64,000 nt of DNA. Source: an uncultured Pseudomonadota bacterium. Lineage in GTDB: Bacteria; Pseudomonadota; Alphaproteobacteria; Rs-D84. This document shows, piece after piece, positions 1-64,000 of this stretch. The notes under the pieces are model-generated. The model saw only the letters and a program-made list of their open reading frames with translations, made no database searches and had not been told where the DNA came from. A program made the position numbers and the translations under genes. The first letter of the stretch is position 1. Every line of letters starts with the position of its first letter. The stretch covers positions 1 to 64,000 of the forward strand of contig CACWNX010000002.1 in NCBI GenBank assembly GCA_902762295.1. The letters are read 5' to 3'.

Positions 1-1314
1 GACGAAGATGACAAAGAAGGTGATCAACGCAGTTCTTCTGGTGTTTCAATTCCTGTGATGGAAGAGGCACTTATGCCAATAATCACAGAATTATTCGGTA
101 AAATTAAACGTATCTTTTCGTCAATGCAAAAATTACAGGCAAAACGTTTGGATAATTTACTAGTTTCATCAAAACCCGATGAAGCGTTGGAAAAGAAATA
201 TAATAAATTGCGTCTAGAATTATTCGAATATGTTGGAAAAATCCGTCTTAATGACGACAGAATTGCAGAAATTATGTCAAAATTGACTCAACGTGACCAA
301 TTACTGATGGGATTAGAAGGTAAAATGTTGCGTTTAGCATTGGCATGTAAGATTAAACGCGAAGATTTCTTGGCAGAATATGTTGGAAATGAATTAAACC
401 GCAACTGGGTGAAAAAATTACAAAAGCATAAAAATCCAGTATGGGTAAATTTTGCAACAAAACATGGTGCCGATATATTAAAAATTCAAGAAGATATTAC
501 CGCAATTGCCGCCGAAACCGGTCAACCGACTGCGGAATATAAAAAGGTTGTTGAATTGGTTCGTCGTGGTCAGACCGAGGCCGCCAAGGCGAAACGTGAA
601 ATGATAGAGGCAAATTTGCGTTTGGTTATAAAATTTGCAAAAAAGAGCAGTAATCGCGGTCTGGGACTGGATTTTTCAGATTTGGTTCAAGATGGCAATA
701 TCGGTTTGATGAAGGCGGTTGATAAATTTGACTATCGTTTGGGAAACAAATTTTCAACCTATGCGACCAATTGGATTCAACAGGCGATTTTACGCAGTAT
801 TGCCGACCAGGCACGCACAATTCGTATTCCTGTGCATATGATAGATAACATACATAAAATTCAACGCGCATCGCGGCAATTTATGCATAAATATGGTCGT
901 CAGCCAACTGCCGAAGAATTGTCCAAGATTATATATTTGCCGGTGGACAAGATTCATAAAGCGATGAAAGTCAATGTTCGTCCAATTTCATTAGAAGCGC
1001 CCGTCGGCACCGAAGATGACAGTTCGCGCATGGAAATCATTGCCGATGAAACCGCCAAGAATCCGTTTACATCGGCGGCGCAAAAGAATCTTCGCAAGAT
1101 TGTCACACAAATTCTGTCGGAATTGGATCCAAAAGAAGAAACCGTCCTGCGTCAACGTTTCGGTATGAGCACTAATAAAACCAGCACCTTAGAAGAAGTT
1201 GGTGAATATATTGGGGTCACGCGTGAACGCATTCGCCAGATTGAACAAAAGGCGTTGAATAAACTGAAACATCCAACGCGGGCGCGCAAATTACGCAGTT
1301 TCTTAGAAGATTAA
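1..1314 (+). CDS. rpoD: Primary sigma factor RpoD, 5'-truncated by window edge
   Basis: Housekeeping sigma-70 subunit that directs RNA polymerase to promoters. The frame is open to base 1, where it reads an acidic stretch (DEDDKEGD), so the true start lies upstream. The GTG at 55 is probably internal. A non-conserved region between 1.2 and 2 is visible (PIITELFGKIKRIF onward), then region 2 (ANLRLVIKFAKK, DLVQDGNIGLMKAVDKF, KFSTYATNWIQQAI), region 3 (SIADQARTIRIPVHMI) and region 4.2 with the helix-turn-helix VTRERIRQIE, ending SFLED. Oddity: primary sigmas nearly always read YATWWIRQAITR in region 2.3/2.4, while this one reads YATNWIQQAILR. That changes the residues equivalent to E. coli W433, R436 and T440. 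W434 and Q437 are kept. An intrinsic terminator follows the stop. Confidence 0.97.
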   Translation, partial: DEDDKEGDQRSSSGVSIPVMEEALMPIITELFGKIKRIFSSMQKLQAKRLDNLLVSSKPDEALEKKYNKLRLELFEYVGKIRLNDDRIAEIMSKLTQRDQLLMGLEGKMLRLALACKIKREDFLAEYVGNELNRNWVKKLQKHKNPVWVNFATKHGADILKIQEDITAIAAETGQPTAEYKKVVELVRRGQTEAAKAKREMIEANLRLVIKFAKKSSNRGLGLDFSDLVQDGNIGLMKAVDKFDYRLGNKFSTYATNWIQQAILRSIADQARTIRIPVHMIDNIHKIQRASRQFMHKYGRQPTAEELSKIIYLPVDKIHKAMKVNVRPISLEAPVGTEDDSSRMEIIADETAKNPFTSAAQKNLRKIVTQILSELDPKEETVLRQRFGMSTNKTSTLEEVGEYIGVTRERIRQIEQKALNKLKHPTRARKLRSFLED

Positions 1315-1318
1315 CCCA

Positions 1319-1349
1319 ACGGTCGCATGATTTTTTGCGACCGTCTTTT
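1319..1349 (+). terminator. Rho-independent terminator after rpoD
   Basis: A perfect 9-bp stem (acggtcgca / tgcgaccgt) with a T-rich loop is followed by cttttg. It starts 5 bases after the rpoD stop and ends before the Shine-Dalgarno of the next gene. Confidence 0.85.
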
Positions 1350-1370
1350 GTAAAACCAAAGGAGCCGCAT

Positions 1371-1934
1371 ATGAAAAAGATGGTTTTATTTTGTACCGGT
1401 ATTTCTGGGTCGGGTAAGACATATTTTATCAAAAATACTTTGCCCACAGGGTTGTTTTATAATTTAAAGTCTGCGACCACGCGAGATATGCGTATCGGTG
1501 AATCTGAATCAAATCCATATTATTTTCGTGATGAAAACTATTTTGAAAATACACCGTTGGTGACAAAACTGTGGGTAAATGAAAATATATGGCATGTTGG
1601 TGACCGTAAATGGTTATACGGGGTGCCTGAAAGCGAGATTATGAATAATCTTGGTCGGAATCTTACTTACGATGTAATAGAACCGAAATATATTCGTCAA
1701 ATGATAGATTGGTTTCATCTGAAGAAATTAGATCGTGATTATGGATTTAAAATTGCATGGTTTATACCGCCATATAACAATTTTGAAATCGCATCAAAAC
1801 GCACAACTATGCCAAATGATATGTTGGTTCGTTGTGCTAATACCTGTGATGCCGGGGATTTCCTAGACGCGGGTCTGCGTCCCGATTACATATTACGCCC
1901 AATATCTGGGAATTTCGATGCCCGTCTGACCTAG
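1371..1934 (+). CDS. Guanylate-kinase-like P-loop nucleotide kinase
   Basis: A 187-residue P-loop protein. The Walker A motif GISGSGKT lies near residue 10. It is followed by SATTRDMRIGE and YYFRDENYF, which resemble the GMP-binding segment of guanylate kinases (TTR..R.GE..G..Y.F). The middle (WVNENIWHVGDRKWLYGVP) and the C-terminal part are not typical of Gmk, so the substrate is uncertain; it could be another small-molecule or nucleic-acid-end kinase. The start is the ATG at 1371, because AAAGGAG lies 6 bases upstream. A longer reading from 1335 would start inside the rpoD terminator. It stands alone between rpoD and a converging gene. The family call is good and the function is open. Confidence 0.75.
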   Translation: MKKMVLFCTGISGSGKTYFIKNTLPTGLFYNLKSATTRDMRIGESESNPYYFRDENYFENTPLVTKLWVNENIWHVGDRKWLYGVPESEIMNNLGRNLTYDVIEPKYIRQMIDWFHLKKLDRDYGFKIAWFIPPYNNFEIASKRTTMPNDMLVRCANTCDAGDFLDAGLRPDYILRPISGNFDARLT

Positions 1935-1970
1935 TATATAAATGTTTTATATGATGATATGTTACTAGAA

Positions 1971-2001
1971 CAAAAACTATCAAAAACTAGATAGGTTTTT
2001 T
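1971..2001. terminator. Bidirectional terminator between converging genes
   Basis: A stem ctatc/gatag is flanked by an A run on the left and a T run on the right, so it can serve both the kinase-like gene (+) and the coiled-coil gene (-). The stem is only 5 bp. A weaker imperfect hairpin (ctagta/ttactag) lies at about 1931-1967. Confidence 0.5.
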
Positions 2002-2007
2002 CAAAGA

Positions 2008-3930
2008 TTAAACCTGTTGGCTCAGCGATGAATATATGATTCCTAAATCATTTTTTAACATTGCTGTAACCAGTTTATCGGATGTGTCGGTTTGTTGCGC
2101 CGCCGTCAAGATTTTATCAAAACTGCGCACAAATTGTGTCGCCTGGGAACGAAAAACCGCATCTGATTTAATCAGTTCGCGTATACGTTTTTTATCGGCG
2201 GCACGAACCATCTTTGCCATCCATTTTGCAAAAATTGTTTTATCGCCTTCGTGATATTTTTTCCATACAACATCTGGAATTTCACCACCCATCGCACGAA
2301 CCAGGTCAATTGTTTGTTCGTACATTTTATCAAATTCGTGTGCCGATTGTTCAACGAAGTCGCGACTGCTTGCACGCGGTGATGTATTCGGAATTGTTTT
2401 AATTGCATCCATTGGTGCCGCCGCACGTGCAACCATCATTTGTTTATTCAATGTTTGCATGGTGTCAACCGCCTTGGCATAATCAGACATTAAATCTATC
2501 ATTTGTTGACGCGACTCGCCCGCCAATTCGTCCAATTTTGCCGCAGATTCTGCAACGGCGACGGTTGATTCTGCGACCGTTTCGCGAATTGCTGTTATTT
2601 TTTTATCAAGTTCCGCCACCGTTTTGCTAAGTCCTGTACCCATGTTTTCCGATGCGGTCGCCAAATCGGGCAGGGCAACATAATATCGTTCAATCAGCTC
2701 AGACAGAGGTTTCAACTGGGCGGTTGTTTCGGTTGACATTTTTATCAGTCCTTCGGATTGTCCGGCCAGTTGGGTGTGCGCGGAATTCATTTCAATCAGT
2801 GTTTCGCGTACCCCGGTTGCCATAGATTTAACCGACTCTGAAAACGCGTTGGCGGCAATTTTGGTGTCTTTTAATGTTGTGTCTGCTACACCAGATACAG
2901 TTTTTAATTCGCTAACCACATCGTCGGCAAATTCTTTGATTTCGTTTTCAAAATGATTTGTCAATCCTGATAATTCTGATGAAATTCCACGAACTGCGCT
3001 TTCTGTTTCTGTTGCACTGGTTATAAGTGCCTCAACCGCATCGGTCAGTTTGCGAACCTGTTTTTCAACCGAAGATTCTGATAATAATACCTGGGCACCG
3101 ACAACATTTGCGGTATTGGTTAGTGTATTCATCTGGGCACCTAATTGCTTTTTACTCTGTTTTCCAAAAGTATCCAGTTTAGAAAGATATGCACTGGTAA
3201 TCTTGTCGTTGGATTCCAATGTTTTTTCATAATCGGCGGCGGCGGATTTAATTTTACCAAAATCTTCGGCACTGGTGGCGGCCAGTTTTGAAATTGTTTC
3301 TTGTATAGTATTCGCATTATCGGTCATGGATTGAAATTGTTCACGGTTTAAATCAAATGATTTTTGCAGGTTGCTTGTAAATTTGTCGCTGGCGGCATCC
3401 CATTGTTCAATATGTCCGTTTATTTGTGCAATTTTTTCGGTTGAATCTTTTGTCGTTTCGGATATACGACTAAGTGTTTCTTGGATTGTGCCGGCAAATC
3501 GGTCAGTCGCAGCGGAAACATCGTTCCAATTTTCTGAATTTACCACATCGCGCAGGCCGGATACTGTATTATCCATGCGCCCCGTCATTTGCGCAACGCG
3601 TTGAACCGCGTCATTGGCGGTCTGAACCAGTGCATCGTTGCGTGCGGTCAGTTCATTTTTTAATTCTTCGGCGGTGGCAATTTGTGCGCGCAGAGTGTTT
3701 TGCATTGTTTGAAATCCGCCAAGTATCTTTTTAATTTCGCCCGCCATTATAGTTTGCAATATATTTGATGCATCTTGGATTCGGGCGCGATCAGGTTCGG
3801 TTATAATATCAATCATTGATTGCATGGTGTGTTGGGACCGGCGTGATATAAAAAATAATGCCAACAGCACGATAAATAACAGCCCCGCTAAACAAATGGT
3901 TACTATAAACAAAGTATTACCGAAATCCAT
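2008..3930 (-). CDS. Membrane-anchored long coiled-coil protein
   Basis: A 640-residue protein. A single hydrophobic segment at about residues 7-28 (LFIVTICLAGLLFIVLLALFF) is followed by basic residues, giving an N-out signal-anchor with most of the protein probably cytoplasmic. Residues 30-500 are almost wholly helical, rich in A, T, S, E and K with heptad-like spacing. They resemble methyl-accepting or apolipoprotein-like coiled coils, but no signalling hairpin is recognisable. The last 90 residues (RSQATQFVRSFDKILTAAQQ, then a KNDLGIIYSSLSQ motif) form a compact domain. I recall a similar ending on large alphaproteobacterial coiled-coil proteins but cannot verify it. The start is the ATG at 3930, preceded by GGGGGG about 6 bases away. 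A structural, polarity or division role is possible; the function is unknown. Confidence 0.8.
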   Translation of the reverse strand: MDFGNTLFIVTICLAGLLFIVLLALFFISRRSQHTMQSMIDIITEPDRARIQDASNILQTIMAGEIKKILGGFQTMQNTLRAQIATAEELKNELTARNDALVQTANDAVQRVAQMTGRMDNTVSGLRDVVNSENWNDVSAATDRFAGTIQETLSRISETTKDSTEKIAQINGHIEQWDAASDKFTSNLQKSFDLNREQFQSMTDNANTIQETISKLAATSAEDFGKIKSAAADYEKTLESNDKITSAYLSKLDTFGKQSKKQLGAQMNTLTNTANVVGAQVLLSESSVEKQVRKLTDAVEALITSATETESAVRGISSELSGLTNHFENEIKEFADDVVSELKTVSGVADTTLKDTKIAANAFSESVKSMATGVRETLIEMNSAHTQLAGQSEGLIKMSTETTAQLKPLSELIERYYVALPDLATASENMGTGLSKTVAELDKKITAIRETVAESTVAVAESAAKLDELAGESRQQMIDLMSDYAKAVDTMQTLNKQMMVARAAAPMDAIKTIPNTSPRASSRDFVEQSAHEFDKMYEQTIDLVRAMGGEIPDVVWKKYHEGDKTIFAKWMAKMVRAADKKRIRELIKSDAVFRSQATQFVRSFDKILTAAQQTDTSDKLVTAMLKNDLGIIYSSLSQQV

Positions 3931-3963
3931 TTTTTGCCCCCCAATAAATGATAAGATATGTTC

Positions 3964-3992
3964 TTGCAGTCACCATAAATTTATACTATTAT
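3964..3992 (+). promoter_or_regulatory. Sigma-70 promoter of the AddA-recN operon
   Basis: TTGCAG, 17 bp, TATTAT. The start point would be near 4000, giving a leader of under 20 bases ahead of the ATG at 4017. No clear Shine-Dalgarno is visible. Confidence 0.6.
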
Positions 3993-4016
3993 TCCCACGA
4001 TAAAGCAAGCAGATAA

Positions 4017-6653
4017 ATGATAAAAAAAGATACTCTTTCGTCTGAACAGGAAATTGCCGCAGAACCAACGCATAATGTTTGGGTCCAGGCAAATGCTGGT
4101 ACCGGCAAAACCAGTGTTTTGACCGAACGTTTGTTGCGTATTTTGTTTCGTGACAATGCCACGAATTCGGGAATTTTATGTTTAACCTATACAAACGCGG
4201 CGGCGGGCGAAATGCGTAATCGTATTTTGGCTGCGTTGCGTCGCTGGGCAATGGCCGATGATGATGAATTGCGCGAATTGTTGCGCGGGGTTGCAATAAA
4301 TCAAAATCCCAACGCAAAAGATATCGCGCATGCGCGTAAGATTTTCTTTAAATATATTGACAACCCCGAAATTTTAAAAATAAAAACAATACATGGTTTT
4401 TGCGAAGAAATATTGCATCGTTTCCCGACCGAGTCAGGATTGTCACCATCATGGTCGTTGGTGTCTGATGCGCCGCAGCAAATATTGTTAAATGATGCAA
4501 TGATGCGATTAGTAAATTCAACCGATAATGACGAACGAACCAAGGCCGCATTTGACCACATTATTGGCGTTATGTCTGAATACAAATTGGACGATTTATT
4601 GAAAACAATTGGCGGACAATACAAGAACTTTTTTGCAATAAATAATTTTGATAAGTATAGGAATTATTTCGTTGATACGATTAAAAAATCTTTAAAATTG
4701 ACCCGGCAAAAAAACGATAAAAAACCGGTTGAAAAACTTAAAAATATACTTTTGTTGGCAAAATCCGAGAAAAAACCAACCAAGGCATTAGAGAAACTTA
4801 TCAGCCTGACCGAGCAATATATTGAAAATACAATAAATTTTGATGTGTATAAACATGCCTATTTAACCAAAACCGGAACGATTTTAGTATCTGGATTAAA
4901 TTATGAATATTTGGCCGATGAAAAAGAACGTGTTTTTGAAAAAAATGTGTTATTGGTGAATGAAAAAATATTTGCCGATACGATTGCGTTGTTTGATTTG
5001 TCGGCGGCGTTTGCAAAGCAATATATGGAATTAAAACGCGCGCGGAATGTTTTGGATTTTGAAGACTTGATTTTATATACGCACCGACTATTTTCAAATC
5101 CGGAAACAATGGGGTGGGTTTTGTCGCAACTGGATTTGTCTTTATCGCATATTTTGGTTGACGAAGCGCAAGATACCGCGCCACTGCAATGGGATTTGTT
5201 GCGTATGTTGGCGGGCGATTTCTTTACCGAAGGTGACAACTCTGATTTACCGCATTCATTGTTTGTTGTTGGTGATACTAAACAGTCAATTTATGGATTT
5301 CAAGGTGCAGATCCAAATGCGTTTGCGCGCAGTCGGGATGAAATTTCAAAATATATAACCAATAATGCCCGTGCAATAATAGAGGTGCCGTTAACTCAGA
5401 GTTTTCGTTCGGTTGCGCCGATATTGCAAATGGTTGATATGTTTTTTGGTGATGAAACCGTTGCAAGAATGACCGGCTTTGTAAACAATTTGCACAAATG
5501 TTTTCGTACAAATGATTGCGGGTTGGCGGAAATTCACAAAATCCAATCGGTGGACAATCAAGAAACCGCAACGGCGCGCAAACAGTATATAATAAATATT
5601 GCAGATAAAATTGAAGAATTGGTTTGTAAAAAACATTACGCGCCAAACGACATAATGATTTTGTTGCAGCAACGTGCGCCACTGGCGGTTCCGATGACGA
5701 ACGAATTAAAACGCCGTAATATACCGGTTGCCGGTGCCGACCGAATAGTTTTACCGGATTTTCCAATTATTCGTGATTTTATGAATTTAATACGTTTCTG
5801 TATGGATACAACCGATGATTATAGTTTGTGCTGTGTGTTAAAAAGTCCGCTGTTCAGATTGAATGATGCACAATTATACGAAATTTGCAATGTACGGAAT
5901 GCCGAAAATTTATTACGGCGTGCATACGATAAAAATTCAGAACAAATGACGGTTTTTGATGTTTTACAAAAATCGTATAGTGATATATATTTACGACTTT
6001 ATGATTATACAGAACACGCAAAGACAGACGGGCCATACAGTTTCTTTACATATATTTTAAATAATCATAATGTGCGTGAAAATATTATCGCGGCGCTTGG
6101 GGTCCAGGTTATTGACCCATTGGAAGAATTTATTACCATGTGTTTGGCATATGAACGCACGCATCCGGGGACATTGCGTGAATTTATCAAATGGTTTATC
6201 ACCGGCAACAGCGAGATTAAACGCAGCCTGGATTCGGGCGATGGGGTTCGTATTGTCACAGTTCATGGCAGCAAAGGTTTGCAGGCGCGGGCGGTATTTT
6301 TAATAGATACGGTATCTGTGCCAAAATCAGAAAATATTTATAAAATTTTGGATGCTGGGCATGCGGGCGAATTTTGGCCGGTTTGGGTATGGACGGCGCA
6401 CCGACCCAACGAATTTAGCCCAGAATTTAATGAAATTTATTCAAAACAATCAGGTGTTGAAACCGAAGAATACTTCCGATTGCTTTATGTGGCAATGACG
6501 CGTGCACGTGATGAATTATACATTTATGGTTTTTCAGGAAACAGAAATGCGCCTGAATTATGTTGGCATACTGTGCTATGGAATACACTTAGTGAAAAAA
6601 TTGGTACGGTTGATAACGGAGATATAATCAGGATAACAAATTATGAAAACTAA
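4017..6653 (+). CDS. addA: AddA-type UvrD/Rep-family helicase subunit
   Basis: An 878-residue SF1A helicase that resembles the motor subunit of AddAB double-strand-break resection enzymes. Motifs run in order: I ANAGTGKT (~residue 27), Ia LTYTNAAAGEM, IKTIHGFCEEIL, II ILVDEAQD, III VVGDTKQSIYGFQGADP, IV LTQSFRSV, V VTVHGSKGLQA and VI RLLYVAMTRARDELY. Alphaproteobacterial AddA usually continues into a C-terminal RecB-type nuclease. Here the frame stops just after motif VI, and that nuclease is encoded by the next, overlapping frame. Losing one A from the AAAA run at 6646-6649 would fuse the two into roughly 1030 residues. No addB is visible in the window. It is the first gene of an operon with the nuclease and recN. 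Confidence 0.9.
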   Translation: MIKKDTLSSEQEIAAEPTHNVWVQANAGTGKTSVLTERLLRILFRDNATNSGILCLTYTNAAAGEMRNRILAALRRWAMADDDELRELLRGVAINQNPNAKDIAHARKIFFKYIDNPEILKIKTIHGFCEEILHRFPTESGLSPSWSLVSDAPQQILLNDAMMRLVNSTDNDERTKAAFDHIIGVMSEYKLDDLLKTIGGQYKNFFAINNFDKYRNYFVDTIKKSLKLTRQKNDKKPVEKLKNILLLAKSEKKPTKALEKLISLTEQYIENTINFDVYKHAYLTKTGTILVSGLNYEYLADEKERVFEKNVLLVNEKIFADTIALFDLSAAFAKQYMELKRARNVLDFEDLILYTHRLFSNPETMGWVLSQLDLSLSHILVDEAQDTAPLQWDLLRMLAGDFFTEGDNSDLPHSLFVVGDTKQSIYGFQGADPNAFARSRDEISKYITNNARAIIEVPLTQSFRSVAPILQMVDMFFGDETVARMTGFVNNLHKCFRTNDCGLAEIHKIQSVDNQETATARKQYIINIADKIEELVCKKHYAPNDIMILLQQRAPLAVPMTNELKRRNIPVAGADRIVLPDFPIIRDFMNLIRFCMDTTDDYSLCCVLKSPLFRLNDAQLYEICNVRNAENLLRRAYDKNSEQMTVFDVLQKSYSDIYLRLYDYTEHAKTDGPYSFFTYILNNHNVRENIIAALGVQVIDPLEEFITMCLAYERTHPGTLREFIKWFITGNSEIKRSLDSGDGVRIVTVHGSKGLQARAVFLIDTVSVPKSENIYKILDAGHAGEFWPVWVWTAHRPNEFSPEFNEIYSKQSGVETEEYFRLLYVAMTRARDELYIYGFSGNRNAPELCWHTVLWNTLSEKIGTVDNGDIIRITNYEN

Positions 6654-7113
6654 ATTACATGAATTGGTTAAAAATCAAACGCAGTTAGAGTATGCAACCA
6701 GGGCTGGGCTTAGTATGCATGCACAAATGCAGCATGTTTTTTATGGCCCGGACGGTTGGGTCGGAAACGAAAATATTATATTGCGCATAAAAAACAATCC
6801 TGAATTGTGTGAATTATTTGGTTTGCTTTCCCAGACCGAGGTTCCAATAGCAGGCACCATAAATGGTAAATTCATCAGTCGTCGCATTGACCGGTTGTAT
6901 GTAAATAACGATACGAAAATCGTGGTTGTCCTAGACTATAAAACCGATGTTGATAAAAAAATCTATTATAAAAAATATGTTGAACAATTAAATGAATATT
7001 GTGCATTATTAAAGCAAATTTATCGGGGTTTTAATATTGCCGCAAAGATACTTTGGTTGAATGATTTTACACTGGAAAATATACCAATAACGGATATAAT
7101 ACAATCATGTTAA
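6643..7113 (+). CDS. RecB/AddA-type PD-(D/E)XK nuclease domain
   Basis: A 156-residue protein equivalent to the C-terminal nuclease of AddA. The core is SRRIDRLYV followed by VVVLDYKTDVD, which supplies the acidic residue and the D-x-K of the family, then YVEQLNEYCALL, which matches the QL.xY motif of RecB nucleases. The ATG at 6643 overlaps the helicase by 11 bases in the +1 frame. AGGA lies 9 bases upstream, so independent, coupled translation is possible. The same frame is closed by TAA at 6634, so it cannot extend further left. It is either a genuine split of AddA or the 3' half of a frameshifted gene. It overlaps recN by 7 bases. Confidence 0.85.
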   Translation: MKTKLHELVKNQTQLEYATRAGLSMHAQMQHVFYGPDGWVGNENIILRIKNNPELCELFGLLSQTEVPIAGTINGKFISRRIDRLYVNNDTKIVVVLDYKTDVDKKIYYKKYVEQLNEYCALLKQIYRGFNIAAKILWLNDFTLENIPITDIIQSC

Positions 7114-8759
7114 CGAATTTAAAAATTTCTAATATTGTGTTAATAGATAAACTGAATCTGGAATTTGGTTCGGGTTTAAATATTTTGACCGGTGAAACCG
7201 GCGCGGGTAAAAGTATATTGTTGGATGCGTTATCGCTGGCATTGGGTGCGCGATCAGATATTGGTCTTGTTCGTAATGGAACGGATGGCGCGTCGGTAAC
7301 CGCAGAATTTGATTCGTGTCCCGGGGGTGTGGCAACAATTTTGGATGAAATGGGGATTGAACATGATGATATGATTATTTTGCGTCGCACGCTTGGCACA
7401 GATGGCAAAAGTCGCGCGTGGGTTAATGATGTCCCGATTTCAATTAAAACATTGAAAACAATTGGTGATGAATTGGTTGAAATACATGGGCAATTTGCAA
7501 ATCACGCATTGTTAAACCCCGCTATGCATCGTGTTGCACTGGATGAATTTGCCACCCAAAATGTTGATAATTTTAATACATTGTTAAACAATGTTCGTAT
7601 TGCATATAATGAATTAAATAGATTGGAAAACGATTTGCGCGCAACAACCGAATTTCTTGAGCGCAATGCGATTGAACAAGAATATCTGGAACATAATATC
7701 GCAGAATTGCGCGCATTAAATGTTCATATCGGCGAAGAAAATGAACTTGCAACAAAACGCGCTGATATGATAAATGCCGAAAAGAACGCGACGATTTTGG
7801 CGGACGCGGCAAATGCAATCGGGGGTGGTGGAAATACTCTTGATTCCCAGATATATACGGTTGCGCACATTCTGGAACGCATTAAAACCGAACCGAATCC
7901 ATTTGCCGAACAAATTGATATTTTATATAATGCCGCAGAAATGGTTGCAAATGTTGCTGATGCAATCGCACCCGATGAAATAGATACTGATACGGTTGAT
8001 TCAATAGAAGAACGATTATTTGCAATTCGCGCGGCGGCACGCAAACACCATGTTACGGCAGATGAATTACCAAATAAATTAACCGAAATGGAATCCGCTT
8101 TGAATACGATAAATAATTCTGATGCGGAACTAAAGCAACTGAATGCGGCGGTCGCAACGGCAAAACGAAAATACGAAGATTTGGCAAATGCGTTAAGTGT
8201 GGCGCGTCATACGGCGGCGGATGAATTGCGTATCCGTCTTTTGCATGAATTGCCCGATTTAAAATTGGGTAATGCGGATTTTATGGTTGAATTTGCAACC
8301 GTACCCCCCGGCGCAGGCGGTGTGGACAATATTACATTTATGATTAAAACAAATCCAGGAATGCCATTTGCACCATTACATAAATCTGCATCTGGTGGTG
8401 AATTGGCGCGTTTGATGTTGGCGATGCGTGTTGTGTTGGCGGGTTGCGATTCTGCACATGTGTTTGTTTTTGACGAGGTTGATACCGGTATCAGTGGTGC
8501 AACCGCATCGGCGGTTGGTGACCGATTGAACCGCCTTGCGGCAAAGTCCCAGGCGTTGGTTATAACCCATTCGGCCCAAGTTGCCGGATTTGCCGACCAA
8601 CATTTCAAGATTGAAAAAACAACGAACGGCGAAACAACCACGACAACCGTTCATGAAATCACCGATGGTGAAAGATTGAACGAAATTGCCCGTATAATCA
8701 GCGGGGCCGAAATAACGCCTGAATCATTGGCCACCGCAAGAACATTATTGAAAAATTAA
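7107..8759 (+). CDS. recN: DNA repair ATPase RecN
   Basis: An SMC-like ATPase that acts in double-strand-break repair by bringing broken ends and sister chromatids together. It has 550 residues, the usual length. The N-terminal Walker A is GETGAGKS (~residue 29) within a typical RecN opening (MLTNLKISNIVLID). A central coiled coil spans about 150-370. The ABC signature is SGGELARLML and Walker B is VFVFDEVDTGISG, followed by LVITHSAQVA. It overlaps the preceding nuclease gene by 7 bases and meets xseA tail to tail with a 4-base overlap, so it is translated as the last gene of the resection operon. Confidence 0.97.
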   Translation: MLTNLKISNIVLIDKLNLEFGSGLNILTGETGAGKSILLDALSLALGARSDIGLVRNGTDGASVTAEFDSCPGGVATILDEMGIEHDDMIILRRTLGTDGKSRAWVNDVPISIKTLKTIGDELVEIHGQFANHALLNPAMHRVALDEFATQNVDNFNTLLNNVRIAYNELNRLENDLRATTEFLERNAIEQEYLEHNIAELRALNVHIGEENELATKRADMINAEKNATILADAANAIGGGGNTLDSQIYTVAHILERIKTEPNPFAEQIDILYNAAEMVANVADAIAPDEIDTDTVDSIEERLFAIRAAARKHHVTADELPNKLTEMESALNTINNSDAELKQLNAAVATAKRKYEDLANALSVARHTAADELRIRLLHELPDLKLGNADFMVEFATVPPGAGGVDNITFMIKTNPGMPFAPLHKSASGGELARLMLAMRVVLAGCDSAHVFVFDEVDTGISGATASAVGDRLNRLAAKSQALVITHSAQVAGFADQHFKIEKTTNGETTTTTVHEITDGERLNEIARIISGAEITPESLATARTLLKN

Positions 8760-9928
8760 ATTGTTTTAATTCCATCAACAAATTCAATGGTGGTAATTTT
8801 ATCCGCACAGGTTGCCGATGATATTATTTTGTTGTCTGCGCTGCGTGCAATGGCATATCCGCGTTTCAAAACATTTTTATACCCCAGTGAATTTAACATT
8901 TGACCACAGTGCTCTATGCTGTGATGTGTCACATTTAATTTTGCATTTATTATTATACCAAGCGTTCGTGTGATATCATCCAATCTTTGCGCGCGTTCCA
9001 TAACCATTTGTCGTGGGCTTTTTATCGTGGTATTTTGAATTTGTTTCTTTGCGTTCATAACGCGCGTTGTTATGTTTGATGATATTCTGTGCCACAGGTT
9101 GTCCAATTCTTGGACAAGCGATATTTTTGTTGGGACAACTGCCTCGGCTGCGCCGGTTGGGGTGGGTGCGCGATGGTCTGCGGCAAAATCCACCAACATC
9201 CAATCAGGTTCATGCCCGACACCGGTTATAACCGGTATCTCACTTTCGGCGACCGCGCGCACAACAATTTCTTCGGAAAAGGGCAACAGGTCTTCCAGCG
9301 ATCCACCACCGCGCGCAACGATAATAACATCTACATTTTTTGTGCGATTAAAGTATTTAACACCGGCGGCAACTTCGGCGGCGGCGGTTGCGCCCTGGAC
9401 AGTGGCGGGGTACAGAATAATATGCACCGGAAATCGTTCGCGCAGGCGGTTTTGAATATCTTGAAACGCGGCACCGGTCGGACTGGTGACCACACCAATT
9501 GTTGTTGGTAATTTAGGTAAGGGCTTTTTGCGTGATGCATCAAACAATCCTTCGTTGGCCAACTTTTGTTTGCGTTCTTCCAACATTTTCAGAATTGCGC
9601 CAACCCCCGCCATTTCAATGTTATTGGCAATGATTTGATAATTGCTGCGTGCCGGATATGTGGTAAGTTTCCCGGTAATTATGACCTCTAATCCATCAGA
9701 AAGCGCAAAGTTTATTGGTGTTCCGCGCCATATGATAACAGACATTGCCGCCGATGAATCCTTTATTGTCATATACATGTGCCCGGATGTTGCGCGTGTG
9801 ATTTGTGACAATTCGCCACGAATCTTGATAACCGGGAACGCGGTTTCAACAACATTTTTCAACAGTGCCGATGCGTCGGATACAGAAAAAATCATATCAG
9901 GTTTTACGAATGGTTCGGGCTTTTGCAT
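8756..9928 (-). CDS. xseA: Exodeoxyribonuclease VII large subunit
   Basis: Catalytic large subunit of the single-strand-specific exonuclease VII. It has an N-terminal OB-fold (ISQITRATSGHMYMTIKDSS, residues ~40-60) and the family motifs VTSPTGAAFQDI, VARGGGSLEDLLPF, GVGHEPDWMLVDFAAD and RAPTPTGAAE. At 390 residues it is somewhat shorter than most members because the C-terminal helical part is reduced. The small subunit xseB is not in the window. The gene lies 1 base downstream of tsaD and is the last gene of the long minus-strand run. Its 3' end overlaps recN by 4 bases, leaving no room for a separate terminator. Confidence 0.96.
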   Translation of the reverse strand: MQKPEPFVKPDMIFSVSDASALLKNVVETAFPVIKIRGELSQITRATSGHMYMTIKDSSAAMSVIIWRGTPINFALSDGLEVIITGKLTTYPARSNYQIIANNIEMAGVGAILKMLEERKQKLANEGLFDASRKKPLPKLPTTIGVVTSPTGAAFQDIQNRLRERFPVHIILYPATVQGATAAAEVAAGVKYFNRTKNVDVIIVARGGGSLEDLLPFSEEIVVRAVAESEIPVITGVGHEPDWMLVDFAADHRAPTPTGAAEAVVPTKISLVQELDNLWHRISSNITTRVMNAKKQIQNTTIKSPRQMVMERAQRLDDITRTLGIIINAKLNVTHHSIEHCGQMLNSLGYKNVLKRGYAIARSADNKIISSATCADKITTIEFVDGIKTI

Positions 9929-9929
9929 T

Positions 9930-11051
9930 TTATTTTTCCATCAGTTCGGTTAAAGGCCATCTTGGACGCGGCGCAATTGGTTCGCGCACGATATTGCCAA
10001 CTTTATAATTTTCCAAACCCGCCCATGCAATCATTGCGCCGTTGTCAGTGCACAGATTCATTGGTGGAGCGGCAAAAATCATACCGTGTTCATGTGCCAG
10101 TTTTTCCATTGCGCTGCGTATTGCACTGTTTTTTGCAACACCACCCGCAACGACCAGCGTTTTTGGTTTGGTGGCCAATACCGCCGATGTATTCATTGCA
10201 TGCGCCAATCGGTTTGTGATGCAGTCAACAACTGCGGCCTGAAACGATGCACAAAAATCATTTATGAATTCATCGCCGTGTGGTTCAGGATATTTGTTTA
10301 AAAATGTGCGCGCCGCAGTTTTAATACCACTGAATGAAAAATCGCAGTTTGGTTTATCGGTTAATGGCCGTGGGAAATCAAACGCATGTGGATTTCCCAA
10401 TGCGGCGCGCCGGTCAACAATTGGACCGCCCGGATACCCAAGCCCCAACATCTTTGAAACCTTATCAAATGCTTCGCCGGCGCTGTCATCCAGTGTTTGC
10501 CCAATCATTTCATATTGTCCAACACCGCGTACCAATAATATTTGACAGTGTCCACCCGATGCCAGCATAAGTAAGTACGGAAATTCAACCGAAACCGGCG
10601 ATGCCGAATTATCCGCGGTTGTTGCCGCCAGACGCGGAACCAAGGCGTGTCCTTCTAAATGATTGACCGCAATCAGCGGTTTGCCTGTGGATTGTGCCAT
10701 TCCGACCGCCGCCATCCACCCGACCAGTACACCACCAATCAACCCGGGACCCGCGGTCGCGGCAATAATATCAATATCAGAAACCGTCATGTTTGCACGG
10801 TTCAATGTTTGCCGAATAACCTCGTCAATGGCAAGGATGTGTGCACGTGCCGCCAATTCAGGAACGACCCCACCGTATTTTTGATGTTCTGGAATCTGGG
10901 AATAAATTATATGGGATAAGATGTTGCGGTTTGAATCAACGATTGCCGCACTGGTTTCATCGCATGATGATTCTATGCCAAGACACACCGTACCACCGCG
11001 GGATGATACAGATGCCCCCATATCCATTTGAATTATTTTATCGTCTTTCAT
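9930..11051 (-). CDS. tsaD: tRNA threonylcarbamoyladenosine synthase subunit TsaD
   Basis: Universal enzyme that transfers the threonylcarbamoyl group to A37 of ANN-decoding tRNAs. It has 373 residues. The ASKHA-type fold shows GIESSCDETSAAI (~residue 25), the metal-binding HLEGH, SGGHCQILLV, GLGYPGGP and VAGGVAKNSAIR. About 20 N-terminal residues precede the usual start of homology. The ATG at 11051 overlaps the stop of the upstream lipoprotein gene as ATGA, which supports this start. TsaB, TsaC and TsaE are not in the window. It belongs to the rpsP-to-xseA run. Confidence 0.97.
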   Translation of the reverse strand: MKDDKIIQMDMGASVSSRGGTVCLGIESSCDETSAAIVDSNRNILSHIIYSQIPEHQKYGGVVPELAARAHILAIDEVIRQTLNRANMTVSDIDIIAATAGPGLIGGVLVGWMAAVGMAQSTGKPLIAVNHLEGHALVPRLAATTADNSASPVSVEFPYLLMLASGGHCQILLVRGVGQYEMIGQTLDDSAGEAFDKVSKMLGLGYPGGPIVDRRAALGNPHAFDFPRPLTDKPNCDFSFSGIKTAARTFLNKYPEPHGDEFINDFCASFQAAVVDCITNRLAHAMNTSAVLATKPKTLVVAGGVAKNSAIRSAMEKLAHEHGMIFAAPPMNLCTDNGAMIAWAGLENYKVGNIVREPIAPRPRWPLTELMEK

Positions 11052-11743
11052 TTTATTATTTCCAGCAACATTATACCTAAATTATTTTTATTTTCCATAA
11101 TTTGCGTAACATATTTTGAAAAATCTATATCCATAACCTGGCCGTGCCGATATGATGCATGACGCAGCATCCCATTTGGCAAAATAAAACCCATATGTCG
11201 CACCGCCAAGTCTGTACCGATTTTATCACGGATTTTTCCTGTGTCCGCTATAAACAGGACAATCATTGGTTTATCAACATTTATTTCTGGCATATTGTCG
11301 TATGGTATATATTGCAATTTTACGGTCTGAGGCGCGATATTGACATCCAAATTATACTTTGATTTAAACCACTTTTTTTTATCTATGGTCACGCTTCGTG
11401 TGCGGGTTTTTCCATAGTTCTCCGTCACATCGCGCACGATATCAGAATTATTTTTTATCCAGTCGGTTTCAACGAAATGATTCCGCGACAAAATATTTGG
11501 AATTCCGTTTGCATATCGGATTTTGTTCAGTTTTTTAACATCACCGTCTGCCAATGCGGTTTCAACAAATGTCGTGCAATCAAATGCATCAAATCGTATT
11601 TGTAGGTCTGAATCTGGGGCAATTCCTTCGCCAAGTGGATTTTTCACATAGTGCGCGCCTAAATAATCTGCACCAATATACCTGTGTGATGTAAAATCTG
11701 CACACGCCCCCAGTATTAAGAGAATTGGTAACACATAACGCAT
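11048..11743 (-). CDS. DUF1460-family lipoprotein, amidase-like
   Basis: A 231-residue lipoprotein. It starts MRYVLPILLILGAC with a lipobox ending at Cys14, so it should be lipidated. The family signature FDCTTFVET, carrying the putative catalytic Cys, lies near residue 67. HMGF and HAS further on carry candidate catalytic His residues. This matches the DUF1460 group of NlpC/P60-like N-acetylmuramoyl-L-alanine amidase-like proteins. A role in cell-wall turnover is inferred from the family. The start at 11743 is chosen because its ATG shares one base with the upstream stop (TAATG) and places the signal sequence correctly; a longer frame adds 12 unlikely residues. It is translationally coupled to both neighbours. 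Confidence 0.82.
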   Translation of the reverse strand: MRYVLPILLILGACADFTSHRYIGADYLGAHYVKNPLGEGIAPDSDLQIRFDAFDCTTFVETALADGDVKKLNKIRYANGIPNILSRNHFVETDWIKNNSDIVRDVTENYGKTRTRSVTIDKKKWFKSKYNLDVNIAPQTVKLQYIPYDNMPEINVDKPMIVLFIADTGKIRDKIGTDLAVRHMGFILPNGMLRHASYRHGQVMDIDFSKYVTQIMENKNNLGIMLLEIIK

Positions 11744-12051
11744 TAAATATTTTCTTTTAATTGGATGCCAACAAAACAAAGTTCAACCGCATCGCGCACC
11801 GGCATATCGCCAGAATCGGGCAGAGTTGCCATTTTATCAACACATTTGATTAGCAATTCTGGATTATTTTCAGATGCGGTTAAAACCTTTATTGCGGCAT
11901 TTCTGCGTTCGGTTGACGCACTGCGCCAGTCTTTCAGTTGCCCCGATTCCAACGCAGTTGTCTTTTGGGTTTGCACAAATACAAATATTGCAATTATCAA
12001 GACACCAACGCCGATAAAAAATTTCAGATATTTTTTTAAAAATTTTTTCAT
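11743..12051 (-). CDS. Small single-span membrane protein, unknown
   Basis: A 102-residue protein not assigned to a family. A basic N-terminus (MKKFLKKYLK) leads into one transmembrane segment (FFIGVGVLIIAIFVFV). A soluble helical part follows, with WRSASTERRNAAIKVL and a Cys pair spaced about 27 residues apart. The start at 12051 is supported by AAAGGGG 6 bases upstream. The stop overlaps the start of the DUF1460 lipoprotein (TAATG), and the DUF2155 gene lies 17 bases upstream. This places it in an envelope-related stretch of the rpsP operon. Confidence 0.7.
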   Translation of the reverse strand: MKKFLKKYLKFFIGVGVLIIAIFVFVQTQKTTALESGQLKDWRSASTERRNAAIKVLTASENNPELLIKCVDKMATLPDSGDMPVRDAVELCFVGIQLKENI

Positions 12052-12068
12052 CGCGTACCCCTTTGGCA

Positions 12069-12431
12069 TTATTCGCAACGAACCAACCACACATCATAGT
12101 CCGCATTCTGGACCGGCCGTTTTCCCGGATTGTTTCGGTCCATCCAATTACTAAAAATCTTAGAGTTATCTGATTTAGATATTTCAACAAAGGCATAAAA
12201 ATTTTCGGCATCAAACGGGTTTGACTGCTTGCATGATCGCACCAGAATATGCAGTTTTTCAAACTCAATCATTTGACCAATCGGCGCAGTAATGGTTTGG
12301 GTTTTTCCGGCGGCTTTGTCCATAACCTGCAAAATTGCGGTATTACGTTCGGTATAACTGTATACCGGTGATATGATAAAAAAACAGAAAATGGGGGCCA
12401 AAAAAATCCGAATTGTATTTAAAAACTTCAT
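12069..12431 (-). CDS. DUF2155 family exported protein
   Basis: A 120-residue protein with a cleavable signal peptide (FLAPIFCFFIISPVYS) and the DUF2155 pattern typical of alphaproteobacteria: VMDKAAGKTQTITAPIGQ, a conserved Cys in HILVRSCKQ, FSNWMDRNNP and the closing YDVWLVRCE. The two Cys could form a disulfide. The function is unknown and the location is probably periplasmic. It starts 26 bases after rplS with AAGGGGGG as ribosome binding site, and I see no terminator between them, so it should be co-transcribed with the ribosomal operon. Confidence 0.85.
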   Translation of the reverse strand: MKFLNTIRIFLAPIFCFFIISPVYSYTERNTAILQVMDKAAGKTQTITAPIGQMIEFEKLHILVRSCKQSNPFDAENFYAFVEISKSDNSKIFSNWMDRNNPGKRPVQNADYDVWLVRCE

Positions 12432-12457
12432 TTTTTTGCCCCCCTTGATTATAAAAA

Positions 12458-12856
12458 TTATTTTGCTTCTTTTGCGTTCTTTTCGTTCGCGGTTGCCGAC
12501 AAATCTTCAACAATGCGTGCCTTTTTGCCAGACAGTTTGCGTAAAAAGAACAATTTTGCACGACGAACGCGACCGATACGAACCTTTTCAATTTTTTCAA
12601 TTGCCGGGCTGTACAGTGGGAATTTGCGTTCTACGCCAACACCGTATGATTCGCGGCGCACCGTAAATGATGCGGTATTCCCCATGCCACCATCGCGTGC
12701 GATAACGACACCTTCAAACATTTGAATACGGAATTTATCACCATCTTTGATTTTTACATGAATGCGCAGAGTATCACCCGCCTTGAAGTCAGGGATATTT
12801 TTCCCAGCCTTCATTTTTTCAACATTTTTTTCTTCTATTTTTTTAACAATGTTCAT
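12458..12856 (-). CDS. rplS: 50S ribosomal protein L19
   Basis: A 132-residue L19, a large-subunit protein at the 30S interface. It shows [38 protein letters not shown] and the closing [15 protein letters not shown], with a short charged tail. The start is the ATG at 12856, with AAGGA upstream and an ATGA overlap with trmD. A longer in-frame reading would add 52 residues that belong to the trmD coding region. Standard last member of rpsP-rimM-trmD-rplS. Confidence 0.97.
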
Positions 12857-13542
12857 TTTTTGTTTTCCTTTATTAAGTCCGGACGCCGTTGTTTTGTTAA
12901 ATCGTCCGATTGTTGTTTCCGCCACCGTTCTATATTGCCGTGGTGACCAGACAGCAGGACTTCTGGGACACTTTGTCCACGCCATACCGACGGACGGGTA
13001 TATAACGGCCATTCTAACCCGCCGATTTCAAAACTTTCGTTTGCGGTTGCTGATTCACCGCCACCGACAACATTATCAACCACGCGAACGCAACTGTCAA
13101 TAAAAACTTGTGCGGCGACTTCGCCACCCGACAGAATATAGTCCCCAATAGATAATTCCATGATATTATACATATCAATTACGCGTTGGTCAATTCCCTC
13201 GTACCGGCCACAGAGCAGGGTATATACTGCGTTGTCTGGGCATTCGGCAAATTTGCGTACCATTTTTTGGTCTAAACGCGCCCCGCGGGGTGAAAAGTAT
13301 ATGATTTTCCCCGGTTTTTCTATGGAATCCAACGCATTCCCCAACACATCCGGGCGCATAACCATACCGGCACCACCACCGAATTGCGCATCATCAACAC
13401 TGCCATAGTCATTTATCGCAAAGTCGCGAATATTTATCACATCATATGACCAAATGCCATTTTCCAGCGCGCGCCCAACCACCCCGGCACCAAGCGTTCC
13501 GGGAAACATTTCTGGAAAAACGGTCAGTATATTAAAATGCAT
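12853..13542 (-). CDS. trmD: tRNA (guanine-N1)-methyltransferase TrmD
   Basis: Methylates G37 of tRNAs, which prevents frameshifting. It has 229 residues. The SPOUT trefoil-knot motifs are present: [44 protein letters not shown] and the C-terminal [19 protein letters not shown]. Its stop overlaps the rplS start (ATGA). Only 1 base separates it from the Cys-rich orf81 upstream. Confidence 0.97.
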
Positions 13543-13543
13543 T

Positions 13544-13789
13544 TTATCGTATTCTCAGGCGCTGTTTACATGCATTACAGATTTTCAAAACATCGCGTTT
13601 AAATGTGTCTGGACAGGCTACTTGTTTAACATTTATATTAAATTCCTGATTTACCAACGGTTCATACACGACATCATTTTTTGAATCTTCGGCATAACGC
13701 ACCGCTGGGCATTTGTTCAAGCACACAATGCATCCCACAGATTCTGTAATAAATTTATCGTTTACATACATATACCAGTGTTTTGCCAT
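13544..13789 (-). CDS. Small Cys-rich protein inside rimM-trmD, unknown
   Basis: An 81-residue protein not assigned to a family. Two Cys clusters, CIVCLNKCP at ~residue 20 and CNAC near residue 73, with a further Cys near residue 59, suggest a zinc ribbon or another metal site. It has no signal peptide. One base separates it from rimM and one from trmD, and AAGGTGG at the rimM end serves as ribosome binding site. It is therefore almost certainly translated with the tRNA/ribosome maturation genes. A role in translation is suggested only by location. Confidence 0.72.
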   Translation of the reverse strand: MAKHWYMYVNDKFITESVGCIVCLNKCPAVRYAEDSKNDVVYEPLVNQEFNINVKQVACPDTFKRDVLKICNACKQRLRIR

Positions 13790-13790
13790 G

Positions 13791-14261
13791 TTATTCCACC
13801 TTTATAGTCTTTGTGTTCATATCAACACTTGCGCCACGAAACGCGACCATATCGCCATTATCCAATTCCATAATATCGCCGGCACCAAAGTTTTGAAAGC
13901 ATACCACACGCCCCAATTCGGTACCACCACGAATAACCGTCATGCCAATCAGGTCCGCCTGGTAATATTCGCCGGATTTTGTTGCGGGCAAATCGTCGCG
14001 ATTTATAAACAGCTCAATCCCGCGCAGCATTTCTGCGGCATTTCGGTCGGTAATGTTATCAATACGCGCAATAATAACATTTGAATTTGGCACCACGCGC
14101 ACGAAATGAAACGCGCCCGGCGCGATATTATTACCCAAAACCGCCAGATTTTGAAAATCTGACGGTTTTTCGGTAAATGTCTGCACACGAACTTCGCCCC
14201 GTATTCCTTGGGGTGCAACAATCTTGCCGACCAAGATGCGTTTAATATCGTTCACGGACAC
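13791..14261 (-). CDS. rimM: 16S rRNA processing protein RimM
   Basis: A 30S maturation factor that binds S19. It has 156 residues: an N-terminal RimM barrel (ILVGKIVAPQGIRGEVRVQT) and a PRC-barrel-like C-terminal half (EYYQADLIGMTVI, DIMELDNGDMVAF). The first start candidate is the GTG at 14261. A second GTG at 14255 has GGGG at better spacing and is equally possible. The 5' end overlaps the small orf78. It sits between rpsP and trmD, the standard order. Confidence 0.95.
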   Translation of the reverse strand: MSVNDIKRILVGKIVAPQGIRGEVRVQTFTEKPSDFQNLAVLGNNIAPGAFHFVRVVPNSNVIIARIDNITDRNAAEMLRGIELFINRDDLPATKSGEYYQADLIGMTVIRGGTELGRVVCFQNFGAGDIMELDNGDMVAFRGASVDMNTKTIKVE

Positions 14262-14478
14262 CCCGCATTTTCAATAGAGTATTGCGTATATCCAACAGAT
14301 AGGCGATTTCGTCAATATGATTGTCGCGCGCATATTCCCGCATAATCGGAATGTTCAAGAAATAACTGTCCATCAAGACGCGTCGCAAACATGGATTATA
14401 GAAATACACCGTGTCAAAGACGAAACGAATCGTCTTGTGACACAATCTGTTGGAATATGGCGAACGATTTCTTTGCAT
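14242..14478 (-). CDS. Possible small protein between rpsP and rimM
   Basis: A 78-residue reading frame that starts 5 bases after the rpsP stop and overlaps rimM by up to 20 bases. Its C-terminal half (ARDNHIDEIAYLLDIRNTLL) looks like a real amphipathic helical segment. Its placement fits an operon gene, and the codon use resembles its neighbours. Against it, no Shine-Dalgarno is visible and I know of no family. Internal ATGs give shorter forms, for example one beginning MDSYFLNIP. Confidence 0.5.
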   Translation of the reverse strand: MQRNRSPYSNRLCHKTIRFVFDTVYFYNPCLRRVLMDSYFLNIPIMREYARDNHIDEIAYLLDIRNTLLKMRGVRERY

Positions 14479-14483
14479 TTGTG

Positions 14484-14939
14484 TTATTCTGCCGATGCTT
14501 CGGTTGCCGGTTCTTCTGCCGGGGTGGATTCTTCGGCGGGTGCTTCGGCTGCGGCCTTGGCGGCGGCTTCGGCATTTGCTTTTTCTTCGGCAATCTTGGC
14601 CAACTTTTCTTCTTTATCTTTTATTTTTTGTAATGTTTTTTCAGACTTTTGATTCTTTTTGGTCTGGGTTGGAATTTCGCGTTTTGCAACCAATCCGGCA
14701 TTTGCCAAGAAACGATATACACGGTCAGATGGTTTTGCACCGCGCGCCATCCATTCTTTGATTTCGTCTATTTTCAAGATAACGCGCTTTTCATTATCAC
14801 GCGCCAACATTGGGTCATATTTGCCAACGACACCAAGAATGTTTCCCGAATTACGTGCATTGCGAGAATCGGTGACGACGATGTGATAGTACGGACGTTT
14901 TTTTGCGCCATAGCGTGCCAAACGAATAACAGTTGCCAT
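14484..14939 (-). CDS. rpsP: 30S ribosomal protein S16 with Ala/Glu-rich tail
   Basis: A 151-residue S16. The core (VIRLARYGAKKRPYYHIVV, LGVVGKYDPM, RVYRFLANAGL) ends near residue 90. A Lys/Glu-rich coiled segment then passes into an Ala/Glu/Pro-rich tail (AEAPAEESTPAEEPATEA). Such low-complexity tails occur in some alphaproteobacterial S16 proteins. A strong ribosome binding site (AAAGGAG) precedes the ATG at 14939. It is the first gene of an 11-gene minus-strand run that continues to xseA. Confidence 0.96.
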   Translation of the reverse strand: MATVIRLARYGAKKRPYYHIVVTDSRNARNSGNILGVVGKYDPMLARDNEKRVILKIDEIKEWMARGAKPSDRVYRFLANAGLVAKREIPTQTKKNQKSEKTLQKIKDKEEKLAKIAEEKANAEAAAKAAAEAPAEESTPAEEPATEASAE

Positions 14940-15078
14940 ATTTTATACTCCTTTGTTATAAACTGTTTTAATCCACCAAGAAAACCAAACACCAAGGTTG
15001 AAACTCAACGGATGATGTGCCTTATGCAAACCGCATACAGGGTTAATAACAATGGCAATCTTTGGGATTTGCAGGCGC

Positions 15079-15107
15079 ATTATGTAATAAAAACATTGAA
15101 ATGTCAA
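15079..15107 (-). promoter_or_regulatory. Sigma-70 promoter of the rpsP operon
   Basis: TTGACA, 17 bp, CATAAT on the minus strand: a near-consensus housekeeping promoter. It gives a leader of about 130 nt before rpsP. I see no riboswitch fold in that leader. Confidence 0.8.
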
Positions 15108-15138
15108 GCATATTAGTGGGCGGTGGTTGGCTTTATTA

Positions 15139-15157
15139 TCCCGGCAAAGGTCGGGGA
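15139..15157. repeat. Short REP-like palindrome
   Basis: cccggcaaaggtcgggg forms a hairpin with one wobble pair. It resembles the ccccggcgaaggccgg element at 44158 and the short intergenic palindromes widespread in alphaproteobacteria. Confidence 0.45.
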
Positions 15158-15171
15158 ACTTTTCAAATCAT

Positions 15172-15196
15172 AAAACCCCGTGTTGTGGCACGGGGC
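15172..15196 (-). terminator. Rho-independent terminator of the 15.2 kb surface gene
   Basis: A 7-bp GC-rich stem (ccccgtg/cacgggg) with a 6-base loop. On the minus strand it is followed by TTTTATG. It isolates the surface genes from the rpsP promoter. Confidence 0.85.
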
Positions 15197-15227
15197 TAAA
15201 CTAATTTAATAATGATTGCACGGGACA

Positions 15228-16607
15228 CTAGGATTTCGTTAAGATGCATACGGAGGGTTTACCAGCATGACAGGTCAATCCTGCGCAACAGGGCGTCGAT
15301 CCGCATAATTCACCCTCTTTGGCACATGTCGCACATGCTTTTGCTTGACATTTGCTATTGCAACAATATGGGGTTAATCCGGAACAATCACTGTCGCTTG
15401 CACAGAGCTTCTCTAGGGCGCTACATTTATTAAGTAGGCATTGTAATCCACTGCAACACTGTGAAGTTTTTGTGCAAAGGCCGCCACTGGGAACGCATGC
15501 CGCAAAACACTGACCTAACACACAACTGTTTGAACAACATTCATCGGAATTTATACACGGGACATCGCTTGCCTTGCAGGTGGTGTCTAATTGTGCGGCG
15601 GAACCAATTTGCCATAATGTACAATCATTATCAAGACATGACAATTCGTTATTTGCGGCACTACGGGCATTGTTGTTTACAACCGTCGCGGTGACCAACG
15701 CATCGTTATAATTATTAGTACTGCTATACACCGGTTTTTTTGCATGTGCGGTGGATGTCCCGCCACCCACAATTTCACCCGCCATAACAAAGCCGGCACC
15801 GGCACCGACGGTACCCATCTTATGGCCCAGTGCTTCAACCGTCGCGCCGATTGTCGGAATGGTTGATTCGGTTGTGTTTGTGCCAATTTGGTCGGTAATA
15901 ATCGCCGAACCAATACTGCCATCGGTTGCGCCGTATGTGAGGATTGCCCCTGTTCCCTCGGGTCCGCATGTAAATGAACCCGATGGACTTGATTTGAAAG
16001 TGCCACTGACCGTATCGTACAGACCGCATTCATTTCCATGGCGTACCGGAATACCATTAAACACCAACTGACCACTTGCATTATAGAATTTTGCCGAATA
16101 CAATTTTGCCACCATAGGATATGAAGATTTATAATCCATCAACTGGTAATTATTCAACGTATACGTATTTGTTGATGTGCGGTTAATTGTCACACCATTA
16201 ATAGTTGCCGTTGCACGTTTTGATGCAAATTCTAGGTTTACATTGACGCGATTTGTGAAACTATCCGAAAAATAAGTTCCACTGTTTGAACCAAATCCCC
16301 ACTTGTTATTTGGTGCGGCACCAAACCATGCCGATGCATTAGTATAATATGCAACCAATATCGCATTCTTACCAACCGGGGCAGTCACACCCTGGGCATC
16401 GATATCCCATGTTCCATAACCATTTACACCCGTATTAATATACGAACCACCAGTGTTTTCAATATATTCCACCGGGGTATAGCCGGGGATTTTATCTTGT
16501 TTCTGGCCTACATGATAATCAACATATGGTTTGGTCGTTGTCACATTGTCCGCACCCAACGGCAACACTATAAAACAACCAATTATGCAAAATAAAATCT
16601 TTTTCAT
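15228..16607 (-). CDS. Secreted protein: lectin-like module plus knottin-like repeats
   Basis: A 459-residue exported protein. Signal peptide: KKILFCIIGCFIVLPLGA. It is followed by a head motif (TTTKPYVDYHVGQKQDKI) that is shared with the next gene upstream. Residues ~45-220 form a module beginning GYTPVEYIENTGGSYINTGV and ending FNGIPVRHGNECGLYDTV. This module is closely related in protein and DNA to the copy at 51650-52200 of the giant gene. A second shared motif (IGTNTTESTIPTIGATV) follows. The last 120 residues are Cys-rich, with repeated C..S.CC...C patterns resembling knottin or Dickkopf-type folds. Start: the ATG at 16607 has GGA about 9 bases upstream; an ATG three codons earlier has none. 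No anchor is visible. A surface adhesin or binding role is inferred. Confidence 0.8.
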   Translation of the reverse strand: MKKILFCIIGCFIVLPLGADNVTTTKPYVDYHVGQKQDKIPGYTPVEYIENTGGSYINTGVNGYGTWDIDAQGVTAPVGKNAILVAYYTNASAWFGAAPNNKWGFGSNSGTYFSDSFTNRVNVNLEFASKRATATINGVTINRTSTNTYTLNNYQLMDYKSSYPMVAKLYSAKFYNASGQLVFNGIPVRHGNECGLYDTVSGTFKSSPSGSFTCGPEGTGAILTYGATDGSIGSAIITDQIGTNTTESTIPTIGATVEALGHKMGTVGAGAGFVMAGEIVGGGTSTAHAKKPVYSSTNNYNDALVTATVVNNNARSAANNELSCLDNDCTLWQIGSAAQLDTTCKASDVPCINSDECCSNSCVLGQCFAACVPSGGLCTKTSQCCSGLQCLLNKCSALEKLCASDSDCSGLTPYCCNSKCQAKACATCAKEGELCGSTPCCAGLTCHAGKPSVCILTKS

Positions 16608-16619
16608 ATCGCACATCCG

Positions 16620-17180
16620 TTAATTATTTGATTGCGGTATATATGTTCCCGATAAATCGTTTACATCCCACAGCAGACAGTTTTCCGGTGTTTGCGCCGC
16701 ACCACTGACATATTCATTGCATGTAATGTGCGCATTAAACGCATTAGTGATTGCACTGTTTACATGCTGAACCTCGGCCAGGGAATTTTCTTGACCCGAA
16801 TATGCGGATGTTTCGTCATAAACCGCGGTTTCACCTACTGTGCCTGCCGTACTGGTGTATGTCACGACCGTGTTTGGTGTGCCGTCGAATGCACCTTGTT
16901 TTGCATTCAATCCCGTCACCACTGCGCCCGTGGTTGGTAATGTTTCTGCCGTTGTGTCGGTCCCCAATCTGTTAACAATCTCTAATTCATCGGTTTTACC
17001 ATCTGTATCGGTATACATGACCGCGTATCCAGATGTCCCAGATAATTTATTCTGTTTCGCATTGACCATTGTATCAACATATGTCTTGGTTGTGACGACA
17101 TTTTCTTCGGTTGCAAATGTCGTGATGGGTGCAAAAATACCTAATATCACACCAAATAGCACCAATTTTTTTATATTCAT
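16620..17180 (-). CDS. Secreted protein related to the 15.2 kb protein
   Basis: A 186-residue exported protein with a signal peptide (LVLFGVILGIFAPITTFA). It carries the head motif VVTTKTYVDTMVNAKQNKL and, near residue 72, LGTDTTAETLPTTGAVV. Both motifs also occur in the downstream protein, and both proteins have a C..C.LW motif near the matching end (ENCLLWDVND here). It is Thr/Val/Gly-rich and probably beta-structured. KTYVD..V..KQ resembles phage tail-fibre linkers. The two genes are 12 bases apart and share one promoter. The function is unknown. Confidence 0.75.
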   Translation of the reverse strand: MNIKKLVLFGVILGIFAPITTFATEENVVTTKTYVDTMVNAKQNKLSGTSGYAVMYTDTDGKTDELEIVNRLGTDTTAETLPTTGAVVTGLNAKQGAFDGTPNTVVTYTSTAGTVGETAVYDETSAYSGQENSLAEVQHVNSAITNAFNAHITCNEYVSGAAQTPENCLLWDVNDLSGTYIPQSNN

Positions 17181-17229
17181 GGCTTAGCCTTTCTCCCTGA
17201 AATCCAGAACTTTTCCTGTCCGCACATAA

Positions 17230-17259
17230 ATCATAACAAAAACACCGAATTTCGGTCAA
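17230..17259 (-). promoter_or_regulatory. Sigma-70 promoter of the two secreted-protein genes
   Basis: TTGACC, 18 bp, TATGAT on the minus strand, about 50 bases upstream of the ATG at 17180. AGAAAGG serves as ribosome binding site. Confidence 0.7.
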
Positions 17260-17286
17260 GGGAAAAAATAAATCATTTGTCGGTCA

Positions 17287-18369
17287 CTATTTCCGATCGC
17301 CAATATAAATATTCATTGCGCCCGCCACCCCCAGTAATGGATCGTCTGGTTCAACATAGGCATTTGATGTGTATAAATCTGGAATATTTGGGTCGCGTGC
17401 AATGTCGCCCGATTCATAAAATTCGCTAAGTGGTATCGTCACACATTCATTGCCGCGCAATGCCGTCATAACATAGGTTTCACGATTCTCAATCGCGTCC
17501 AGTGCCGCCGTCGCCATTTTCGCCGCCAATATACGGTCGCCGGCAACGGTATCACCCGCACGCTGGATATAGTCTGGAAATGCCGCGCGATTCATAATGC
17601 CCGCCGCCGTCAGTTTCCGCGAAATCATATCCGCCGGTCGCCCCGATGAACCCCGAATTGTAATACCTTCGGATACCATGATAATGCCATAGTCGTGGTC
17701 AACCCCACGAATATGTTTAATCAGATTATCAACACTGAATTTTATTTCCGGAATAATAATCGCATCCGCCCCAATCGCAACCCCCGCGTTCAGTGCCAAT
17801 CGCCCGCATTCGCGCCCCATAGACTGGACCACGAACCAGCGATGATGACTGCGCGCCGTCAATAACAATTGGTCACAGTATTTTACTAATTCATTCGTCG
17901 CCGTATCAAATCCAATCGTTCGGTCGGTAAGGGGAATATCAAAATCTATGGTTTTCGGAATACAGACCAACGATAGACCACTGTAAATATCGCGGTTCTT
18001 CCATGACAGCGAAAAACTGCCGTTGCCACCAATTAACACCAATGCGTCTAATTTTAATGCCGTCAAAGAATCATGCAACATTTTATTAAACTGTTTCATA
18101 CGGCCGTTTTTTACCGCCGATTCAAAGTTCATCATTGTGCACGCATTACCATTGTGCAGAAAACTGCCCGCCAGGCGCGCGCGTTCAATCGGTACAGTAT
18201 CTGTATTCATTTCAATAACATTTGCCGGTCGCACACACAGACCATCTGTGCCGTCAATAATGCCGACCATGCGCCATCCGCGGTTTGTTGCGCCCAAAAC
18301 GATACGATTTATTACGGTATTCAGACCGCTGCAGTCGCCACCCGTTGTCATAATTCCAATTTTTTTCAT
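17287..18369 (-). CDS. 6-phosphofructokinase-family enzyme with altered motifs
   Basis: A 360-residue PFK-fold protein that would phosphorylate fructose 6-phosphate. Family landmarks: TTGGDCSGLN (~residue 8), IGGNGSF, PKTIDFDIPLTDRTIGFDTA, QSMGRECGRLAL and DYIQRAGDT. The usual GGDGS reads GGNGS here, so the Mg-coordinating Asp is Asn. TIDND reads TIDFD, which keeps the catalytic Asp but replaces the following Asn. QRGG reads QRAG. The phosphoryl donor (ATP or PPi) and full activity are therefore uncertain, and it could be a divergent sugar kinase. It has its own extended -10 promoter and lies divergent to the LysM gene. Confidence 0.85.
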   Translation of the reverse strand: MKKIGIMTTGGDCSGLNTVINRIVLGATNRGWRMVGIIDGTDGLCVRPANVIEMNTDTVPIERARLAGSFLHNGNACTMMNFESAVKNGRMKQFNKMLHDSLTALKLDALVLIGGNGSFSLSWKNRDIYSGLSLVCIPKTIDFDIPLTDRTIGFDTATNELVKYCDQLLLTARSHHRWFVVQSMGRECGRLALNAGVAIGADAIIIPEIKFSVDNLIKHIRGVDHDYGIIMVSEGITIRGSSGRPADMISRKLTAAGIMNRAAFPDYIQRAGDTVAGDRILAAKMATAALDAIENRETYVMTALRGNECVTIPLSEFYESGDIARDPNIPDLYTSNAYVEPDDPLLGVAGAMNIYIGDRK

Positions 18370-18393
18370 CTTTTTCCCTTGGTTTTCCGATAA

Positions 18394-18402
18394 ATTATAT
18401 CA
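18394..18402 (-). promoter_or_regulatory. Extended -10 promoter of the PFK-like gene
   Basis: TGATATAAT on the minus strand is an extended -10 (TG-n-TATAAT) about 25 bases before the ATG at 18369. No good -35 is visible. Confidence 0.55.
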
Positions 18403-18410
18403 TAAATAAA

Positions 18411-18440
18411 TTGACAAACAAAACCTTTTTATGCTAATTT
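18411..18440 (+). promoter_or_regulatory. Promoter of the LysM gene
   Basis: TTGACA, 18 bp, TAATTT. The -35 is consensus and the -10 is weak. A second TTGACA at 18446 has no good -10 at normal spacing. Confidence 0.5.
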
Positions 18441-18485
18441 GTCTATTGACAAAGAAAGATAGTTATCCGATTACAGGAGATAATG

Positions 18486-19661
18486 ATGGCAAATAACACA
18501 ACGAATATCGGCAAAACCAAACGATCAACCGACAATATGATTGACGATGCAATCGCCGCCCAAGACAACTGGTTGTCACGCCGTCGGCACTTTACGCGTC
18601 GTTTTTTAAAGTCTATGAATAAAAATTCGGATGATGAAAATAATGAACCGGTGCGTCGCGCGCCACGCAAAGAAACACAATATGAAACCCATCGCGAAAC
18701 AAAATCGGTGTTGCGTGATTATTGGTTCCCGATACTCTGTGCGCTGATTGTGTTGTTCGTTGCAATCTGGGTTATCTTTGTGCGAAGCGCATCATCAAAC
18801 CAGATGCTGGTGTTCAATACAAACCCACGAAATGTTCCAATTGAAACCGTGTCCCGCGACACGGTTAAAAATATTTCTGAACCAGCCAAGATTCCGACAT
18901 TTGATATTGTGCGCATGCGCCCCGATGGTATGATTGTTGTTGCCGGGCGTTGGTTGCCGAATAAAAATATTTCGGTTGTTGTAAACAATAAAATTGTCGC
19001 CACCGAACAGACAAATGAAAATGGCGAATTTGTTTATGCGCCGTCGGTTGGATTAAAACCTGGAAACTATACAATATCGTTAACCGGTGCCGAACCTGCG
19101 CAAAAATCTGATGACAAAGTATTCTTGTATATATCTGATGTTGATTATCGTAATTCGATTTCGTTGTTGATGACCCGTGATGGCAGCCGTGTTTTACAGT
19201 CGCCATCTATACTGACCGATGGGGATTTGGTTGTTTCAAAAATAGATTATCTGGACAACGGTCGCCTTATTGTCACCGGGAACGCATTGCCGCGTTTGCG
19301 CGTGTCGTTATCACTTGATGATAAATATATTGGGGCTGCGCGTGTGTCGGATTACAAGAACTTTGGTGTTGGTGCCGATGTTGGTGATTTGAAACCGGGC
19401 CAGCAATACAGTTTAACCGTGCGTCTGCATGATGGTGATGGGCAAACGATTGCAACAGTGAATCATGAATTTGTGATGCCAGAAATGACCGGTGACAACG
19501 ATACATTTTATACTGTACGCCGTGGTGATTGTCTGTGGGTGATTGCCGAAAACTTTCTGCGCCGCGGGGTATTGTTCAGCATAATTGCCGAACGCAATAA
19601 TGTTGAAAACCCAGACTTGATTTTCACAAATCAACTATTACAAATTCCAACAAAAAAATAA
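18486..19661 (+). CDS. Membrane-anchored LysM-domain protein
   Basis: A 391-residue protein. A charged cytoplasmic N-terminal region of about 80 residues (basic, RRRHFTRRFLK) precedes one transmembrane helix (WFPILCALIVLFVAIWVIFV). Two Ig-like beta domains follow (MIVVAGRWLPNKNISVVVNN; RLIVTGNALPRLRVSLSLDD). The C-terminal LysM is YTVRRGDCLWVIAENFLRRG...NPDLIFTNQLLQIP, a peptidoglycan-binding fold facing the periplasm. Of two adjacent ATGs, 18486 has the better spacing from AGGAG; 18483 would add one Met. Proteins of this layout are common in alphaproteobacteria. An HNH gene follows 16 bases later. Confidence 0.85.
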   Translation: MANNTTNIGKTKRSTDNMIDDAIAAQDNWLSRRRHFTRRFLKSMNKNSDDENNEPVRRAPRKETQYETHRETKSVLRDYWFPILCALIVLFVAIWVIFVRSASSNQMLVFNTNPRNVPIETVSRDTVKNISEPAKIPTFDIVRMRPDGMIVVAGRWLPNKNISVVVNNKIVATEQTNENGEFVYAPSVGLKPGNYTISLTGAEPAQKSDDKVFLYISDVDYRNSISLLMTRDGSRVLQSPSILTDGDLVVSKIDYLDNGRLIVTGNALPRLRVSLSLDDKYIGAARVSDYKNFGVGADVGDLKPGQQYSLTVRLHDGDGQTIATVNHEFVMPEMTGDNDTFYTVRRGDCLWVIAENFLRRGVLFSIIAERNNVENPDLIFTNQLLQIPTKK

Positions 19662-19677
19662 AACAGGACAAACAAAG

Positions 19678-20121
19678 ATGACAGAACAACAAATCCAAGC
19701 GATTTTAAGTGGTATATTGGAATGCTGGGCAACACTGAGCCCGGCCGAGGTAAAAAGTTTGTTAAAAATATTGATTGTTCGTGGGGTGTTGCCAAAGTGT
19801 GCATGCTGTGGCGAACCAATATTTAAAATGGAAGATTTTTCGTGGGATCATATTATCGCAAAATCCAAAGGTGGTCCAAATCAAATCGGGAATATGGTGC
19901 CAATGCACGTTTGGTGTAATGTAGAAAAAGGCAGCGAGGTCGATGAAAAATATTTCTGTCATGTTGATCCGGAATTGCTGGAACGGATGTTAAAGGATGT
20001 AAATAATAAGCATACGCGTTCCAAAAAATCAAAAGAACCGCATAATGATAAACAGCGTCGTAATCACATTCGTGCAAACGGTTTTGATATGAGCTATACT
20101 AAATTACAACATCGGCATTAA
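19678..20121 (+). CDS. HNH endonuclease-family protein
   Basis: A 147-residue protein. An N-terminal helical part precedes an HNH core at about residues 40-85: CACCGEPIF (zinc CxxC), SWDHIIAKSKGGPNQIGNM (DH motif and Asn) and HVWCN. A basic tail (KHTRSKKSKEPHNDKQRRNH) may bind nucleic acid. It lies downstream of the LysM gene and directly upstream of tRNA-Gly, a typical place for integrated elements, but no recombinase or phage gene accompanies it. The substrate is unknown. Confidence 0.85.
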   Translation: MTEQQIQAILSGILECWATLSPAEVKSLLKILIVRGVLPKCACCGEPIFKMEDFSWDHIIAKSKGGPNQIGNMVPMHVWCNVEKGSEVDEKYFCHVDPELLERMLKDVNNKHTRSKKSKEPHNDKQRRNHIRANGFDMSYTKLQHRH

Positions 20122-20129
20122 GTTTGTTC

Positions 20130-20158
20130 TGGACAACCGATTGGTTGGGGTATAGAAT
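20130..20158 (+). promoter_or_regulatory. Promoter of tRNA-Gly
   Basis: TGGACA, 17 bp, TAGAAT, ending 13 bases before the mature tRNA. It overlaps no coding region. Confidence 0.55.
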
Positions 20159-20171
20159 ACAACCACATATC

Positions 20172-20245
20172 GCGGGCGTGGTATAATGGCAGCACGAAAG
20201 CTTCCCAAGCTTTAGACGAGGGTTCGATTCCCTTCGCCCGCACCA
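20172..20245 (+). tRNA. tRNA-Gly (anticodon CCC), CCA encoded
   Basis: A 74-base cloverleaf: acceptor gcgggcg/cgcccgc, anticodon stem aaagc/gcttt around loop ttcccaa (anticodon CCC, reads GGG), T arm gaggg-ttcgatt-ccctt, discriminator A and a 3' CCA in the DNA. Confidence 0.95.
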
Positions 20246-20252
20246 AAAATTA

Positions 20253-20280
20253 AACCGACCGAAGTGTCGGTTATATTTTT
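20253..20280 (+). terminator. Terminator after tRNA-Gly
   Basis: Stem aaccgac/gtcggtt with a 6-base loop, followed by atattttt, 8 bases after the CCA. Confidence 0.8.
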
Positions 20281-20400
20281 GGTATGAGAATAGGTGTTGA
20301 ATCGAACCCGAAAGAGTTGCGAAGCAACCGAAGGGTTCGGGACAAGCGCAGACGCGCGCAGTGAAAGGGGCCCATAAGCGCAGCGAATGGGAATAGATGT
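20281..20400. repeat. GC-rich folded non-coding element
   Basis: A nested hairpin lies at 20303-20339: outer stem cgaaccc/gggttcg and inner stem gttgc-gaa-gcaac. A GC-rich tail with repeated gcgca motifs follows up to about 20390. Composition differs from both flanks. No protein-like frame is seen. It may be an intergenic repeat copy or a structured RNA; with one copy I cannot decide. Confidence 0.4.
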
Positions 20401-20426
20401 AAATATATTTCACAAGTTTTTTATAT

Positions 20427-20455
20427 TTGCTTTTTGGTACTTTTGGTGGTATAAC
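20427..20455 (+). promoter_or_regulatory. Promoter of gdhA
   Basis: TTGCTT, 17 bp, TATAAC, about 30 bases before the gdhA ATG. Confidence 0.55.
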
Positions 20456-20485
20456 ATTCGCCATGTAAAAAATCAGGAGAAAATT

Positions 20486-21739
20486 ATGTCAGTTGAAAAT
20501 TTAAATCCATTGGTCGCCGCCCAGGCACGTGTGAAATCTGCGTGTGATAAATTGGGTCTGGATCCAAATGTTTATGAAATTTTAAAGAATCCGGCGCGCA
20601 TTGTCGAGGTTCAAATTCCGGTTAAAATGGACGACGGTACAATTAAAACCTTTACCGGTTTCCGTGCCCAGCATAATACCGCACTTGGCCCGTCCAAGGG
20701 CGGAATTCGTTTTCATCCAATGGTGTCGCGCGATGAAGTGTCGGCACTTTCTATTTGGATGACATTCAAATGTGCGGTCACCGGGTTGCCGTATGGTGGG
20801 GGCAAGGGCGGAATTATCGTTGACCCAAAGACATTGTCGGAATCTGAATTAGAACGGCTGTGCCGCGGTTATGTTGATGCGATTTATCCGATATTGGGTG
20901 AAAATTCCGATGTTCCGGCACCCGATGTAAATACAAACGGTAAAATTATGTCTTGGATGATTGACGAATATATCAAATTATCGGGGAATAATTCGTTTGG
21001 AACATTTACCGGAAAACCGGTGGAATTAAATGGATCGCTGGGGCGTACCAGTGCGACGGGACTTGGAATTGCAATTACAATCGCATCGGCATTAAAAACA
21101 ATGAACAAAGATATCCGTGGTGCAAAAATCGCAATTCAGGGTTTTGGCAATGTTGGCAGTTTTACCGCCAAATGTGCATTTGATATGGGCGCAAAAATTG
21201 TTGCAATCGCGGAATGGAATACGATTCTGTTTAACGAAAACGGTTTGAACATAGATGCACTGATGGAATATAAAAACAAAAACGCTGGGTCTATCAAAGA
21301 TTTTCCGGATGCGACGGTTATATCGGCGGATGAATTCTGGGGATTGCCGGTTGATGTATTATCGCCATGCGCAATGGAAAACACAATTAACAAGGATACG
21401 GCACCACTGATTAAAACGAATTTAATTGTAGAAGGCGCCAATGGTCCAACCACACTGGATGGTGAAGAAATATTGCTGCGCAAGGGTGCGATGATTGTGC
21501 CGGATATTTTGGCGAATGCCGGTGGTGTGACGGTTTCATATTTTGAATGGGTGCAAAATCGGTACGGCTATTATTGGCCAGAATCCGAGGTTGCCGACAA
21601 AGAACGCAATGCGATGACAACTGCGTTTGATGCGATATATAAAATCAAATGCGAATATAATGTTTCTATGCGCGAAGCCGCATATATGTATTCAATCAAA
21701 CGCGTTGCAACCGCAATGAAACTGCGCGGCTGGTGCTAA
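20486..21739 (+). CDS. gdhA: Glutamate dehydrogenase
   Basis: Interconverts glutamate and 2-oxoglutarate plus ammonia with NAD(P). It has 417 residues, typical of the short hexameric class. Substrate-domain motifs are [13 protein letters not shown] and the catalytic-Lys segment [10 protein letters not shown]. The Rossmann fold has [13 protein letters not shown], and [12 protein letters not shown] lies near the C-terminus. The start is the ATG at 20486 with CAGGAG upstream; an earlier in-frame reading would run through the promoter. Its 3' end is overlapped by the dnaK frame. Confidence 0.96.
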
Positions 21740-23632
21740 AATTATTTGTTTGTAAAAATTATCACGTGTACCATCGGATTTGTTGTCGTCCGAATTTGCG
21801 CCGGCGTTGTTTTGGGCTTCTTGTTGCGCCTTGTAAACCGCTTCGCCCAATTTCATGGCTTTTTCACTTAATGCCTCGGTTTTTGCCTTCAAACCTTCTG
21901 CGGTGGCATCCGATTTCGCCAATTCATCAGACAATTCTTTCTTGGCGGCCTCTATTGCGGTTTTGTCCGCATCTGAAATCTTGTCACCGTGTTCTTTTAA
22001 TGACTTTTCAATTGCAAAGATTGCCGTTTCCGCATTGTTTTTTGCCTCGGCCAATTCACGTTTTTTCTTATCGGCTTCGGCATTCTGGGCGGCTTCGTCA
22101 ACCATGCGTTTGATTTCTTCTTCGGACAGCCCGCCATCCGATTTAATTGAAATCGCCTGTTCTTTACCGGTGCCTTTATCTTTTGCCGATACATGAACGA
22201 TACCGTTTGCGTCAATATCAAACGAAACCTCTATCTGGGGCATGCCACGCGGGGCCGGGGCGATACCTTCCAAATTAAATTGACCAAGCAATTTGTTGTC
22301 GGCCGCCATATCGCGTTCACCCTGGAACACACGGATTGTCACCGCCGATTGGTTATCTTCTGCGGTTGAAAAGACCTGGGATTTCTTGGTTGGAATTGTT
22401 GTGTTGCGGTCAATCAGACGCGTAAACACACCACCCAATGTTTCAATACCTAATGACAACGGGGTCACATCCAACAATAATACATCCTTTACATCGCCCT
22501 TTAACACACCACCCTGAATTGCGGCACCCATTGCGACAACTTCGTCCGGGTTCACACCTTTGTGTGGTTCACGACCAAAGAATTCTTTGACGGTTTCAAC
22601 AACCTTTGGCATACGGGTTTGACCACCAACCAAAATAACTTCGCTGATTTGTGATTTGTCGATGCCTGCATCGGCCAATGCCTTGCGACATGGTTCAATT
22701 GTACGTTCAATCAAGTCGGAAACCAATGATTCTAACTTTGCACGCGTCAATGTAATGTTAAAATGCTTTGGACCCGATGCATCCGCCGTCAAGAACGGCA
22801 GGTTAATATCGGTTGATGTCTTGGACGACAATTCAATTTTCGCTTTTTCGGCGGCTTCTTTTAATCGTTGCAGTGCTAATTTATCACCCGACAGGTCAAT
22901 ACCGGTCTGGGATTTGAATTCTTCAATTAAATACTTCAAAACACGCGCATCAAAGTCCGAACCACCAAGTGCGGTATCACCGTTGGTTGATTTAACTTCA
23001 AACACGCCATCAACGATTTCCAAAATAGATACATCAAATGTTCCACCCCCAAGGTCATAGACCACAATCGTACCGTCTTTGTTTTTATCCAAACCATATG
23101 CCAACGCGGCGGCGGTTGGTTCATTAACAATACGCAGAACATTTAAACCCGCAATACGACCGGCATCTTTTGTTGCCTGGCGTTGGGAATCATTAAAATA
23201 TGCCGGTACAGTGATAACCGCATCTGTCACCGTTTCCCCAAGGTAATTTTCGGCATCTTTCTTTAATTTGCCTAAAATCATTGCAGAAATCTGGGACGGG
23301 GCATATTTTTTACCCTCTATTTCCACCCAGGCATCGCCATTGTCACCCGCAACGATTTTATATGGAACGCGCGCCATAATTTCTTTGACGGCTGGGCTGT
23401 CAAAACGCAATCCCATAAGGCGTTTAATTTCATAAATCGTGTTTTCTGGATTTGTGACCGCCTGGTTCTTGGCGGTAATGCCGACCAACTGTTCACCATT
23501 TGATGTCATTGCAACAACCGATGGGGTTGTGCGACCACCCTCGGCATTTTCAATAATCTTTGGATCTTTGCCATCCATAAAGGCCATGGCCGAATTAGTT
23601 GTACCAAGGTCAATACCTAATACTTTTCCCAT
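21692..23632 (-). CDS. dnaK: Chaperone DnaK (Hsp70) with aberrant C-terminus
   Basis: ATP-dependent Hsp70 chaperone; the frame has 646 residues. ATPase motifs: [56 protein letters not shown] and VGGQTRMP. Substrate-binding domain: [17 protein letters not shown]. The frame ends oddly. After a normal Ala/Asn/Asp-rich tail ([15 protein letters not shown]) it runs antisense through the last 48 bases of gdhA and lacks the acidic EEV-like ending. Removing one base from the A5 run at 21754-21758 would stop it at 21742 as RDNFTNK, just outside gdhA. The promoter is of heat-shock type and the ribosome binding site is AAGGAG. dnaJ is not adjacent. Confidence 0.95.
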
Positions 23633-23674
23633 TTTTTACTCCTTAATATTTATAGTCTTTTTTGTATGACAGTG

Positions 23675-23702
23675 ATATAGTTATCCTGAAACACATTTCA
23701 AG
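23675..23702 (-). promoter_or_regulatory. Heat-shock (RpoH-type) promoter of dnaK
   Basis: CTTGAA, 16 bp, CTATAT on the minus strand. It matches the alphaproteobacterial sigma-32 pattern rather than the housekeeping one. The start point would be about 35 bases before the dnaK ATG. Confidence 0.65.
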
Positions 23703-23756
23703 ACCATAGGAATAAATAAGTATATGTCAGTGGTTAGTGGCTAGGGGCAGAATATA

Positions 23757-23780
23757 TAAAAATGCGGGGCATTGCCCCGC
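23757..23780 (-). terminator. Terminator after rplY
   Basis: Stem gcggggc/gccccgc with a 3-base loop, followed on the minus strand by ATTTTTA. It lies about 30 bases past the rplY stop. Confidence 0.85.
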
Positions 23781-23811
23781 AACTAAATATCTAATAATAA
23801 TCACCGTCGCA

Positions 23812-24441
23812 TTATTTCTTTGCCGGTGCTGCGGCAGGTGCAGTCGCCGCCGCCGCCGGTTTATTTGAATCTGCTTCTTCGGGCATTTTACCGCCGATGG
23901 TTGCAAATGCCAATTCTGCCTGGTGCAGGCCCAAAGACACACCGTCCGGTAATTTCAAATCCGAACCATGAACGGTGTCACCGATTGTCAAATCTGCCAA
24001 ATCAAGGACGATTTTCTCTGGTAATTTATCAACCAATGCGACAACCGAAACCTTACGCACCGCAAAGTTCAAAACACCACCAAGTTTCAAACCTTTTGAT
24101 GTTTCAACATTTATAACCTCTACCGGGACGGACACACAAACCGGTTTTTTAACATCAATGCGTTTAAAGTCCACATGAATGATTTTGTCAGATACCGGGT
24201 GATATTGAATATCCATCAACATGGCATCTTCTTTGCCGTTTTTGGTTGTAATATTGAAAAGTTTTGTTCGTAATGCCGGAATCTGAACGATTGGTGCAAA
24301 GTCACGACCAGAAATTTCAATTGCGATTGGATCTTTCTTTTCACCATAGATAACGGCGGGGATGTTTTTATTATTACGAATTGCACGTGCGGCCCCCTTG
24401 CCGGCAACATTGCGAATCTCTGCTTTTAATTCAATTGCCAT
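23812..24441 (-). CDS. rplY: 50S ribosomal protein L25/general stress protein Ctc
   Basis: A 209-residue long-form L25 (CTC family) that binds 5S rRNA. The N-terminal L25 domain (KAEIRNVAGKGAARAIRNN, IPAVIYG, DIQYHPVSDKIIHVDFKR) is followed by the C-terminal TL5-type beta domain and an Ala/Pro-rich tail. The start is the ATG at 24441 with AAGGA upstream; a longer reading adds 23 residues from the leader. It is monocistronic, with its own promoter and terminator. Confidence 0.95.
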   Translation of the reverse strand: MAIELKAEIRNVAGKGAARAIRNNKNIPAVIYGEKKDPIAIEISGRDFAPIVQIPALRTKLFNITTKNGKEDAMLMDIQYHPVSDKIIHVDFKRIDVKKPVCVSVPVEVINVETSKGLKLGGVLNFAVRKVSVVALVDKLPEKIVLDLADLTIGDTVHGSDLKLPDGVSLGLHQAELAFATIGGKMPEEADSNKPAAAATAPAAAPAKK

Positions 24442-24508
24442 TTTAAATCCTTTTTTTATTTGCAATTTTTTGTTTATGCGTGACCTCCAAGGGTGCCACG
24501 CGGACGAC

Positions 24509-24537
24509 ATTATTTACCAAATCATATGAAAAATCAA
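24509..24537 (-). promoter_or_regulatory. Promoter of rplY
   Basis: TTGATT, 17 bp, AATAAT on the minus strand. The -35 starts 1 base after the rsmD stop. The leader is about 60 nt. Confidence 0.55.
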
Positions 24538-24538
24538 G

Positions 24539-25102
24539 TTATTTATCACTTTTTCGCCGTAAAATCAGGAATCGTGCGCGACCATATGTTTTATCGCGTA
24601 AAATTTCCCATTTCGTTTCATCGGGCGAATAGGGTACAATTTTTTCAATTTCTTGAACAACAATCGTGCCGGGGCGGACAGATTCCGCCAATTTTGTCAC
24701 AAAACCTATACCAAGGTTGGCATTTTCATAGGGCGGATCTATAAATACTAAATTTACATCATTTGCGTAATTTTTAATTGCCTTGGTCGCGTCAGTATTT
24801 ATAATACAGAAACGATTTGCCGCAATTACATTGGTATTTTTTCTTAGTGTTTTAATAGATTCATCTGAAACATCGGTAAAAATCGTCGTGGCATTTGTCC
24901 ATCGCGACAAGGTTTCTATGCCCAACGCGCCACTGCCGGCAAACGCGTCCCATGCGGTAATTTTATCGCGAACCTGTATAATTGTTGCCAACATATTAAA
25001 CACCGCCGCACGCGCCATGTTCTGGGTCGGACGCGCCCCGGTGGGCAACATCAGTTTCCGTCCGCGGTATTCCCCAGAAATAATTTGCAATTTTGAATCC
25101 AT
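24539..25102 (-). CDS. rsmD: 16S rRNA (guanine966-N2)-methyltransferase RsmD
   Basis: A 187-residue class I methyltransferase. QIISGEYRGRKLMLP is the usual opening. ARPTQNMARAAVFNML follows, then the SAM-binding AWDAFAGSGALGIETLSR and the catalytic VFIDPPYENA. The start is the ATG at 25102: the family alignment begins there, and a TTGCGT-17-TAGAAT promoter ends 7 bases before it, implying a leaderless mRNA. No Shine-Dalgarno is present. A frame extending to 25138 would contain the promoter. Divergent from tadA. Confidence 0.93.
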   Translation of the reverse strand: MDSKLQIISGEYRGRKLMLPTGARPTQNMARAAVFNMLATIIQVRDKITAWDAFAGSGALGIETLSRWTNATTIFTDVSDESIKTLRKNTNVIAANRFCIINTDATKAIKNYANDVNLVFIDPPYENANLGIGFVTKLAESVRPGTIVVQEIEKIVPYSPDETKWEILRDKTYGRARFLILRRKSDK

Positions 25103-25109
25103 ATGATAA

Positions 25110-25138
25110 ATTCTACAATCATGAACATAATGACGCAA
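25110..25138 (-). promoter_or_regulatory. Leaderless-type promoter of rsmD
   Basis: TTGCGT, 17 bp, TAGAAT, then 7 bases, then the rsmD ATG, so transcription would begin at or next to the start codon. It overlaps the tadA 5' end. Confidence 0.5.
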
Positions 25139-25585
25139 GTTTTAAATTTAGCAAGGCACGCCGGTAAAAACGGCGATGTCCCGATTGGGGCGGTAATTGT
25201 GTGCGACGGAAAAATCATCGCCCGTGGTGAAAATCTGGTTCAACGAAAACAGAATCCAACTCTGCATGCCGAAATTGTCGCAATAAATCGCGCATGCAAA
25301 AAATTGGGGCAAAAGTTCTTGGACAATTGTGACATATATGTGTCACTGGAACCATGTGCAATGTGTGCAACCGCAATTTCCTTTGCGCGAATCCGCAACA
25401 TTTACTTTGCGGCCACGGACGAAAAGGGCGGCGGCATAACATCAAATGCCCGCGTGTTTGAAAATGACAAACACCTTTGGCACCCGAACATAATTCAAAT
25501 GCCGGAATATGCGAATGAATCCGCCGAATTATTACGTGATTTTTTCGCCACGCGTCGTAAGGTTCAAAAGGATAAAAAATGTTAA
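25121..25585 (+). CDS. tadA: tRNA-specific adenosine deaminase TadA
   Basis: Converts A34 to inosine in tRNA-Arg(ACG). It belongs to the CDA-fold deaminases: GDVPIGAVIV, zinc ligand and catalytic Glu in LHAEIVAINRA, and YVSLEPCAMCATAI. About 154 residues, the usual length. Candidate starts are the ATGs at 25103, 25121 and 25130. 25103 abuts the rsmD start. 25121 and 25130 fit the family better, and TTGCAA/TAAATT (25085-25112) would place a start point close to 25121. No Shine-Dalgarno is seen. It overlaps the next gene by 7 bases. A generic nucleoside deaminase is the alternative. Confidence 0.9.
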   Translation: MNIMTQVLNLARHAGKNGDVPIGAVIVCDGKIIARGENLVQRKQNPTLHAEIVAINRACKKLGQKFLDNCDIYVSLEPCAMCATAISFARIRNIYFAATDEKGGGITSNARVFENDKHLWHPNIIQMPEYANESAELLRDFFATRRKVQKDKKC

Positions 25586-26319
25586 AAAACAAATGGATTA
25601 TTACCAAGAAATTTCCTGATAAATCTATGCCCGATATGTCTGTATATAAAATTGTTCCGGTTGATACCGACTTTGCCGAAGAATCTGCCGGATACAGTAA
25701 ATCTATTCGTTCAAAGCGAAAATTTGATGTCGGAACATATACTGATGATGAATTGAATCCTGTCGCCGAACAATATCGGAACAAACAAACCGATGTCGCC
25801 GTCGTTGAAATGACAAATAAACCAATTCACGATTCTGATATAGTCCAAGTATCATTATTGGGCCGACGCTTTGGTGAATTTACATTGTTATTTGGTTCAA
25901 ATGATATTCCAATTACAATGTCGCGTGGCGATAGTGTCCTGGTTCGGCGTGAATATGTTGACTTTGATAAAGAAAGTCCACTGTTTAACATACTGTATAA
26001 TATGACAATAAAACGCAAAGCGCGGCATTTTCCAAAATCAAAACACGCATTTGGTGACTGCGATACGGCGGTTATCACCGGGATTGATACCATAGATATG
26101 ATAGAGAACACAAATAAACACGTTCTGGCATTCAGCGACAAATTTGGATATATCAGTTTTATGATACCTGAAACCGAACCTGAATTTCTAACACGTATTA
26201 GCGACCGAATTTTAATTGAACGATATCATGACCATAATATTGATCAAATTGCGTACAGAATGTTATCAAACCTGAGTATAGACCGCATGCGCAACGCGTT
26301 CTTATCAAAGAAACGATAA
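25579..26319 (+). CDS. Hypothetical protein coupled to tadA
   Basis: A 246-residue soluble protein of no family I recognise. It has no signal peptide or membrane segment. The middle (DIVQVSLLGRRFGEFTLLFG, ITMSRGDSVLVRREYVDF) looks beta-rich. The C-terminus (HNIDQIAYRMLSNLSIDRMR) is helical and resembles in style the ARDNHIDEIAYLLDIRN segment of orf78, which may be chance. The start at 25579 overlaps tadA by 7 bases, so it is probably translated with it. It ends 1 base from the converging gpmI, with no terminator in between. Confidence 0.75.
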   Translation: MLKNKWIITKKFPDKSMPDMSVYKIVPVDTDFAEESAGYSKSIRSKRKFDVGTYTDDELNPVAEQYRNKQTDVAVVEMTNKPIHDSDIVQVSLLGRRFGEFTLLFGSNDIPITMSRGDSVLVRREYVDFDKESPLFNILYNMTIKRKARHFPKSKHAFGDCDTAVITGIDTIDMIENTNKHVLAFSDKFGYISFMIPETEPEFLTRISDRILIERYHDHNIDQIAYRMLSNLSIDRMRNAFLSKKR

Positions 26320-26320
26320 T

Positions 26321-27793
26321 TTATATCAAGGCTTTGCCGGTCATATCCGATGGCTGTTTGATTCCCAACAATTTTAATATCGTTGGTGCAACATCGGCAA
26401 GTCCACCATTCTTGATTTTTTTATATTTCGGGTCGGAAACCAAAATTGCACGTACTTTATTGTTGGTGTGTGCGGTCCATGGCGCATCCGCCTTATCATC
26501 CCACATTTTTTCTGCGTTTCCATGATCCGCAATAATCAGCATTTTTCCACCCAATTTTAAAACCGCTGGCACAATTTGCATCAGTTGCTTATCAAGACAT
26601 TCCATGGCACGAATTGCCGCAGATTCATTTCCGGTATGCCCAACCATATCACCGTTTGCAAAGTTCATCAAAACCACATCAAACTTACCCAATCGTGGCA
26701 ACAATGCCGCCGTAATTTCATTTGCAGACATTTCCGGTTTCATATCAAACGTTGCAACCGCCGGCGAATCTATCAAGACTTTTTCTTCTTTTTTAAAATC
26801 AACTGTGCGTTCTGCATCCATAAAATAGGTCACATGATTATACTTTTCGGTTTCCGCAATACGCAATTGGGAAAGACCGGATTTTGCAATAATGTCGCCC
26901 AAAGTATTTTTTACCGGAATATCAGATAACAGTGCAGGGCACTTTTCATTTAATCCTTCGCCATATTGTGAAAAACAGAGTATATGTGCACCGGTTTTTA
27001 ACATTTCGCGCACAATCTGGCGCGCACGATCACTGCGATAGTTTCCAAATATAAATCCATCATTTTTGGTAATTGGTGTTGCATTTATAATCGTTGGCTT
27101 AAAAAATTCATCGGTCACACCATTGGCATAGGATTCGCGGATTGCGTTTTCTATTGTGTTGGCATGCGCATCCGCCCGCGCATGTGCAATTGCATCAAAT
27201 GCCACTTTTGTCCGGTCCATATTTTTGTTGCGGTCCATTGTATAATACCGCCCTGACAAAGTTCCGAAAAATACGCGTTTGTCGGCAAAATATGGTGCCA
27301 ACATCCGTTTAATTGTCCGTACATACTTCATCGCCGATTGTGGCGGTGTGTCACGACCATCGCCGATAAAATGGATACAAACATGCAGCCCAGCATCCAA
27401 GATATATTTTATAATTTTTATCTCGTCACGCACATCGGAATGCACGCGTCCATCAGACATCAGTCCCGCGAAATGCACAATTCCATGTGTTCGGCGGACA
27501 TCTTTTATAAATTTATTTAATGGTTTATTTTTATTCCAATCTTCGCGTGCAAACCGCAACAGATATTGCATAACGACACGCCCGGCACCAATACAGATAT
27601 GCCCAACTTCGGAATTTCCCATAATATTTCCTGGCAATCCGACCGCCGTTCCCGATGCCTGCAATAATGAATTCGGATATTTTTTCACCAGTCCGCGAAA
27701 GCAGGGCATTTTTGCCAATTCTACCGCATTGTGTCGTTTTTCTTCACTGAATCCCACGCCATCCATAATACATAAAACAATTGGTTGTGTCAT
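26321..27793 (-). CDS. gpmI: 2,3-bisphosphoglycerate-independent phosphoglycerate mutase
   Basis: Glycolytic/gluconeogenic interconversion of 3- and 2-phosphoglycerate, Mn-dependent. A 490-residue alkaline-phosphatase-superfamily enzyme: metal-binding LCIMDGVGFSE at the N-terminus, nucleophile Ser in GNSEVGH (~residue 61), HFIGDGRDTPP, FFGTLSGRYYTMDR, NFANGDMVGHTG and IIADHGNAEKMWD. It is slightly shorter than the ~510 norm. CGGAG precedes the ATG at 27793. Its promoter shares a -35 with the divergent XRE regulator. Confidence 0.96.
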   Translation of the reverse strand: MTQPIVLCIMDGVGFSEEKRHNAVELAKMPCFRGLVKKYPNSLLQASGTAVGLPGNIMGNSEVGHICIGAGRVVMQYLLRFAREDWNKNKPLNKFIKDVRRTHGIVHFAGLMSDGRVHSDVRDEIKIIKYILDAGLHVCIHFIGDGRDTPPQSAMKYVRTIKRMLAPYFADKRVFFGTLSGRYYTMDRNKNMDRTKVAFDAIAHARADAHANTIENAIRESYANGVTDEFFKPTIINATPITKNDGFIFGNYRSDRARQIVREMLKTGAHILCFSQYGEGLNEKCPALLSDIPVKNTLGDIIAKSGLSQLRIAETEKYNHVTYFMDAERTVDFKKEEKVLIDSPAVATFDMKPEMSANEITAALLPRLGKFDVVLMNFANGDMVGHTGNESAAIRAMECLDKQLMQIVPAVLKLGGKMLIIADHGNAEKMWDDKADAPWTAHTNNKVRAILVSDPKYKKIKNGGLADVAPTILKLLGIKQPSDMTGKALI

Positions 27794-27814
27794 ACATTTT
27801 CTCCGTTTTGCTAT

Positions 27815-27843
27815 ATAGTATCACATGGCTTTTTTGATTGCAA
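27815..27843 (-). promoter_or_regulatory. Promoter of gpmI
   Basis: TTGCAA, 17 bp, TACTAT on the minus strand. TTGCAA is its own reverse complement and is also the -35 of the divergent promoter. Confidence 0.55.
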
Positions 27844-27866
27844 AACAAAAAGAAAGATTGTATAAA
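27838..27866 (+). promoter_or_regulatory. Promoter of the XRE regulator gene
   Basis: TTGCAA, 17 bp, TATAAA. The -35 coincides exactly with the gpmI -35, so the two genes cannot easily be transcribed at the same moment. Confidence 0.65.
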
Positions 27867-27910
27867 TTCAACCAAGGAAAGTTATCCGTATATATACAAA
27901 AGGAAATATC

Positions 27911-28339
27911 ATGGCGGGCAAAGCGTATGTTTCAACGGCAATTGACCAACACATCGGGCGACGCATGCAATTGCGGCGCAATATTCTTGGCATGTCATTA
28001 AAAGATTTGGCGGCGGCAACCGGTGTCACATTTCAACAGATTCAGAAATATGAAACGGCGGATAATCGCGTATCGGCATCACGCCTGTTTCAAATTGGTC
28101 TGGCGATGCAGACACCTGTATCATTCTTTTTTGTTGGTTTGCCGGGCAACATGCCCGACGAAACCAAGACAACACGTTCAATGCATGTTCGCCAACCGGA
28201 TGAACCCGACGACCCAATGCTGCGCGATGAAAGTTTGCGTTTGGTAAAATTATATTGGCGATTGGACAACGATGCCCAACGTGATGCGATAATGCAATTA
28301 TTAAAGACATTTTTGAACACATCCGAAAATCCAAAGTAG
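27911..28339 (+). CDS. XRE-family helix-turn-helix regulator
   Basis: A 142-residue protein. The Cro/CI-type helix-turn-helix lies at about residues 15-70 (RRNILGMSLKDLAAATGVTF, QQIQKYETADNRVSASRLFQ), with a following segment (TPVSFFFVGLP) usual in alphaproteobacterial regulators of this type. The C-terminal part is helical (LRLVKLYWRLDNDAQRDAIM). AAGGA precedes the ATG. The target is unknown; with a shared promoter region, gpmI and its own gene are candidates. Confidence 0.9.
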   Translation: MAGKAYVSTAIDQHIGRRMQLRRNILGMSLKDLAAATGVTFQQIQKYETADNRVSASRLFQIGLAMQTPVSFFFVGLPGNMPDETKTTRSMHVRQPDEPDDPMLRDESLRLVKLYWRLDNDAQRDAIMQLLKTFLNTSENPK

Positions 28340-28364
28340 ATTTTTCCGATATAATTATCACTAT

Positions 28365-28387
28365 CCCGATGCGAATCGGGATTTTTT
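28365..28387 (+). terminator. Terminator after the XRE regulator
   Basis: Stem cccgat/atcggg with a 4-base loop, followed by attttttat. Confidence 0.85.
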
Positions 28388-28478
28388 ATACCATTTTTGA
28401 CGATTTTTTCGTTGGATGATAGTATTTACCGAAACGAATTAAAATATTTGCAGGTGGACAAGTTATAATGGCATAAAA

Positions 28479-28507
28479 ACACCCACGGAAAACCGTGGGT
28501 GTTTTTT
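28479..28507. terminator. Strong bidirectional terminator
   Basis: A perfect 10-bp stem (acacccacgg/ccgtgggtgt) with an AAAA loop, A run on the left and T run on the right. On the minus strand it ends the large secreted-protein operon, 17 bases after the stop. Confidence 0.9.
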
Positions 28508-28523
28508 CAATTATCGTAATATA

Positions 28524-31500
28524 TCAATTGTTCTCCTTTGATTCGCTTGGCAACGAGGTAGAATTATCGAGTAACTGTTGCAAGCTGGTTGACGCAGTAC
28601 ATGCCGCATTACCATTACTACACATACTATCAAAATACGACATTAACACGCTTGTTAAAGTAACGGCCGTTGAGCAATCCGTTTCAGAATCCGAGGATGT
28701 GCCTAGTCCATTACCACCTCCACGTGGTGCGCGGCATTCACTGGTCCCCAACAACGCATCACCCAACTTGTTGACATTCGTGGTCAGGGTCGCAAGGTTG
28801 CTACTGACAGTATTCGCCGTGGCTGCGGCAGTGTTTGCTGCCGATTGCGCCTCTGAAGCCGTCAGGAATAAACCTGTTGCCAGTGTATTACCGGTTGCCG
28901 GTTGTCCAACATCTTCTTTAAATTCTTTAAAGCCTTTAAAATATGGTGTTTGTTGCTTACGCAGATAGTACGTCGTTTCACCATTTGAACAATTATAGTA
29001 TGTATAATTGCCGGTGTTTGACTTATTATACGACAATTCCGCATCCACATCACAGGTGTCTTCCACAGATGTTGCCGTGCCCGCCTGACATGTACCATCA
29101 ACATCTGTAAATGGCGTTGTTGTGGTCTTGCCCGGGGTTGCATAACATTTGGCATTGTTTCCCCTACACACATTTGCATAACTATCATCTATGATTTGAT
29201 CCGAAGGGGCCGTGTATTCCACCGTCGATGTGCATACACCACCAACATCTTCCCCTGTATCATCATCTGAACAGTATTTCTTTAACTGATATTGCCCTCT
29301 ATCGGATGAGGCTGTGGCTATTTTATACGAACATGTCTTAATCTGATACTTGACACCACTTTGCCATTTATAAGTAGTATTTGATGCTGCGCATACCCCA
29401 TCAATACCACCACAAGTGCATTCATATCGGAACATAGTTTCCTGAATACCGCTATCACCACTACGCATGGCGGGACCTTCTGCTTGCATCTGATTCATTT
29501 GTTCCAGGACACATGAATCAACAACATTTTCATGCGTAACAGGAGTAGTGACAACACCACTGCTGTTGGTCGTTGTTTGGCTTGGATCCAAATATGTTTT
29601 TACCATTTTCCCTTTAACCGTGTAAACATCACTCGTCCCCGGATACAGTGTTTTCGGACCCTCATAATTTTCACCCAACAATATCGGTGCGTCTACACCA
29701 CCACCATTATCCTTTAAGTAATACATATTTGTCTTGTTGGCTGTATTGTTCCGCACACACTCGTAAATGGTGTGAACAGTCACAGATGCTATAGAACTCC
29801 ATGCAGGTAGATTATTACCACGGTCATATTGTGTTTGAACTATACGGCAACTGTCAACCGAATAAGTAACGGTATCAGTATCCGTCGAACAATTATGTTT
29901 TGTGGTTGTTTTGGAATACCCACGCGTGTCACACGCTGTTCCCATAGTAGTACCACAACTTGTACTGTCACTTAATTTCGGTTGAATATATTCTGTCGTT
30001 GTAACCTCGCACTGTGTTGCCGCACCGCTAAACGAACTTTTCCAATAATATGACTTTGGGGCTGTCGCAGTATAATCGTCACACGGAGTTCCACTGTTAC
30101 TGCTTGGTTTTCCACCGCATGTGCACGAATATACTGAATCAACCGTTTGTTTTACAGTGATAGCACTGGTTTGTGCACGCAAATCGCCCATATCAACTAA
30201 ATGACAATCATTATCAATTATCGCAGAGTTTTTCGTTGTCCCAGTACACGGATTCAGATATGTTGCGGTCTTAACCCCTTTGGTTTTATATATGGTGCTT
30301 GAATTATATGAACCGTCGTTCCCGTTTGGTGCAGTATAACTTTCATCAACCAACATCAAACCGCACACTCCGCCCTTTACTTTCAGATAATATGTGCTGT
30401 TGTTATTTCTGCCATCACCATAGGTACAGAGCATGATATCATCTGCCGCATGTGCATCAGCGCCTGTGCCAGATGCCGCTCTTGAACTGACATATTCACA
30501 ACTATCGGCAACATAACTTGAATTGGCCGTATTTTCACAAGAATTTGTTATTGTTGTTGTTGTATATCCGCGTTTTGTATATGGATTTGCCTCTGTTCCG
30601 GCACCAGTATTCCCGGTAATATCATCTGGTGCCATATACGTGATTGTTGTTGATTCACATTCAGGTTGCGGAACAACCCCAACCGGTTTGCGATACAGAT
30701 AAGTTGTGTTGCTGTTAACCGTAGACCCGGTTGTTCCAACTGTGCAAATATAATAATTATACTTACTACTCTGCATTATCTGATTGCAACCGTCATCTAA
30801 TTCCGACAACCATGTTGCATTTTCATTACCACACTTTCGACCGGTTTTATTTTTACCAATTACAGTATAGAAACCCACCGAACTATACATACTATTGTTT
30901 ACCGCACTGGCAAAATTTGTATTAGACATAAGATGATTCCAGTCTGTTGTTCCTTCATCGCTGGCGGCTTGCGTTATCGAAACCGGGGATGAGGGTTGTG
31001 TATAATCATAAACTGTAATACATATCGGTTTTTCCAACAGATATGTTGTTACGTTATACGTTGTCCCAGTACCAGAGTTTGCTTCCTGATACCCCTTGCA
31101 CAATGTGTAACTGAAACCACCATTGTTTTTAGTATCACCGCATTCATCTGGAATTGAATGTGCGTCACCCCAATCGGTGTTTAAACAGGTGTTCATTAAT
31201 TTTAACGTTGTATAACCAGGGGTGGTGCGACATGGATAATTTGTCCAACCGCTCGGGCGTGTTCCTTTACATGTATAGTTTGTTGGTGTCGCCTGGTTAT
31301 ACGTGGTTTTGCTAGTCACACAACGCATACCACCAAGTGTCACCAAGTCATCGTCATCGGCGCCTGTCGTAGTGTTTCTCAAAACCAACGCCGCCTCCGG
31401 AATCGTTAAAACTCTTTTACCTGTACTATCGGGTTCTGTAATCTCAACATACTTGGAGCCTGTCAGAGAATTGTTCACAATTTCATCTAGTGAAATCAAA

Positions 31501-33143
31501 TCTGTCCAATTTGATTCTCCTTCATATGCCCACTGGATACACTGGCTTGTTGTTGCCTTGCTGCCACACGCATTGATGCGGAATGTCGGCGTTTTACCAT
31601 TCAGACTTGAAATATTAACCGATGCCCAACTTGGCGCAGATGGCGTTGCGGTGTCACTGCACGGCGTTGATTGCGCACAATACCACAGTGCGTTGTTATA
31701 ATACTTTAACTGAATATTTGGTGCGACGCTTCCAAAGTCCAGATTACCGTTTGAATCAACAATAACCGATTTACCCGCATAATCATTATGACCAGATTTC
31801 GCAAGGAATGCACCCGTTCCCCAATCAAAAATACCCTTGGATGTGACACCATTCATTCCCCCAGATGTGACAGATGATGCCAATGCCTGCCAGGTTCCAT
31901 TTGACTTAGAAACCCGGTAATCCGCCGTTGCCTTTGGTTGATAGTTACCAAATATGGATGAACCAGTTGTCACATAATTATTTGTTGTTAAATATGTTTG
32001 CAATGCGGTTTCGTCCAAACCTGCCGGCATGTCAACTAACGATAAAACATATTGGTCTTGGTCATTTTTGGTTATTTGCCAAATCTTACCATTGTCTGTG
32101 TCAGTATAACCGGTTTTTGCAACATAATCCACAACATACGATTGTACATCCTGTGCACGGGTTAATTTGGTACTGGTACTGGTAATATCATTACGTGACG
32201 ATGTAATGTTCGTTAATTCAACCGTCCCCGTGTTTCCATCTTTTTTACCGGCATTTACATAGGTTGAACCAGATAAATCATTCAAATAACCGGCCGCCGC
32301 GACATCGCCCAATGAAATACCACCACCGGTACCGGTGCCGGCGGTCCATGAAATCGGCGTTTGAACCGTGCCATCGGCATTGGTAATTGTCATGGTATAT
32401 GTTTCGCCACTCTGGGTAACGGTAACGGTTGGCGATGCACCATCCTGACCCGGTGCACCCTTTAAATCACTTAATTTAACCAGGTTTTTCCATGTTGTGT
32501 CAGTTCCAGTTTTATAGCGCCACTGGATATATGTACTGGTCTTTTGCAATTCAATTTCGCGCCCGTCGGCCCCCGCCAGTCCATCAGTCGGAAATTCCGC
32601 CCAATATCCATTCGTGCCAACCGGAACACTTTCACAGCCCGCCGCAATACAATAATATATAACATCATTCGAATCGGCCTGGATTAAAATGTGTGGTGCC
32701 AACCCGGCAGTCGCATCATCAACATAATCTTCGGTCGCATAGCCGTCCAAATCAGATTCGGTTAAATAATTACCCGCCGACTGGTAATCACCAATCGGCT
32801 GGAAATTCTCAATCGTCCATGCCTCGGTCGCATAGCCATCAAGAGATGCACTCGTTATCGTAGGAAGTTTTGGTGTTGTCCCTAACTTTGGTGTTCCCCC
32901 GGGTAATACCGGCATACGCCCGCCGGTCGCGGTTGATGCGGTTCCCGCCGTTTCGATTGTGGGGGTTGTGGAAACCATCTTGGCCCCAGACACACGCATT
33001 GACCCCGTTCGTGCAGATGTTGCGCCGGTCGCCGAACCAGATGCACCAACCGTTGTCGCACGAATAGATGCCGCGCCGAACGATTCTGTTGCACCGAATG
33101 CTAACAACACACAAATGCCTGTCAAAAAGTTCTTGATAACCAT
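28524..33143 (-). CDS. Large exported protein with Cys-containing repeats
   Basis: A 1539-residue secreted protein. Signal peptide: NFLTGICVLLAFGATESFGA. A low-complexity Ala/Thr/Ser region follows, then tail-fibre-like segments (LDGYATEAWTIENFQPIGDY, DLDGYATEDYVDDA). Next come collagen-like or phage-type spacers (DLKGAPGQDGASPTVTVTQS), Thr/Gly-rich beta regions, and about seven copies of a ~110-residue Cys-containing repeat (31330-28945). The end is a helical segment (ASEAQSAANTAAATANTVSS). The start at 33143 has AAGGAAGG upstream; a longer frame would overlap the preceding gene. It lies 38 bases after the 774-residue gene in one operon. No anchor is seen. A surface fibre or adhesin is inferred. 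Confidence 0.78.
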   Translation of the reverse strand: MVIKNFLTGICVLLAFGATESFGAASIRATTVGASGSATGATSARTGSMRVSGAKMVSTTPTIETAGTASTATGGRMPVLPGGTPKLGTTPKLPTITSASLDGYATEAWTIENFQPIGDYQSAGNYLTESDLDGYATEDYVDDATAGLAPHILIQADSNDVIYYCIAAGCESVPVGTNGYWAEFPTDGLAGADGREIELQKTSTYIQWRYKTGTDTTWKNLVKLSDLKGAPGQDGASPTVTVTQSGETYTMTITNADGTVQTPISWTAGTGTGGGISLGDVAAAGYLNDLSGSTYVNAGKKDGNTGTVELTNITSSRNDITSTSTKLTRAQDVQSYVVDYVAKTGYTDTDNGKIWQITKNDQDQYVLSLVDMPAGLDETALQTYLTTNNYVTTGSSIFGNYQPKATADYRVSKSNGTWQALASSVTSGGMNGVTSKGIFDWGTGAFLAKSGHNDYAGKSVIVDSNGNLDFGSVAPNIQLKYYNNALWYCAQSTPCSDTATPSAPSWASVNISSLNGKTPTFRINACGSKATTSQCIQWAYEGESNWTDLISLDEIVNNSLTGSKYVEITEPDSTGKRVLTIPEAALVLRNTTTGADDDDLVTLGGMRCVTSKTTYNQATPTNYTCKGTRPSGWTNYPCRTTPGYTTLKLMNTCLNTDWGDAHSIPDECGDTKNNGGFSYTLCKGYQEANSGTGTTYNVTTYLLEKPICITVYDYTQPSSPVSITQAASDEGTTDWNHLMSNTNFASAVNNSMYSSVGFYTVIGKNKTGRKCGNENATWLSELDDGCNQIMQSSKYNYYICTVGTTGSTVNSNTTYLYRKPVGVVPQPECESTTITYMAPDDITGNTGAGTEANPYTKRGYTTTTITNSCENTANSSYVADSCEYVSSRAASGTGADAHAADDIMLCTYGDGRNNNSTYYLKVKGGVCGLMLVDESYTAPNGNDGSYNSSTIYKTKGVKTATYLNPCTGTTKNSAIIDNDCHLVDMGDLRAQTSAITVKQTVDSVYSCTCGGKPSSNSGTPCDDYTATAPKSYYWKSSFSGAATQCEVTTTEYIQPKLSDSTSCGTTMGTACDTRGYSKTTTKHNCSTDTDTVTYSVDSCRIVQTQYDRGNNLPAWSSIASVTVHTIYECVRNNTANKTNMYYLKDNGGGVDAPILLGENYEGPKTLYPGTSDVYTVKGKMVKTYLDPSQTTTNSSGVVTTPVTHENVVDSCVLEQMNQMQAEGPAMRSGDSGIQETMFRYECTCGGIDGVCAASNTTYKWQSGVKYQIKTCSYKIATASSDRGQYQLKKYCSDDDTGEDVGGVCTSTVEYTAPSDQIIDDSYANVCRGNNAKCYATPGKTTTTPFTDVDGTCQAGTATSVEDTCDVDAELSYNKSNTGNYTYYNCSNGETTYYLRKQQTPYFKGFKEFKEDVGQPATGNTLATGLFLTASEAQSAANTAAATANTVSSNLATLTTNVNKLGDALLGTSECRAPRGGGNGLGTSSDSETDCSTAVTLTSVLMSYFDSMCSNGNAACTASTSLQQLLDNSTSLPSESKENN
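28945..31330 (-). repeat. Seven-unit Cys repeat array (protein level)
   Basis: About seven divergent units of roughly 90-120 residues. Each runs Cys, T-x-Y-x-x-P, G-x-x-x-T-T, N-x-C, a V-D-S-C-like pair, Y-x-C and a closing T-Y-Y-L-K. The clearest unit contains GYTTTTITNSCENTANSSYV. I do not know a named family for it. Confidence 0.6.
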
Positions 33144-33181
33144 GGTTTCCTTCCTTTTTTTTATCTTTCCGTCTTTCTTGT

Positions 33182-35506
33182 TTATTGGTTCGCCACATAG
33201 CATACCGAATTTTCATAATATCCGTTAAGCCAATTTTCACACCGGTCACGATACCACGCATCTGTTAGTGTACATTGTCCCAGTGTTTCGTTCCAACTTG
33301 CCATTGGGTTACCATCACTGTCGGTTTCTTCGGCAACACCCAGACACCTTAAATGCGCGCTGTTTTCATAACATGTGCCCCATGTGATTTGGTCTTTATC
33401 ACCACCATAGACATTGCTATAAAATTTAGACAATCGGTTCGTCATTCCAGAGGGCAGGTCTATCGTGCTGTTAAATGAATTCCAATATCCATCCAACGAT
33501 TCACAAATCGCCTTTAATGACAATGAAATTTCAGACTCTAATTCATCAACCACAGAACTAACGACGGTTTTTATCGCCGAATTTTTAATATCGTCATATT
33601 TTTCCTGCCTGTCGGTTGGATCCTGACAATATTTAACCGCATAGTTTTGTGCAACATACGCAATCCCCATTGGGTCAGTTTCGCTTTCTGTCATTTTCTT
33701 ACAATTGTATGGGTATCCGTATGTTCCGGTTTCCGGTGTGCAAAGATTTTTAAAGTTTTCCCGCAATCCCGATTCGCAACGTTCAACAATGCTGATAGAA
33801 TTTACCGCATCAACATAGGTTAATAATGCCTCTAATCCACAGCGCGCGCCGTCGGTTGCCAGATGCCCACGCGCATCAAATTGGCATTCTTGCGCATCAT
33901 GACCACCAAACAATGCCGCACAGGTGACAACCTTTTCATGGCACATATTCTGCGCAGCATAGCGCCCAAGTGCCGCCGCGGTCTTGGCAGTATCTTGGTC
34001 AAAATTCACCAATTGTTTTGTCGTTGAATCATAGCATTCCGCCATCGTTTCAACACAGGAACCCTTGACTTCTTCTATCTTGGCGGTCTGGGCCTGGGCA
34101 ATTTCAATAATCGCGTTGCGTTTAAATTCTGTCCAAACATCCTCGGCAATGTCGCGGCAAGTATCCAAATCACGCGTCACACGATTACGATAACGATCAA
34201 GCCATGCCGAGTATGTCTGATTCTGGCCAAGGATATCGGTCGCCATACCACTTGATGTCATTCCGCCAAGGTCAATCGTTTGCTCCAGTTCAAACAACCG
34301 TGGTGTATAGATTGGATTGCCCGTTGCGCCATCTATGTATGCGCCGGTTGGGTCCAAACACCGTTTATATCCGGCACCGCACGCAGTATCCGTCAATATA
34401 GATGTACGAACACGATCCAAACATTCATTAAAGTCCGCAGAATTGTGCGAACGATATTCTTCCAGACGCGCTTCGCGCAGATACTTTTCTGCAGTGCGTA
34501 CCGCCGCCGCCACCGTTTCGCGTTTTTTATTCAAACTTTTTTCATATGTGTTGCAATCCTGAGTGATTAAAACATTATATGAACTGCGCGCCATTGAAAA
34601 TACCGCATCACTTGCACAATTATCACGACTCAGATTTACACATTGACGTTGGGATGCATCAAATAATGCCTTGCCTTCCAGTGTGGAAATATCCTGGGTG
34701 CCGAAACCAAATATTGAATCCGTTCCGCCATCCCAAACATTATCCCAATCATCAAATGAAAAATCCAAACTAAGGATTCCAAGCGATGAAGAATTTGTCG
34801 TGTTGACGGTTGATGAATTACCAGACAATAACTTGTTAATTTGATCTAATGCCTTAGATGCGGCGCTGGTATCTTTTTTTATTGCCGCCTCGCCAACGGT
34901 TGCCGAATACATTGCATTGACTTCGGCTGCGGTTTTATCAACGGCATTCAGATTATTATCTTGGAAATCTTGCAACAAAATCATTGCCTGATCCAATTTA
35001 TCTTCTATTTCACGAAACTTGGTAAAACGTTCACTGCAGAAACAGCGACGATATGTATCATTTGCATTTGCACAAATTTGATCCATACATGTCGCATATG
35101 ATTCACGACACGCGGCATACCCAGAACCAATCTTGCTGGCATCATTAAATATCGCGGTGGCACGGGCAACGGCACTGCGGGCAGGGTTTGACTGTGTTTT
35201 GCCGGCACGTGTATTATTTGATAATGTCGCCGCACGCGACAAAAACGCCCCACGTGTTCCCACGCGTGGAAGTGAATTACGAATTAGCTGATTTGTAGTT
35301 GAACGCGCCGATGAACCGGAAACGCGGGTTGATGTTCGTGCACGTTCTGCGGTTTCTGTACGATTTGCACTGGATGTGATACCTGTTTCGCGTACATTTG
35401 CAATTTTGCCGATGTCACTGCGCGGGTTAGATGGTGCAGCCGCCCACACCCCGAACGTCACGGAAAACGCCGAAAATCCAAGCAAAATTTTTAAATATTT
35501 TCTCAA
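33182..35506 (-). CDS. Exported Cys-rich helical protein, TTG start
   Basis: A 774-residue exported protein of no known family. Signal peptide: YLKILLGFSAFSVTFGVWAA. A Ser/Arg/Thr-rich low-complexity stretch to about residue 110 is followed by a mostly helical body with many paired Cys (YAACRESYATCMDQICAN, RRCFCSERF, ETMAECYDS), suggesting disulfides. The initiation codon is TTG at 35506 with AAGGGAG 5 bases upstream; no ATG suits. A TTGATT-18-TATAAT promoter precedes it. It is the first gene of an operon with the 1539-residue repeat protein. Function unknown; it could act with that protein at the surface. Confidence 0.75.
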   Translation of the reverse strand: MRKYLKILLGFSAFSVTFGVWAAAPSNPRSDIGKIANVRETGITSSANRTETAERARTSTRVSGSSARSTTNQLIRNSLPRVGTRGAFLSRAATLSNNTRAGKTQSNPARSAVARATAIFNDASKIGSGYAACRESYATCMDQICANANDTYRRCFCSERFTKFREIEDKLDQAMILLQDFQDNNLNAVDKTAAEVNAMYSATVGEAAIKKDTSAASKALDQINKLLSGNSSTVNTTNSSSLGILSLDFSFDDWDNVWDGGTDSIFGFGTQDISTLEGKALFDASQRQCVNLSRDNCASDAVFSMARSSYNVLITQDCNTYEKSLNKKRETVAAAVRTAEKYLREARLEEYRSHNSADFNECLDRVRTSILTDTACGAGYKRCLDPTGAYIDGATGNPIYTPRLFELEQTIDLGGMTSSGMATDILGQNQTYSAWLDRYRNRVTRDLDTCRDIAEDVWTEFKRNAIIEIAQAQTAKIEEVKGSCVETMAECYDSTTKQLVNFDQDTAKTAAALGRYAAQNMCHEKVVTCAALFGGHDAQECQFDARGHLATDGARCGLEALLTYVDAVNSISIVERCESGLRENFKNLCTPETGTYGYPYNCKKMTESETDPMGIAYVAQNYAVKYCQDPTDRQEKYDDIKNSAIKTVVSSVVDELESEISLSLKAICESLDGYWNSFNSTIDLPSGMTNRLSKFYSNVYGGDKDQITWGTCYENSAHLRCLGVAEETDSDGNPMASWNETLGQCTLTDAWYRDRCENWLNGYYENSVCYVANQ

Positions 35507-35526
35507 ACTTTCTCCCTTCGTATGTG

Positions 35527-35556
35527 ATTATAATATCTTTCGCACATTTGAATCAA
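35527..35556 (-). promoter_or_regulatory. Promoter of the large exported-protein operon
   Basis: TTGATT, 18 bp, TATAAT on the minus strand; perfect -10. It ends about 20 bases before the TTG start. Confidence 0.7.
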
Positions 35557-35564
35557 CACAAAAA

Positions 35565-36137
35565 TTATTCAATACAACAATTAACCGCCTTCTTAACCCA
35601 ATCGCCCAGTTTGCGTACGGTTGATTTAGATTCAGTCATCTGTTGTTGAATCTCTTTTTCGGGCTTTTTATCGTTTGTTGCAACATCATATAATGCCGGT
35701 TCCATTTCTTTAACACCGGTTAAATCTATCATCTTCATATTCAGTCCCCAGAACAAAGAATACAATTCATATGCGCGTTCAAACATTTTATACGCATCAG
35801 CCTTGTTTCCGGCCCCCATTGCCTTGGTTCCAACCTCGTACAAACGCATAGATGCCGCCAACAAATGTTTTGAAATACACCAAACCTCGTTACCCTGGGC
35901 ACCAGTTTTATCAACGATTTTTTCCATCAATTCTTTGCGCATATTACGCACAACATTTATTAAATCATAAAATCCTGGCTGTTTCGTTTTTGCGCCACTG
36001 AAAAAGAAATGTTCTTCTAGTGATACTAAATTCATCAGGGCAATTGACAGGTCCTGGTCTGACGATAGATCTAATGGATTTACTTTTTTTGACTCATCTA
36101 TTTTTTGAACCATTTCTTCCAAAGACATCTTTTTCAT
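35565..36137 (-). CDS. Small helical protein, unknown
   Basis: A 190-residue soluble, mostly helical protein. Conserved-looking stretches: LVSLEEHFFFSGAKT, DLINVVRNMRKELMEKIV, EVWCISKHLLAASMRLYEVG and MFERAYELYSLFWGLNMKM, the last repeat-like, as in TPR helices. I recall similar proteins from candidate-phyla genomes next to a small CPVC membrane protein, which is also the neighbour here; this is memory only. AAAGGAG precedes the ATG. It lies 21 bases after the membrane protein gene. Function unknown. Confidence 0.75.
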   Translation of the reverse strand: MKKMSLEEMVQKIDESKKVNPLDLSSDQDLSIALMNLVSLEEHFFFSGAKTKQPGFYDLINVVRNMRKELMEKIVDKTGAQGNEVWCISKHLLAASMRLYEVGTKAMGAGNKADAYKMFERAYELYSLFWGLNMKMIDLTGVKEMEPALYDVATNDKKPEKEIQQQMTESKSTVRKLGDWVKKAVNCCIE

Positions 36138-36158
36138 AACTTTACTCCTTTCAAAAAA

Positions 36159-36668
36159 CTATCTTGTTATCAACCAAAACACCAATGTCGCAATCAACAG
36201 AAAACTGATTGGCACAACAACTTTTTGAAATGCGAACTGTGCGTGCCCACCATTTCTGCGTTTAATTGAAACATACCAACGCGCACCCGCCCAAAAACAA
36301 ACCGTTCCAATAATGACACCAAGCAAGAATTTATCTATTCCCCAGAGTGTATGTGTACCAAATTGAACATCTGGCATTAAATAAACCATTCCCAACAGGA
36401 CATAATATGCAACAAACGGAACAACCAACTGCCAAAACGCACTGGTTACACCGCGTTTTTTTAACCAACTCGCCGTCCATAAAAACAACGATAATGTTAA
36501 ACCACCCGCCCAAATACCGGTTATAACATCATCCACCCCCAATAGACGCGCGCCTTCTAATCCGGCACCAACGGCAACCGTACACACCGGACAAACCGCC
36601 GATGCCCCAAAAACAACCAGTACATAAACCGCGGTCATTACAAAAAACAGATTTATGATTTTTTTCAT
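36159..36668 (-). CDS. Polytopic membrane protein with CPVC motif
   Basis: A 169-residue integral membrane protein with about five hydrophobic segments. The first, KIINLFFVMTAVYVLVVFGA, is followed at once by VCPVCTVAVGAGLEGARLLG and then DDVITGIWAGGLTLSLFLW. The CPVC pair faces the membrane edge and could be redox-active or metal-binding. The C-terminal segment is FLLIATLVFWLI. The start at 36668 is set by AAGGAA and places a short basic N-terminus before the first helix; a frame from 36701 would overlap the promoter -10. It pairs with the downstream helical protein. The function is unknown. Confidence 0.75.
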   Translation of the reverse strand: MKKIINLFFVMTAVYVLVVFGASAVCPVCTVAVGAGLEGARLLGVDDVITGIWAGGLTLSLFLWTASWLKKRGVTSAFWQLVVPFVAYYVLLGMVYLMPDVQFGTHTLWGIDKFLLGVIIGTVCFWAGARWYVSIKRRNGGHAQFAFQKVVVPISFLLIATLVFWLITR

Positions 36669-36700
36669 TTTTTTCCTTACCTTTTTATTTGTTTGCGCCA

Positions 36701-36730
36701 ATCTTACAAAATTTCTTTGTAATTGGTCAA
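36701..36730 (-). promoter_or_regulatory. Promoter of the CPVC membrane protein unit
   Basis: TTGACC, 18 bp, TAAGAT on the minus strand. The -35 overlaps the rsmH stop codon. Confidence 0.6.
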
Positions 36731-37575
36731 TATGATTTTACAACACCGCGCAAATGCGCGCTGCGCGCACGCGGGTTGCGCTGAATTTCGTCCCCAGACG
36801 GTGTTTGCGCCCGTAATAATTTAAATTGTGGCGGTGTCAATGATGGCAGATGCGGGTCACCATGTGGGCTTGTCCAGTCACGAAAAGTATTTTTTACAAT
36901 ACGGTCTTCAATTGAATGAAATGTCACACACATACACCGTCCGCCAATATCCAGTAAGCCAGGTACAGCATTCAATGCGCGCGATATTTCGCCAATTTCG
37001 TCATTTAACGCGATGCGTAATGCCTGGAATACCGGCGCAACATCACGCGGATTGTGCACCAAATCGCGCAGTTCAAATGTTGTTTGTGGCATTTGTTGTT
37101 TTATCGCCTTGGCAATTGCCACCGCCGGTTTTATATCACCAAAATCGCGCAGGATTTTTACCATATCGGCAACAGACCATTGTTCAAACATATCGCGCAC
37201 GGTCGGTCCATCCACCGACATACGCATATCCAACGGCGCGTCCGCCCGAAAAGAAAACCCACGTTCCGGATTATCTATCTGCATAGAAGAAATACCCAAA
37301 TCAAAAACAATTGCATCAAATTTTTCATATAGTTCTGACATTTTTGAAAATGGCTTTGCGATGAAACGAAACCGATTACCAAATTCATTTGCAAGTTTGT
37401 TTGCATCGGCAATAACATTTGGATCACGGTCAAATGCGGTCACCATTGCCCCAGATTCAAGAAATTTGCGACTGTATCCGCCGGCACCAAATGTCGCATC
37501 TAAAACATGACAACCCGAAATATCGCCAAGACACGACATAACATTATCAAGCATAACCGGTATATGTTTCATCAT
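36727..37575 (-). CDS. rsmH: 16S rRNA (cytosine1402-N4)-methyltransferase RsmH
   Basis: A 282-residue MraW-family enzyme. HIPVMLDNVM opens it. The SAM site is VLDATFGAGGYSRKFLESGA, followed by IVFDLGISSMQID, ERGFSFRADAPLDMRM, CVTFHSIEDRIVK and the closing NPRARSAHLRGV. In many bacteria it heads the division cluster; here it follows dnaE with an ATGA overlap and no mra or fts genes, so the usual context is lost. Confidence 0.96.
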   Translation of the reverse strand: MMKHIPVMLDNVMSCLGDISGCHVLDATFGAGGYSRKFLESGAMVTAFDRDPNVIADANKLANEFGNRFRFIAKPFSKMSELYEKFDAIVFDLGISSMQIDNPERGFSFRADAPLDMRMSVDGPTVRDMFEQWSVADMVKILRDFGDIKPAVAIAKAIKQQMPQTTFELRDLVHNPRDVAPVFQALRIALNDEIGEISRALNAVPGLLDIGGRCMCVTFHSIEDRIVKNTFRDWTSPHGDPHLPSLTPPQFKLLRAQTPSGDEIQRNPRARSAHLRGVVKSY

Positions 37576-40500
37576 TCTATTTCAACCTTTATTCCAAGAC
37601 CCGATAAATCGGCAAGCGTATTTTTGCCTAATTCGATCGCACCTTTTAATTCAACCGTTGTTTTTTTATCCCCAGAACATAAATTTAACGCAACACGCGT
37701 ATGCCCCACACCAAGTGTGGCCAATGCTTTTTTAACATCAGGCAAAACCGCTTTGTTATGAATATCCAATGTGATTTTCTTTGCCACACCCGCAACCCAT
37801 TGACCAATTGGCACAATTGAATCAACAAACAACGAAACCCGGTCATCTCGATTAGAAACACGTCCAGATAATACCACAACACTTTCTGTCACCAGTGTAC
37901 CAGCCAACGCATTTACTGAATCACCAAAGGCGACCGCATCAATATTACCAAAACTGTCAGATGCACTAATAGTCAACATATCTTTGCCGGCTTTTGTGCG
38001 CCGATGCGAAAATGAATTTATATTTGCCGCAATTCGAACATTTGCACGATCATGTGCTTCCAGTAATTTTGCACTGGTCGTTAAATGCGCGGTGGTAATC
38101 AGATGTTTATACTGATCCAACGGGTGTGCGGATATATAAAATCCCAATGCCGATAATTCGTTTTCCAGTTTTTGTCCGAATGTCCATGGCGCTGTTTTAA
38201 CAAGATTTTGTGCAAGCCTGTCTTCGGCAACATCATCTTCAACCGTGTTTGCAAATAACGATAATGTATTCGCACTTTCTTTTGACTTTGCGGCATAGGA
38301 CAGAATCATATCCGCATTCATAAATATTTCGGCACGATTTGGATTTATTGAATCCAATACACCAACGCGCGCGAACGCTTCCAGTATGCGTTTATTTATA
38401 ATTGGCGCACAACGTTTTGCAAAATCAGTTATGTTTTTGAATTTACCCTTGGCACGTTCCGCAACGATTGCCGATGTTGCGGCAACACCAACACCCTTAA
38501 TTGCCGCCAACGCATAGACAATTTTTCCATCTTGCACCGTAAACAAAGATTCACTGGTATTTATATCCGGCGGAACAATATGGATACCAAAGTTAGATTT
38601 TGCATCATCAACAAATAACGCAAGTTTGTCGGTATCATTTAAATTACTGGACATTGATGCCGCCAAAAATTCCGGGGTATAATTTGCTTTAAGATACGCA
38701 CACTGGTTTGCAACAATAGAATAGGCGACCGCATGAGATTTATTAAACGCATACTTGGCAAACTCTTTAAAATCCGCCCAAAGTTTTGATGCTTGATCGC
38801 GGGTCAGGGTATTATTCTTTTCACATCCATCATAGAATAACCCCTCTAATTCATCCAACATTTTAACAATCTTTTTACCCATTGCTTTACGTACGTTATC
38901 CGATTGCCCGCGTGTAAATCCGGCAAGCGCACGTGTTAACTGCATAACCTGTTCCTGGTACACAATAATACCGTAAGTTTCTTTTAAGATTGGCTCGGCA
39001 AGTGGATGAACATACTCAATTTTTTCTTCACCATGCATACGTGCAATAAATTGTGGAATATATTGAATTGGCCCCGGGCGGTTTAATGCATTCAATGCCG
39101 ATATTTCCAAGAAATTTGTTGGATGCATCTTACGCAACGTTTGTTGAACAAACGGGGCATCAAACTGGAATATGCCTTCGGTCATACCGGATTGCCAAAG
39201 TTCTAATGTTTTCTTATCATCGGTTGGAATTTCATCAAGATTTATATTGATACGACGCGTTTTTTGAATCAGTTTAATCGCATACTTTAACACGACCAAA
39301 GTTTCCAACCCCAAAAAGTCAAACTTGATTAACCCGGCTGATTCCAAGTAATGCCCATCAAATTGACACGATGGCAACGGATTCGCCGGATCCCGATATA
39401 CTGGCGCAATTTTAGTTGTTGGCCGGTCACCAATAACCACACCACACGCATGTTGCCCCAGGTTTCTGAACGCACCTTCTAGTTCTTGGGCAATAGAAAC
39501 AACCTTGGACATATCTGAATCGGTTTCCAACACATGTTGAATTTCTTGCGATGTATCAACGGCTTCTTTTAATGTCTTGGCATCCATTGGTATCATTTTA
39601 GAAAGCCGATCTGATTTAGAATATGGTATTCCATACACGCGTCCAACATCACGAATTGCACCACGTGCCTGTAAACTGCCAAATGTAATAATACGGCAAA
39701 CCGAATCGTGCCCATATCTATCACAGATATACGCCAACACTTGTTCAATCCCCGTTGGTTCAAAATCAACATCAAAATCCGGCATAGATATACGATCTGG
39801 ATTCAAAAAACGTTCAAACAATAACCCATACTGCAATGGATTAACATGCGTAATTCCCATTGCCCACGCAACAATTGAACCTGCGCCCGAACCACGTCCG
39901 GGACCGGTTAAAATATCATGTTTACGACACCAATCTATGTAATCGGCAACAATTAAGAAATAACCCGGGAACCCCATATTTATAATAACATTCAATTCAA
40001 ATTCAGCCTGGTCAAAATAGGGGGCAGAATCTGCGATACCAAACTCTTCTATGCGATGTTTCAGACCGTCCATCGTCATATCGCGCAGCATTTTACATTC
40101 ATCATCAAAATTATTCCCAAAACGTGGCAATAATGGTTTTTCATGAACATTTACCATGAAACCACAACGATTTGCAATCTTAATCGTGTTTTCTATCGCT
40201 TCTGGTAAATCTTTAAAAATTTCAATCATTTCTGATGATGTCTTAAAGTATTGTTCTGATGATTTTCGTGGTCGTTCTGGGTCAATAACCTTCGTTTGCC
40301 CCAGGACACAACTCAGTGCATCGGTTGCCTCGTAATTTTCCGGTTTTGCAAAACAGACATCATTTGTCGCAACAATCGGTATATTTTTTTCACGCGCAAT
40401 GGTTAAAAATGTCGGTTCGGTTTTGATTTCGTTATCTAAACCGTGACGTTGAATTTCTATATAGAAACGATTACCAAATATTTTTAAAAATTTATCTGCA

Positions 40501-40979
40501 TAATCATATGCCTGTTTGTCCAGATTGTTCAGTATCGCCATACCAATTGGCCCAATGTGCGCACCAGACAAACAAATAACGCCGTCTGAATGCGCCGCCA
40601 ATTCATCAAATGTTATATAAGGCCCCAAATGATGATTATCCGAACGCATATACATAATCCGACTAAGTTCACATAAATTTAAATACCCATCGTGATTTTG
40701 TGCCAGCAAAACAATCTTTGATAATGCCGATTCACGCAAAACTTTCGGATCTGCAGTGTGATGATTTAATGTTATTTCCACACCAATAATGGGTTGAAGT
40801 TTCGCCTTTGGCATAACATCTGAAAATTCCGCACATCCGGACATCATATTTGTGTCGGTCAACGCACATGCGAACATATCGTTGGCGGCGCACAATTCAG
40901 GTATTTGTTTAACCTTTAATGTGCTGGCCCCAATAGATAACCGACTGTGCAAATGAAGATGTATAAATTGTCCATTCAT
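37572..40979 (-). CDS. dnaE: DNA polymerase III alpha subunit DnaE
   Basis: Replicative polymerase, 1135 residues. N-terminal PHP domain (FIHLHLHSRLSIGAST). The C-family palm has TGPGRGSGAGSIVAWAMG, the catalytic Asp pair in MPDFDVDF (~residue 400) and the third Asp in KFDFLGL (~553). HACGVVIGD lies between them. Finger residues are in ENVRKAMGKK-like QSDNVRKAMGKK. A C-terminal OB domain is present (NVRIAANINSFSHRRT). The start is the ATG at 40979: the PHP motif follows at the normal distance, and TTGCCC-17-TATGTT ends 7 bases before it, implying a leaderless mRNA. Other in-frame ATGs upstream would include the promoter. Confidence 0.96.
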   Translation of the reverse strand: MNGQFIHLHLHSRLSIGASTLKVKQIPELCAANDMFACALTDTNMMSGCAEFSDVMPKAKLQPIIGVEITLNHHTADPKVLRESALSKIVLLAQNHDGYLNLCELSRIMYMRSDNHHLGPYITFDELAAHSDGVICLSGAHIGPIGMAILNNLDKQAYDYADKFLKIFGNRFYIEIQRHGLDNEIKTEPTFLTIAREKNIPIVATNDVCFAKPENYEATDALSCVLGQTKVIDPERPRKSSEQYFKTSSEMIEIFKDLPEAIENTIKIANRCGFMVNVHEKPLLPRFGNNFDDECKMLRDMTMDGLKHRIEEFGIADSAPYFDQAEFELNVIINMGFPGYFLIVADYIDWCRKHDILTGPGRGSGAGSIVAWAMGITHVNPLQYGLLFERFLNPDRISMPDFDVDFEPTGIEQVLAYICDRYGHDSVCRIITFGSLQARGAIRDVGRVYGIPYSKSDRLSKMIPMDAKTLKEAVDTSQEIQHVLETDSDMSKVVSIAQELEGAFRNLGQHACGVVIGDRPTTKIAPVYRDPANPLPSCQFDGHYLESAGLIKFDFLGLETLVVLKYAIKLIQKTRRININLDEIPTDDKKTLELWQSGMTEGIFQFDAPFVQQTLRKMHPTNFLEISALNALNRPGPIQYIPQFIARMHGEEKIEYVHPLAEPILKETYGIIVYQEQVMQLTRALAGFTRGQSDNVRKAMGKKIVKMLDELEGLFYDGCEKNNTLTRDQASKLWADFKEFAKYAFNKSHAVAYSIVANQCAYLKANYTPEFLAASMSSNLNDTDKLALFVDDAKSNFGIHIVPPDINTSESLFTVQDGKIVYALAAIKGVGVAATSAIVAERAKGKFKNITDFAKRCAPIINKRILEAFARVGVLDSINPNRAEIFMNADMILSYAAKSKESANTLSLFANTVEDDVAEDRLAQNLVKTAPWTFGQKLENELSALGFYISAHPLDQYKHLITTAHLTTSAKLLEAHDRANVRIAANINSFSHRRTKAGKDMLTISASDSFGNIDAVAFGDSVNALAGTLVTESVVVLSGRVSNRDDRVSLFVDSIVPIGQWVAGVAKKITLDIHNKAVLPDVKKALATLGVGHTRVALNLCSGDKKTTVELKGAIELGKNTLADLSGLGIKVEIE

Positions 40980-40986
40980 AAAAATG

Positions 40987-41015
40987 AACATAGCAAAAAA
41001 TAAATTCCAGGGCAA
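40987..41015 (-). promoter_or_regulatory. Leaderless-type promoter of dnaE-rsmH
   Basis: TTGCCC, 17 bp, TATGTT, then 7 bases, then the dnaE ATG. The rest of 41016-41160 is very AT-rich with no other feature seen. Confidence 0.5.
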
Positions 41016-41162
41016 TCACATATTTCACAAAACGATGAATATTTTTACCACAAAAAATCACGAAATTTAATATTTTTAATTTTTAAAAATATCTTTTTAT
41101 CTCAATATGTTGATAAGCAAAACTAAATTAAAACACTCGGCAAAAAAATGCACACAACAAGA

Positions 41163-41182
41163 AACCCGGTTAAAACCGGGTT
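41163..41182. terminator. Terminator after secA
   Basis: An inverted repeat aacccggtt/aaccgggtt with a T-rich run on both strands, starting 4 bases after the secA stop. Confidence 0.75.
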
Positions 41183-41185
41183 TTC

Positions 41186-43789
41186 TTATTTTAATTTGCC
41201 ACAACAATGTTTATATTTTAATCCCGAACCACACGGACACGGATCATTTCGTCGTGCCTCGGCGGTGGTATTTAATGCCTGGTCATGTTCGTTATGTTTT
41301 TGCGCGGTTGCATCAACATCCGCACGTGTTAATTCCATACGTGATATATACGCCACAGACATTATTTTGAAATTACTGATTGTGTTTTTAAATAATGTTA
41401 ACGCTTCGCGTTTATATTCATAGAGTGGGTTTTTCTGGGCATACCCACGCAATCCAATACCGGTCTGCAGATAGTCCATTTGTTGTAAATGGCGTTTCCA
41501 AACCGAATCCAACGCGCCCAGCATCATTTGGCGTGATGCCGTCTGCATCATTTCTGGGCCATATTTATCGGCCTGATGCTGGTACCGGTTTAATGCCAGT
41601 TGCAACAATATATCGTATGCCTTGCGTTCTGTAATTGTTTCATCGGTTTTCCAGTGTTCGATATCTGTTATATCCAGTGCAAATATGCGCATCATCGCAT
41701 CGTGCAGCCCACTTATATTCCAGTCTGCCGGTTGCGTTTTTTCTGGGATATTATTTTCACAGATAATTTCAACAACATCACCAATCATTTCGCGTGCCAA
41801 TGGAGCCAAATCGGTGGATGTCATCAAATCATCGCGTTGTTTATAGACCACACCGCGTTGTTCATTCATAACATCATCATATTTCAGTAATTCTTTGCGT
41901 GCCTCAAAATACCGTGCCTCTACACGTTTCTGGGCCTTTTCCAGGGCTTTTGTAATCCACGGATGCGTAATCGCCTCGCCAGGTTTTAGTCCCAATGTAG
42001 TCAACATACCGCTTAAACGGCTTGCACCAAAAATACGCATTAAATCATCGTCCAACGCCAGAAAGAATTTTGAATCACCTGGGTCACCCTGGCGTCCGCT
42101 ACGTCCACGCAGTTGATTATCTATGCGGCGTGATTCATGCCGTTCGGTCCCAATTACATATAATCCGCCGGCATCCAGGACAATTTTCTTGTTTGCCTCT
42201 ATGGTATCATAAATTTCTTTCTTTTTTGATTCAAAATCGGGCGATTCCGGATCCAGATTTGCAATTAAATCTTCGGCATTTCCACCCAGTTTAATATCGG
42301 TTCCGCGCCCCGCCATATTTGTTGCGATTGTGACGGCACCCGGCGCACCTGCTTGGGCTACGATTTTGGCCTCGGATTCATGATGCTTGGCATTCAGAAC
42401 GGCGGGTTTTATTCCCAGTTTCTTTTGCACCAGTTCCGCCAATTCTTCGGATTTTTCAATTGAAACCGTCCCAACCAGAACCGGTTGCTTTCGCTTCATA
42501 CAATCCGATATTTGGTTTATAATTGCATTATATTTTTCATCTTTGTTCAGATAAATTTCGTCATGATGGTCAACACGTGCAACCGGTCGGTTTGTCGGAA
42601 TAGAAACGACACGCAGTTTATAAATTTCTTCAAATTCCGCGGCCTCGGTCATTGCGGTCCCGGTCATCCCGGCCAGCGTTTCATACAAACGGAACAAATT
42701 CTGGTATGAAATACTGGAAACTGTTTGATTTTCCGGCTGAACCGTCACATGTTCTTTGGCCTCTATTGCCTGGTGCAGACCGCGTCCAAAACGGCGTCCC
42801 GTCATCACACGTCCCGTAAATTCATCAACAATTAAAACCTCGCCACCACGCACGACATAGTTAACATTTCGTGTAAACAGGTGGTGCGCCAACAACGATT
42901 GTTGAATATGCATCACCAATGCGGCATTTTCGGCGGCATACAGATTATCCCCCACCAACAGCCCGGCATCTTTTAACAACCGTGTGACCGAATCAACACC
43001 GGTTTCGGTCAGTGTGACATGGCGGTCTTTTTCGTCTTTTTTATAATCATCTGGTTTCAACTGCACGACGACCGCATCAACCTTGTTGTATAAATCACTG
43101 GTATCTTCGGACGGGCCGGAAATAATCAACGGGGTGCGTGCTTCGTCAATTAAAATACTGTCCACTTCGTCAACAATACCAAAGAACAATGGGCGCAATA
43201 CTTGTTGTTCCTTAGAAAACTTCATATTATCGCGCAGATAATCAAATCCCAATTCTGAATTCGTCACATATGTAATATCACAGGCATATGCCGCGCGCCG
43301 TTCTTCATCGGTCATATCATGTTGAATAATTCCGACCGTAAGCCCCAAAAATTTATAAATTGTCCCCATCCATTGTGCGTCACGCGATGCCAGATAATCG
43401 TTCACCGTAATCAGATGCGCGCCACGGCCATACAGGGCTTTTAAATACAACGCCAGTGTCGCAACCAGTGTTTTACCTTCGCCGGTTTTCATTTCGGCAA
43501 TCTGACCATTATTCAGAACCATTCCGCCAATCAACTGAACATTAAAGTGCCGCAGTCCAATTGTACGAACCGATGCTTCGCGTACCAGTGCAAATGCATC
43601 CGGCAACACATTTTTTTCTTTTTCACCGTCCTTAATACGCGCGCGCAACACATCAGTTTGTGCGCGCAGTTCATCATCGGACATTGCGTGATATTTTGGT
43701 TCCAAATCGTTTATCAACGACACGGTTTTATCATAGGATTTTACCAATCGGTCGTTTGCCGACCCCAATATTTTTTGAATAATGTTCAT
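41186..43789 (-). CDS. secA: Preprotein translocase ATPase SecA
   Basis: Motor of Sec export, 867 residues. NBD1: MKTGEGKTLVATLAL (Walker A), VDEVDSILIDEARTPLII (Walker B). Crosslinking domain and NBD2: TNMAGRGTDIKLGG, GTERHESRRIDNQLRGRSGR. C-terminal zinc (SEC-C) motif: RNDPCPCGSGLKYKHCC. The start is the ATG at 43789; a GTG three codons earlier (43798) is possible but less likely. It is the likely exporter of the many signal-peptide proteins in the window. Promoter at 43821-43850. Confidence 0.97.
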   Translation of the reverse strand: MNIIQKILGSANDRLVKSYDKTVSLINDLEPKYHAMSDDELRAQTDVLRARIKDGEKEKNVLPDAFALVREASVRTIGLRHFNVQLIGGMVLNNGQIAEMKTGEGKTLVATLALYLKALYGRGAHLITVNDYLASRDAQWMGTIYKFLGLTVGIIQHDMTDEERRAAYACDITYVTNSELGFDYLRDNMKFSKEQQVLRPLFFGIVDEVDSILIDEARTPLIISGPSEDTSDLYNKVDAVVVQLKPDDYKKDEKDRHVTLTETGVDSVTRLLKDAGLLVGDNLYAAENAALVMHIQQSLLAHHLFTRNVNYVVRGGEVLIVDEFTGRVMTGRRFGRGLHQAIEAKEHVTVQPENQTVSSISYQNLFRLYETLAGMTGTAMTEAAEFEEIYKLRVVSIPTNRPVARVDHHDEIYLNKDEKYNAIINQISDCMKRKQPVLVGTVSIEKSEELAELVQKKLGIKPAVLNAKHHESEAKIVAQAGAPGAVTIATNMAGRGTDIKLGGNAEDLIANLDPESPDFESKKKEIYDTIEANKKIVLDAGGLYVIGTERHESRRIDNQLRGRSGRQGDPGDSKFFLALDDDLMRIFGASRLSGMLTTLGLKPGEAITHPWITKALEKAQKRVEARYFEARKELLKYDDVMNEQRGVVYKQRDDLMTSTDLAPLAREMIGDVVEIICENNIPEKTQPADWNISGLHDAMMRIFALDITDIEHWKTDETITERKAYDILLQLALNRYQHQADKYGPEMMQTASRQMMLGALDSVWKRHLQQMDYLQTGIGLRGYAQKNPLYEYKREALTLFKNTISNFKIMSVAYISRMELTRADVDATAQKHNEHDQALNTTAEARRNDPCPCGSGLKYKHCCGKLK

Positions 43790-43820
43790 TTCTTTCACTT
43801 TTCTTTTGTTTATCGGACAA

Positions 43821-43850
43821 TTTATAGCAAATTTTATGCCTTGCGGTCAA
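43821..43850 (-). promoter_or_regulatory. Promoter of secA
   Basis: TTGACC, 18 bp, TATAAA on the minus strand. The -35 overlaps the -35 of the divergent orf71 promoter. Confidence 0.65.
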
Positions 43851-43868
43851 GACACTTTATGATATAAT
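43841..43868 (+). promoter_or_regulatory. Promoter of the 71-residue gene
   Basis: TTGCGG, 16 bp, TATAAT. Perfect -10. It overlaps the secA -35. Confidence 0.6.
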
Positions 43869-43927
43869 GCACTAAGAGAAATAAGCAACCCAAAATCATC
43901 ATTTTTTTACATAAAAAGGGGGGAAAA

Positions 43928-44143
43928 ATGAAAGAAACCGTTCAACAGTTAAAACCCGAAAACATAACCAGTGACATTTTTGTCATTGCGCCAACCCAAA
44001 TTGACTATATTGCGCGCGTATTTGCCAAGAATTTTGCCGACAGCATGAACATGCGCACCTTTGCCGAACGCATATATAATGTTGCAAACGAATCATTACG
44101 TGCGGCGTTAAAGTCTGCACGCAAAATGGGCGAAACGAAATAG
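43928..44143 (+). CDS. Small protein divergent to secA, unknown
   Basis: A 71-residue soluble protein, mostly helical (IDYIARVFAKNFADSMNM, NVANESLRAALKSARKM). No family is recognised. It is supported by a good promoter and a strong ribosome binding site (GGGGGG, 6 bases before the ATG). A palindromic repeat directly follows the stop. It is the only plus-strand gene after 28.4 kb. Confidence 0.7.
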   Translation: MKETVQQLKPENITSDIFVIAPTQIDYIARVFAKNFADSMNMRTFAERIYNVANESLRAALKSARKMGETK

Positions 44144-44147
44144 GGCG

Positions 44148-44215
44148 GTCATTCGTCACCCCGGCGAAGGCCGGAGCCCAGGCCGGAGGCGTTAGCCAAG
44201 GACCTGCGTCGCAGA
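44148..44215. repeat. REP-like GC-rich palindrome
   Basis: A sequence reading gtcaccccggcgaaggccgg, followed by cccaggccggag. It folds at ccggc-gaa-ggccgg and resembles the widespread alphaproteobacterial intergenic palindromes. It lies between the converging orf71 and the giant gene and may act as their terminator; no T run is seen. Confidence 0.55.
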
Positions 44216-44221
44216 CAATTA

Positions 44222-47200
44222 TTATGGTTGCAGACCGGCAGCGACCAGTTCTGCCATTGGATCCCAGCCCGCCGGTGCAGTCGATGACACATTTCCAACA
44301 TGGTAAACATTGTTGTTATAACTGATATTCATACTATCGGTACCACCATTGCCGGCCTCTAATGGTGCATAGCAAACCGCGTTATTCGCCATACCAAAGT
44401 TCAACGCGATCGTCGTCGTCGTCGGCTTGGTTGACAATATCGGGAATTCCAGACCACCACTGGTCTTTAACTTGCTGATGCTTGTATTGCCACCCGGTAC
44501 ATTTACATCACAGTCGGTCACACACTGGTTATTATACCAATGTTCATTTGGTTTCAGACCGATTTCACAGGCAACCTTGCCGTCCCAGTCGGATTCATAG
44601 CCGGTTATATACTGATGCGTTCCGCATGGACATTCTTCGGCAAGGTTTGTTTCACCAAAGACATATCCCATCATATTGGTTGCGTTCGCACCATTTAATC
44701 CATCAAACAATGCCGGTGGCACATAGCCCGACAGGTGCGTTGCACCATAGAATGTTGCATAAAATTCATTCTCGTCGGCAACGGTAATATTCTGGAACAT
44801 ATTCGCCGGTATCGGTCCGGTCAGCCCCGTACATCCCATAAATGTCGCCCAGAACGCACCCGGTGCGCCACCCGTCACATTACGGAATAATCCATTTGGA
44901 ATATCGGTAATGGCAACATCGTTCATAAATGTTCCGGCAAATATGTTTTCCGCCGCAACCGTGACCCCGTCAAATAACCCCGCCGGAATCTCGGTTATTT
45001 TTGGACAGTCACTAAACGTATACGTAAACATGTCAGTTGCACCACCCGAAACATTACGGAATAATCCGGTCGGTATTGTCACCAAACTTGAACAATTATA
45101 GAATGTATCATAGAATAAATTTGGTGCAGAACCGGTGACCCCATCAAACAACCCGGCCGGAATTGCGGTAATCTTAGAACAACCTTGGAATGTTCCGCGA
45201 AACATACCTTCGGCACTGCCACTGACCCCGTCAAATAATCCGGATGGAATTGAGGAAATCTTGGAACATCCTAAAAATGTTCCGCGAAACATACCTTCGG
45301 CACTGCCACTGACCCCATCAAATAATCCGGCGGGTATATTGGCAAGTTTTGAACAGTTTTGGAATGTATTAGCAAACATATGTGTTTCCGCACCCGTTAC
45401 GCCATCAAACAATGTCGACGACACGGATGTTAAATTTGTTGCCCCATCAAATGTGCGATAGAAACGTGGTCGCCGCCCATTTGTTGACCCCAGTGTTGGG
45501 AACACCGCGCCCATTGAACCGGTAACGCTTGCAATCTTGGTCGGTGTACCGTCCGTACTGCCCGAATTATAGAATAATATCGCCGGATTTGTGATGTTAT
45601 CATTATTAATAATACCGTCAAGTGTACTGTATGCCGTTGAAATACCACCAATACGAATATTATGTACACCGCCAGTTGTATATGTGTGTGTGTATCTTTT
45701 TGGAGTTGTATCTGTCTTTACAACCTGTTCAACGGGACCGCCATCGTCCCAGTCGATTCCATATGTTCCGCGAGCGGTGATATGGAAAGTAAATGTATCA
45801 TTTGCGGTCATATTTGTTGTTACGATTGTGAATTTCGGATCAAATGTAAACTGGGCGGTAATTGTTGCCGAACCATTTGCAATCGCATCGGCACCCAATG
45901 TCGCCGCATCACAGCGCACAACCGCCACCGCATCAAATGTATTGCCACCGACACCCCAACCACCAAAACTATATCCAGGTACCGCCATAGACGCCGGCAT
46001 ATTGAATGTTTGGTTATATGTACATGTTGCCGCCGCGTTTGTTGGTGTGCCCGTTGCCGGTGTGACAACATAGCTAAGGTTAATTACCGCCGGCACACAA
46101 ACATTATTGCTGTTTGTGTATCCGGTATCGCATTCCCATTTTGCGGCGAACACTTTGTTGCCGGTATCGGTATCGGAAATTGTCTTGGTTAAATCGCAAT
46201 CATTTGTTTGTATAACATCATTCACGACCGGGCACCAACCCATGAACCGTGCATTTGCGCGCGTTGGCACAACACCAATGGTGACCGGATTACCGTATGT
46301 ATATGTCGCGGGCAGGCCGGTTGTTGTCGGGCAACTGAACGGTGTGGATGTATCGCTGTCATAGAATCTTGGCGCGGTCGTATCCGAAATGTCTAACAAT
46401 CCACATGTATCGGTTCCAATCTGGCGCACCGGGATACCGGTGAATTGCGGGGTACCGACCTCGGATATCTGGAACCCAAACAGTTTCATACGCGCACGAT
46501 TCGCCGCCGTCCCTTTACTTGCATAACTGGCGAATATCGTGAACGGATTTGTTGTTGTTCCAACCGATAAATTGGACAAATCTAATGCCCGGAATGTAAC
46601 ATCGGTCCAGTATTCCAAGTGCTCGGTGCCACTGATAACAAACTGGTGTCGGTTCAAATCTACGGCATCGGTTGATGAATGCACATTCGCGGTGGATAAT
46701 GAATTGTTAAACGAACACTCTAACCATCTGGCACCAGAATACCGTGCACCCGCCGAAAAACACATGTCGCCATTTGTTTTCCAATCACCAAACAGGAATG
46801 CGGTACTGGACCCAGGCAACTTTGTTAACTGGTAATCGGCAAACACGCGGGTATTTTGATTTCCATGGTACAGTGTCTCGATATACTGGTTTGCGCCGGC
46901 GCTGCTTCCGCCTGTGCTTTCAATATATTCAACCGGGGTATAGCCGACAAATGTCCGTGGGTCGGTTCCACCCTGGAAATCGTATGTTATGTTATACTGG
47001 TTCGCCGACCATTGTGCAACAAATGTTTTATCGGTCAAATATGTCCATGTTGAACCGTTGGTCCAATTTGCACTTTCGCCACTTGGCCGCCAACCGGTCA
47101 ATGTATAGCCGGCCTTGGCGCAGGTTCCCGTTGTTGACGGTAATGTCGGTTGTGTACCATATGTCACCGTATCATTGGTCGGTGCGGTACCGGTTGTTTC

Positions 47201-50200
47201 ATCACCACAGGAATAATCAACCGTAAATGTCCGAACCGCACAGCCCGCCAACGTTCCGCTTACCACACCGGTATCGGCGGTGAAATCAAACGATGTTGTA
47301 TCATCGGTGCCACCTAACTGACTGTACCCGGTGTCACATGTTATATTGTAGACACACTGATTTGATGCATTTGTTGTGGCGGTGGCACTGCTGTGTGCGC
47401 CGGCGGTATGTCCACACGCCGTCCAATGTGCATACATGGTTATATTTTCATCCGGGGTATATGATTCACCCGCATCACCAATTTTAACACCATTAACCGC
47501 CTGGGTCCACCAACCATCAAATACATATCCCGGCCGTGACGGTGTCGGCAAAGTAGTCCCAACCGGTGTCCATTGCGCATACCATGTTGTATTCCCCATA
47601 TATCTGCGCGCATACAAAATACCATTGGTTGCAATTTGCCCTTTGCTGCCGATATATTGGGTTGTAGAAGTTGCGGATGAATAATATCCCTTGAATGTAT
47701 AGTTTACATTTTGGGATGCCGGACTAACCGTTGCACCATTTGCGTTGGCATTATATGTTATTGTATATTGCCGTACTGGAATGGTTATACGGTTTGCACC
47801 GGTGGTACTTGTTGAAATCGGTTGGGTGTATTCCGCATCCAGGTATCCGCCATTTTGATGCCATGCATATATTTTTGATGTGCCGTCCGTTGTTGCGTAT
47901 GCATTATCCAGTGTTATTTCATACTGTTTTGCAACACACTCATTACCCGATGCAACAAAACCATAATTGCATTCCCATTTTGCATACAATGTTTTATTAC
48001 CGGTTGCCGTCACCGGAATCGTTAACGAATTTGCATCCCCACAATCGGTCAATGCCGCGTCCGTGCACCACCCCATAAATCGGCTGTGTTCGCGGGTGGG
48101 GGCGGATGCAACGGTTGTTGCCGTTCCGTGTGTGTATGTGGTTGGGTACGACACCGTATTCGGACATGTCAACGGATGCCCAGAAACCGCACTGGTATAG
48201 AACACCGGACTTGATACATCGGCAATATCCAATAACCCACATTCATTCGTTGTGGTATTACGCATTGGAATACCACGCAGTTTCAACGCATAATTCCCCG
48301 AACCGTTCCCAACAGCACTCGTAGATCTGTAAAAAGTGAATCCACGCAGTTGTATTTTTGAAAATGTTCCAATATCACCATTATTATTACGCGCAAACAG
48401 CGGTATATTATGTGCAGTTGTATAATTACCTAGAATACTATAATTATTGCTCTCCGAAGGGGCATAATTACGCACAATTCTATTGTGGCTATCCAATGAT
48501 AATGTATGCCAATCGGTCATATTCAAATTGGTGCTCAGTTGCATGACGGCATCTTTATAATTATAAGTTCTTGGTTTTGTTGAACCCGTTGTCGCACCGG
48601 AATACAACACGAAATTATATCCTGTTCCCCCATCACTATAATTTCCAAACAATGCCGTGTTCGTACTTTCCAACCGTTTAAATGTTATTTCCGCCCAATC
48701 AAGGTGAATCTCTGCCGGGAACCCAAGGTCAATATAGTTCGAACCGTCACTGGCGATATAATCCACCGGCGTATATCCCGCAATATTGCGCGGATCAAAT
48801 CCACCATTGAATTCATAGTTGATATTATACGAATCCGCGGACCATGTCGCGTTTATCGTAACCGCACCCGATGATACACCAAGGTTATCAACATTACATG
48901 TGATTGTCTCGCGTGCATCAAATTCATTCGCCGTACCACTAACCGCCCATTTACCGAATGTATAACCAACCTCGCTTAATGCCGATGGCATTTGAACATC
49001 TTGGCCGTATGTGCATGATGCCGGTTCGGTTGGTGCCGTACCACCATGTCCGCCGTTTGTAAATGTTATCGCGATTTCGTTCGCATCACATACACTGGTG
49101 TTGCCATATGTTACCATTTCGGCATCGTTGCTGAACCCGGTGGCGCACGCGGTCGCGGTCGCAGCATTTGCGGTTGCAACATAGTAATTGGCGGCAACAC
49201 TCATTGCGCATTGGTTCTGGGCGGCGATTCCCGTTCCGGCATCAATATATCCGGTCGGACATGGGTTGATACCCTGGTCATTGGTGGCATCAAATTCAAA
49301 CCCACCGCCCGGGCACCAATTACCCGCCGTACATATCGCGCAACTTGTTGCACCCGCCGGCAGATAATATCCCGCATCACAATTATATGAATCCGTTGAC
49401 CATGTCGCCGTCAATGTTACATTGCCACCGGTCGCCCCAAGGTTAGATTCGTTACAAATTATCGTTGCACCACCATTAAAGTTTTTGTCGTTTGTCGTCC
49501 ATTTCAGGAATGAATAACCCTGGGCATCCATAACCGCCGCCGCCAATTGAACCGTTGAATCGTATGCACACGATTGGTTCGCCGGTTGTGTTCCACCATG
49601 ATCAACCGAATATGTCAATGTATACGAATTCGCCACACAGACATTATTTACATCGGTATATCCCGTATCACATATCCATTTTGCACCGTATGTTTTATTT
49701 TCGGTCGCATTTCCGTCAATCGTCTGGGTCATCGCACACCTTTCCGACTGAATATCATTTATAACCGGACACCATCCCGCAAATGTTGCATGTGCGCGTG
49801 TCGGAACACCGGTTATGGTTGCGCCTTCGCCGTATGTATACTGGGTCGGCATCACGGCGGTCGTTGAACCGGTAAACGCATTGGATGTAATACTGGTCAT
49901 GAATGCGTTCGCCGGGTCGGCGGCATCGGTGTCATAAAGCCCGAACGCACCATCACTTTTCCGCATAACCGGCACACCGTTGAACACACGATTCGCACCA
50001 TCATAAATTGTGAACGATTTAACCTGGCCCAGGAAATACATGCTATACGCATCATTAACACCATGATAGCGCACAAATAACGGTATATTATGTGTGGTGG
50101 TGAACCCGTCTTTGACCGTAAAGGTTTTTGTTGTGTTGTCTATACCCAATATTCCCCTGCGCAGGTCTAATGACATATCGTGCCAATTTGTATCCAACCC

Positions 50201-53200
50201 AACCGATGAATTCACAATATTGTTTGTTGCGCCATATGTATGGAAATATGTACTGGATATCCATAAACCAAATGTATTTCCCATGCCACCATCGGCATAG
50301 TTTCCGAATAATACACTGGACCCGGATGTGCGGCGGAATGTCGATTCGGCGCGCATCGTGTTCGTTGCCGGGAACGCCAAATCAATACGCGAACCCGCAT
50401 TGACGGTACCGGTGGTCTGGATATATTCAATCGGGGTAAAATTGGTCAATGAAATTTCATCGCCACCATTCAAATTATAGTTAATGCGATATGACCGCAC
50501 ATCACATCCCCGCAATGTGCCCGTACCAACACCGGCTGTACCGGTTACGTCGAACATACCGACCAACGTCGAAAAACCGCCACCCAAGCTGTATCCGGTA
50601 TCGCATGTAATGTTATATACACACTGGTTCGATGAATTTGTTCCGGTGTATACGATGGTGCTGTGTGGGCCGGGGGTGTAATTACATTCGGACCAATGCG
50701 CGGTCAATGTTACATCATCTGTTACCGTATAGGTATCGTCCGCATCACCAACATATGTTGCGCCATTGAACCAACCGGTAAACACATATCCGGTGCGTAT
50801 CGGCAATGGCAATGTTATCGTTCCATAACGCCAATTTGCGTACCATACCGCCGAATTGTCGGTATATGCCATGCCTGCGGTTAAACCTGCACCTGTGATT
50901 TCGCCACGATCATCCATGTACAGTTCACTGGTCGCCGGTACCGTGCCACCAATCGGGTGCACCATGTTATAATAACCTCTGAATGTCGCATCAACCCGAA
51001 CAACCGGGGTACTAAGTTCTGCGCCACCCGCAACATCATATGTTACAGTGTTTCTTTTTCTCGGTAAATCTTCCAAAGGTTCTTTGCCAAGGTTTATTGT
51101 ATACATTGAATCTGCATATACACTGTCCTGATATCTCGTATATAATTTGTCTGTGTTCATGGTCGTCGCGCCATTACCATTCAATGTAATGTAATATTCG
51201 CCATTCGCCCAGACCGCCGCAATATTCGCCGTACCCGATGACACCCCCAACACCGCCACCGTACATGGCACGGTCGCGTTCGGTACATATGTCGTATTAT
51301 TCGCCGGTTTCCATCCGGTAAATGTATAACCCGCGAATGTCATGGCACCGGGTGCCACAAATGTTGAATCATATTCACATGTGCCGTTTTGGGGCGCGGT
51401 ACCATGTTCACTTGTATAGTGCAGGACAATTGTATTAGGTGTACAAACATTATTTGTATCGGTATAACCCGCATCGCATGTCCATTTTGCCCAATATTCT
51501 TTGTCGCCGGTGTCGGCCGTTGAAATCGTCTGGGTCGCGGCACAATCGTTCATTTGTGGTGCACCATTGACCACCGGGCACCAACCATCAAATGTCGCAT
51601 GCGGTTTGGTCAAAGTCCCATTAATTGTTGCACCAATTCCGTATGTATAGGTAGTTGGCATACTACCGGTTGATGGACAAGCGAACGGATGTGTGGTGTC
51701 GGCACTTGGGTTGAATGTCCTGCTGACCGTGTCATACAACCCACATTCGTCATTATAACGCACCGGTATACCATTAAATGCCAGGTTTCCATTCGCATCA
51801 TAGAATTTTGCACCATACAACTTCGCATTCATCGGATAGTTAGAATTGTAATTTAACAGGTGATAATTGTTTAATGTATTAACATTACTGGATGTTTTAG
51901 TAATTGAATTACCACCAATTGTTGCCACAGCTTGATTTAATGCAAATTCTACATTGACATTAACACGGTCTGTGAAATTATTTGTGAAATAATATCCGGT
52001 TGAACCAAATCCCCATTTATTATTTGGCGATGCACCAAACCAAGATGGAGATTGTTGATAATATGCAACCAATACCGCATTTTTACCGACCGGGGCGGTT
52101 AAACCTTGAACATCTATGTTCCAAGTTCCATAACCATTAACACCGGTGTTGATATACGAACCATTCGAACTTTCAATATATTCCACCGGGGTATATTCGG
52201 GTGGGATACCTGTACCACCCCCGTTAAGTACATAATTGATATCATATGTACTGGCAACCCATTTGGCATAAATCACACCGTTTCCTGTAAACTGGGTCGC
52301 AGGTGCTACAATCACACCATCGCTATCTATAACCCGGTCACCTGCACCATTTTCTGCCGTATAATACCCATCAAAATCATAACCTGTACGCCGTGGTATT
52401 TGTGATAATTCACTCATCTCATTAACCGCAGCAAGGTTTGAATACCAACCATTCGCGTACTTCACATACAGCGGATTCGGGGTGCCAACCTGGATATTTG
52501 CATCTGGGTGTATCAAATCAACCGTATAAACACCCGCGTTCCACCGAACCGTAAATGTTTTATCCGCCGCATAATTCCATGCATCTATTGTTGTGCCCGA
52601 TGCCCAGTGATCATCAGAGCCAACAACATCCCAACCATCGGCAACATATCCCGGTTTACTACACGCGTTGGTTGATGCCAATGGAACCGAACTATTAAAC
52701 TCCACCGTCTGGTCCGCAATCATTCCCGTTGCCCCCGCACCACAACTGTATGACAATGTATAGTTATTCGGTGTATATTGCGCAACAATATCGGAACCGG
52801 TTGTATAATCCCATGACTGGATTACATCATTCGGCTGATATGGATTTGCAGGTTGTGGATCTTCAACTGCGACACGCCAACCGGCAAATGAATGTCCAAT
52901 CTTGGCACACGACACATTTGCCAAGAATGTATGCGATGCACCATATTCAATACCAACTGCACTTGGGGCGGTGCCTTCGCCGTCGCCACATGTATAGGTC
53001 AAAGTATACTCGCCCGCGGTACATGTCACATTCGCCGTATTGTGATTTGCTTCAACATAACCTGTTGCGCAACTGGTCACATAACTGACCGCACCATTAT
53101 GTGCAACCGTTAATTGACATGTTCCTGTATTACCCAAATTCGGACAATTCTTGGCCCATGCTGCATACAAAGTCTTGTTACTTGTAAATGTTGTTGCCGA

Positions 53201-56200
53201 CGGCAAGCCTAAATCAACCGCAGCCGGTGTCTCATCTGTCCACGCAGATATTTTTAAATACGACGACGATGTATTACCCGATGATGTCATATCGGCCGGT
53301 CTGGACGAACTCTGATAATAGCCACGTAATGTATAACCTTCACGCACCGGTGGATTATCGGCGATATTCTGAATCGTTGTTCCGAAATTCGTTGACGACC
53401 AACCCTCGGCATATTTTTCATACACCTTGGCATAACCGCCCGTCACATTCATTGCGGTCGTTCCATGATTCAGTGTTATTGTATATACTGTTGGTGTCCA
53501 TCCCGCGTACAATGTTGCACTTTGTGCTTTGTCCCAAACCGGACGCGATGCCACATCCGATGCATTATAGTACTGAACACCGTTGGAATAATCGGCATTA
53601 TCGTACCAACCCATAAATGTATAACCGGTCTTATTTGGTGCGGTCGTACTGATAGCGGGCAGGGTGGTCCAATATGTTATAGCCTTGTTCGGGAATTGAC
53701 CATCATCGGCGGTTCCACCATTTAAATTAAATGATATTGTATACGTATCGGCGACACATGCCGTATGTTCGTTATTTTCGGTATAACCCGTACGACATGT
53801 CCATTTTGCCCAATATTCTTTCGTCCCCTCGGTGCCGATTGGCAATGTATATGACAATGCACAATTTTCCAATTCTGCATCGGTGCACCATCCAACAAAA
53901 TCACTGTGTGCGCGCGTTGGTACACCATTAATAGTCGTCACAACATTGGATGCATATGTTGTCGGCAAGGATACCGCACCACCACCGAATGCCACATTCG
54001 CACTGGTTTTAAATTCAATATTTTCTGGATCGGATACATCCAATAACCCGTATGTAGTACCATTCGCATCTTTAACCGGGACACCATTGAACAAGACATT
54101 TGTTCCGTTGTCAATTTCAAAACTGTATATCTTGCCACGGAACCCACTGGCAAATGCATTACTGGTGTTTTTACTGGAACCAATTGCCAATGTCTGGGCG
54201 GTCGTAAAGTCCGCACCAAATGTCAGCGGATTACTTACCCCATCCAACATCAAACCAGAGTAATTTAATACCGCATCATGCACACCCGCCGGCACCGCCA
54301 CATTTGCATAACCACTGGTACCCCAACGCCAGTATGCCGCGGTTGTATAATCCTTGCCTAAATACCCAGAAACACGTCCGCTTGCCGCCCCTGAATTTAC
54401 ATTCCCAAACAATGCGAATGTAGCGGAGTGGGTGTTGCGTTCAAAACGCGTCCGAATTTCATAACTGCGCGATATATTCAGCAAACTATCAAAATATGAC
54501 GAACCATTCGCACTGATATATTCTACCGGAATATATGTTGTATTGCCATTTATATCAAAACCGCCATTATAATTATATGTTATATTAAATACCTTTGGTT
54601 CCCAATGTGCATAAATCGTTGCAGTATTATCGGTCGTAAATGTCTTTGCTGCACTTACAAAATTACCCTGACTATTTATAACCAATTTACCCGTACCATC
54701 CGAATTAGTAAAATAGCCACGGAACCAATATCCTGTCTTAATGGGTGATGTTATACCGCTCATTGGCGTCGCCGTACCCGCCGATGCCGCCGCTGCCGTT
54801 GCATAGAACCCAGAGCCATATTGCAAGTACAGTGTCTGCGGCGATGCCGGCGATGTCGCACCCATATCATTCAGTGTAACCGTAATGATCTTTGGTGTCC
54901 ATTGGGCATACAACGTCAATGTACTACCACTGGATGGGATGCTTGGGTCATCGTCATACATACCATTTTCGTCAAATACCGGGGTTCCACCGCCGTTTGT
55001 TGCCGTTCTATATCCGTTAAATACATACCCGGCATACTGCGGTTTTGTTAATACCAAATCATAATTATAAGTTCCGTTTGATGTGGTTGAAAAACCAACA
55101 CCCGGCATCCAATAAATTGTTCCATTACCACCAGAGCCCGGCGCATCATTCAAAGTAATTGTGTACACTGCGGAACAGGATACAACCTTGGAATTTGCAT
55201 TGGATGAATTATTACCCCAATAATTTTCAAATCCAGTAATATACTGAGCCATGCCGGTTGGACATTCAGTTAACATATTGCTGTTACCCATAAATATATT
55301 TGACATAAAGTCCGTCGCCGTCCCGGTTAGTTTAGATCCAACAAACAATGCCGGTGGAACATAACTGGTCAAACCGGTGCAACCTTCAAATGTACCTTTG
55401 AACGCGTCTTGTTGTTGCGGGCCGTTTATACCACTGAATAATTCGGCAGGAATTGAACCCTGTAACCCCGCACAATTATAGAAAGTATGGAAGAACATCG
55501 AACTTGCCGGTGCACCAACTATACCTGCAAACATTGTTGGCGATAATTGACCAACCATGTTTGAACAACCGGCAAATGTATTTGCAAACATACCCTGGGC
55601 TGGCGCACCACTCAAACCGGCGAACAATCCCGTTGGCAAACTGATCAAACCACAAGTTCCTTCACCAACAGCAAATGTAGAGTCGAACATTTCTCGTGCC
55701 GGCGCACCCGTAATACGATTAAACAATGCCGCCGGCACAGTTCTTAAATCAGCGCAATCCATAAATGTTTCACGGAATAACCCGCGGGCCGCAGATGTGA
55801 TACCGCTAAACAAGTTTCCTGGAACAGTCGATAATCCCGAATATGCGAATGTCCCGTGGAACAAATCTGTGGCGGGGCTTGTAACACCGGCAAACAGGGT
55901 TTCTGGTACCGTTGTCAAATTGTTACATCCAGCGAATGTCAAACTGAACATGCCTTCCCCAGAAGCTAATGCATTACTGAACAAATTCACAGGTACAGAT
56001 GTTATATTGGTATTTGAAAAAGTAGATGCAAACAATCCTTGATTATATGCGGATGTTCCACCATTGATATTTGCAAACAATCCCCCGCCAATACTTGTAA
56101 AACCACTATCTGCAAATGTTGCATTAAATGCATTTGGGCGACCGCCACTAAGTCCACTGAACAATTCCCCCGGAATTGTGCCACTTAATCCAGTATTGCT

Positions 56201-59200
56201 AAATGTATAACCGAACATATTCGCAATTATACTACCGGAAACCCCGTTAAATAACCCCGATGGTATTGAACCTGTCAACGTTGTGCAACCACGGAATGTT
56301 TGATAAAAACTCGGTCGACCACCGTTACCGGTGCCGACGGTCGGAAACACCGCTCCCAACGAACCAGATATAGCTGCAATATTACACGCAGGATTACCAG
56401 TATCAACTTTATAGAAACTGATTGTTGGTATTGTTGGTGTGGTATTATAACCTGTTACAGCATCGGTTGGCTTGCGGCCAAATTTTATCTGATGTGAAGC
56501 ATCACCCGATGTATATGTACAAGTATATACCGCTGCGGTCGTATTACCCGTCCGATCAATCAGATTATTCGTCACACCAGTTCCACTTAACACCCCACCG
56601 GTTCCACAGTCAACATAGAACTTACCCGCAGCCGATATTTTAAACTTTACTGTGCCATTTGCTGGGATTGTTGTCGTTGTCGCCGTAAACACCCAATCTA
56701 CACCCTGATTCCAATGCGCGTATAATGTCGCATCTGGGTTGTTTGGATTATCGCTATATGTCGCAAAATGCGTAGGATTTACCAGTATACGTCCTGTTTC
56801 ATCTATAATCTTACTGCCATTTTCAGGATCATCAAAATACCCAAGGAAATCATAAGTTGTCTTGGTCGGCAATACTATCGGAACTTCGGTTGTGCTAGAT
56901 GGGACAGTATTATAAAATGTTCCATTCTGATTTACAGACCAACCAGTATTGTATTTTTCATAAATCATTTCAGTTGTTGTTCCAGAAACAACCGTTCCAC
57001 CATTCGCATCTAATGCAATACTATATGCCGGACCTTCGACGCACGACACCTTTGGTGCCCAATAATCTGCCAGTGGTTCCGGTTCGTATTTTATCATACC
57101 CGCCGGGCACGATTCATCTAAACCAGAATTATAGAATATGTCAGACATGAAATCTGTGGCATCTTGACCCTCCAAATTTTCAAACAAACGATTTGGAATA
57201 TAACTGCTTAACCCTGTACAGCCATAAAATGTATGGTTGAACAAGCCATCCGACGCACTAATTATGCCAGAGAATAAATTATACGGTAAACTGCCACTTA
57301 ACCTTGAACAACCGGCGAATGTGTACGCAAACATATTATCACCACTACGGTCAATGCCAGAAAACAAATTACTTGGAATATTTCCGGTAAGGTTACTGCA
57401 TCCGTCAAATGTATGCGCAAACATATTATGAAAACCGACCGAAACATTTTGGAACAAATTACCCGGGATAGCACCGGTAAGGTTAACACAACCCTGGAAT
57501 GTTCCATTAAACATATCTTCGGCACCACCGGTAACCGCACTAAATAAATTTGATGGAATAGAGCCTGTTAAGCCACTGCAATTACGGAACGTATTCTTAA
57601 ACATCCCGGCATAGGCACCTGTATAATATTCAAATAATCCCGATGGAATATTACTGGTTATCCCCCAACACCCATCAAATGTACCATTAAATATATCTGA
57701 AAAACTTCCTAGTGTGCCTGTTGCGCCATCTTGATCAAATAAACCCGCTGGGATTGCGCTTATGCTGGTACAATTTTTAAATGTGTTCATAAATAAATTA
57801 CTTGCCACCCCAGAAACACCATTAAACAATGTACTAGGTATATTAACCAAACTCGTACAATCCTGGAAAGTAGCATTAAACCTGTTTTCCCGCGCCCCAG
57901 TTACACCACTAAACAACGTTCCCGATATATATTCTAAATTCGAACAACCTTTGAATGTTTCATAAAACACAGGCTCTGCAACCCCCGACAGGGCTGATGC
58001 CAAACTTGGGAAAGCCGCACCCAACGAACCCGATATACTTGCTACATACTGTGGTGTTCCACCCCTGGCAGAACTGAAACTAATTGCTGCGACCTCAGGA
58101 GATGTGTTATATCCCTTAGTAACATAACTTGAAACACCGATTGTATAGGTTCCACCGGTCACATATCTATGCGAAACCGTTACTGGATTTATGGTGTCAG
58201 TACTAATTGTCTGATATCTATTAGAACTTGAATCGCCCCAATCAATAATAAATGTTCCCATCGCCGCAATTGAAAAACTAAACGTCTGACCTGCGGTAAT
58301 CGGTGTTGTTGTAATAATAAAATCCGGAACCGGGGCGCTCCAACGGGCATATGCGCGACCATTTTCCTCATAGGCATTTAATGCGCTACCATATTGAAAG
58401 AAACCATCTGGGTTAACTATCTGGACACCTTCACCTGAATCGGTTGTCCAATAACCATCAAATGTAAATCCTGTTCTTGATGGATTTTGTGACATTTGTT
58501 CTATTGTATTTCTTAAATTGGCGTCATAATACCAATTATCCCCAGGCACTAAGTACACCTCCGCAGGCGAGGGCGTATTTGTTGCATCTGGATGCATCAA
58601 GGTAATTGCATACGCATCCACTAATTGGGCTGTAAAGGTTTTGTTTTCGGTGTATTCCCATACGAACTGATCGTTTTCGTACAATGTATCCTGAGGGCTA
58701 GTATTGCTTACTGCCCAACCAATAAACACTTTATCCGCCGGCAGAGTGCACCCAACAGAATCATCCCCTCTAAATTTTTTGGCAGTGTACAACTCATCAA
58801 ATGTGGCCGTATCCGTTGCCGCAACCGAACCAGATTCCGAACATTTATAACTAACCGTATAATTCTTGGGAGTCCAGTGTGCATATATAGTCGCCTCGGT
58901 ACCAATTTGATACCAATTACTAGCCGATGTCATATCGGCATTATAATATTGTCTTGGACGATCCAGTATAGAGTCACCGGCCGTAGCATAATATCCCAAA
59001 AAATCATATCCGGGCCATGATGGCGAGCAAATTCCTGACGGTCTGGGCATTGGCGAACCGTATGTCGCGGTTACCTGGGTCACTGCACACGGTGTTCCAC
59101 CATTTGGATCCAATGTAACGGTTGTCTGTGGACTTATCCACCGGGCATATATAGTCGTCGGTCCGCTGAAATAATCGGGCGAAGGCAGTATCATACCATC

Positions 59201-62200
59201 TGCATCTATAATTTGTTCACCACCCGTGGACGCCGATACCGTCCAATAACCACCAAATATTGTCCCCGTTGGTGGAGTAATAGATATCCCCGCACCACCA
59301 CCACTTGTGGATGTTGGATCAAATATACTGCCGGTAATTGGGTATGTGCGATTTACATCTGCGTACCATCCAGCGCCCGATAATTCATAGATATATTTAT
59401 CTGTAGTTGGTGTTCCACCATTCGCTTTCAGTGTAATTTTGTAAGTAGTTGCCGCATTTTCATCAATCCAGTGCGCATACATCGTACCATTATTATTCGT
59501 ATAGTATGTTGTCGCCTCGGAATTATTCAAGAAATCCCCCTCGGCATTAACAATCTGTTTTACATTATTACCCGACGACGCCGATGTCCAATATCCTGCA
59601 AATATATACCCGTTGCGCTCTGGTTTGCGATACATAGTCAATGTTGTGCTTGGATTAGAACCACTGCTGGCGCCACGATCGTTGCCACCTTCGCTTCCAC
59701 GTATAGCACCACCGCCACCGGCATTCACATCACAAATATTATACCAACTGGTTCCGTAATGCAGACCAGCATTTGTACAATTTTGATTCGCTACGCCCAC
59801 CAAACCCGACACCGTGCAACCGCCACTGCCACAGTTATCGTTTATCGCGACCGTATAGTTTTTTGGTATCCAGTGTGCAAACCATTGCGTATTAGTATTG
59901 TATGCCGGACCGGGCACTGTACGCCATCCTGCTGAATTACTGACGAATTCAATAACACGAGTGCCACCGCCGGCTAAATTATAGTACCCGTCAAATGTAT
60001 AACCTGTGCGTGTAGGCATAGATGCATTCGGGATATAAAGTGGACTACTAAACGGTCCGTTTTGACTTGTTGAAAAACCGACATCACGTGTTTCGTAAAT
60101 TGCATTGATGCCGCCCGTTCCGCCAGTTTTATTCAGCGTAATCGTGTACACGGTTGACCATTCTGCATCCAATGTATAAGGTTCAGGCTCAATCGGGACA
60201 ATATTATAATTATCGTTAAATTCACCATTTGCATCAACAACTTGAACTGTCTGAGAATTGGATTTTCTTGTACTATACCCGGCGAAGGCAAATCCGGCGC
60301 GTGTTGGCAGACGATCCATAAAGAACCCACTGCCACCACGTGGATTCGTACCACCACCACCAGGAACACAGTCCACCGACCAACCAACACCATATGTTAA
60401 TTTAACCGAACCACAGTTATTCGGTCCACGACCCGACACAGCATCTGGGTCATCGGTATTGCGGTCATTAAATCCGAATGCATATACTTTCGGTGTCCAG
60501 TGTGCATACAATGTTTCATTCTGGATTGGGGTATATGTTTCACCGGGATTGCCGCGTTTTTGCCCACCAGTAGTCTGATTATACCAACCCTGCAAACTAT
60601 ACCCCGGACGTGTCACCACCGGCAAAGTCACGGTTCCAGATTCCCATTGGGCATACCATCTGATTTCATCCTCTGGAATTTGGGTATAATGCGTTCCCAC
60701 ATCCAAACCAAGTTGCGTTATATAACCGGTTGAACCAACATATTTTTCGGTTCCGGTGGGACTGTCATAGAAACCTTTTAACGAATAGGTTCCCTTGGTA
60801 TTTACATCGGTCAATGTCGCCAACGTCGCATCTGATGCATTTTTATTATAGGTAATATTATATTCCCGAACCGGCACACTCACCGCATTAGCATTTATTC
60901 CCATGGGATAATCATCGGGCCGTCTGATAGCACCATCGTAAGCCGCCCACAGGGCTATAGAATAATTACTGGTCGCACCATTTGGATCCAACCATATACG
61001 GTATTCAATCGCACCACATTTTGGTTGATATGTTCCATCACCGGCTCTGAATATATACCCTGTATTGCAAATGGTGTCATAATTCACATATATGTGTCGC
61101 GGATCATTTTCATCGGCTCTGGCACCAACACTTAACTGACATGTCGCATGATATTGCGTGGCGGTGGCGGTATCGCACTCACGGGCATAAACCGCATACA
61201 AATTGCCGTCGTCGGAATAGGTTGGTGTTGCAACGACCAATCCGTTATTATTCACAAACGCATTTTCCAGCGCATCATTTTCTTCCAATAAATAATCTTC
61301 TTCATTCACCACACCGGAAAAATATCCTACAAAACGATATCCGGAACGGGTTGGGGTGGAAACCGATAACGAATTGCTCCATGATGATGACGACTGGCTT
61401 AATGCCCATCCGGCACCATATTTTTCATACAACGGTCCCGCCGTTCCACCGGTTCCACCGTTTTTATTCAATGTAAAGGCATAAATGACATTATCCGGTT
61501 CACAGGATTGTTTATCATTACTTAAATGATACCCCGAATCGCAGGTTAAAATATATTGGTACGAACCATTATTTGTGACCTGGGTTGTGCAAGCCCCATG
61601 TTCATATGTTAAATTTTCACATCTTTGCACCCAGGTCGCATACCACGCTGTCGAATTTTGCAAGTTCGGTTGCATATACACCAATTTACCGTTTTTCTGG
61701 ATTTTTTGCCCAGATAACTGAATAGAACCTGCATTTAATCTGCCCGTTGGTGTGATTGGGGTAATATCTGTACTGAAATATCCCAAAAATTCATAGCCAT
61801 TTAAATCCGGCACAGATATCGCACTTAAAAAGCTACTGGGAACATAATCGCTCGCACTGGTTGAATAGGTTTTTGACCAACCAACATCATACACTTGATA
61901 AATATAGTTTGTACCGCCACCGCCGGGACTTCCATCCAAGTCAATCGTCACCGGGGTTACACTGCCCGAAGCGCCACTAAGTTGACACGAGATAACTTTT
62001 TCACTGCCTGTGCCATTGCTCCACTGTGGACGAAAACCAGTATCATATTCCGTATAGCCCGATGGGCAGGTTATCGCCATCTTTCCAGCACCCTTAAAGA
62101 TGTCTTGCATAAATGTATTGCCAGGATTATTTGACCAACGTACACTTTTTTTACCAAACAAACCGGGTTGAACAAAATGTGTTCGTTGCACGGTCCCGCC

Positions 62201-63976
62201 ACTGGTCCATACACCACCCAATTTATCACAACCTTCGAATGTGGACTTAAACATACGATCCCACCAACCACCGGTGGGCTCAGTATAAGGATGAAAACCC
62301 AAAGTGTTATCATACCCTATTTCCGCCAACGGAGTGTAGGAACCAACATTTGCAAATAAATTTTCCGGTATCGGTCCGACCAAGCCCCAGCAACCCTTAA
62401 ACGTTCCTTCAAACAAACGTTGTGCATAACCAGTGGCATTCTTAAACAATCCATCTGGAATTGACGTCAGACCCGTACAATAGTTAAAAGTGCTTCTGAA
62501 CGAATTACTACGTGGCTTATAGTAAATTGATAAATCCGTTTTACCAAACAAATTATCCGGAATAGATGTCAGTCCTGAACATCCCCAAAAAGTTTCTGCA
62601 AATGCCCCACCTTGATACGCACCGGATTTAGTTATATACGTAGCCTGTCCAATATCCAATGTATTGCCAAACAAATAATCAGGTATTGCACCGGTAAAAC
62701 CAGCATCTCTGAACGCAGCATAATATTTCGGTTTAATATTCCAGCCATTGATATCATTAGGCCTCTTACCATCACTGGGCATAGAAGTAATACCATCGGA
62801 TTCTAACATCTGCGCATTTGTATCTCTTGTTCTACCCAATTTTCTAAAACCATCGTACATCAAATAGGCGCCACCTGCTATTGCTGCCACCCCCCCCGTA
62901 ACACACCACGCATGCGTGGCATCCATACCGGAATTGCCACCCGATGTACTCACACACGGTGAACTACTAGACCAATCGCCCGGATTTCCTTTATCGAAAC
63001 TCAACACCAGGGCCATGACGCCTGCTGCAGTAACGACGGCACCCATCACAAATTCTAACGTATCAAGTATACTACCAGAAGAATATTCCATATGACTTGG
63101 ACTGCCCACAAATAAATCTTTTGGGATTTGACCTGTCAAATTTGTCGCACCATTAAACAAATTAGCGTACGACGGGGCGACTACTTGTGTTCCACCCGTC
63201 CAAAAAGTATGCGCCCATGATGAATTAAATATCGCACCCAACGAACCACTTACTGTGGCGATTTTTGATGTGTCAACGAACCTTATAACTGGTTTTTCCG
63301 TATTAAATCTTTTCTTTTCTTTTTGCTTTATCGTGCCCGTAATACCAATACGTTTTGGACTGTTGTTATTATACGAACATGTATAGGTATGTTCGCTGTT
63401 GGACTGGGACGATGGACCATTTGCTTTATGACTGGTTCCATTATCTAAATCACAATATACGGTGAATTCACCCTTTGCTGCGATAACAATTTCAAATTTT
63501 TTGTTTGTTAAATTTGTTGTTGTTAATTCAAACGGCACAACCACCTGGGATGAACCCGAACCATACGTTTTACCCCAAATCGCGGTATATTCCTTGCTTC
63601 CTGTGCCAACTGTATAATTATCATCCGAAACCTTTGCCCCAGGCTTAAACATCCAAAGACTGTTACCCGAACGCCATCCGATTATTTTCTTTCCAGATAT
63701 ACTGGGACAACCAATTGACGATGCAACCGCTTCATCGTGGGTTGGCAAACTATATCCATCACAACGTGTCACCGTCCAAATTGAACCATCTGAAAAACCA
63801 TTTACAAACACATCATCACAATTGAAATCTGACAATAAAGGACGATCGGGTGTCTTTACCGTATTAGCAGAATCCCCACAATGCAAGGTTATCCTTACTG
63901 CCCACGACGAATGCGTGGTGAACATGCATGCGCATACTATGCCAAAAATTCCTAAAAACCGCGAAAATCTGAACAT
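44222..63976 (-). CDS. Giant modular surface protein, 6584 residues
   Basis: A 19.8 kb gene without internal stops. Signal peptide: FLGIFGIVCACMFTTHSSWA. The rest is repetitive. It has four BspA-type (DUF285-like) blocks, each opening with a PKD-like beta domain. Between them run many InlB B-repeat/Flg_new-type units (YTITLNKNGG...F.GYY...Y..W). Five lectin-like modules begin P-[VI]-[ED]-Y-I and end FNG-x-P-V. A Cys-rich segment resembles GCC2/EGF-like repeats. Two hydrophobic helices lie near residues 303-376. The C-terminus (NHWDPMAELV-like, ending AAGLQP) has no sortase or autotransporter signal, so the anchor is unknown. AAAGG precedes the ATG at 63976; the promoter lies outside the window. 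Adhesion to host or carbohydrate is inferred from module families. Confidence 0.92.
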   Translation of the reverse strand: MFRFSRFLGIFGIVCACMFTTHSSWAVRITLHCGDSANTVKTPDRPLLSDFNCDDVFVNGFSDGSIWTVTRCDGYSLPTHDEAVASSIGCPSISGKKIIGWRSGNSLWMFKPGAKVSDDNYTVGTGSKEYTAIWGKTYGSGSSQVVVPFELTTTNLTNKKFEIVIAAKGEFTVYCDLDNGTSHKANGPSSQSNSEHTYTCSYNNNSPKRIGITGTIKQKEKKRFNTEKPVIRFVDTSKIATVSGSLGAIFNSSWAHTFWTGGTQVVAPSYANLFNGATNLTGQIPKDLFVGSPSHMEYSSGSILDTLEFVMGAVVTAAGVMALVLSFDKGNPGDWSSSSPCVSTSGGNSGMDATHAWCVTGGVAAIAGGAYLMYDGFRKLGRTRDTNAQMLESDGITSMPSDGKRPNDINGWNIKPKYYAAFRDAGFTGAIPDYLFGNTLDIGQATYITKSGAYQGGAFAETFWGCSGLTSIPDNLFGKTDLSIYYKPRSNSFRSTFNYCTGLTSIPDGLFKNATGYAQRLFEGTFKGCWGLVGPIPENLFANVGSYTPLAEIGYDNTLGFHPYTEPTGGWWDRMFKSTFEGCDKLGGVWTSGGTVQRTHFVQPGLFGKKSVRWSNNPGNTFMQDIFKGAGKMAITCPSGYTEYDTGFRPQWSNGTGSEKVISCQLSGASGSVTPVTIDLDGSPGGGGTNYIYQVYDVGWSKTYSTSASDYVPSSFLSAISVPDLNGYEFLGYFSTDITPITPTGRLNAGSIQLSGQKIQKNGKLVYMQPNLQNSTAWYATWVQRCENLTYEHGACTTQVTNNGSYQYILTCDSGYHLSNDKQSCEPDNVIYAFTLNKNGGTGGTAGPLYEKYGAGWALSQSSSSWSNSLSVSTPTRSGYRFVGYFSGVVNEEDYLLEENDALENAFVNNNGLVVATPTYSDDGNLYAVYARECDTATATQYHATCQLSVGARADENDPRHIYVNYDTICNTGYIFRAGDGTYQPKCGAIEYRIWLDPNGATSNYSIALWAAYDGAIRRPDDYPMGINANAVSVPVREYNITYNKNASDATLATLTDVNTKGTYSLKGFYDSPTGTEKYVGSTGYITQLGLDVGTHYTQIPEDEIRWYAQWESGTVTLPVVTRPGYSLQGWYNQTTGGQKRGNPGETYTPIQNETLYAHWTPKVYAFGFNDRNTDDPDAVSGRGPNNCGSVKLTYGVGWSVDCVPGGGGTNPRGGSGFFMDRLPTRAGFAFAGYSTRKSNSQTVQVVDANGEFNDNYNIVPIEPEPYTLDAEWSTVYTITLNKTGGTGGINAIYETRDVGFSTSQNGPFSSPLYIPNASMPTRTGYTFDGYYNLAGGGTRVIEFVSNSAGWRTVPGPAYNTNTQWFAHWIPKNYTVAINDNCGSGGCTVSGLVGVANQNCTNAGLHYGTSWYNICDVNAGGGGAIRGSEGGNDRGASSGSNPSTTLTMYRKPERNGYIFAGYWTSASSGNNVKQIVNAEGDFLNNSEATTYYTNNNGTMYAHWIDENAATTYKITLKANGGTPTTDKYIYELSGAGWYADVNRTYPITGSIFDPTSTSGGGAGISITPPTGTIFGGYWTVSASTGGEQIIDADGMILPSPDYFSGPTTIYARWISPQTTVTLDPNGGTPCAVTQVTATYGSPMPRPSGICSPSWPGYDFLGYYATAGDSILDRPRQYYNADMTSASNWYQIGTEATIYAHWTPKNYTVSYKCSESGSVAATDTATFDELYTAKKFRGDDSVGCTLPADKVFIGWAVSNTSPQDTLYENDQFVWEYTENKTFTAQLVDAYAITLMHPDATNTPSPAEVYLVPGDNWYYDANLRNTIEQMSQNPSRTGFTFDGYWTTDSGEGVQIVNPDGFFQYGSALNAYEENGRAYARWSAPVPDFIITTTPITAGQTFSFSIAAMGTFIIDWGDSSSNRYQTISTDTINPVTVSHRYVTGGTYTIGVSSYVTKGYNTSPEVAAISFSSARGGTPQYVASISGSLGAAFPSLASALSGVAEPVFYETFKGCSNLEYISGTLFSGVTGARENRFNATFQDCTSLVNIPSTLFNGVSGVASNLFMNTFKNCTSISAIPAGLFDQDGATGTLGSFSDIFNGTFDGCWGITSNIPSGLFEYYTGAYAGMFKNTFRNCSGLTGSIPSNLFSAVTGGAEDMFNGTFQGCVNLTGAIPGNLFQNVSVGFHNMFAHTFDGCSNLTGNIPSNLFSGIDRSGDNMFAYTFAGCSRLSGSLPYNLFSGIISASDGLFNHTFYGCTGLSSYIPNRLFENLEGQDATDFMSDIFYNSGLDESCPAGMIKYEPEPLADYWAPKVSCVEGPAYSIALDANGGTVVSGTTTEMIYEKYNTGWSVNQNGTFYNTVPSSTTEVPIVLPTKTTYDFLGYFDDPENGSKIIDETGRILVNPTHFATYSDNPNNPDATLYAHWNQGVDWVFTATTTTIPANGTVKFKISAAGKFYVDCGTGGVLSGTGVTNNLIDRTGNTTAAVYTCTYTSGDASHQIKFGRKPTDAVTGYNTTPTIPTISFYKVDTGNPACNIAAISGSLGAVFPTVGTGNGGRPSFYQTFRGCTTLTGSIPSGLFNGVSGSIIANMFGYTFSNTGLSGTIPGELFSGLSGGRPNAFNATFADSGFTSIGGGLFANINGGTSAYNQGLFASTFSNTNITSVPVNLFSNALASGEGMFSLTFAGCNNLTTVPETLFAGVTSPATDLFHGTFAYSGLSTVPGNLFSGITSAARGLFRETFMDCADLRTVPAALFNRITGAPAREMFDSTFAVGEGTCGLISLPTGLFAGLSGAPAQGMFANTFAGCSNMVGQLSPTMFAGIVGAPASSMFFHTFYNCAGLQGSIPAELFSGINGPQQQDAFKGTFEGCTGLTSYVPPALFVGSKLTGTATDFMSNIFMGNSNMLTECPTGMAQYITGFENYWGNNSSNANSKVVSCSAVYTITLNDAPGSGGNGTIYWMPGVGFSTTSNGTYNYDLVLTKPQYAGYVFNGYRTATNGGGTPVFDENGMYDDDPSIPSSGSTLTLYAQWTPKIITVTLNDMGATSPASPQTLYLQYGSGFYATAAAASAGTATPMSGITSPIKTGYWFRGYFTNSDGTGKLVINSQGNFVSAAKTFTTDNTATIYAHWEPKVFNITYNYNGGFDINGNTTYIPVEYISANGSSYFDSLLNISRSYEIRTRFERNTHSATFALFGNVNSGAASGRVSGYLGKDYTTAAYWRWGTSGYANVAVPAGVHDAVLNYSGLMLDGVSNPLTFGADFTTAQTLAIGSSKNTSNAFASGFRGKIYSFEIDNGTNVLFNGVPVKDANGTTYGLLDVSDPENIEFKTSANVAFGGGAVSLPTTYASNVVTTINGVPTRAHSDFVGWCTDAELENCALSYTLPIGTEGTKEYWAKWTCRTGYTENNEHTACVADTYTISFNLNGGTADDGQFPNKAITYWTTLPAISTTAPNKTGYTFMGWYDNADYSNGVQYYNASDVASRPVWDKAQSATLYAGWTPTVYTITLNHGTTAMNVTGGYAKVYEKYAEGWSSTNFGTTIQNIADNPPVREGYTLRGYYQSSSRPADMTSSGNTSSSYLKISAWTDETPAAVDLGLPSATTFTSNKTLYAAWAKNCPNLGNTGTCQLTVAHNGAVSYVTSCATGYVEANHNTANVTCTAGEYTLTYTCGDGEGTAPSAVGIEYGASHTFLANVSCAKIGHSFAGWRVAVEDPQPANPYQPNDVIQSWDYTTGSDIVAQYTPNNYTLSYSCGAGATGMIADQTVEFNSSVPLASTNACSKPGYVADGWDVVGSDDHWASGTTIDAWNYAADKTFTVRWNAGVYTVDLIHPDANIQVGTPNPLYVKYANGWYSNLAAVNEMSELSQIPRRTGYDFDGYYTAENGAGDRVIDSDGVIVAPATQFTGNGVIYAKWVASTYDINYVLNGGGTGIPPEYTPVEYIESSNGSYINTGVNGYGTWNIDVQGLTAPVGKNAVLVAYYQQSPSWFGASPNNKWGFGSTGYYFTNNFTDRVNVNVEFALNQAVATIGGNSITKTSSNVNTLNNYHLLNYNSNYPMNAKLYGAKFYDANGNLAFNGIPVRYNDECGLYDTVSRTFNPSADTTHPFACPSTGSMPTTYTYGIGATINGTLTKPHATFDGWCPVVNGAPQMNDCAATQTISTADTGDKEYWAKWTCDAGYTDTNNVCTPNTIVLHYTSEHGTAPQNGTCEYDSTFVAPGAMTFAGYTFTGWKPANNTTYVPNATVPCTVAVLGVSSGTANIAAVWANGEYYITLNGNGATTMNTDKLYTRYQDSVYADSMYTINLGKEPLEDLPRKRNTVTYDVAGGAELSTPVVRVDATFRGYYNMVHPIGGTVPATSELYMDDRGEITGAGLTAGMAYTDNSAVWYANWRYGTITLPLPIRTGYVFTGWFNGATYVGDADDTYTVTDDVTLTAHWSECNYTPGPHSTIVYTGTNSSNQCVYNITCDTGYSLGGGFSTLVGMFDVTGTAGVGTGTLRGCDVRSYRINYNLNGGDEISLTNFTPIEYIQTTGTVNAGSRIDLAFPATNTMRAESTFRRTSGSSVLFGNYADGGMGNTFGLWISSTYFHTYGATNNIVNSSVGLDTNWHDMSLDLRRGILGIDNTTKTFTVKDGFTTTHNIPLFVRYHGVNDAYSMYFLGQVKSFTIYDGANRVFNGVPVMRKSDGAFGLYDTDAADPANAFMTSITSNAFTGSTTAVMPTQYTYGEGATITGVPTRAHATFAGWCPVINDIQSERCAMTQTIDGNATENKTYGAKWICDTGYTDVNNVCVANSYTLTYSVDHGGTQPANQSCAYDSTVQLAAAVMDAQGYSFLKWTTNDKNFNGGATIICNESNLGATGGNVTLTATWSTDSYNCDAGYYLPAGATSCAICTAGNWCPGGGFEFDATNDQGINPCPTGYIDAGTGIAAQNQCAMSVAANYYVATANAATATACATGFSNDAEMVTYGNTSVCDANEIAITFTNGGHGGTAPTEPASCTYGQDVQMPSALSEVGYTFGKWAVSGTANEFDARETITCNVDNLGVSSGAVTINATWSADSYNINYEFNGGFDPRNIAGYTPVDYIASDGSNYIDLGFPAEIHLDWAEITFKRLESTNTALFGNYSDGGTGYNFVLYSGATTGSTKPRTYNYKDAVMQLSTNLNMTDWHTLSLDSHNRIVRNYAPSESNNYSILGNYTTAHNIPLFARNNNGDIGTFSKIQLRGFTFYRSTSAVGNGSGNYALKLRGIPMRNTTTNECGLLDIADVSSPVFYTSAVSGHPLTCPNTVSYPTTYTHGTATTVASAPTREHSRFMGWCTDAALTDCGDANSLTIPVTATGNKTLYAKWECNYGFVASGNECVAKQYEITLDNAYATTDGTSKIYAWHQNGGYLDAEYTQPISTSTTGANRITIPVRQYTITYNANANGATVSPASQNVNYTFKGYYSSATSTTQYIGSKGQIATNGILYARRYMGNTTWYAQWTPVGTTLPTPSRPGYVFDGWWTQAVNGVKIGDAGESYTPDENITMYAHWTACGHTAGAHSSATATTNASNQCVYNITCDTGYSQLGGTDDTTSFDFTADTGVVSGTLAGCAVRTFTVDYSCGDETTGTAPTNDTVTYGTQPTLPSTTGTCAKAGYTLTGWRPSGESANWTNGSTWTYLTDKTFVAQWSANQYNITYDFQGGTDPRTFVGYTPVEYIESTGGSSAGANQYIETLYHGNQNTRVFADYQLTKLPGSSTAFLFGDWKTNGDMCFSAGARYSGARWLECSFNNSLSTANVHSSTDAVDLNRHQFVISGTEHLEYWTDVTFRALDLSNLSVGTTTNPFTIFASYASKGTAANRARMKLFGFQISEVGTPQFTGIPVRQIGTDTCGLLDISDTTAPRFYDSDTSTPFSCPTTTGLPATYTYGNPVTIGVVPTRANARFMGWCPVVNDVIQTNDCDLTKTISDTDTGNKVFAAKWECDTGYTNSNNVCVPAVINLSYVVTPATGTPTNAAATCTYNQTFNMPASMAVPGYSFGGWGVGGNTFDAVAVVRCDAATLGADAIANGSATITAQFTFDPKFTIVTTNMTANDTFTFHITARGTYGIDWDDGGPVEQVVKTDTTPKRYTHTYTTGGVHNIRIGGISTAYSTLDGIINNDNITNPAILFYNSGSTDGTPTKIASVTGSMGAVFPTLGSTNGRRPRFYRTFDGATNLTSVSSTLFDGVTGAETHMFANTFQNCSKLANIPAGLFDGVSGSAEGMFRGTFLGCSKISSIPSGLFDGVSGSAEGMFRGTFQGCSKITAIPAGLFDGVTGSAPNLFYDTFYNCSSLVTIPTGLFRNVSGGATDMFTYTFSDCPKITEIPAGLFDGVTVAAENIFAGTFMNDVAITDIPNGLFRNVTGGAPGAFWATFMGCTGLTGPIPANMFQNITVADENEFYATFYGATHLSGYVPPALFDGLNGANATNMMGYVFGETNLAEECPCGTHQYITGYESDWDGKVACEIGLKPNEHWYNNQCVTDCDVNVPGGNTSISKLKTSGGLEFPILSTKPTTTTIALNFGMANNAVCYAPLEAGNGGTDSMNISYNNNVYHVGNVSSTAPAGWDPMAELVAAGLQP
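44560..45843 (-). repeat. BspA/DUF285-like block 4
   Basis: Opens FTIVTTNMTANDTFTFHI with IDWDDGG. It has nine to ten 29-residue units, two of them nearly identical in DNA. Ends CPCGTHQYITGYESDW, parallel to blocks 2 and 3. Confidence 0.8.
45191..45364 (-). repeat. Near-identical 87-bp tandem duplication
   Basis: Two adjacent 87-bp units. Bases 45191-45229 match 45278-45316 exactly, and after one G/A difference a further 13 bases match. Each encodes one 29-residue unit containing LFDGVSGSAEGMFRGTF. Confidence 0.85.
46315..46950 (-). repeat. Lectin-like module E
   Basis: Begins YTPVEYIESTGGSSAGANQY and ends FTGIPVRQIGTDTCGLLDI. Confidence 0.6.
48150..48780 (-). repeat. Lectin-like module D
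   Basis: Begins YTPVDYIASDGSNYIDLGF and ends LRGIPMRNTTTNECGLLDI. ALFGNYSDGGTGYNFVLY parallels module C. Confidence 0.6.
49100..49390 (-). other. Cys-rich segment of the giant protein
   Basis: CDAGYYLPAGATSCAICTAG, then NWCPGGGF and NPCPTGYIDAGTG. Resembles GCC2/GCC3-type or EGF-like repeats of eukaryotic-style surface proteins. Confidence 0.55.
49855..50447 (-). repeat. Lectin-like module C
   Basis: Begins FTPIEYIQTTGTVNAGSRI and ends RVFNGVPVMRKSDGAFGLYD. It contains VLFGNYADGGMGNTFGLW, shared in form with module D. Confidence 0.6.
51650..52200 (-). repeat. Lectin-like module B, twin of the 15.2 kb protein
   Basis: Begins YTPVEYIESSNGSYINTGV and shares VNGYGTW, TAPVGKNA and APNNKWGFGS-like runs with the 15.2 kb protein. 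The DNA also matches over long stretches, for example gttccataaccatt and ttccaccggggtat. Confidence 0.75.
53960..54540 (-). repeat. Lectin-like module A of the giant protein
   Basis: Begins YIPVEYISANGSSYFDS and ends LFNGVPVKDANGTTYGLLDV. About 190 residues, predicted beta-sandwich (LamG/concanavalin-like). Inferred from pattern only. Confidence 0.6.
55165..56700 (-). repeat. BspA/DUF285-like block 3
   Basis: Opens FTATTTTIPANGTVKFKI. It carries about a dozen units, for example SGLSTVPGNLFSGITSAARG. Ends with CPTGMAQYITGFENYWG. Confidence 0.8.
57030..58330 (-). repeat. BspA/DUF285-like block 2
   Basis: Opens with FIITTTPITAGQTFSFSI and a PKD-like IDWGDSSS. About ten units of the form C.xL.g.IP.xLF.xv.g...mF..TF follow. 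Ends with a CPAGMIKYE segment. Confidence 0.8.
61975..63535 (-). repeat. BspA/DUF285-like block 1 of the giant protein
   Basis: Units such as CTGLTSIPDGLFKNATG and WGLVGPIPENLFANV follow a beta domain opening FELTTTNLTNKKFEI. It is interrupted by a hydrophobic insertion (62840-63080), and the spacing is less regular than in the other three blocks. Confidence 0.75.
62840..63080 (-). other. Two hydrophobic helices inside the giant protein
   Basis: LEFVMGAVVTAAGVMALVLS and, after a Ser/Gly/Cys loop, CVTGGVAAIAGGAYLMYDGF. Both look like membrane helices; they interrupt BspA block 1. Confidence 0.6.
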
Positions 63977-64000
63977 TTCTACCTTTCTTACTCCATCCTT

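Follow-up and report, generated by a model that had tools for sequence, protein, structure and literature searches.

The locus described here raises the question of how a protein of more than six thousand residues leaves a Gram-negative cell. It lies in a window of 64,000 nucleotides (the whole stretch of DNA that was analysed), which opens contig 2 (139 kb) in a genome of 836 kb that is 93% complete. The host is probably Ca. Enterousia of the order Rs-D84, a reduced-genome alphaproteobacterium belonging to a group of gut bacteria that have been described as probably partner-dependent (PMC12306168); this assignment fits the genome size of less than one megabase, the alphaproteobacterial set of genes and a genus that comprises well over 100 species. 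The cell is diderm, since tolQRA, BamA, a secretin and TolC are all encoded. In the translation of the window the giant gene runs from ATG to stop without a break over 6,584 codons, and its signal peptide is typical of Sec substrates; the single 19.8 kb frame and the Sec signal of the original prediction are thus both confirmed. Upstream lies tolQRA, named from sequence.

44222..63976, minus strand: gene P0001 for the modular giant protein, 6,584 aa (single open frame; positional orthologues in relatives)
63899..63976, minus strand: Sec-type signal peptide, residues 1-26, MFRFSRFLGIFGIVCACMFTTHSSWA, with an A-x-A-like cleavage site (sequence; hydropathy)
41186..43798, minus strand: secA, kept on the downstream side of the giant locus in relatives (translation; synteny at ~90% identity)

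At the other end of the chain, after the last leucine-rich repeat (LRR) block, our analysis found a conserved domain of ~64-65 aa that had previously been missed.

44294..44488, minus strand: conserved terminal domain, spanning residues 6497-6561, with a tail of 23 aa behind it (own-genome match to profile A1, E 6e-24)

Its consensus is lC.aGit.l.ts.Gl..plya.k.Ttpalnv..n..vCY..L..G...g.lN..yng.tYH.., and two cysteines are near-invariant among the copies, consistent with a disulfide bond. No family in Pfam, NCBIfam or the PDB sequences matches the domain, and its structure model has a pLDDT of about 30-50. A single-sequence search of 148 relatives found it in dozens of them, and a profile search recovered it from 130 of the 201 order genomes that were searched. 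All 130 belong to one family (f1) and represent 9 genera, and a single genome can have as many as 17 copies; the window's own genome has one copy by profile A1, the one on the giant. A class-wide sample contained it in 4 of 385 genomes, all of the window's own genus, and nothing was found in the viral contigs that were scanned. Complete frames with the domain range from 136 to 7,570 aa, and a crude test detects a Sec-type signal in at least 53 of the 75 with a complete 5' end. As judged from these sequences, this is a previously unclassified domain common to hundreds of predicted secreted proteins of the family.

The domain is always found at an end of the chain. In a sample of 96 distinct copies, which leans to the better-scoring ones, 73 end 5 aa or less before the stop codon and 12 end 6-40 aa before it, so that about 88%, an approximate figure, are at the extreme C-terminus. 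The remaining 11 (10 followed by more than 40 aa and one whose 3' end lies beyond the fetched stretch) are N-terminal, directly behind a signal peptide and a short linker that contains Cys, and none is mid-chain. Several proteins (on L017, L019, L030, L107, L123, L127 and L160) show a reversed order, with the domain after the signal peptide and InlB-like repeats behind it. We consider the domain to be probably a tag that holds secreted proteins on the cell surface. The suggestion that the giant has no recognised outer-membrane anchor is correct for a barrel or a known tail, but it overlooked this conserved end, which is common to many secreted proteins.

The domain could also be a recognition signal for export, and not for attachment, read by the secretin machine described below or by an unknown outer-membrane translocon. 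Like the CTERM tags (PEP-CTERM, PMC1569441; GlyGly-CTERM, PMC3237569; MYXO-CTERM, PMC11980579) and the C-terminal domains (CTDs) of the type IX secretion system (T9SS), it is a taxon-restricted homology domain, present in multiple copies within one family and mostly C-terminal on otherwise unrelated Sec-exported proteins. However, it has neither the transmembrane helix nor the basic tail of the three CTERM types, no hydrophobic helix was detected by hydropathy near the C-terminus of the giant, and the domain matches neither an NCBIfam CTERM model nor the T9SS model PF18962. Unlike both classes it sometimes directly follows the signal peptide, and no known sortase or partner was found. Sister families with the same secretin system lack the domain, and a signal restricted to the C-terminus is weakened by the 11 N-terminal copies. 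Export recognition is therefore an unlikely explanation. Attachment is favoured over a one-directional or strictly C-terminal export signal because either terminus can be used. A precedent for retention by a taxon-restricted tag is MYXO-CTERM, which keeps proteins exported by the type II secretion system (T2SS) on the surface (PMC11980579).

The domain may also be an adhesive or ligand-binding module at the outward end of the protein, with attachment provided by another part such as the N-terminal region. It occurs only at an end of the chain, joined to LRR, InlB or Cys-rich adhesin modules, and secreted proteins of 136-146 aa contain little beyond a signal peptide and the domain, both of which would suit such a role. 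A binding module would nevertheless be expected to occur in duplicate or mid-chain, as the other modules do, and it never does so in the sample; moreover, most members have no other visible anchor. We regard this role as improbable, and the domain as an attachment tag as the better description.

The rest of the chain is modular. According to an internal profile, the giant contains four blocks, each made of a PKD-like head, a feature not noted before, and a run of 29-30-residue repeats with the consensus IPxxLFxGVxGxxxxMFxxTFxGCxxL.

63266..63550, minus strand: PKD-like head of block 1, residues 143-237 (internal profile)
62177..63127, minus strand: BspA-type LRR block 1, residues 284-600, with a hydrophobic hairpin inside (internal profile; hydropathy)
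57107..58327, minus strand: PKD-like head and LRR block 2, residues 1884-2290 (internal profile; PHROG 9915, E 2e-66)
55217..56680, minus strand: PKD-like head and LRR block 3, residues 2433-2920 (internal profile; PHROG 9915)
44567..45841, minus strand: PKD-like head and LRR block 4, residues 6046-6470 (model m33297f359e6a; VIA Z 14-18)

The heads match PKD_4 weakly (E 0.039, one member), and the repeats score 18.3 bits against Pfam LRR_5 (PF13306), below its cut-off of 27.7. Despite this, the BspA-type blocks proposed previously are LRR solenoids by predicted fold. Block 4, modelled with the other three blocks as its alignment, has a pLDDT >90 across most of the LRR region; it resembles LRR chains, Treponema pallidum TpLRR (6mlx) among them, with VIA Z scores of 14-18, and in the viral library BFVD it matches a "BspA family leucine-rich repeat surface protein" (E 1e-7). 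Plain Foldseek ranked the PKD-like head at the top, and the LRRs were recovered only by the second look with VIA. The blocks are filed here only as BspA-like: their solenoid is related to TpLRR, as in BspA-family proteins, but their unit stays below the LRR_5 cut-off. The LRR blocks (window 44567-58327) match PHROG 9915, with distant copies in the tail proteins of phages that infect Klebsiella and E. coli, and one LRR module is thus used by phages and by a giant cell-surface protein.

A hydrophobic helical hairpin lies in LRR block 1 (window 62837-63070, residues ~303-380). Its hydropathy peak of 2.26 at residues 303-328 could point to an inner-membrane protein that is held by the hairpin and stays periplasmic. 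Against this, the second hydrophobic segment is weak, hydropathy found no such hairpin in the orthologous giants at the same locus, where it is specific to the window's protein, and a 6.6-kaa LRR/InlB chain kept within the periplasm is implausible, so that we consider this reading very unlikely.

Between the LRR blocks lie InlB-type (Listeria-Bacteroides) repeats, about 33 by internal profile. They clearly exceed the cut-offs of Pfam PF09479 (125.8 bits, E 7e-37, cut-off 27) and NCBIfam TIGR02543, in agreement with what had been proposed, and they are shared with Listeria InlB-type repeat proteins. The second array is interrupted by five modules of ~190 aa, every one inserted within an InlB repeat, an arrangement overlooked until now.

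58310..61921, minus strand: InlB-type repeat array 1, residues 686-1889 (PF09479 E 4e-13; internal profile)
45842..55132, minus strand: InlB-type repeat array 2, residues 2949-6045, with the five inserted modules (PF09479 E 7e-37, 3e-26; internal profile)
53981..54535, minus strand: ~190-aa module 1, residues 3148-3332 (internal profile E 2e-70)
51641..52195, minus strand: ~190-aa module 2, residues 3928-4112 (internal profile)
49868..50440, minus strand: ~190-aa module 3, residues 4513-4703 (internal profile; model m87fe50333ad4)
48188..48775, minus strand: ~190-aa module 4, residues 5068-5263 (internal profile)
46295..46942, minus strand: ~190-aa module 5, residues 5679-5894 (internal profile)
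49082..49393, minus strand: Cys-rich stretch, residues 4862-4965 (sequence)

The five modules are mutually homologous (internal profile E 1e-60 to 1e-79), which agrees with the count of five lectin-like modules in the original prediction, but their identity as lectins of the LamG/ConA-like kind received no support: no Pfam family, PDB sequence or fold matched, the fold search having used a poor model in which the InlB strands flanking module 3 reach a pLDDT of ~80 and the module itself is mostly below 50. An EGF-like segment was not recovered either. Its place is taken by a single Cys-rich stretch for which no Pfam family passes, all matches being sub-threshold and unrelated, none of EGF type. 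The giant differs from BspA and InlB proteins in the repeated alternation of the two modules along a single chain, to which PKD-like heads and a family-specific terminal domain are added.

How the giant crosses the outer membrane was addressed with family-based searches for secretion partners in its own genome. No type I, V or IX partner lies beside the gene within the 44 kb on its downstream side and the roughly 31 kb on its upstream side, so the absence of a dedicated partner nearby, as originally reported, holds over that distance. A known partner next to the gene, which had been named as the observation that would overturn the original view, was thus sought there and not found. A Pfam scan of the whole protein found no autotransporter beta-barrel (PF03797), as a type Va protein would have; a dedicated TpsB partner of type Vb was not found either, the genome's single Omp85 being BamA-sized (760-aa frame) and no neighbour of the gene; and the Por secretion tail of type IX (PF18962) has no match in the genome. 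Type I secretion through TolC might be considered since four TolC-family proteins are encoded. The N-terminal signal is however Sec-type, no RTX repeats were found in the giant and no ABC/HlyD pair adjoins its gene, which makes this route highly improbable.

The genome also encodes a PilN-family secretin with TcpQ, a T2SSE ATPase and a T2SSF platform in one cluster, several type IVb-like prepilins, and a prepilin peptidase whose gene precedes that of the giant by 15 kb on the upstream side. The genes for TcpQ, secretin, PilO, ATPase and platform are joined in a single operon in the outgroup genome G090. A Sec signal on the giant together with a complete secretin machine in the genome is the gene content expected for a cargo of a type IVb pilus or T2SS. 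Sec-dependent proteins, TcpF for example, are known to be exported by type IVb pili (PMC9565799), and because of this precedent and the machine encoded here, Sec plus secretin is plausibly the best encoded route for the giant. Export of TcpF and CofJ is alike in its Sec signal, PilN-type secretin, TcpQ, ATPase, platform and prepilins, but those cargoes are small and their known signals are N-terminal aromatic motifs (PMC9565799), and the gene of the giant is unlinked to the pilus genes. The statement that export is unexplained is therefore right as to an adjacent partner, whereas the question itself is narrowed by a possible route encoded elsewhere in the genome.

The secretin and the terminal domain are not co-distributed. 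The PilN-type secretin is found order-wide, also in families without the domain, and is older and wider than it. A terminal-domain protein adjoins the secretin locus in 2 of ~14 loci examined in family f1, a linkage too weak to be retained; in those two genomes its gene is directly downstream of the secretin (L095 9208-10761; L082 443-2743). In other genomes, that slot often holds other signal-peptide proteins.

Comparison with relatives shows how the giant locus has been kept. In three of them a terminal-domain protein with a signal peptide, like that of the giant, lies between tolR/tolA and secA (G169, 7,570 aa; G074, 4,702 aa; G190, 2,015 aa). In a fourth, G087, the protein at this locus, cut at its 5' end, precedes secA, and in G204 a terminal-domain protein of 1,611 aa follows tolA and precedes dnaE, with secA not adjacent. 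The G204 slot (L068 2490-7325) holds a Cys-rich protein with Ephrin_rec_like stretches and no LRR blocks, in which the terminal domain is kept. Across relatives the length varies from 1.6 to 7.6 kaa and the modules change strongly, yet the terminal domain is constant; the locus is therefore a conserved slot in which the contents are shuffled and the end stays the same. The original view of a giant surface protein built from shuffled modules is supported. Degeneration or misassembly into a functionless frame, conceivable for an incomplete draft assembly, has a negligible chance of being correct given the 19.8-kb stop-free frame with its protein-like, in-frame codon-position bias (composition), the ribosome-binding-like site AAAGG before the ATG, the absence of long near-identical repeats suggestive of misassembly, and the occurrence of orthologous giants at this locus in other, independent genomes. 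Scans for promoter and terminator consensus sequences gave results no better than chance.

Other genes for exported proteins occur at or near this locus. A ~220-aa lipoprotein-like gene product starting with ...C(T/K)KxPxP adjoins the giant in three relatives.

L063 3431-4150, minus strand: lipoprotein-like gene, G169
L065/L066 junction, 657 bp from L065 19764, plus strand: lipoprotein-like gene, G074
L073 3351-4004, minus strand: lipoprotein-like gene, G087

Relatedness could be detected between two of these three genes (E about 1e-5). As a partner of the giant the lipoprotein was rejected, being divergent, limited to three relatives and missing next to the giant gene in the window's own genome. 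The window encodes two more Sec-signal proteins (28524-35506), one of 1,559 aa with a weak match to a Collagen-flanked surface repeat and one of 774 aa that is syntenic in G169.

On balance, and with modest confidence, we favour the explanation that the giant is a Sec-exported, cell-retained adhesin with a terminal sorting or attachment module and a secretin route. The terminal domain would be a small disulfide-bonded beta domain that holds the protein to the cell by one of its ends, while the InlB/LRR stalk would extend outwards. After Sec export, the protein may use the only PilN-type secretin of the genome to cross the outer membrane, a passage that the type IVb-pilus/T2SS-like machine would drive, and the shuffled LRR, InlB and ~190-aa modules could bind partners such as mucus, the host or other microbes. 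The steps of attachment and partner binding are likelier than that of secretin passage. The giants Giant1-5 of Apilactobacillus kunkeei provide a parallel, being proteins of 3-8 kaa with a Sec signal and long repeats, encoded in a small genome, whose conserved C-terminal domain is thought to attach the protein (PMC12863079). They differ in belonging to a Gram-positive species and in having alpha-helical repeats, C-terminal SH3b-like/DUF5776 domains and five tandem genes (PMC12863079).

It is possible, although we propose this only tentatively, that family f1 has a new surface-sorting system of its own, in which a non-transmembrane, disulfide-bonded end tag, placed at either terminus and read by a secretin machine derived from type IVb pili or by an unknown receptor, displays hundreds of adhesins, among them chains as long as 7.6 kaa, on cells whose genomes are smaller than one megabase. 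How the giant leaves a Gram-negative cell has now become a testable question, with a defined ~64-aa domain and a named candidate machine. If the domain is indeed a tag, it would represent a new class of surface-display signal beside the T9SS CTDs and the CTERM tags, and it would reveal the surface proteome in a large group of gut bacteria that are uncultured and probably depend on partners.
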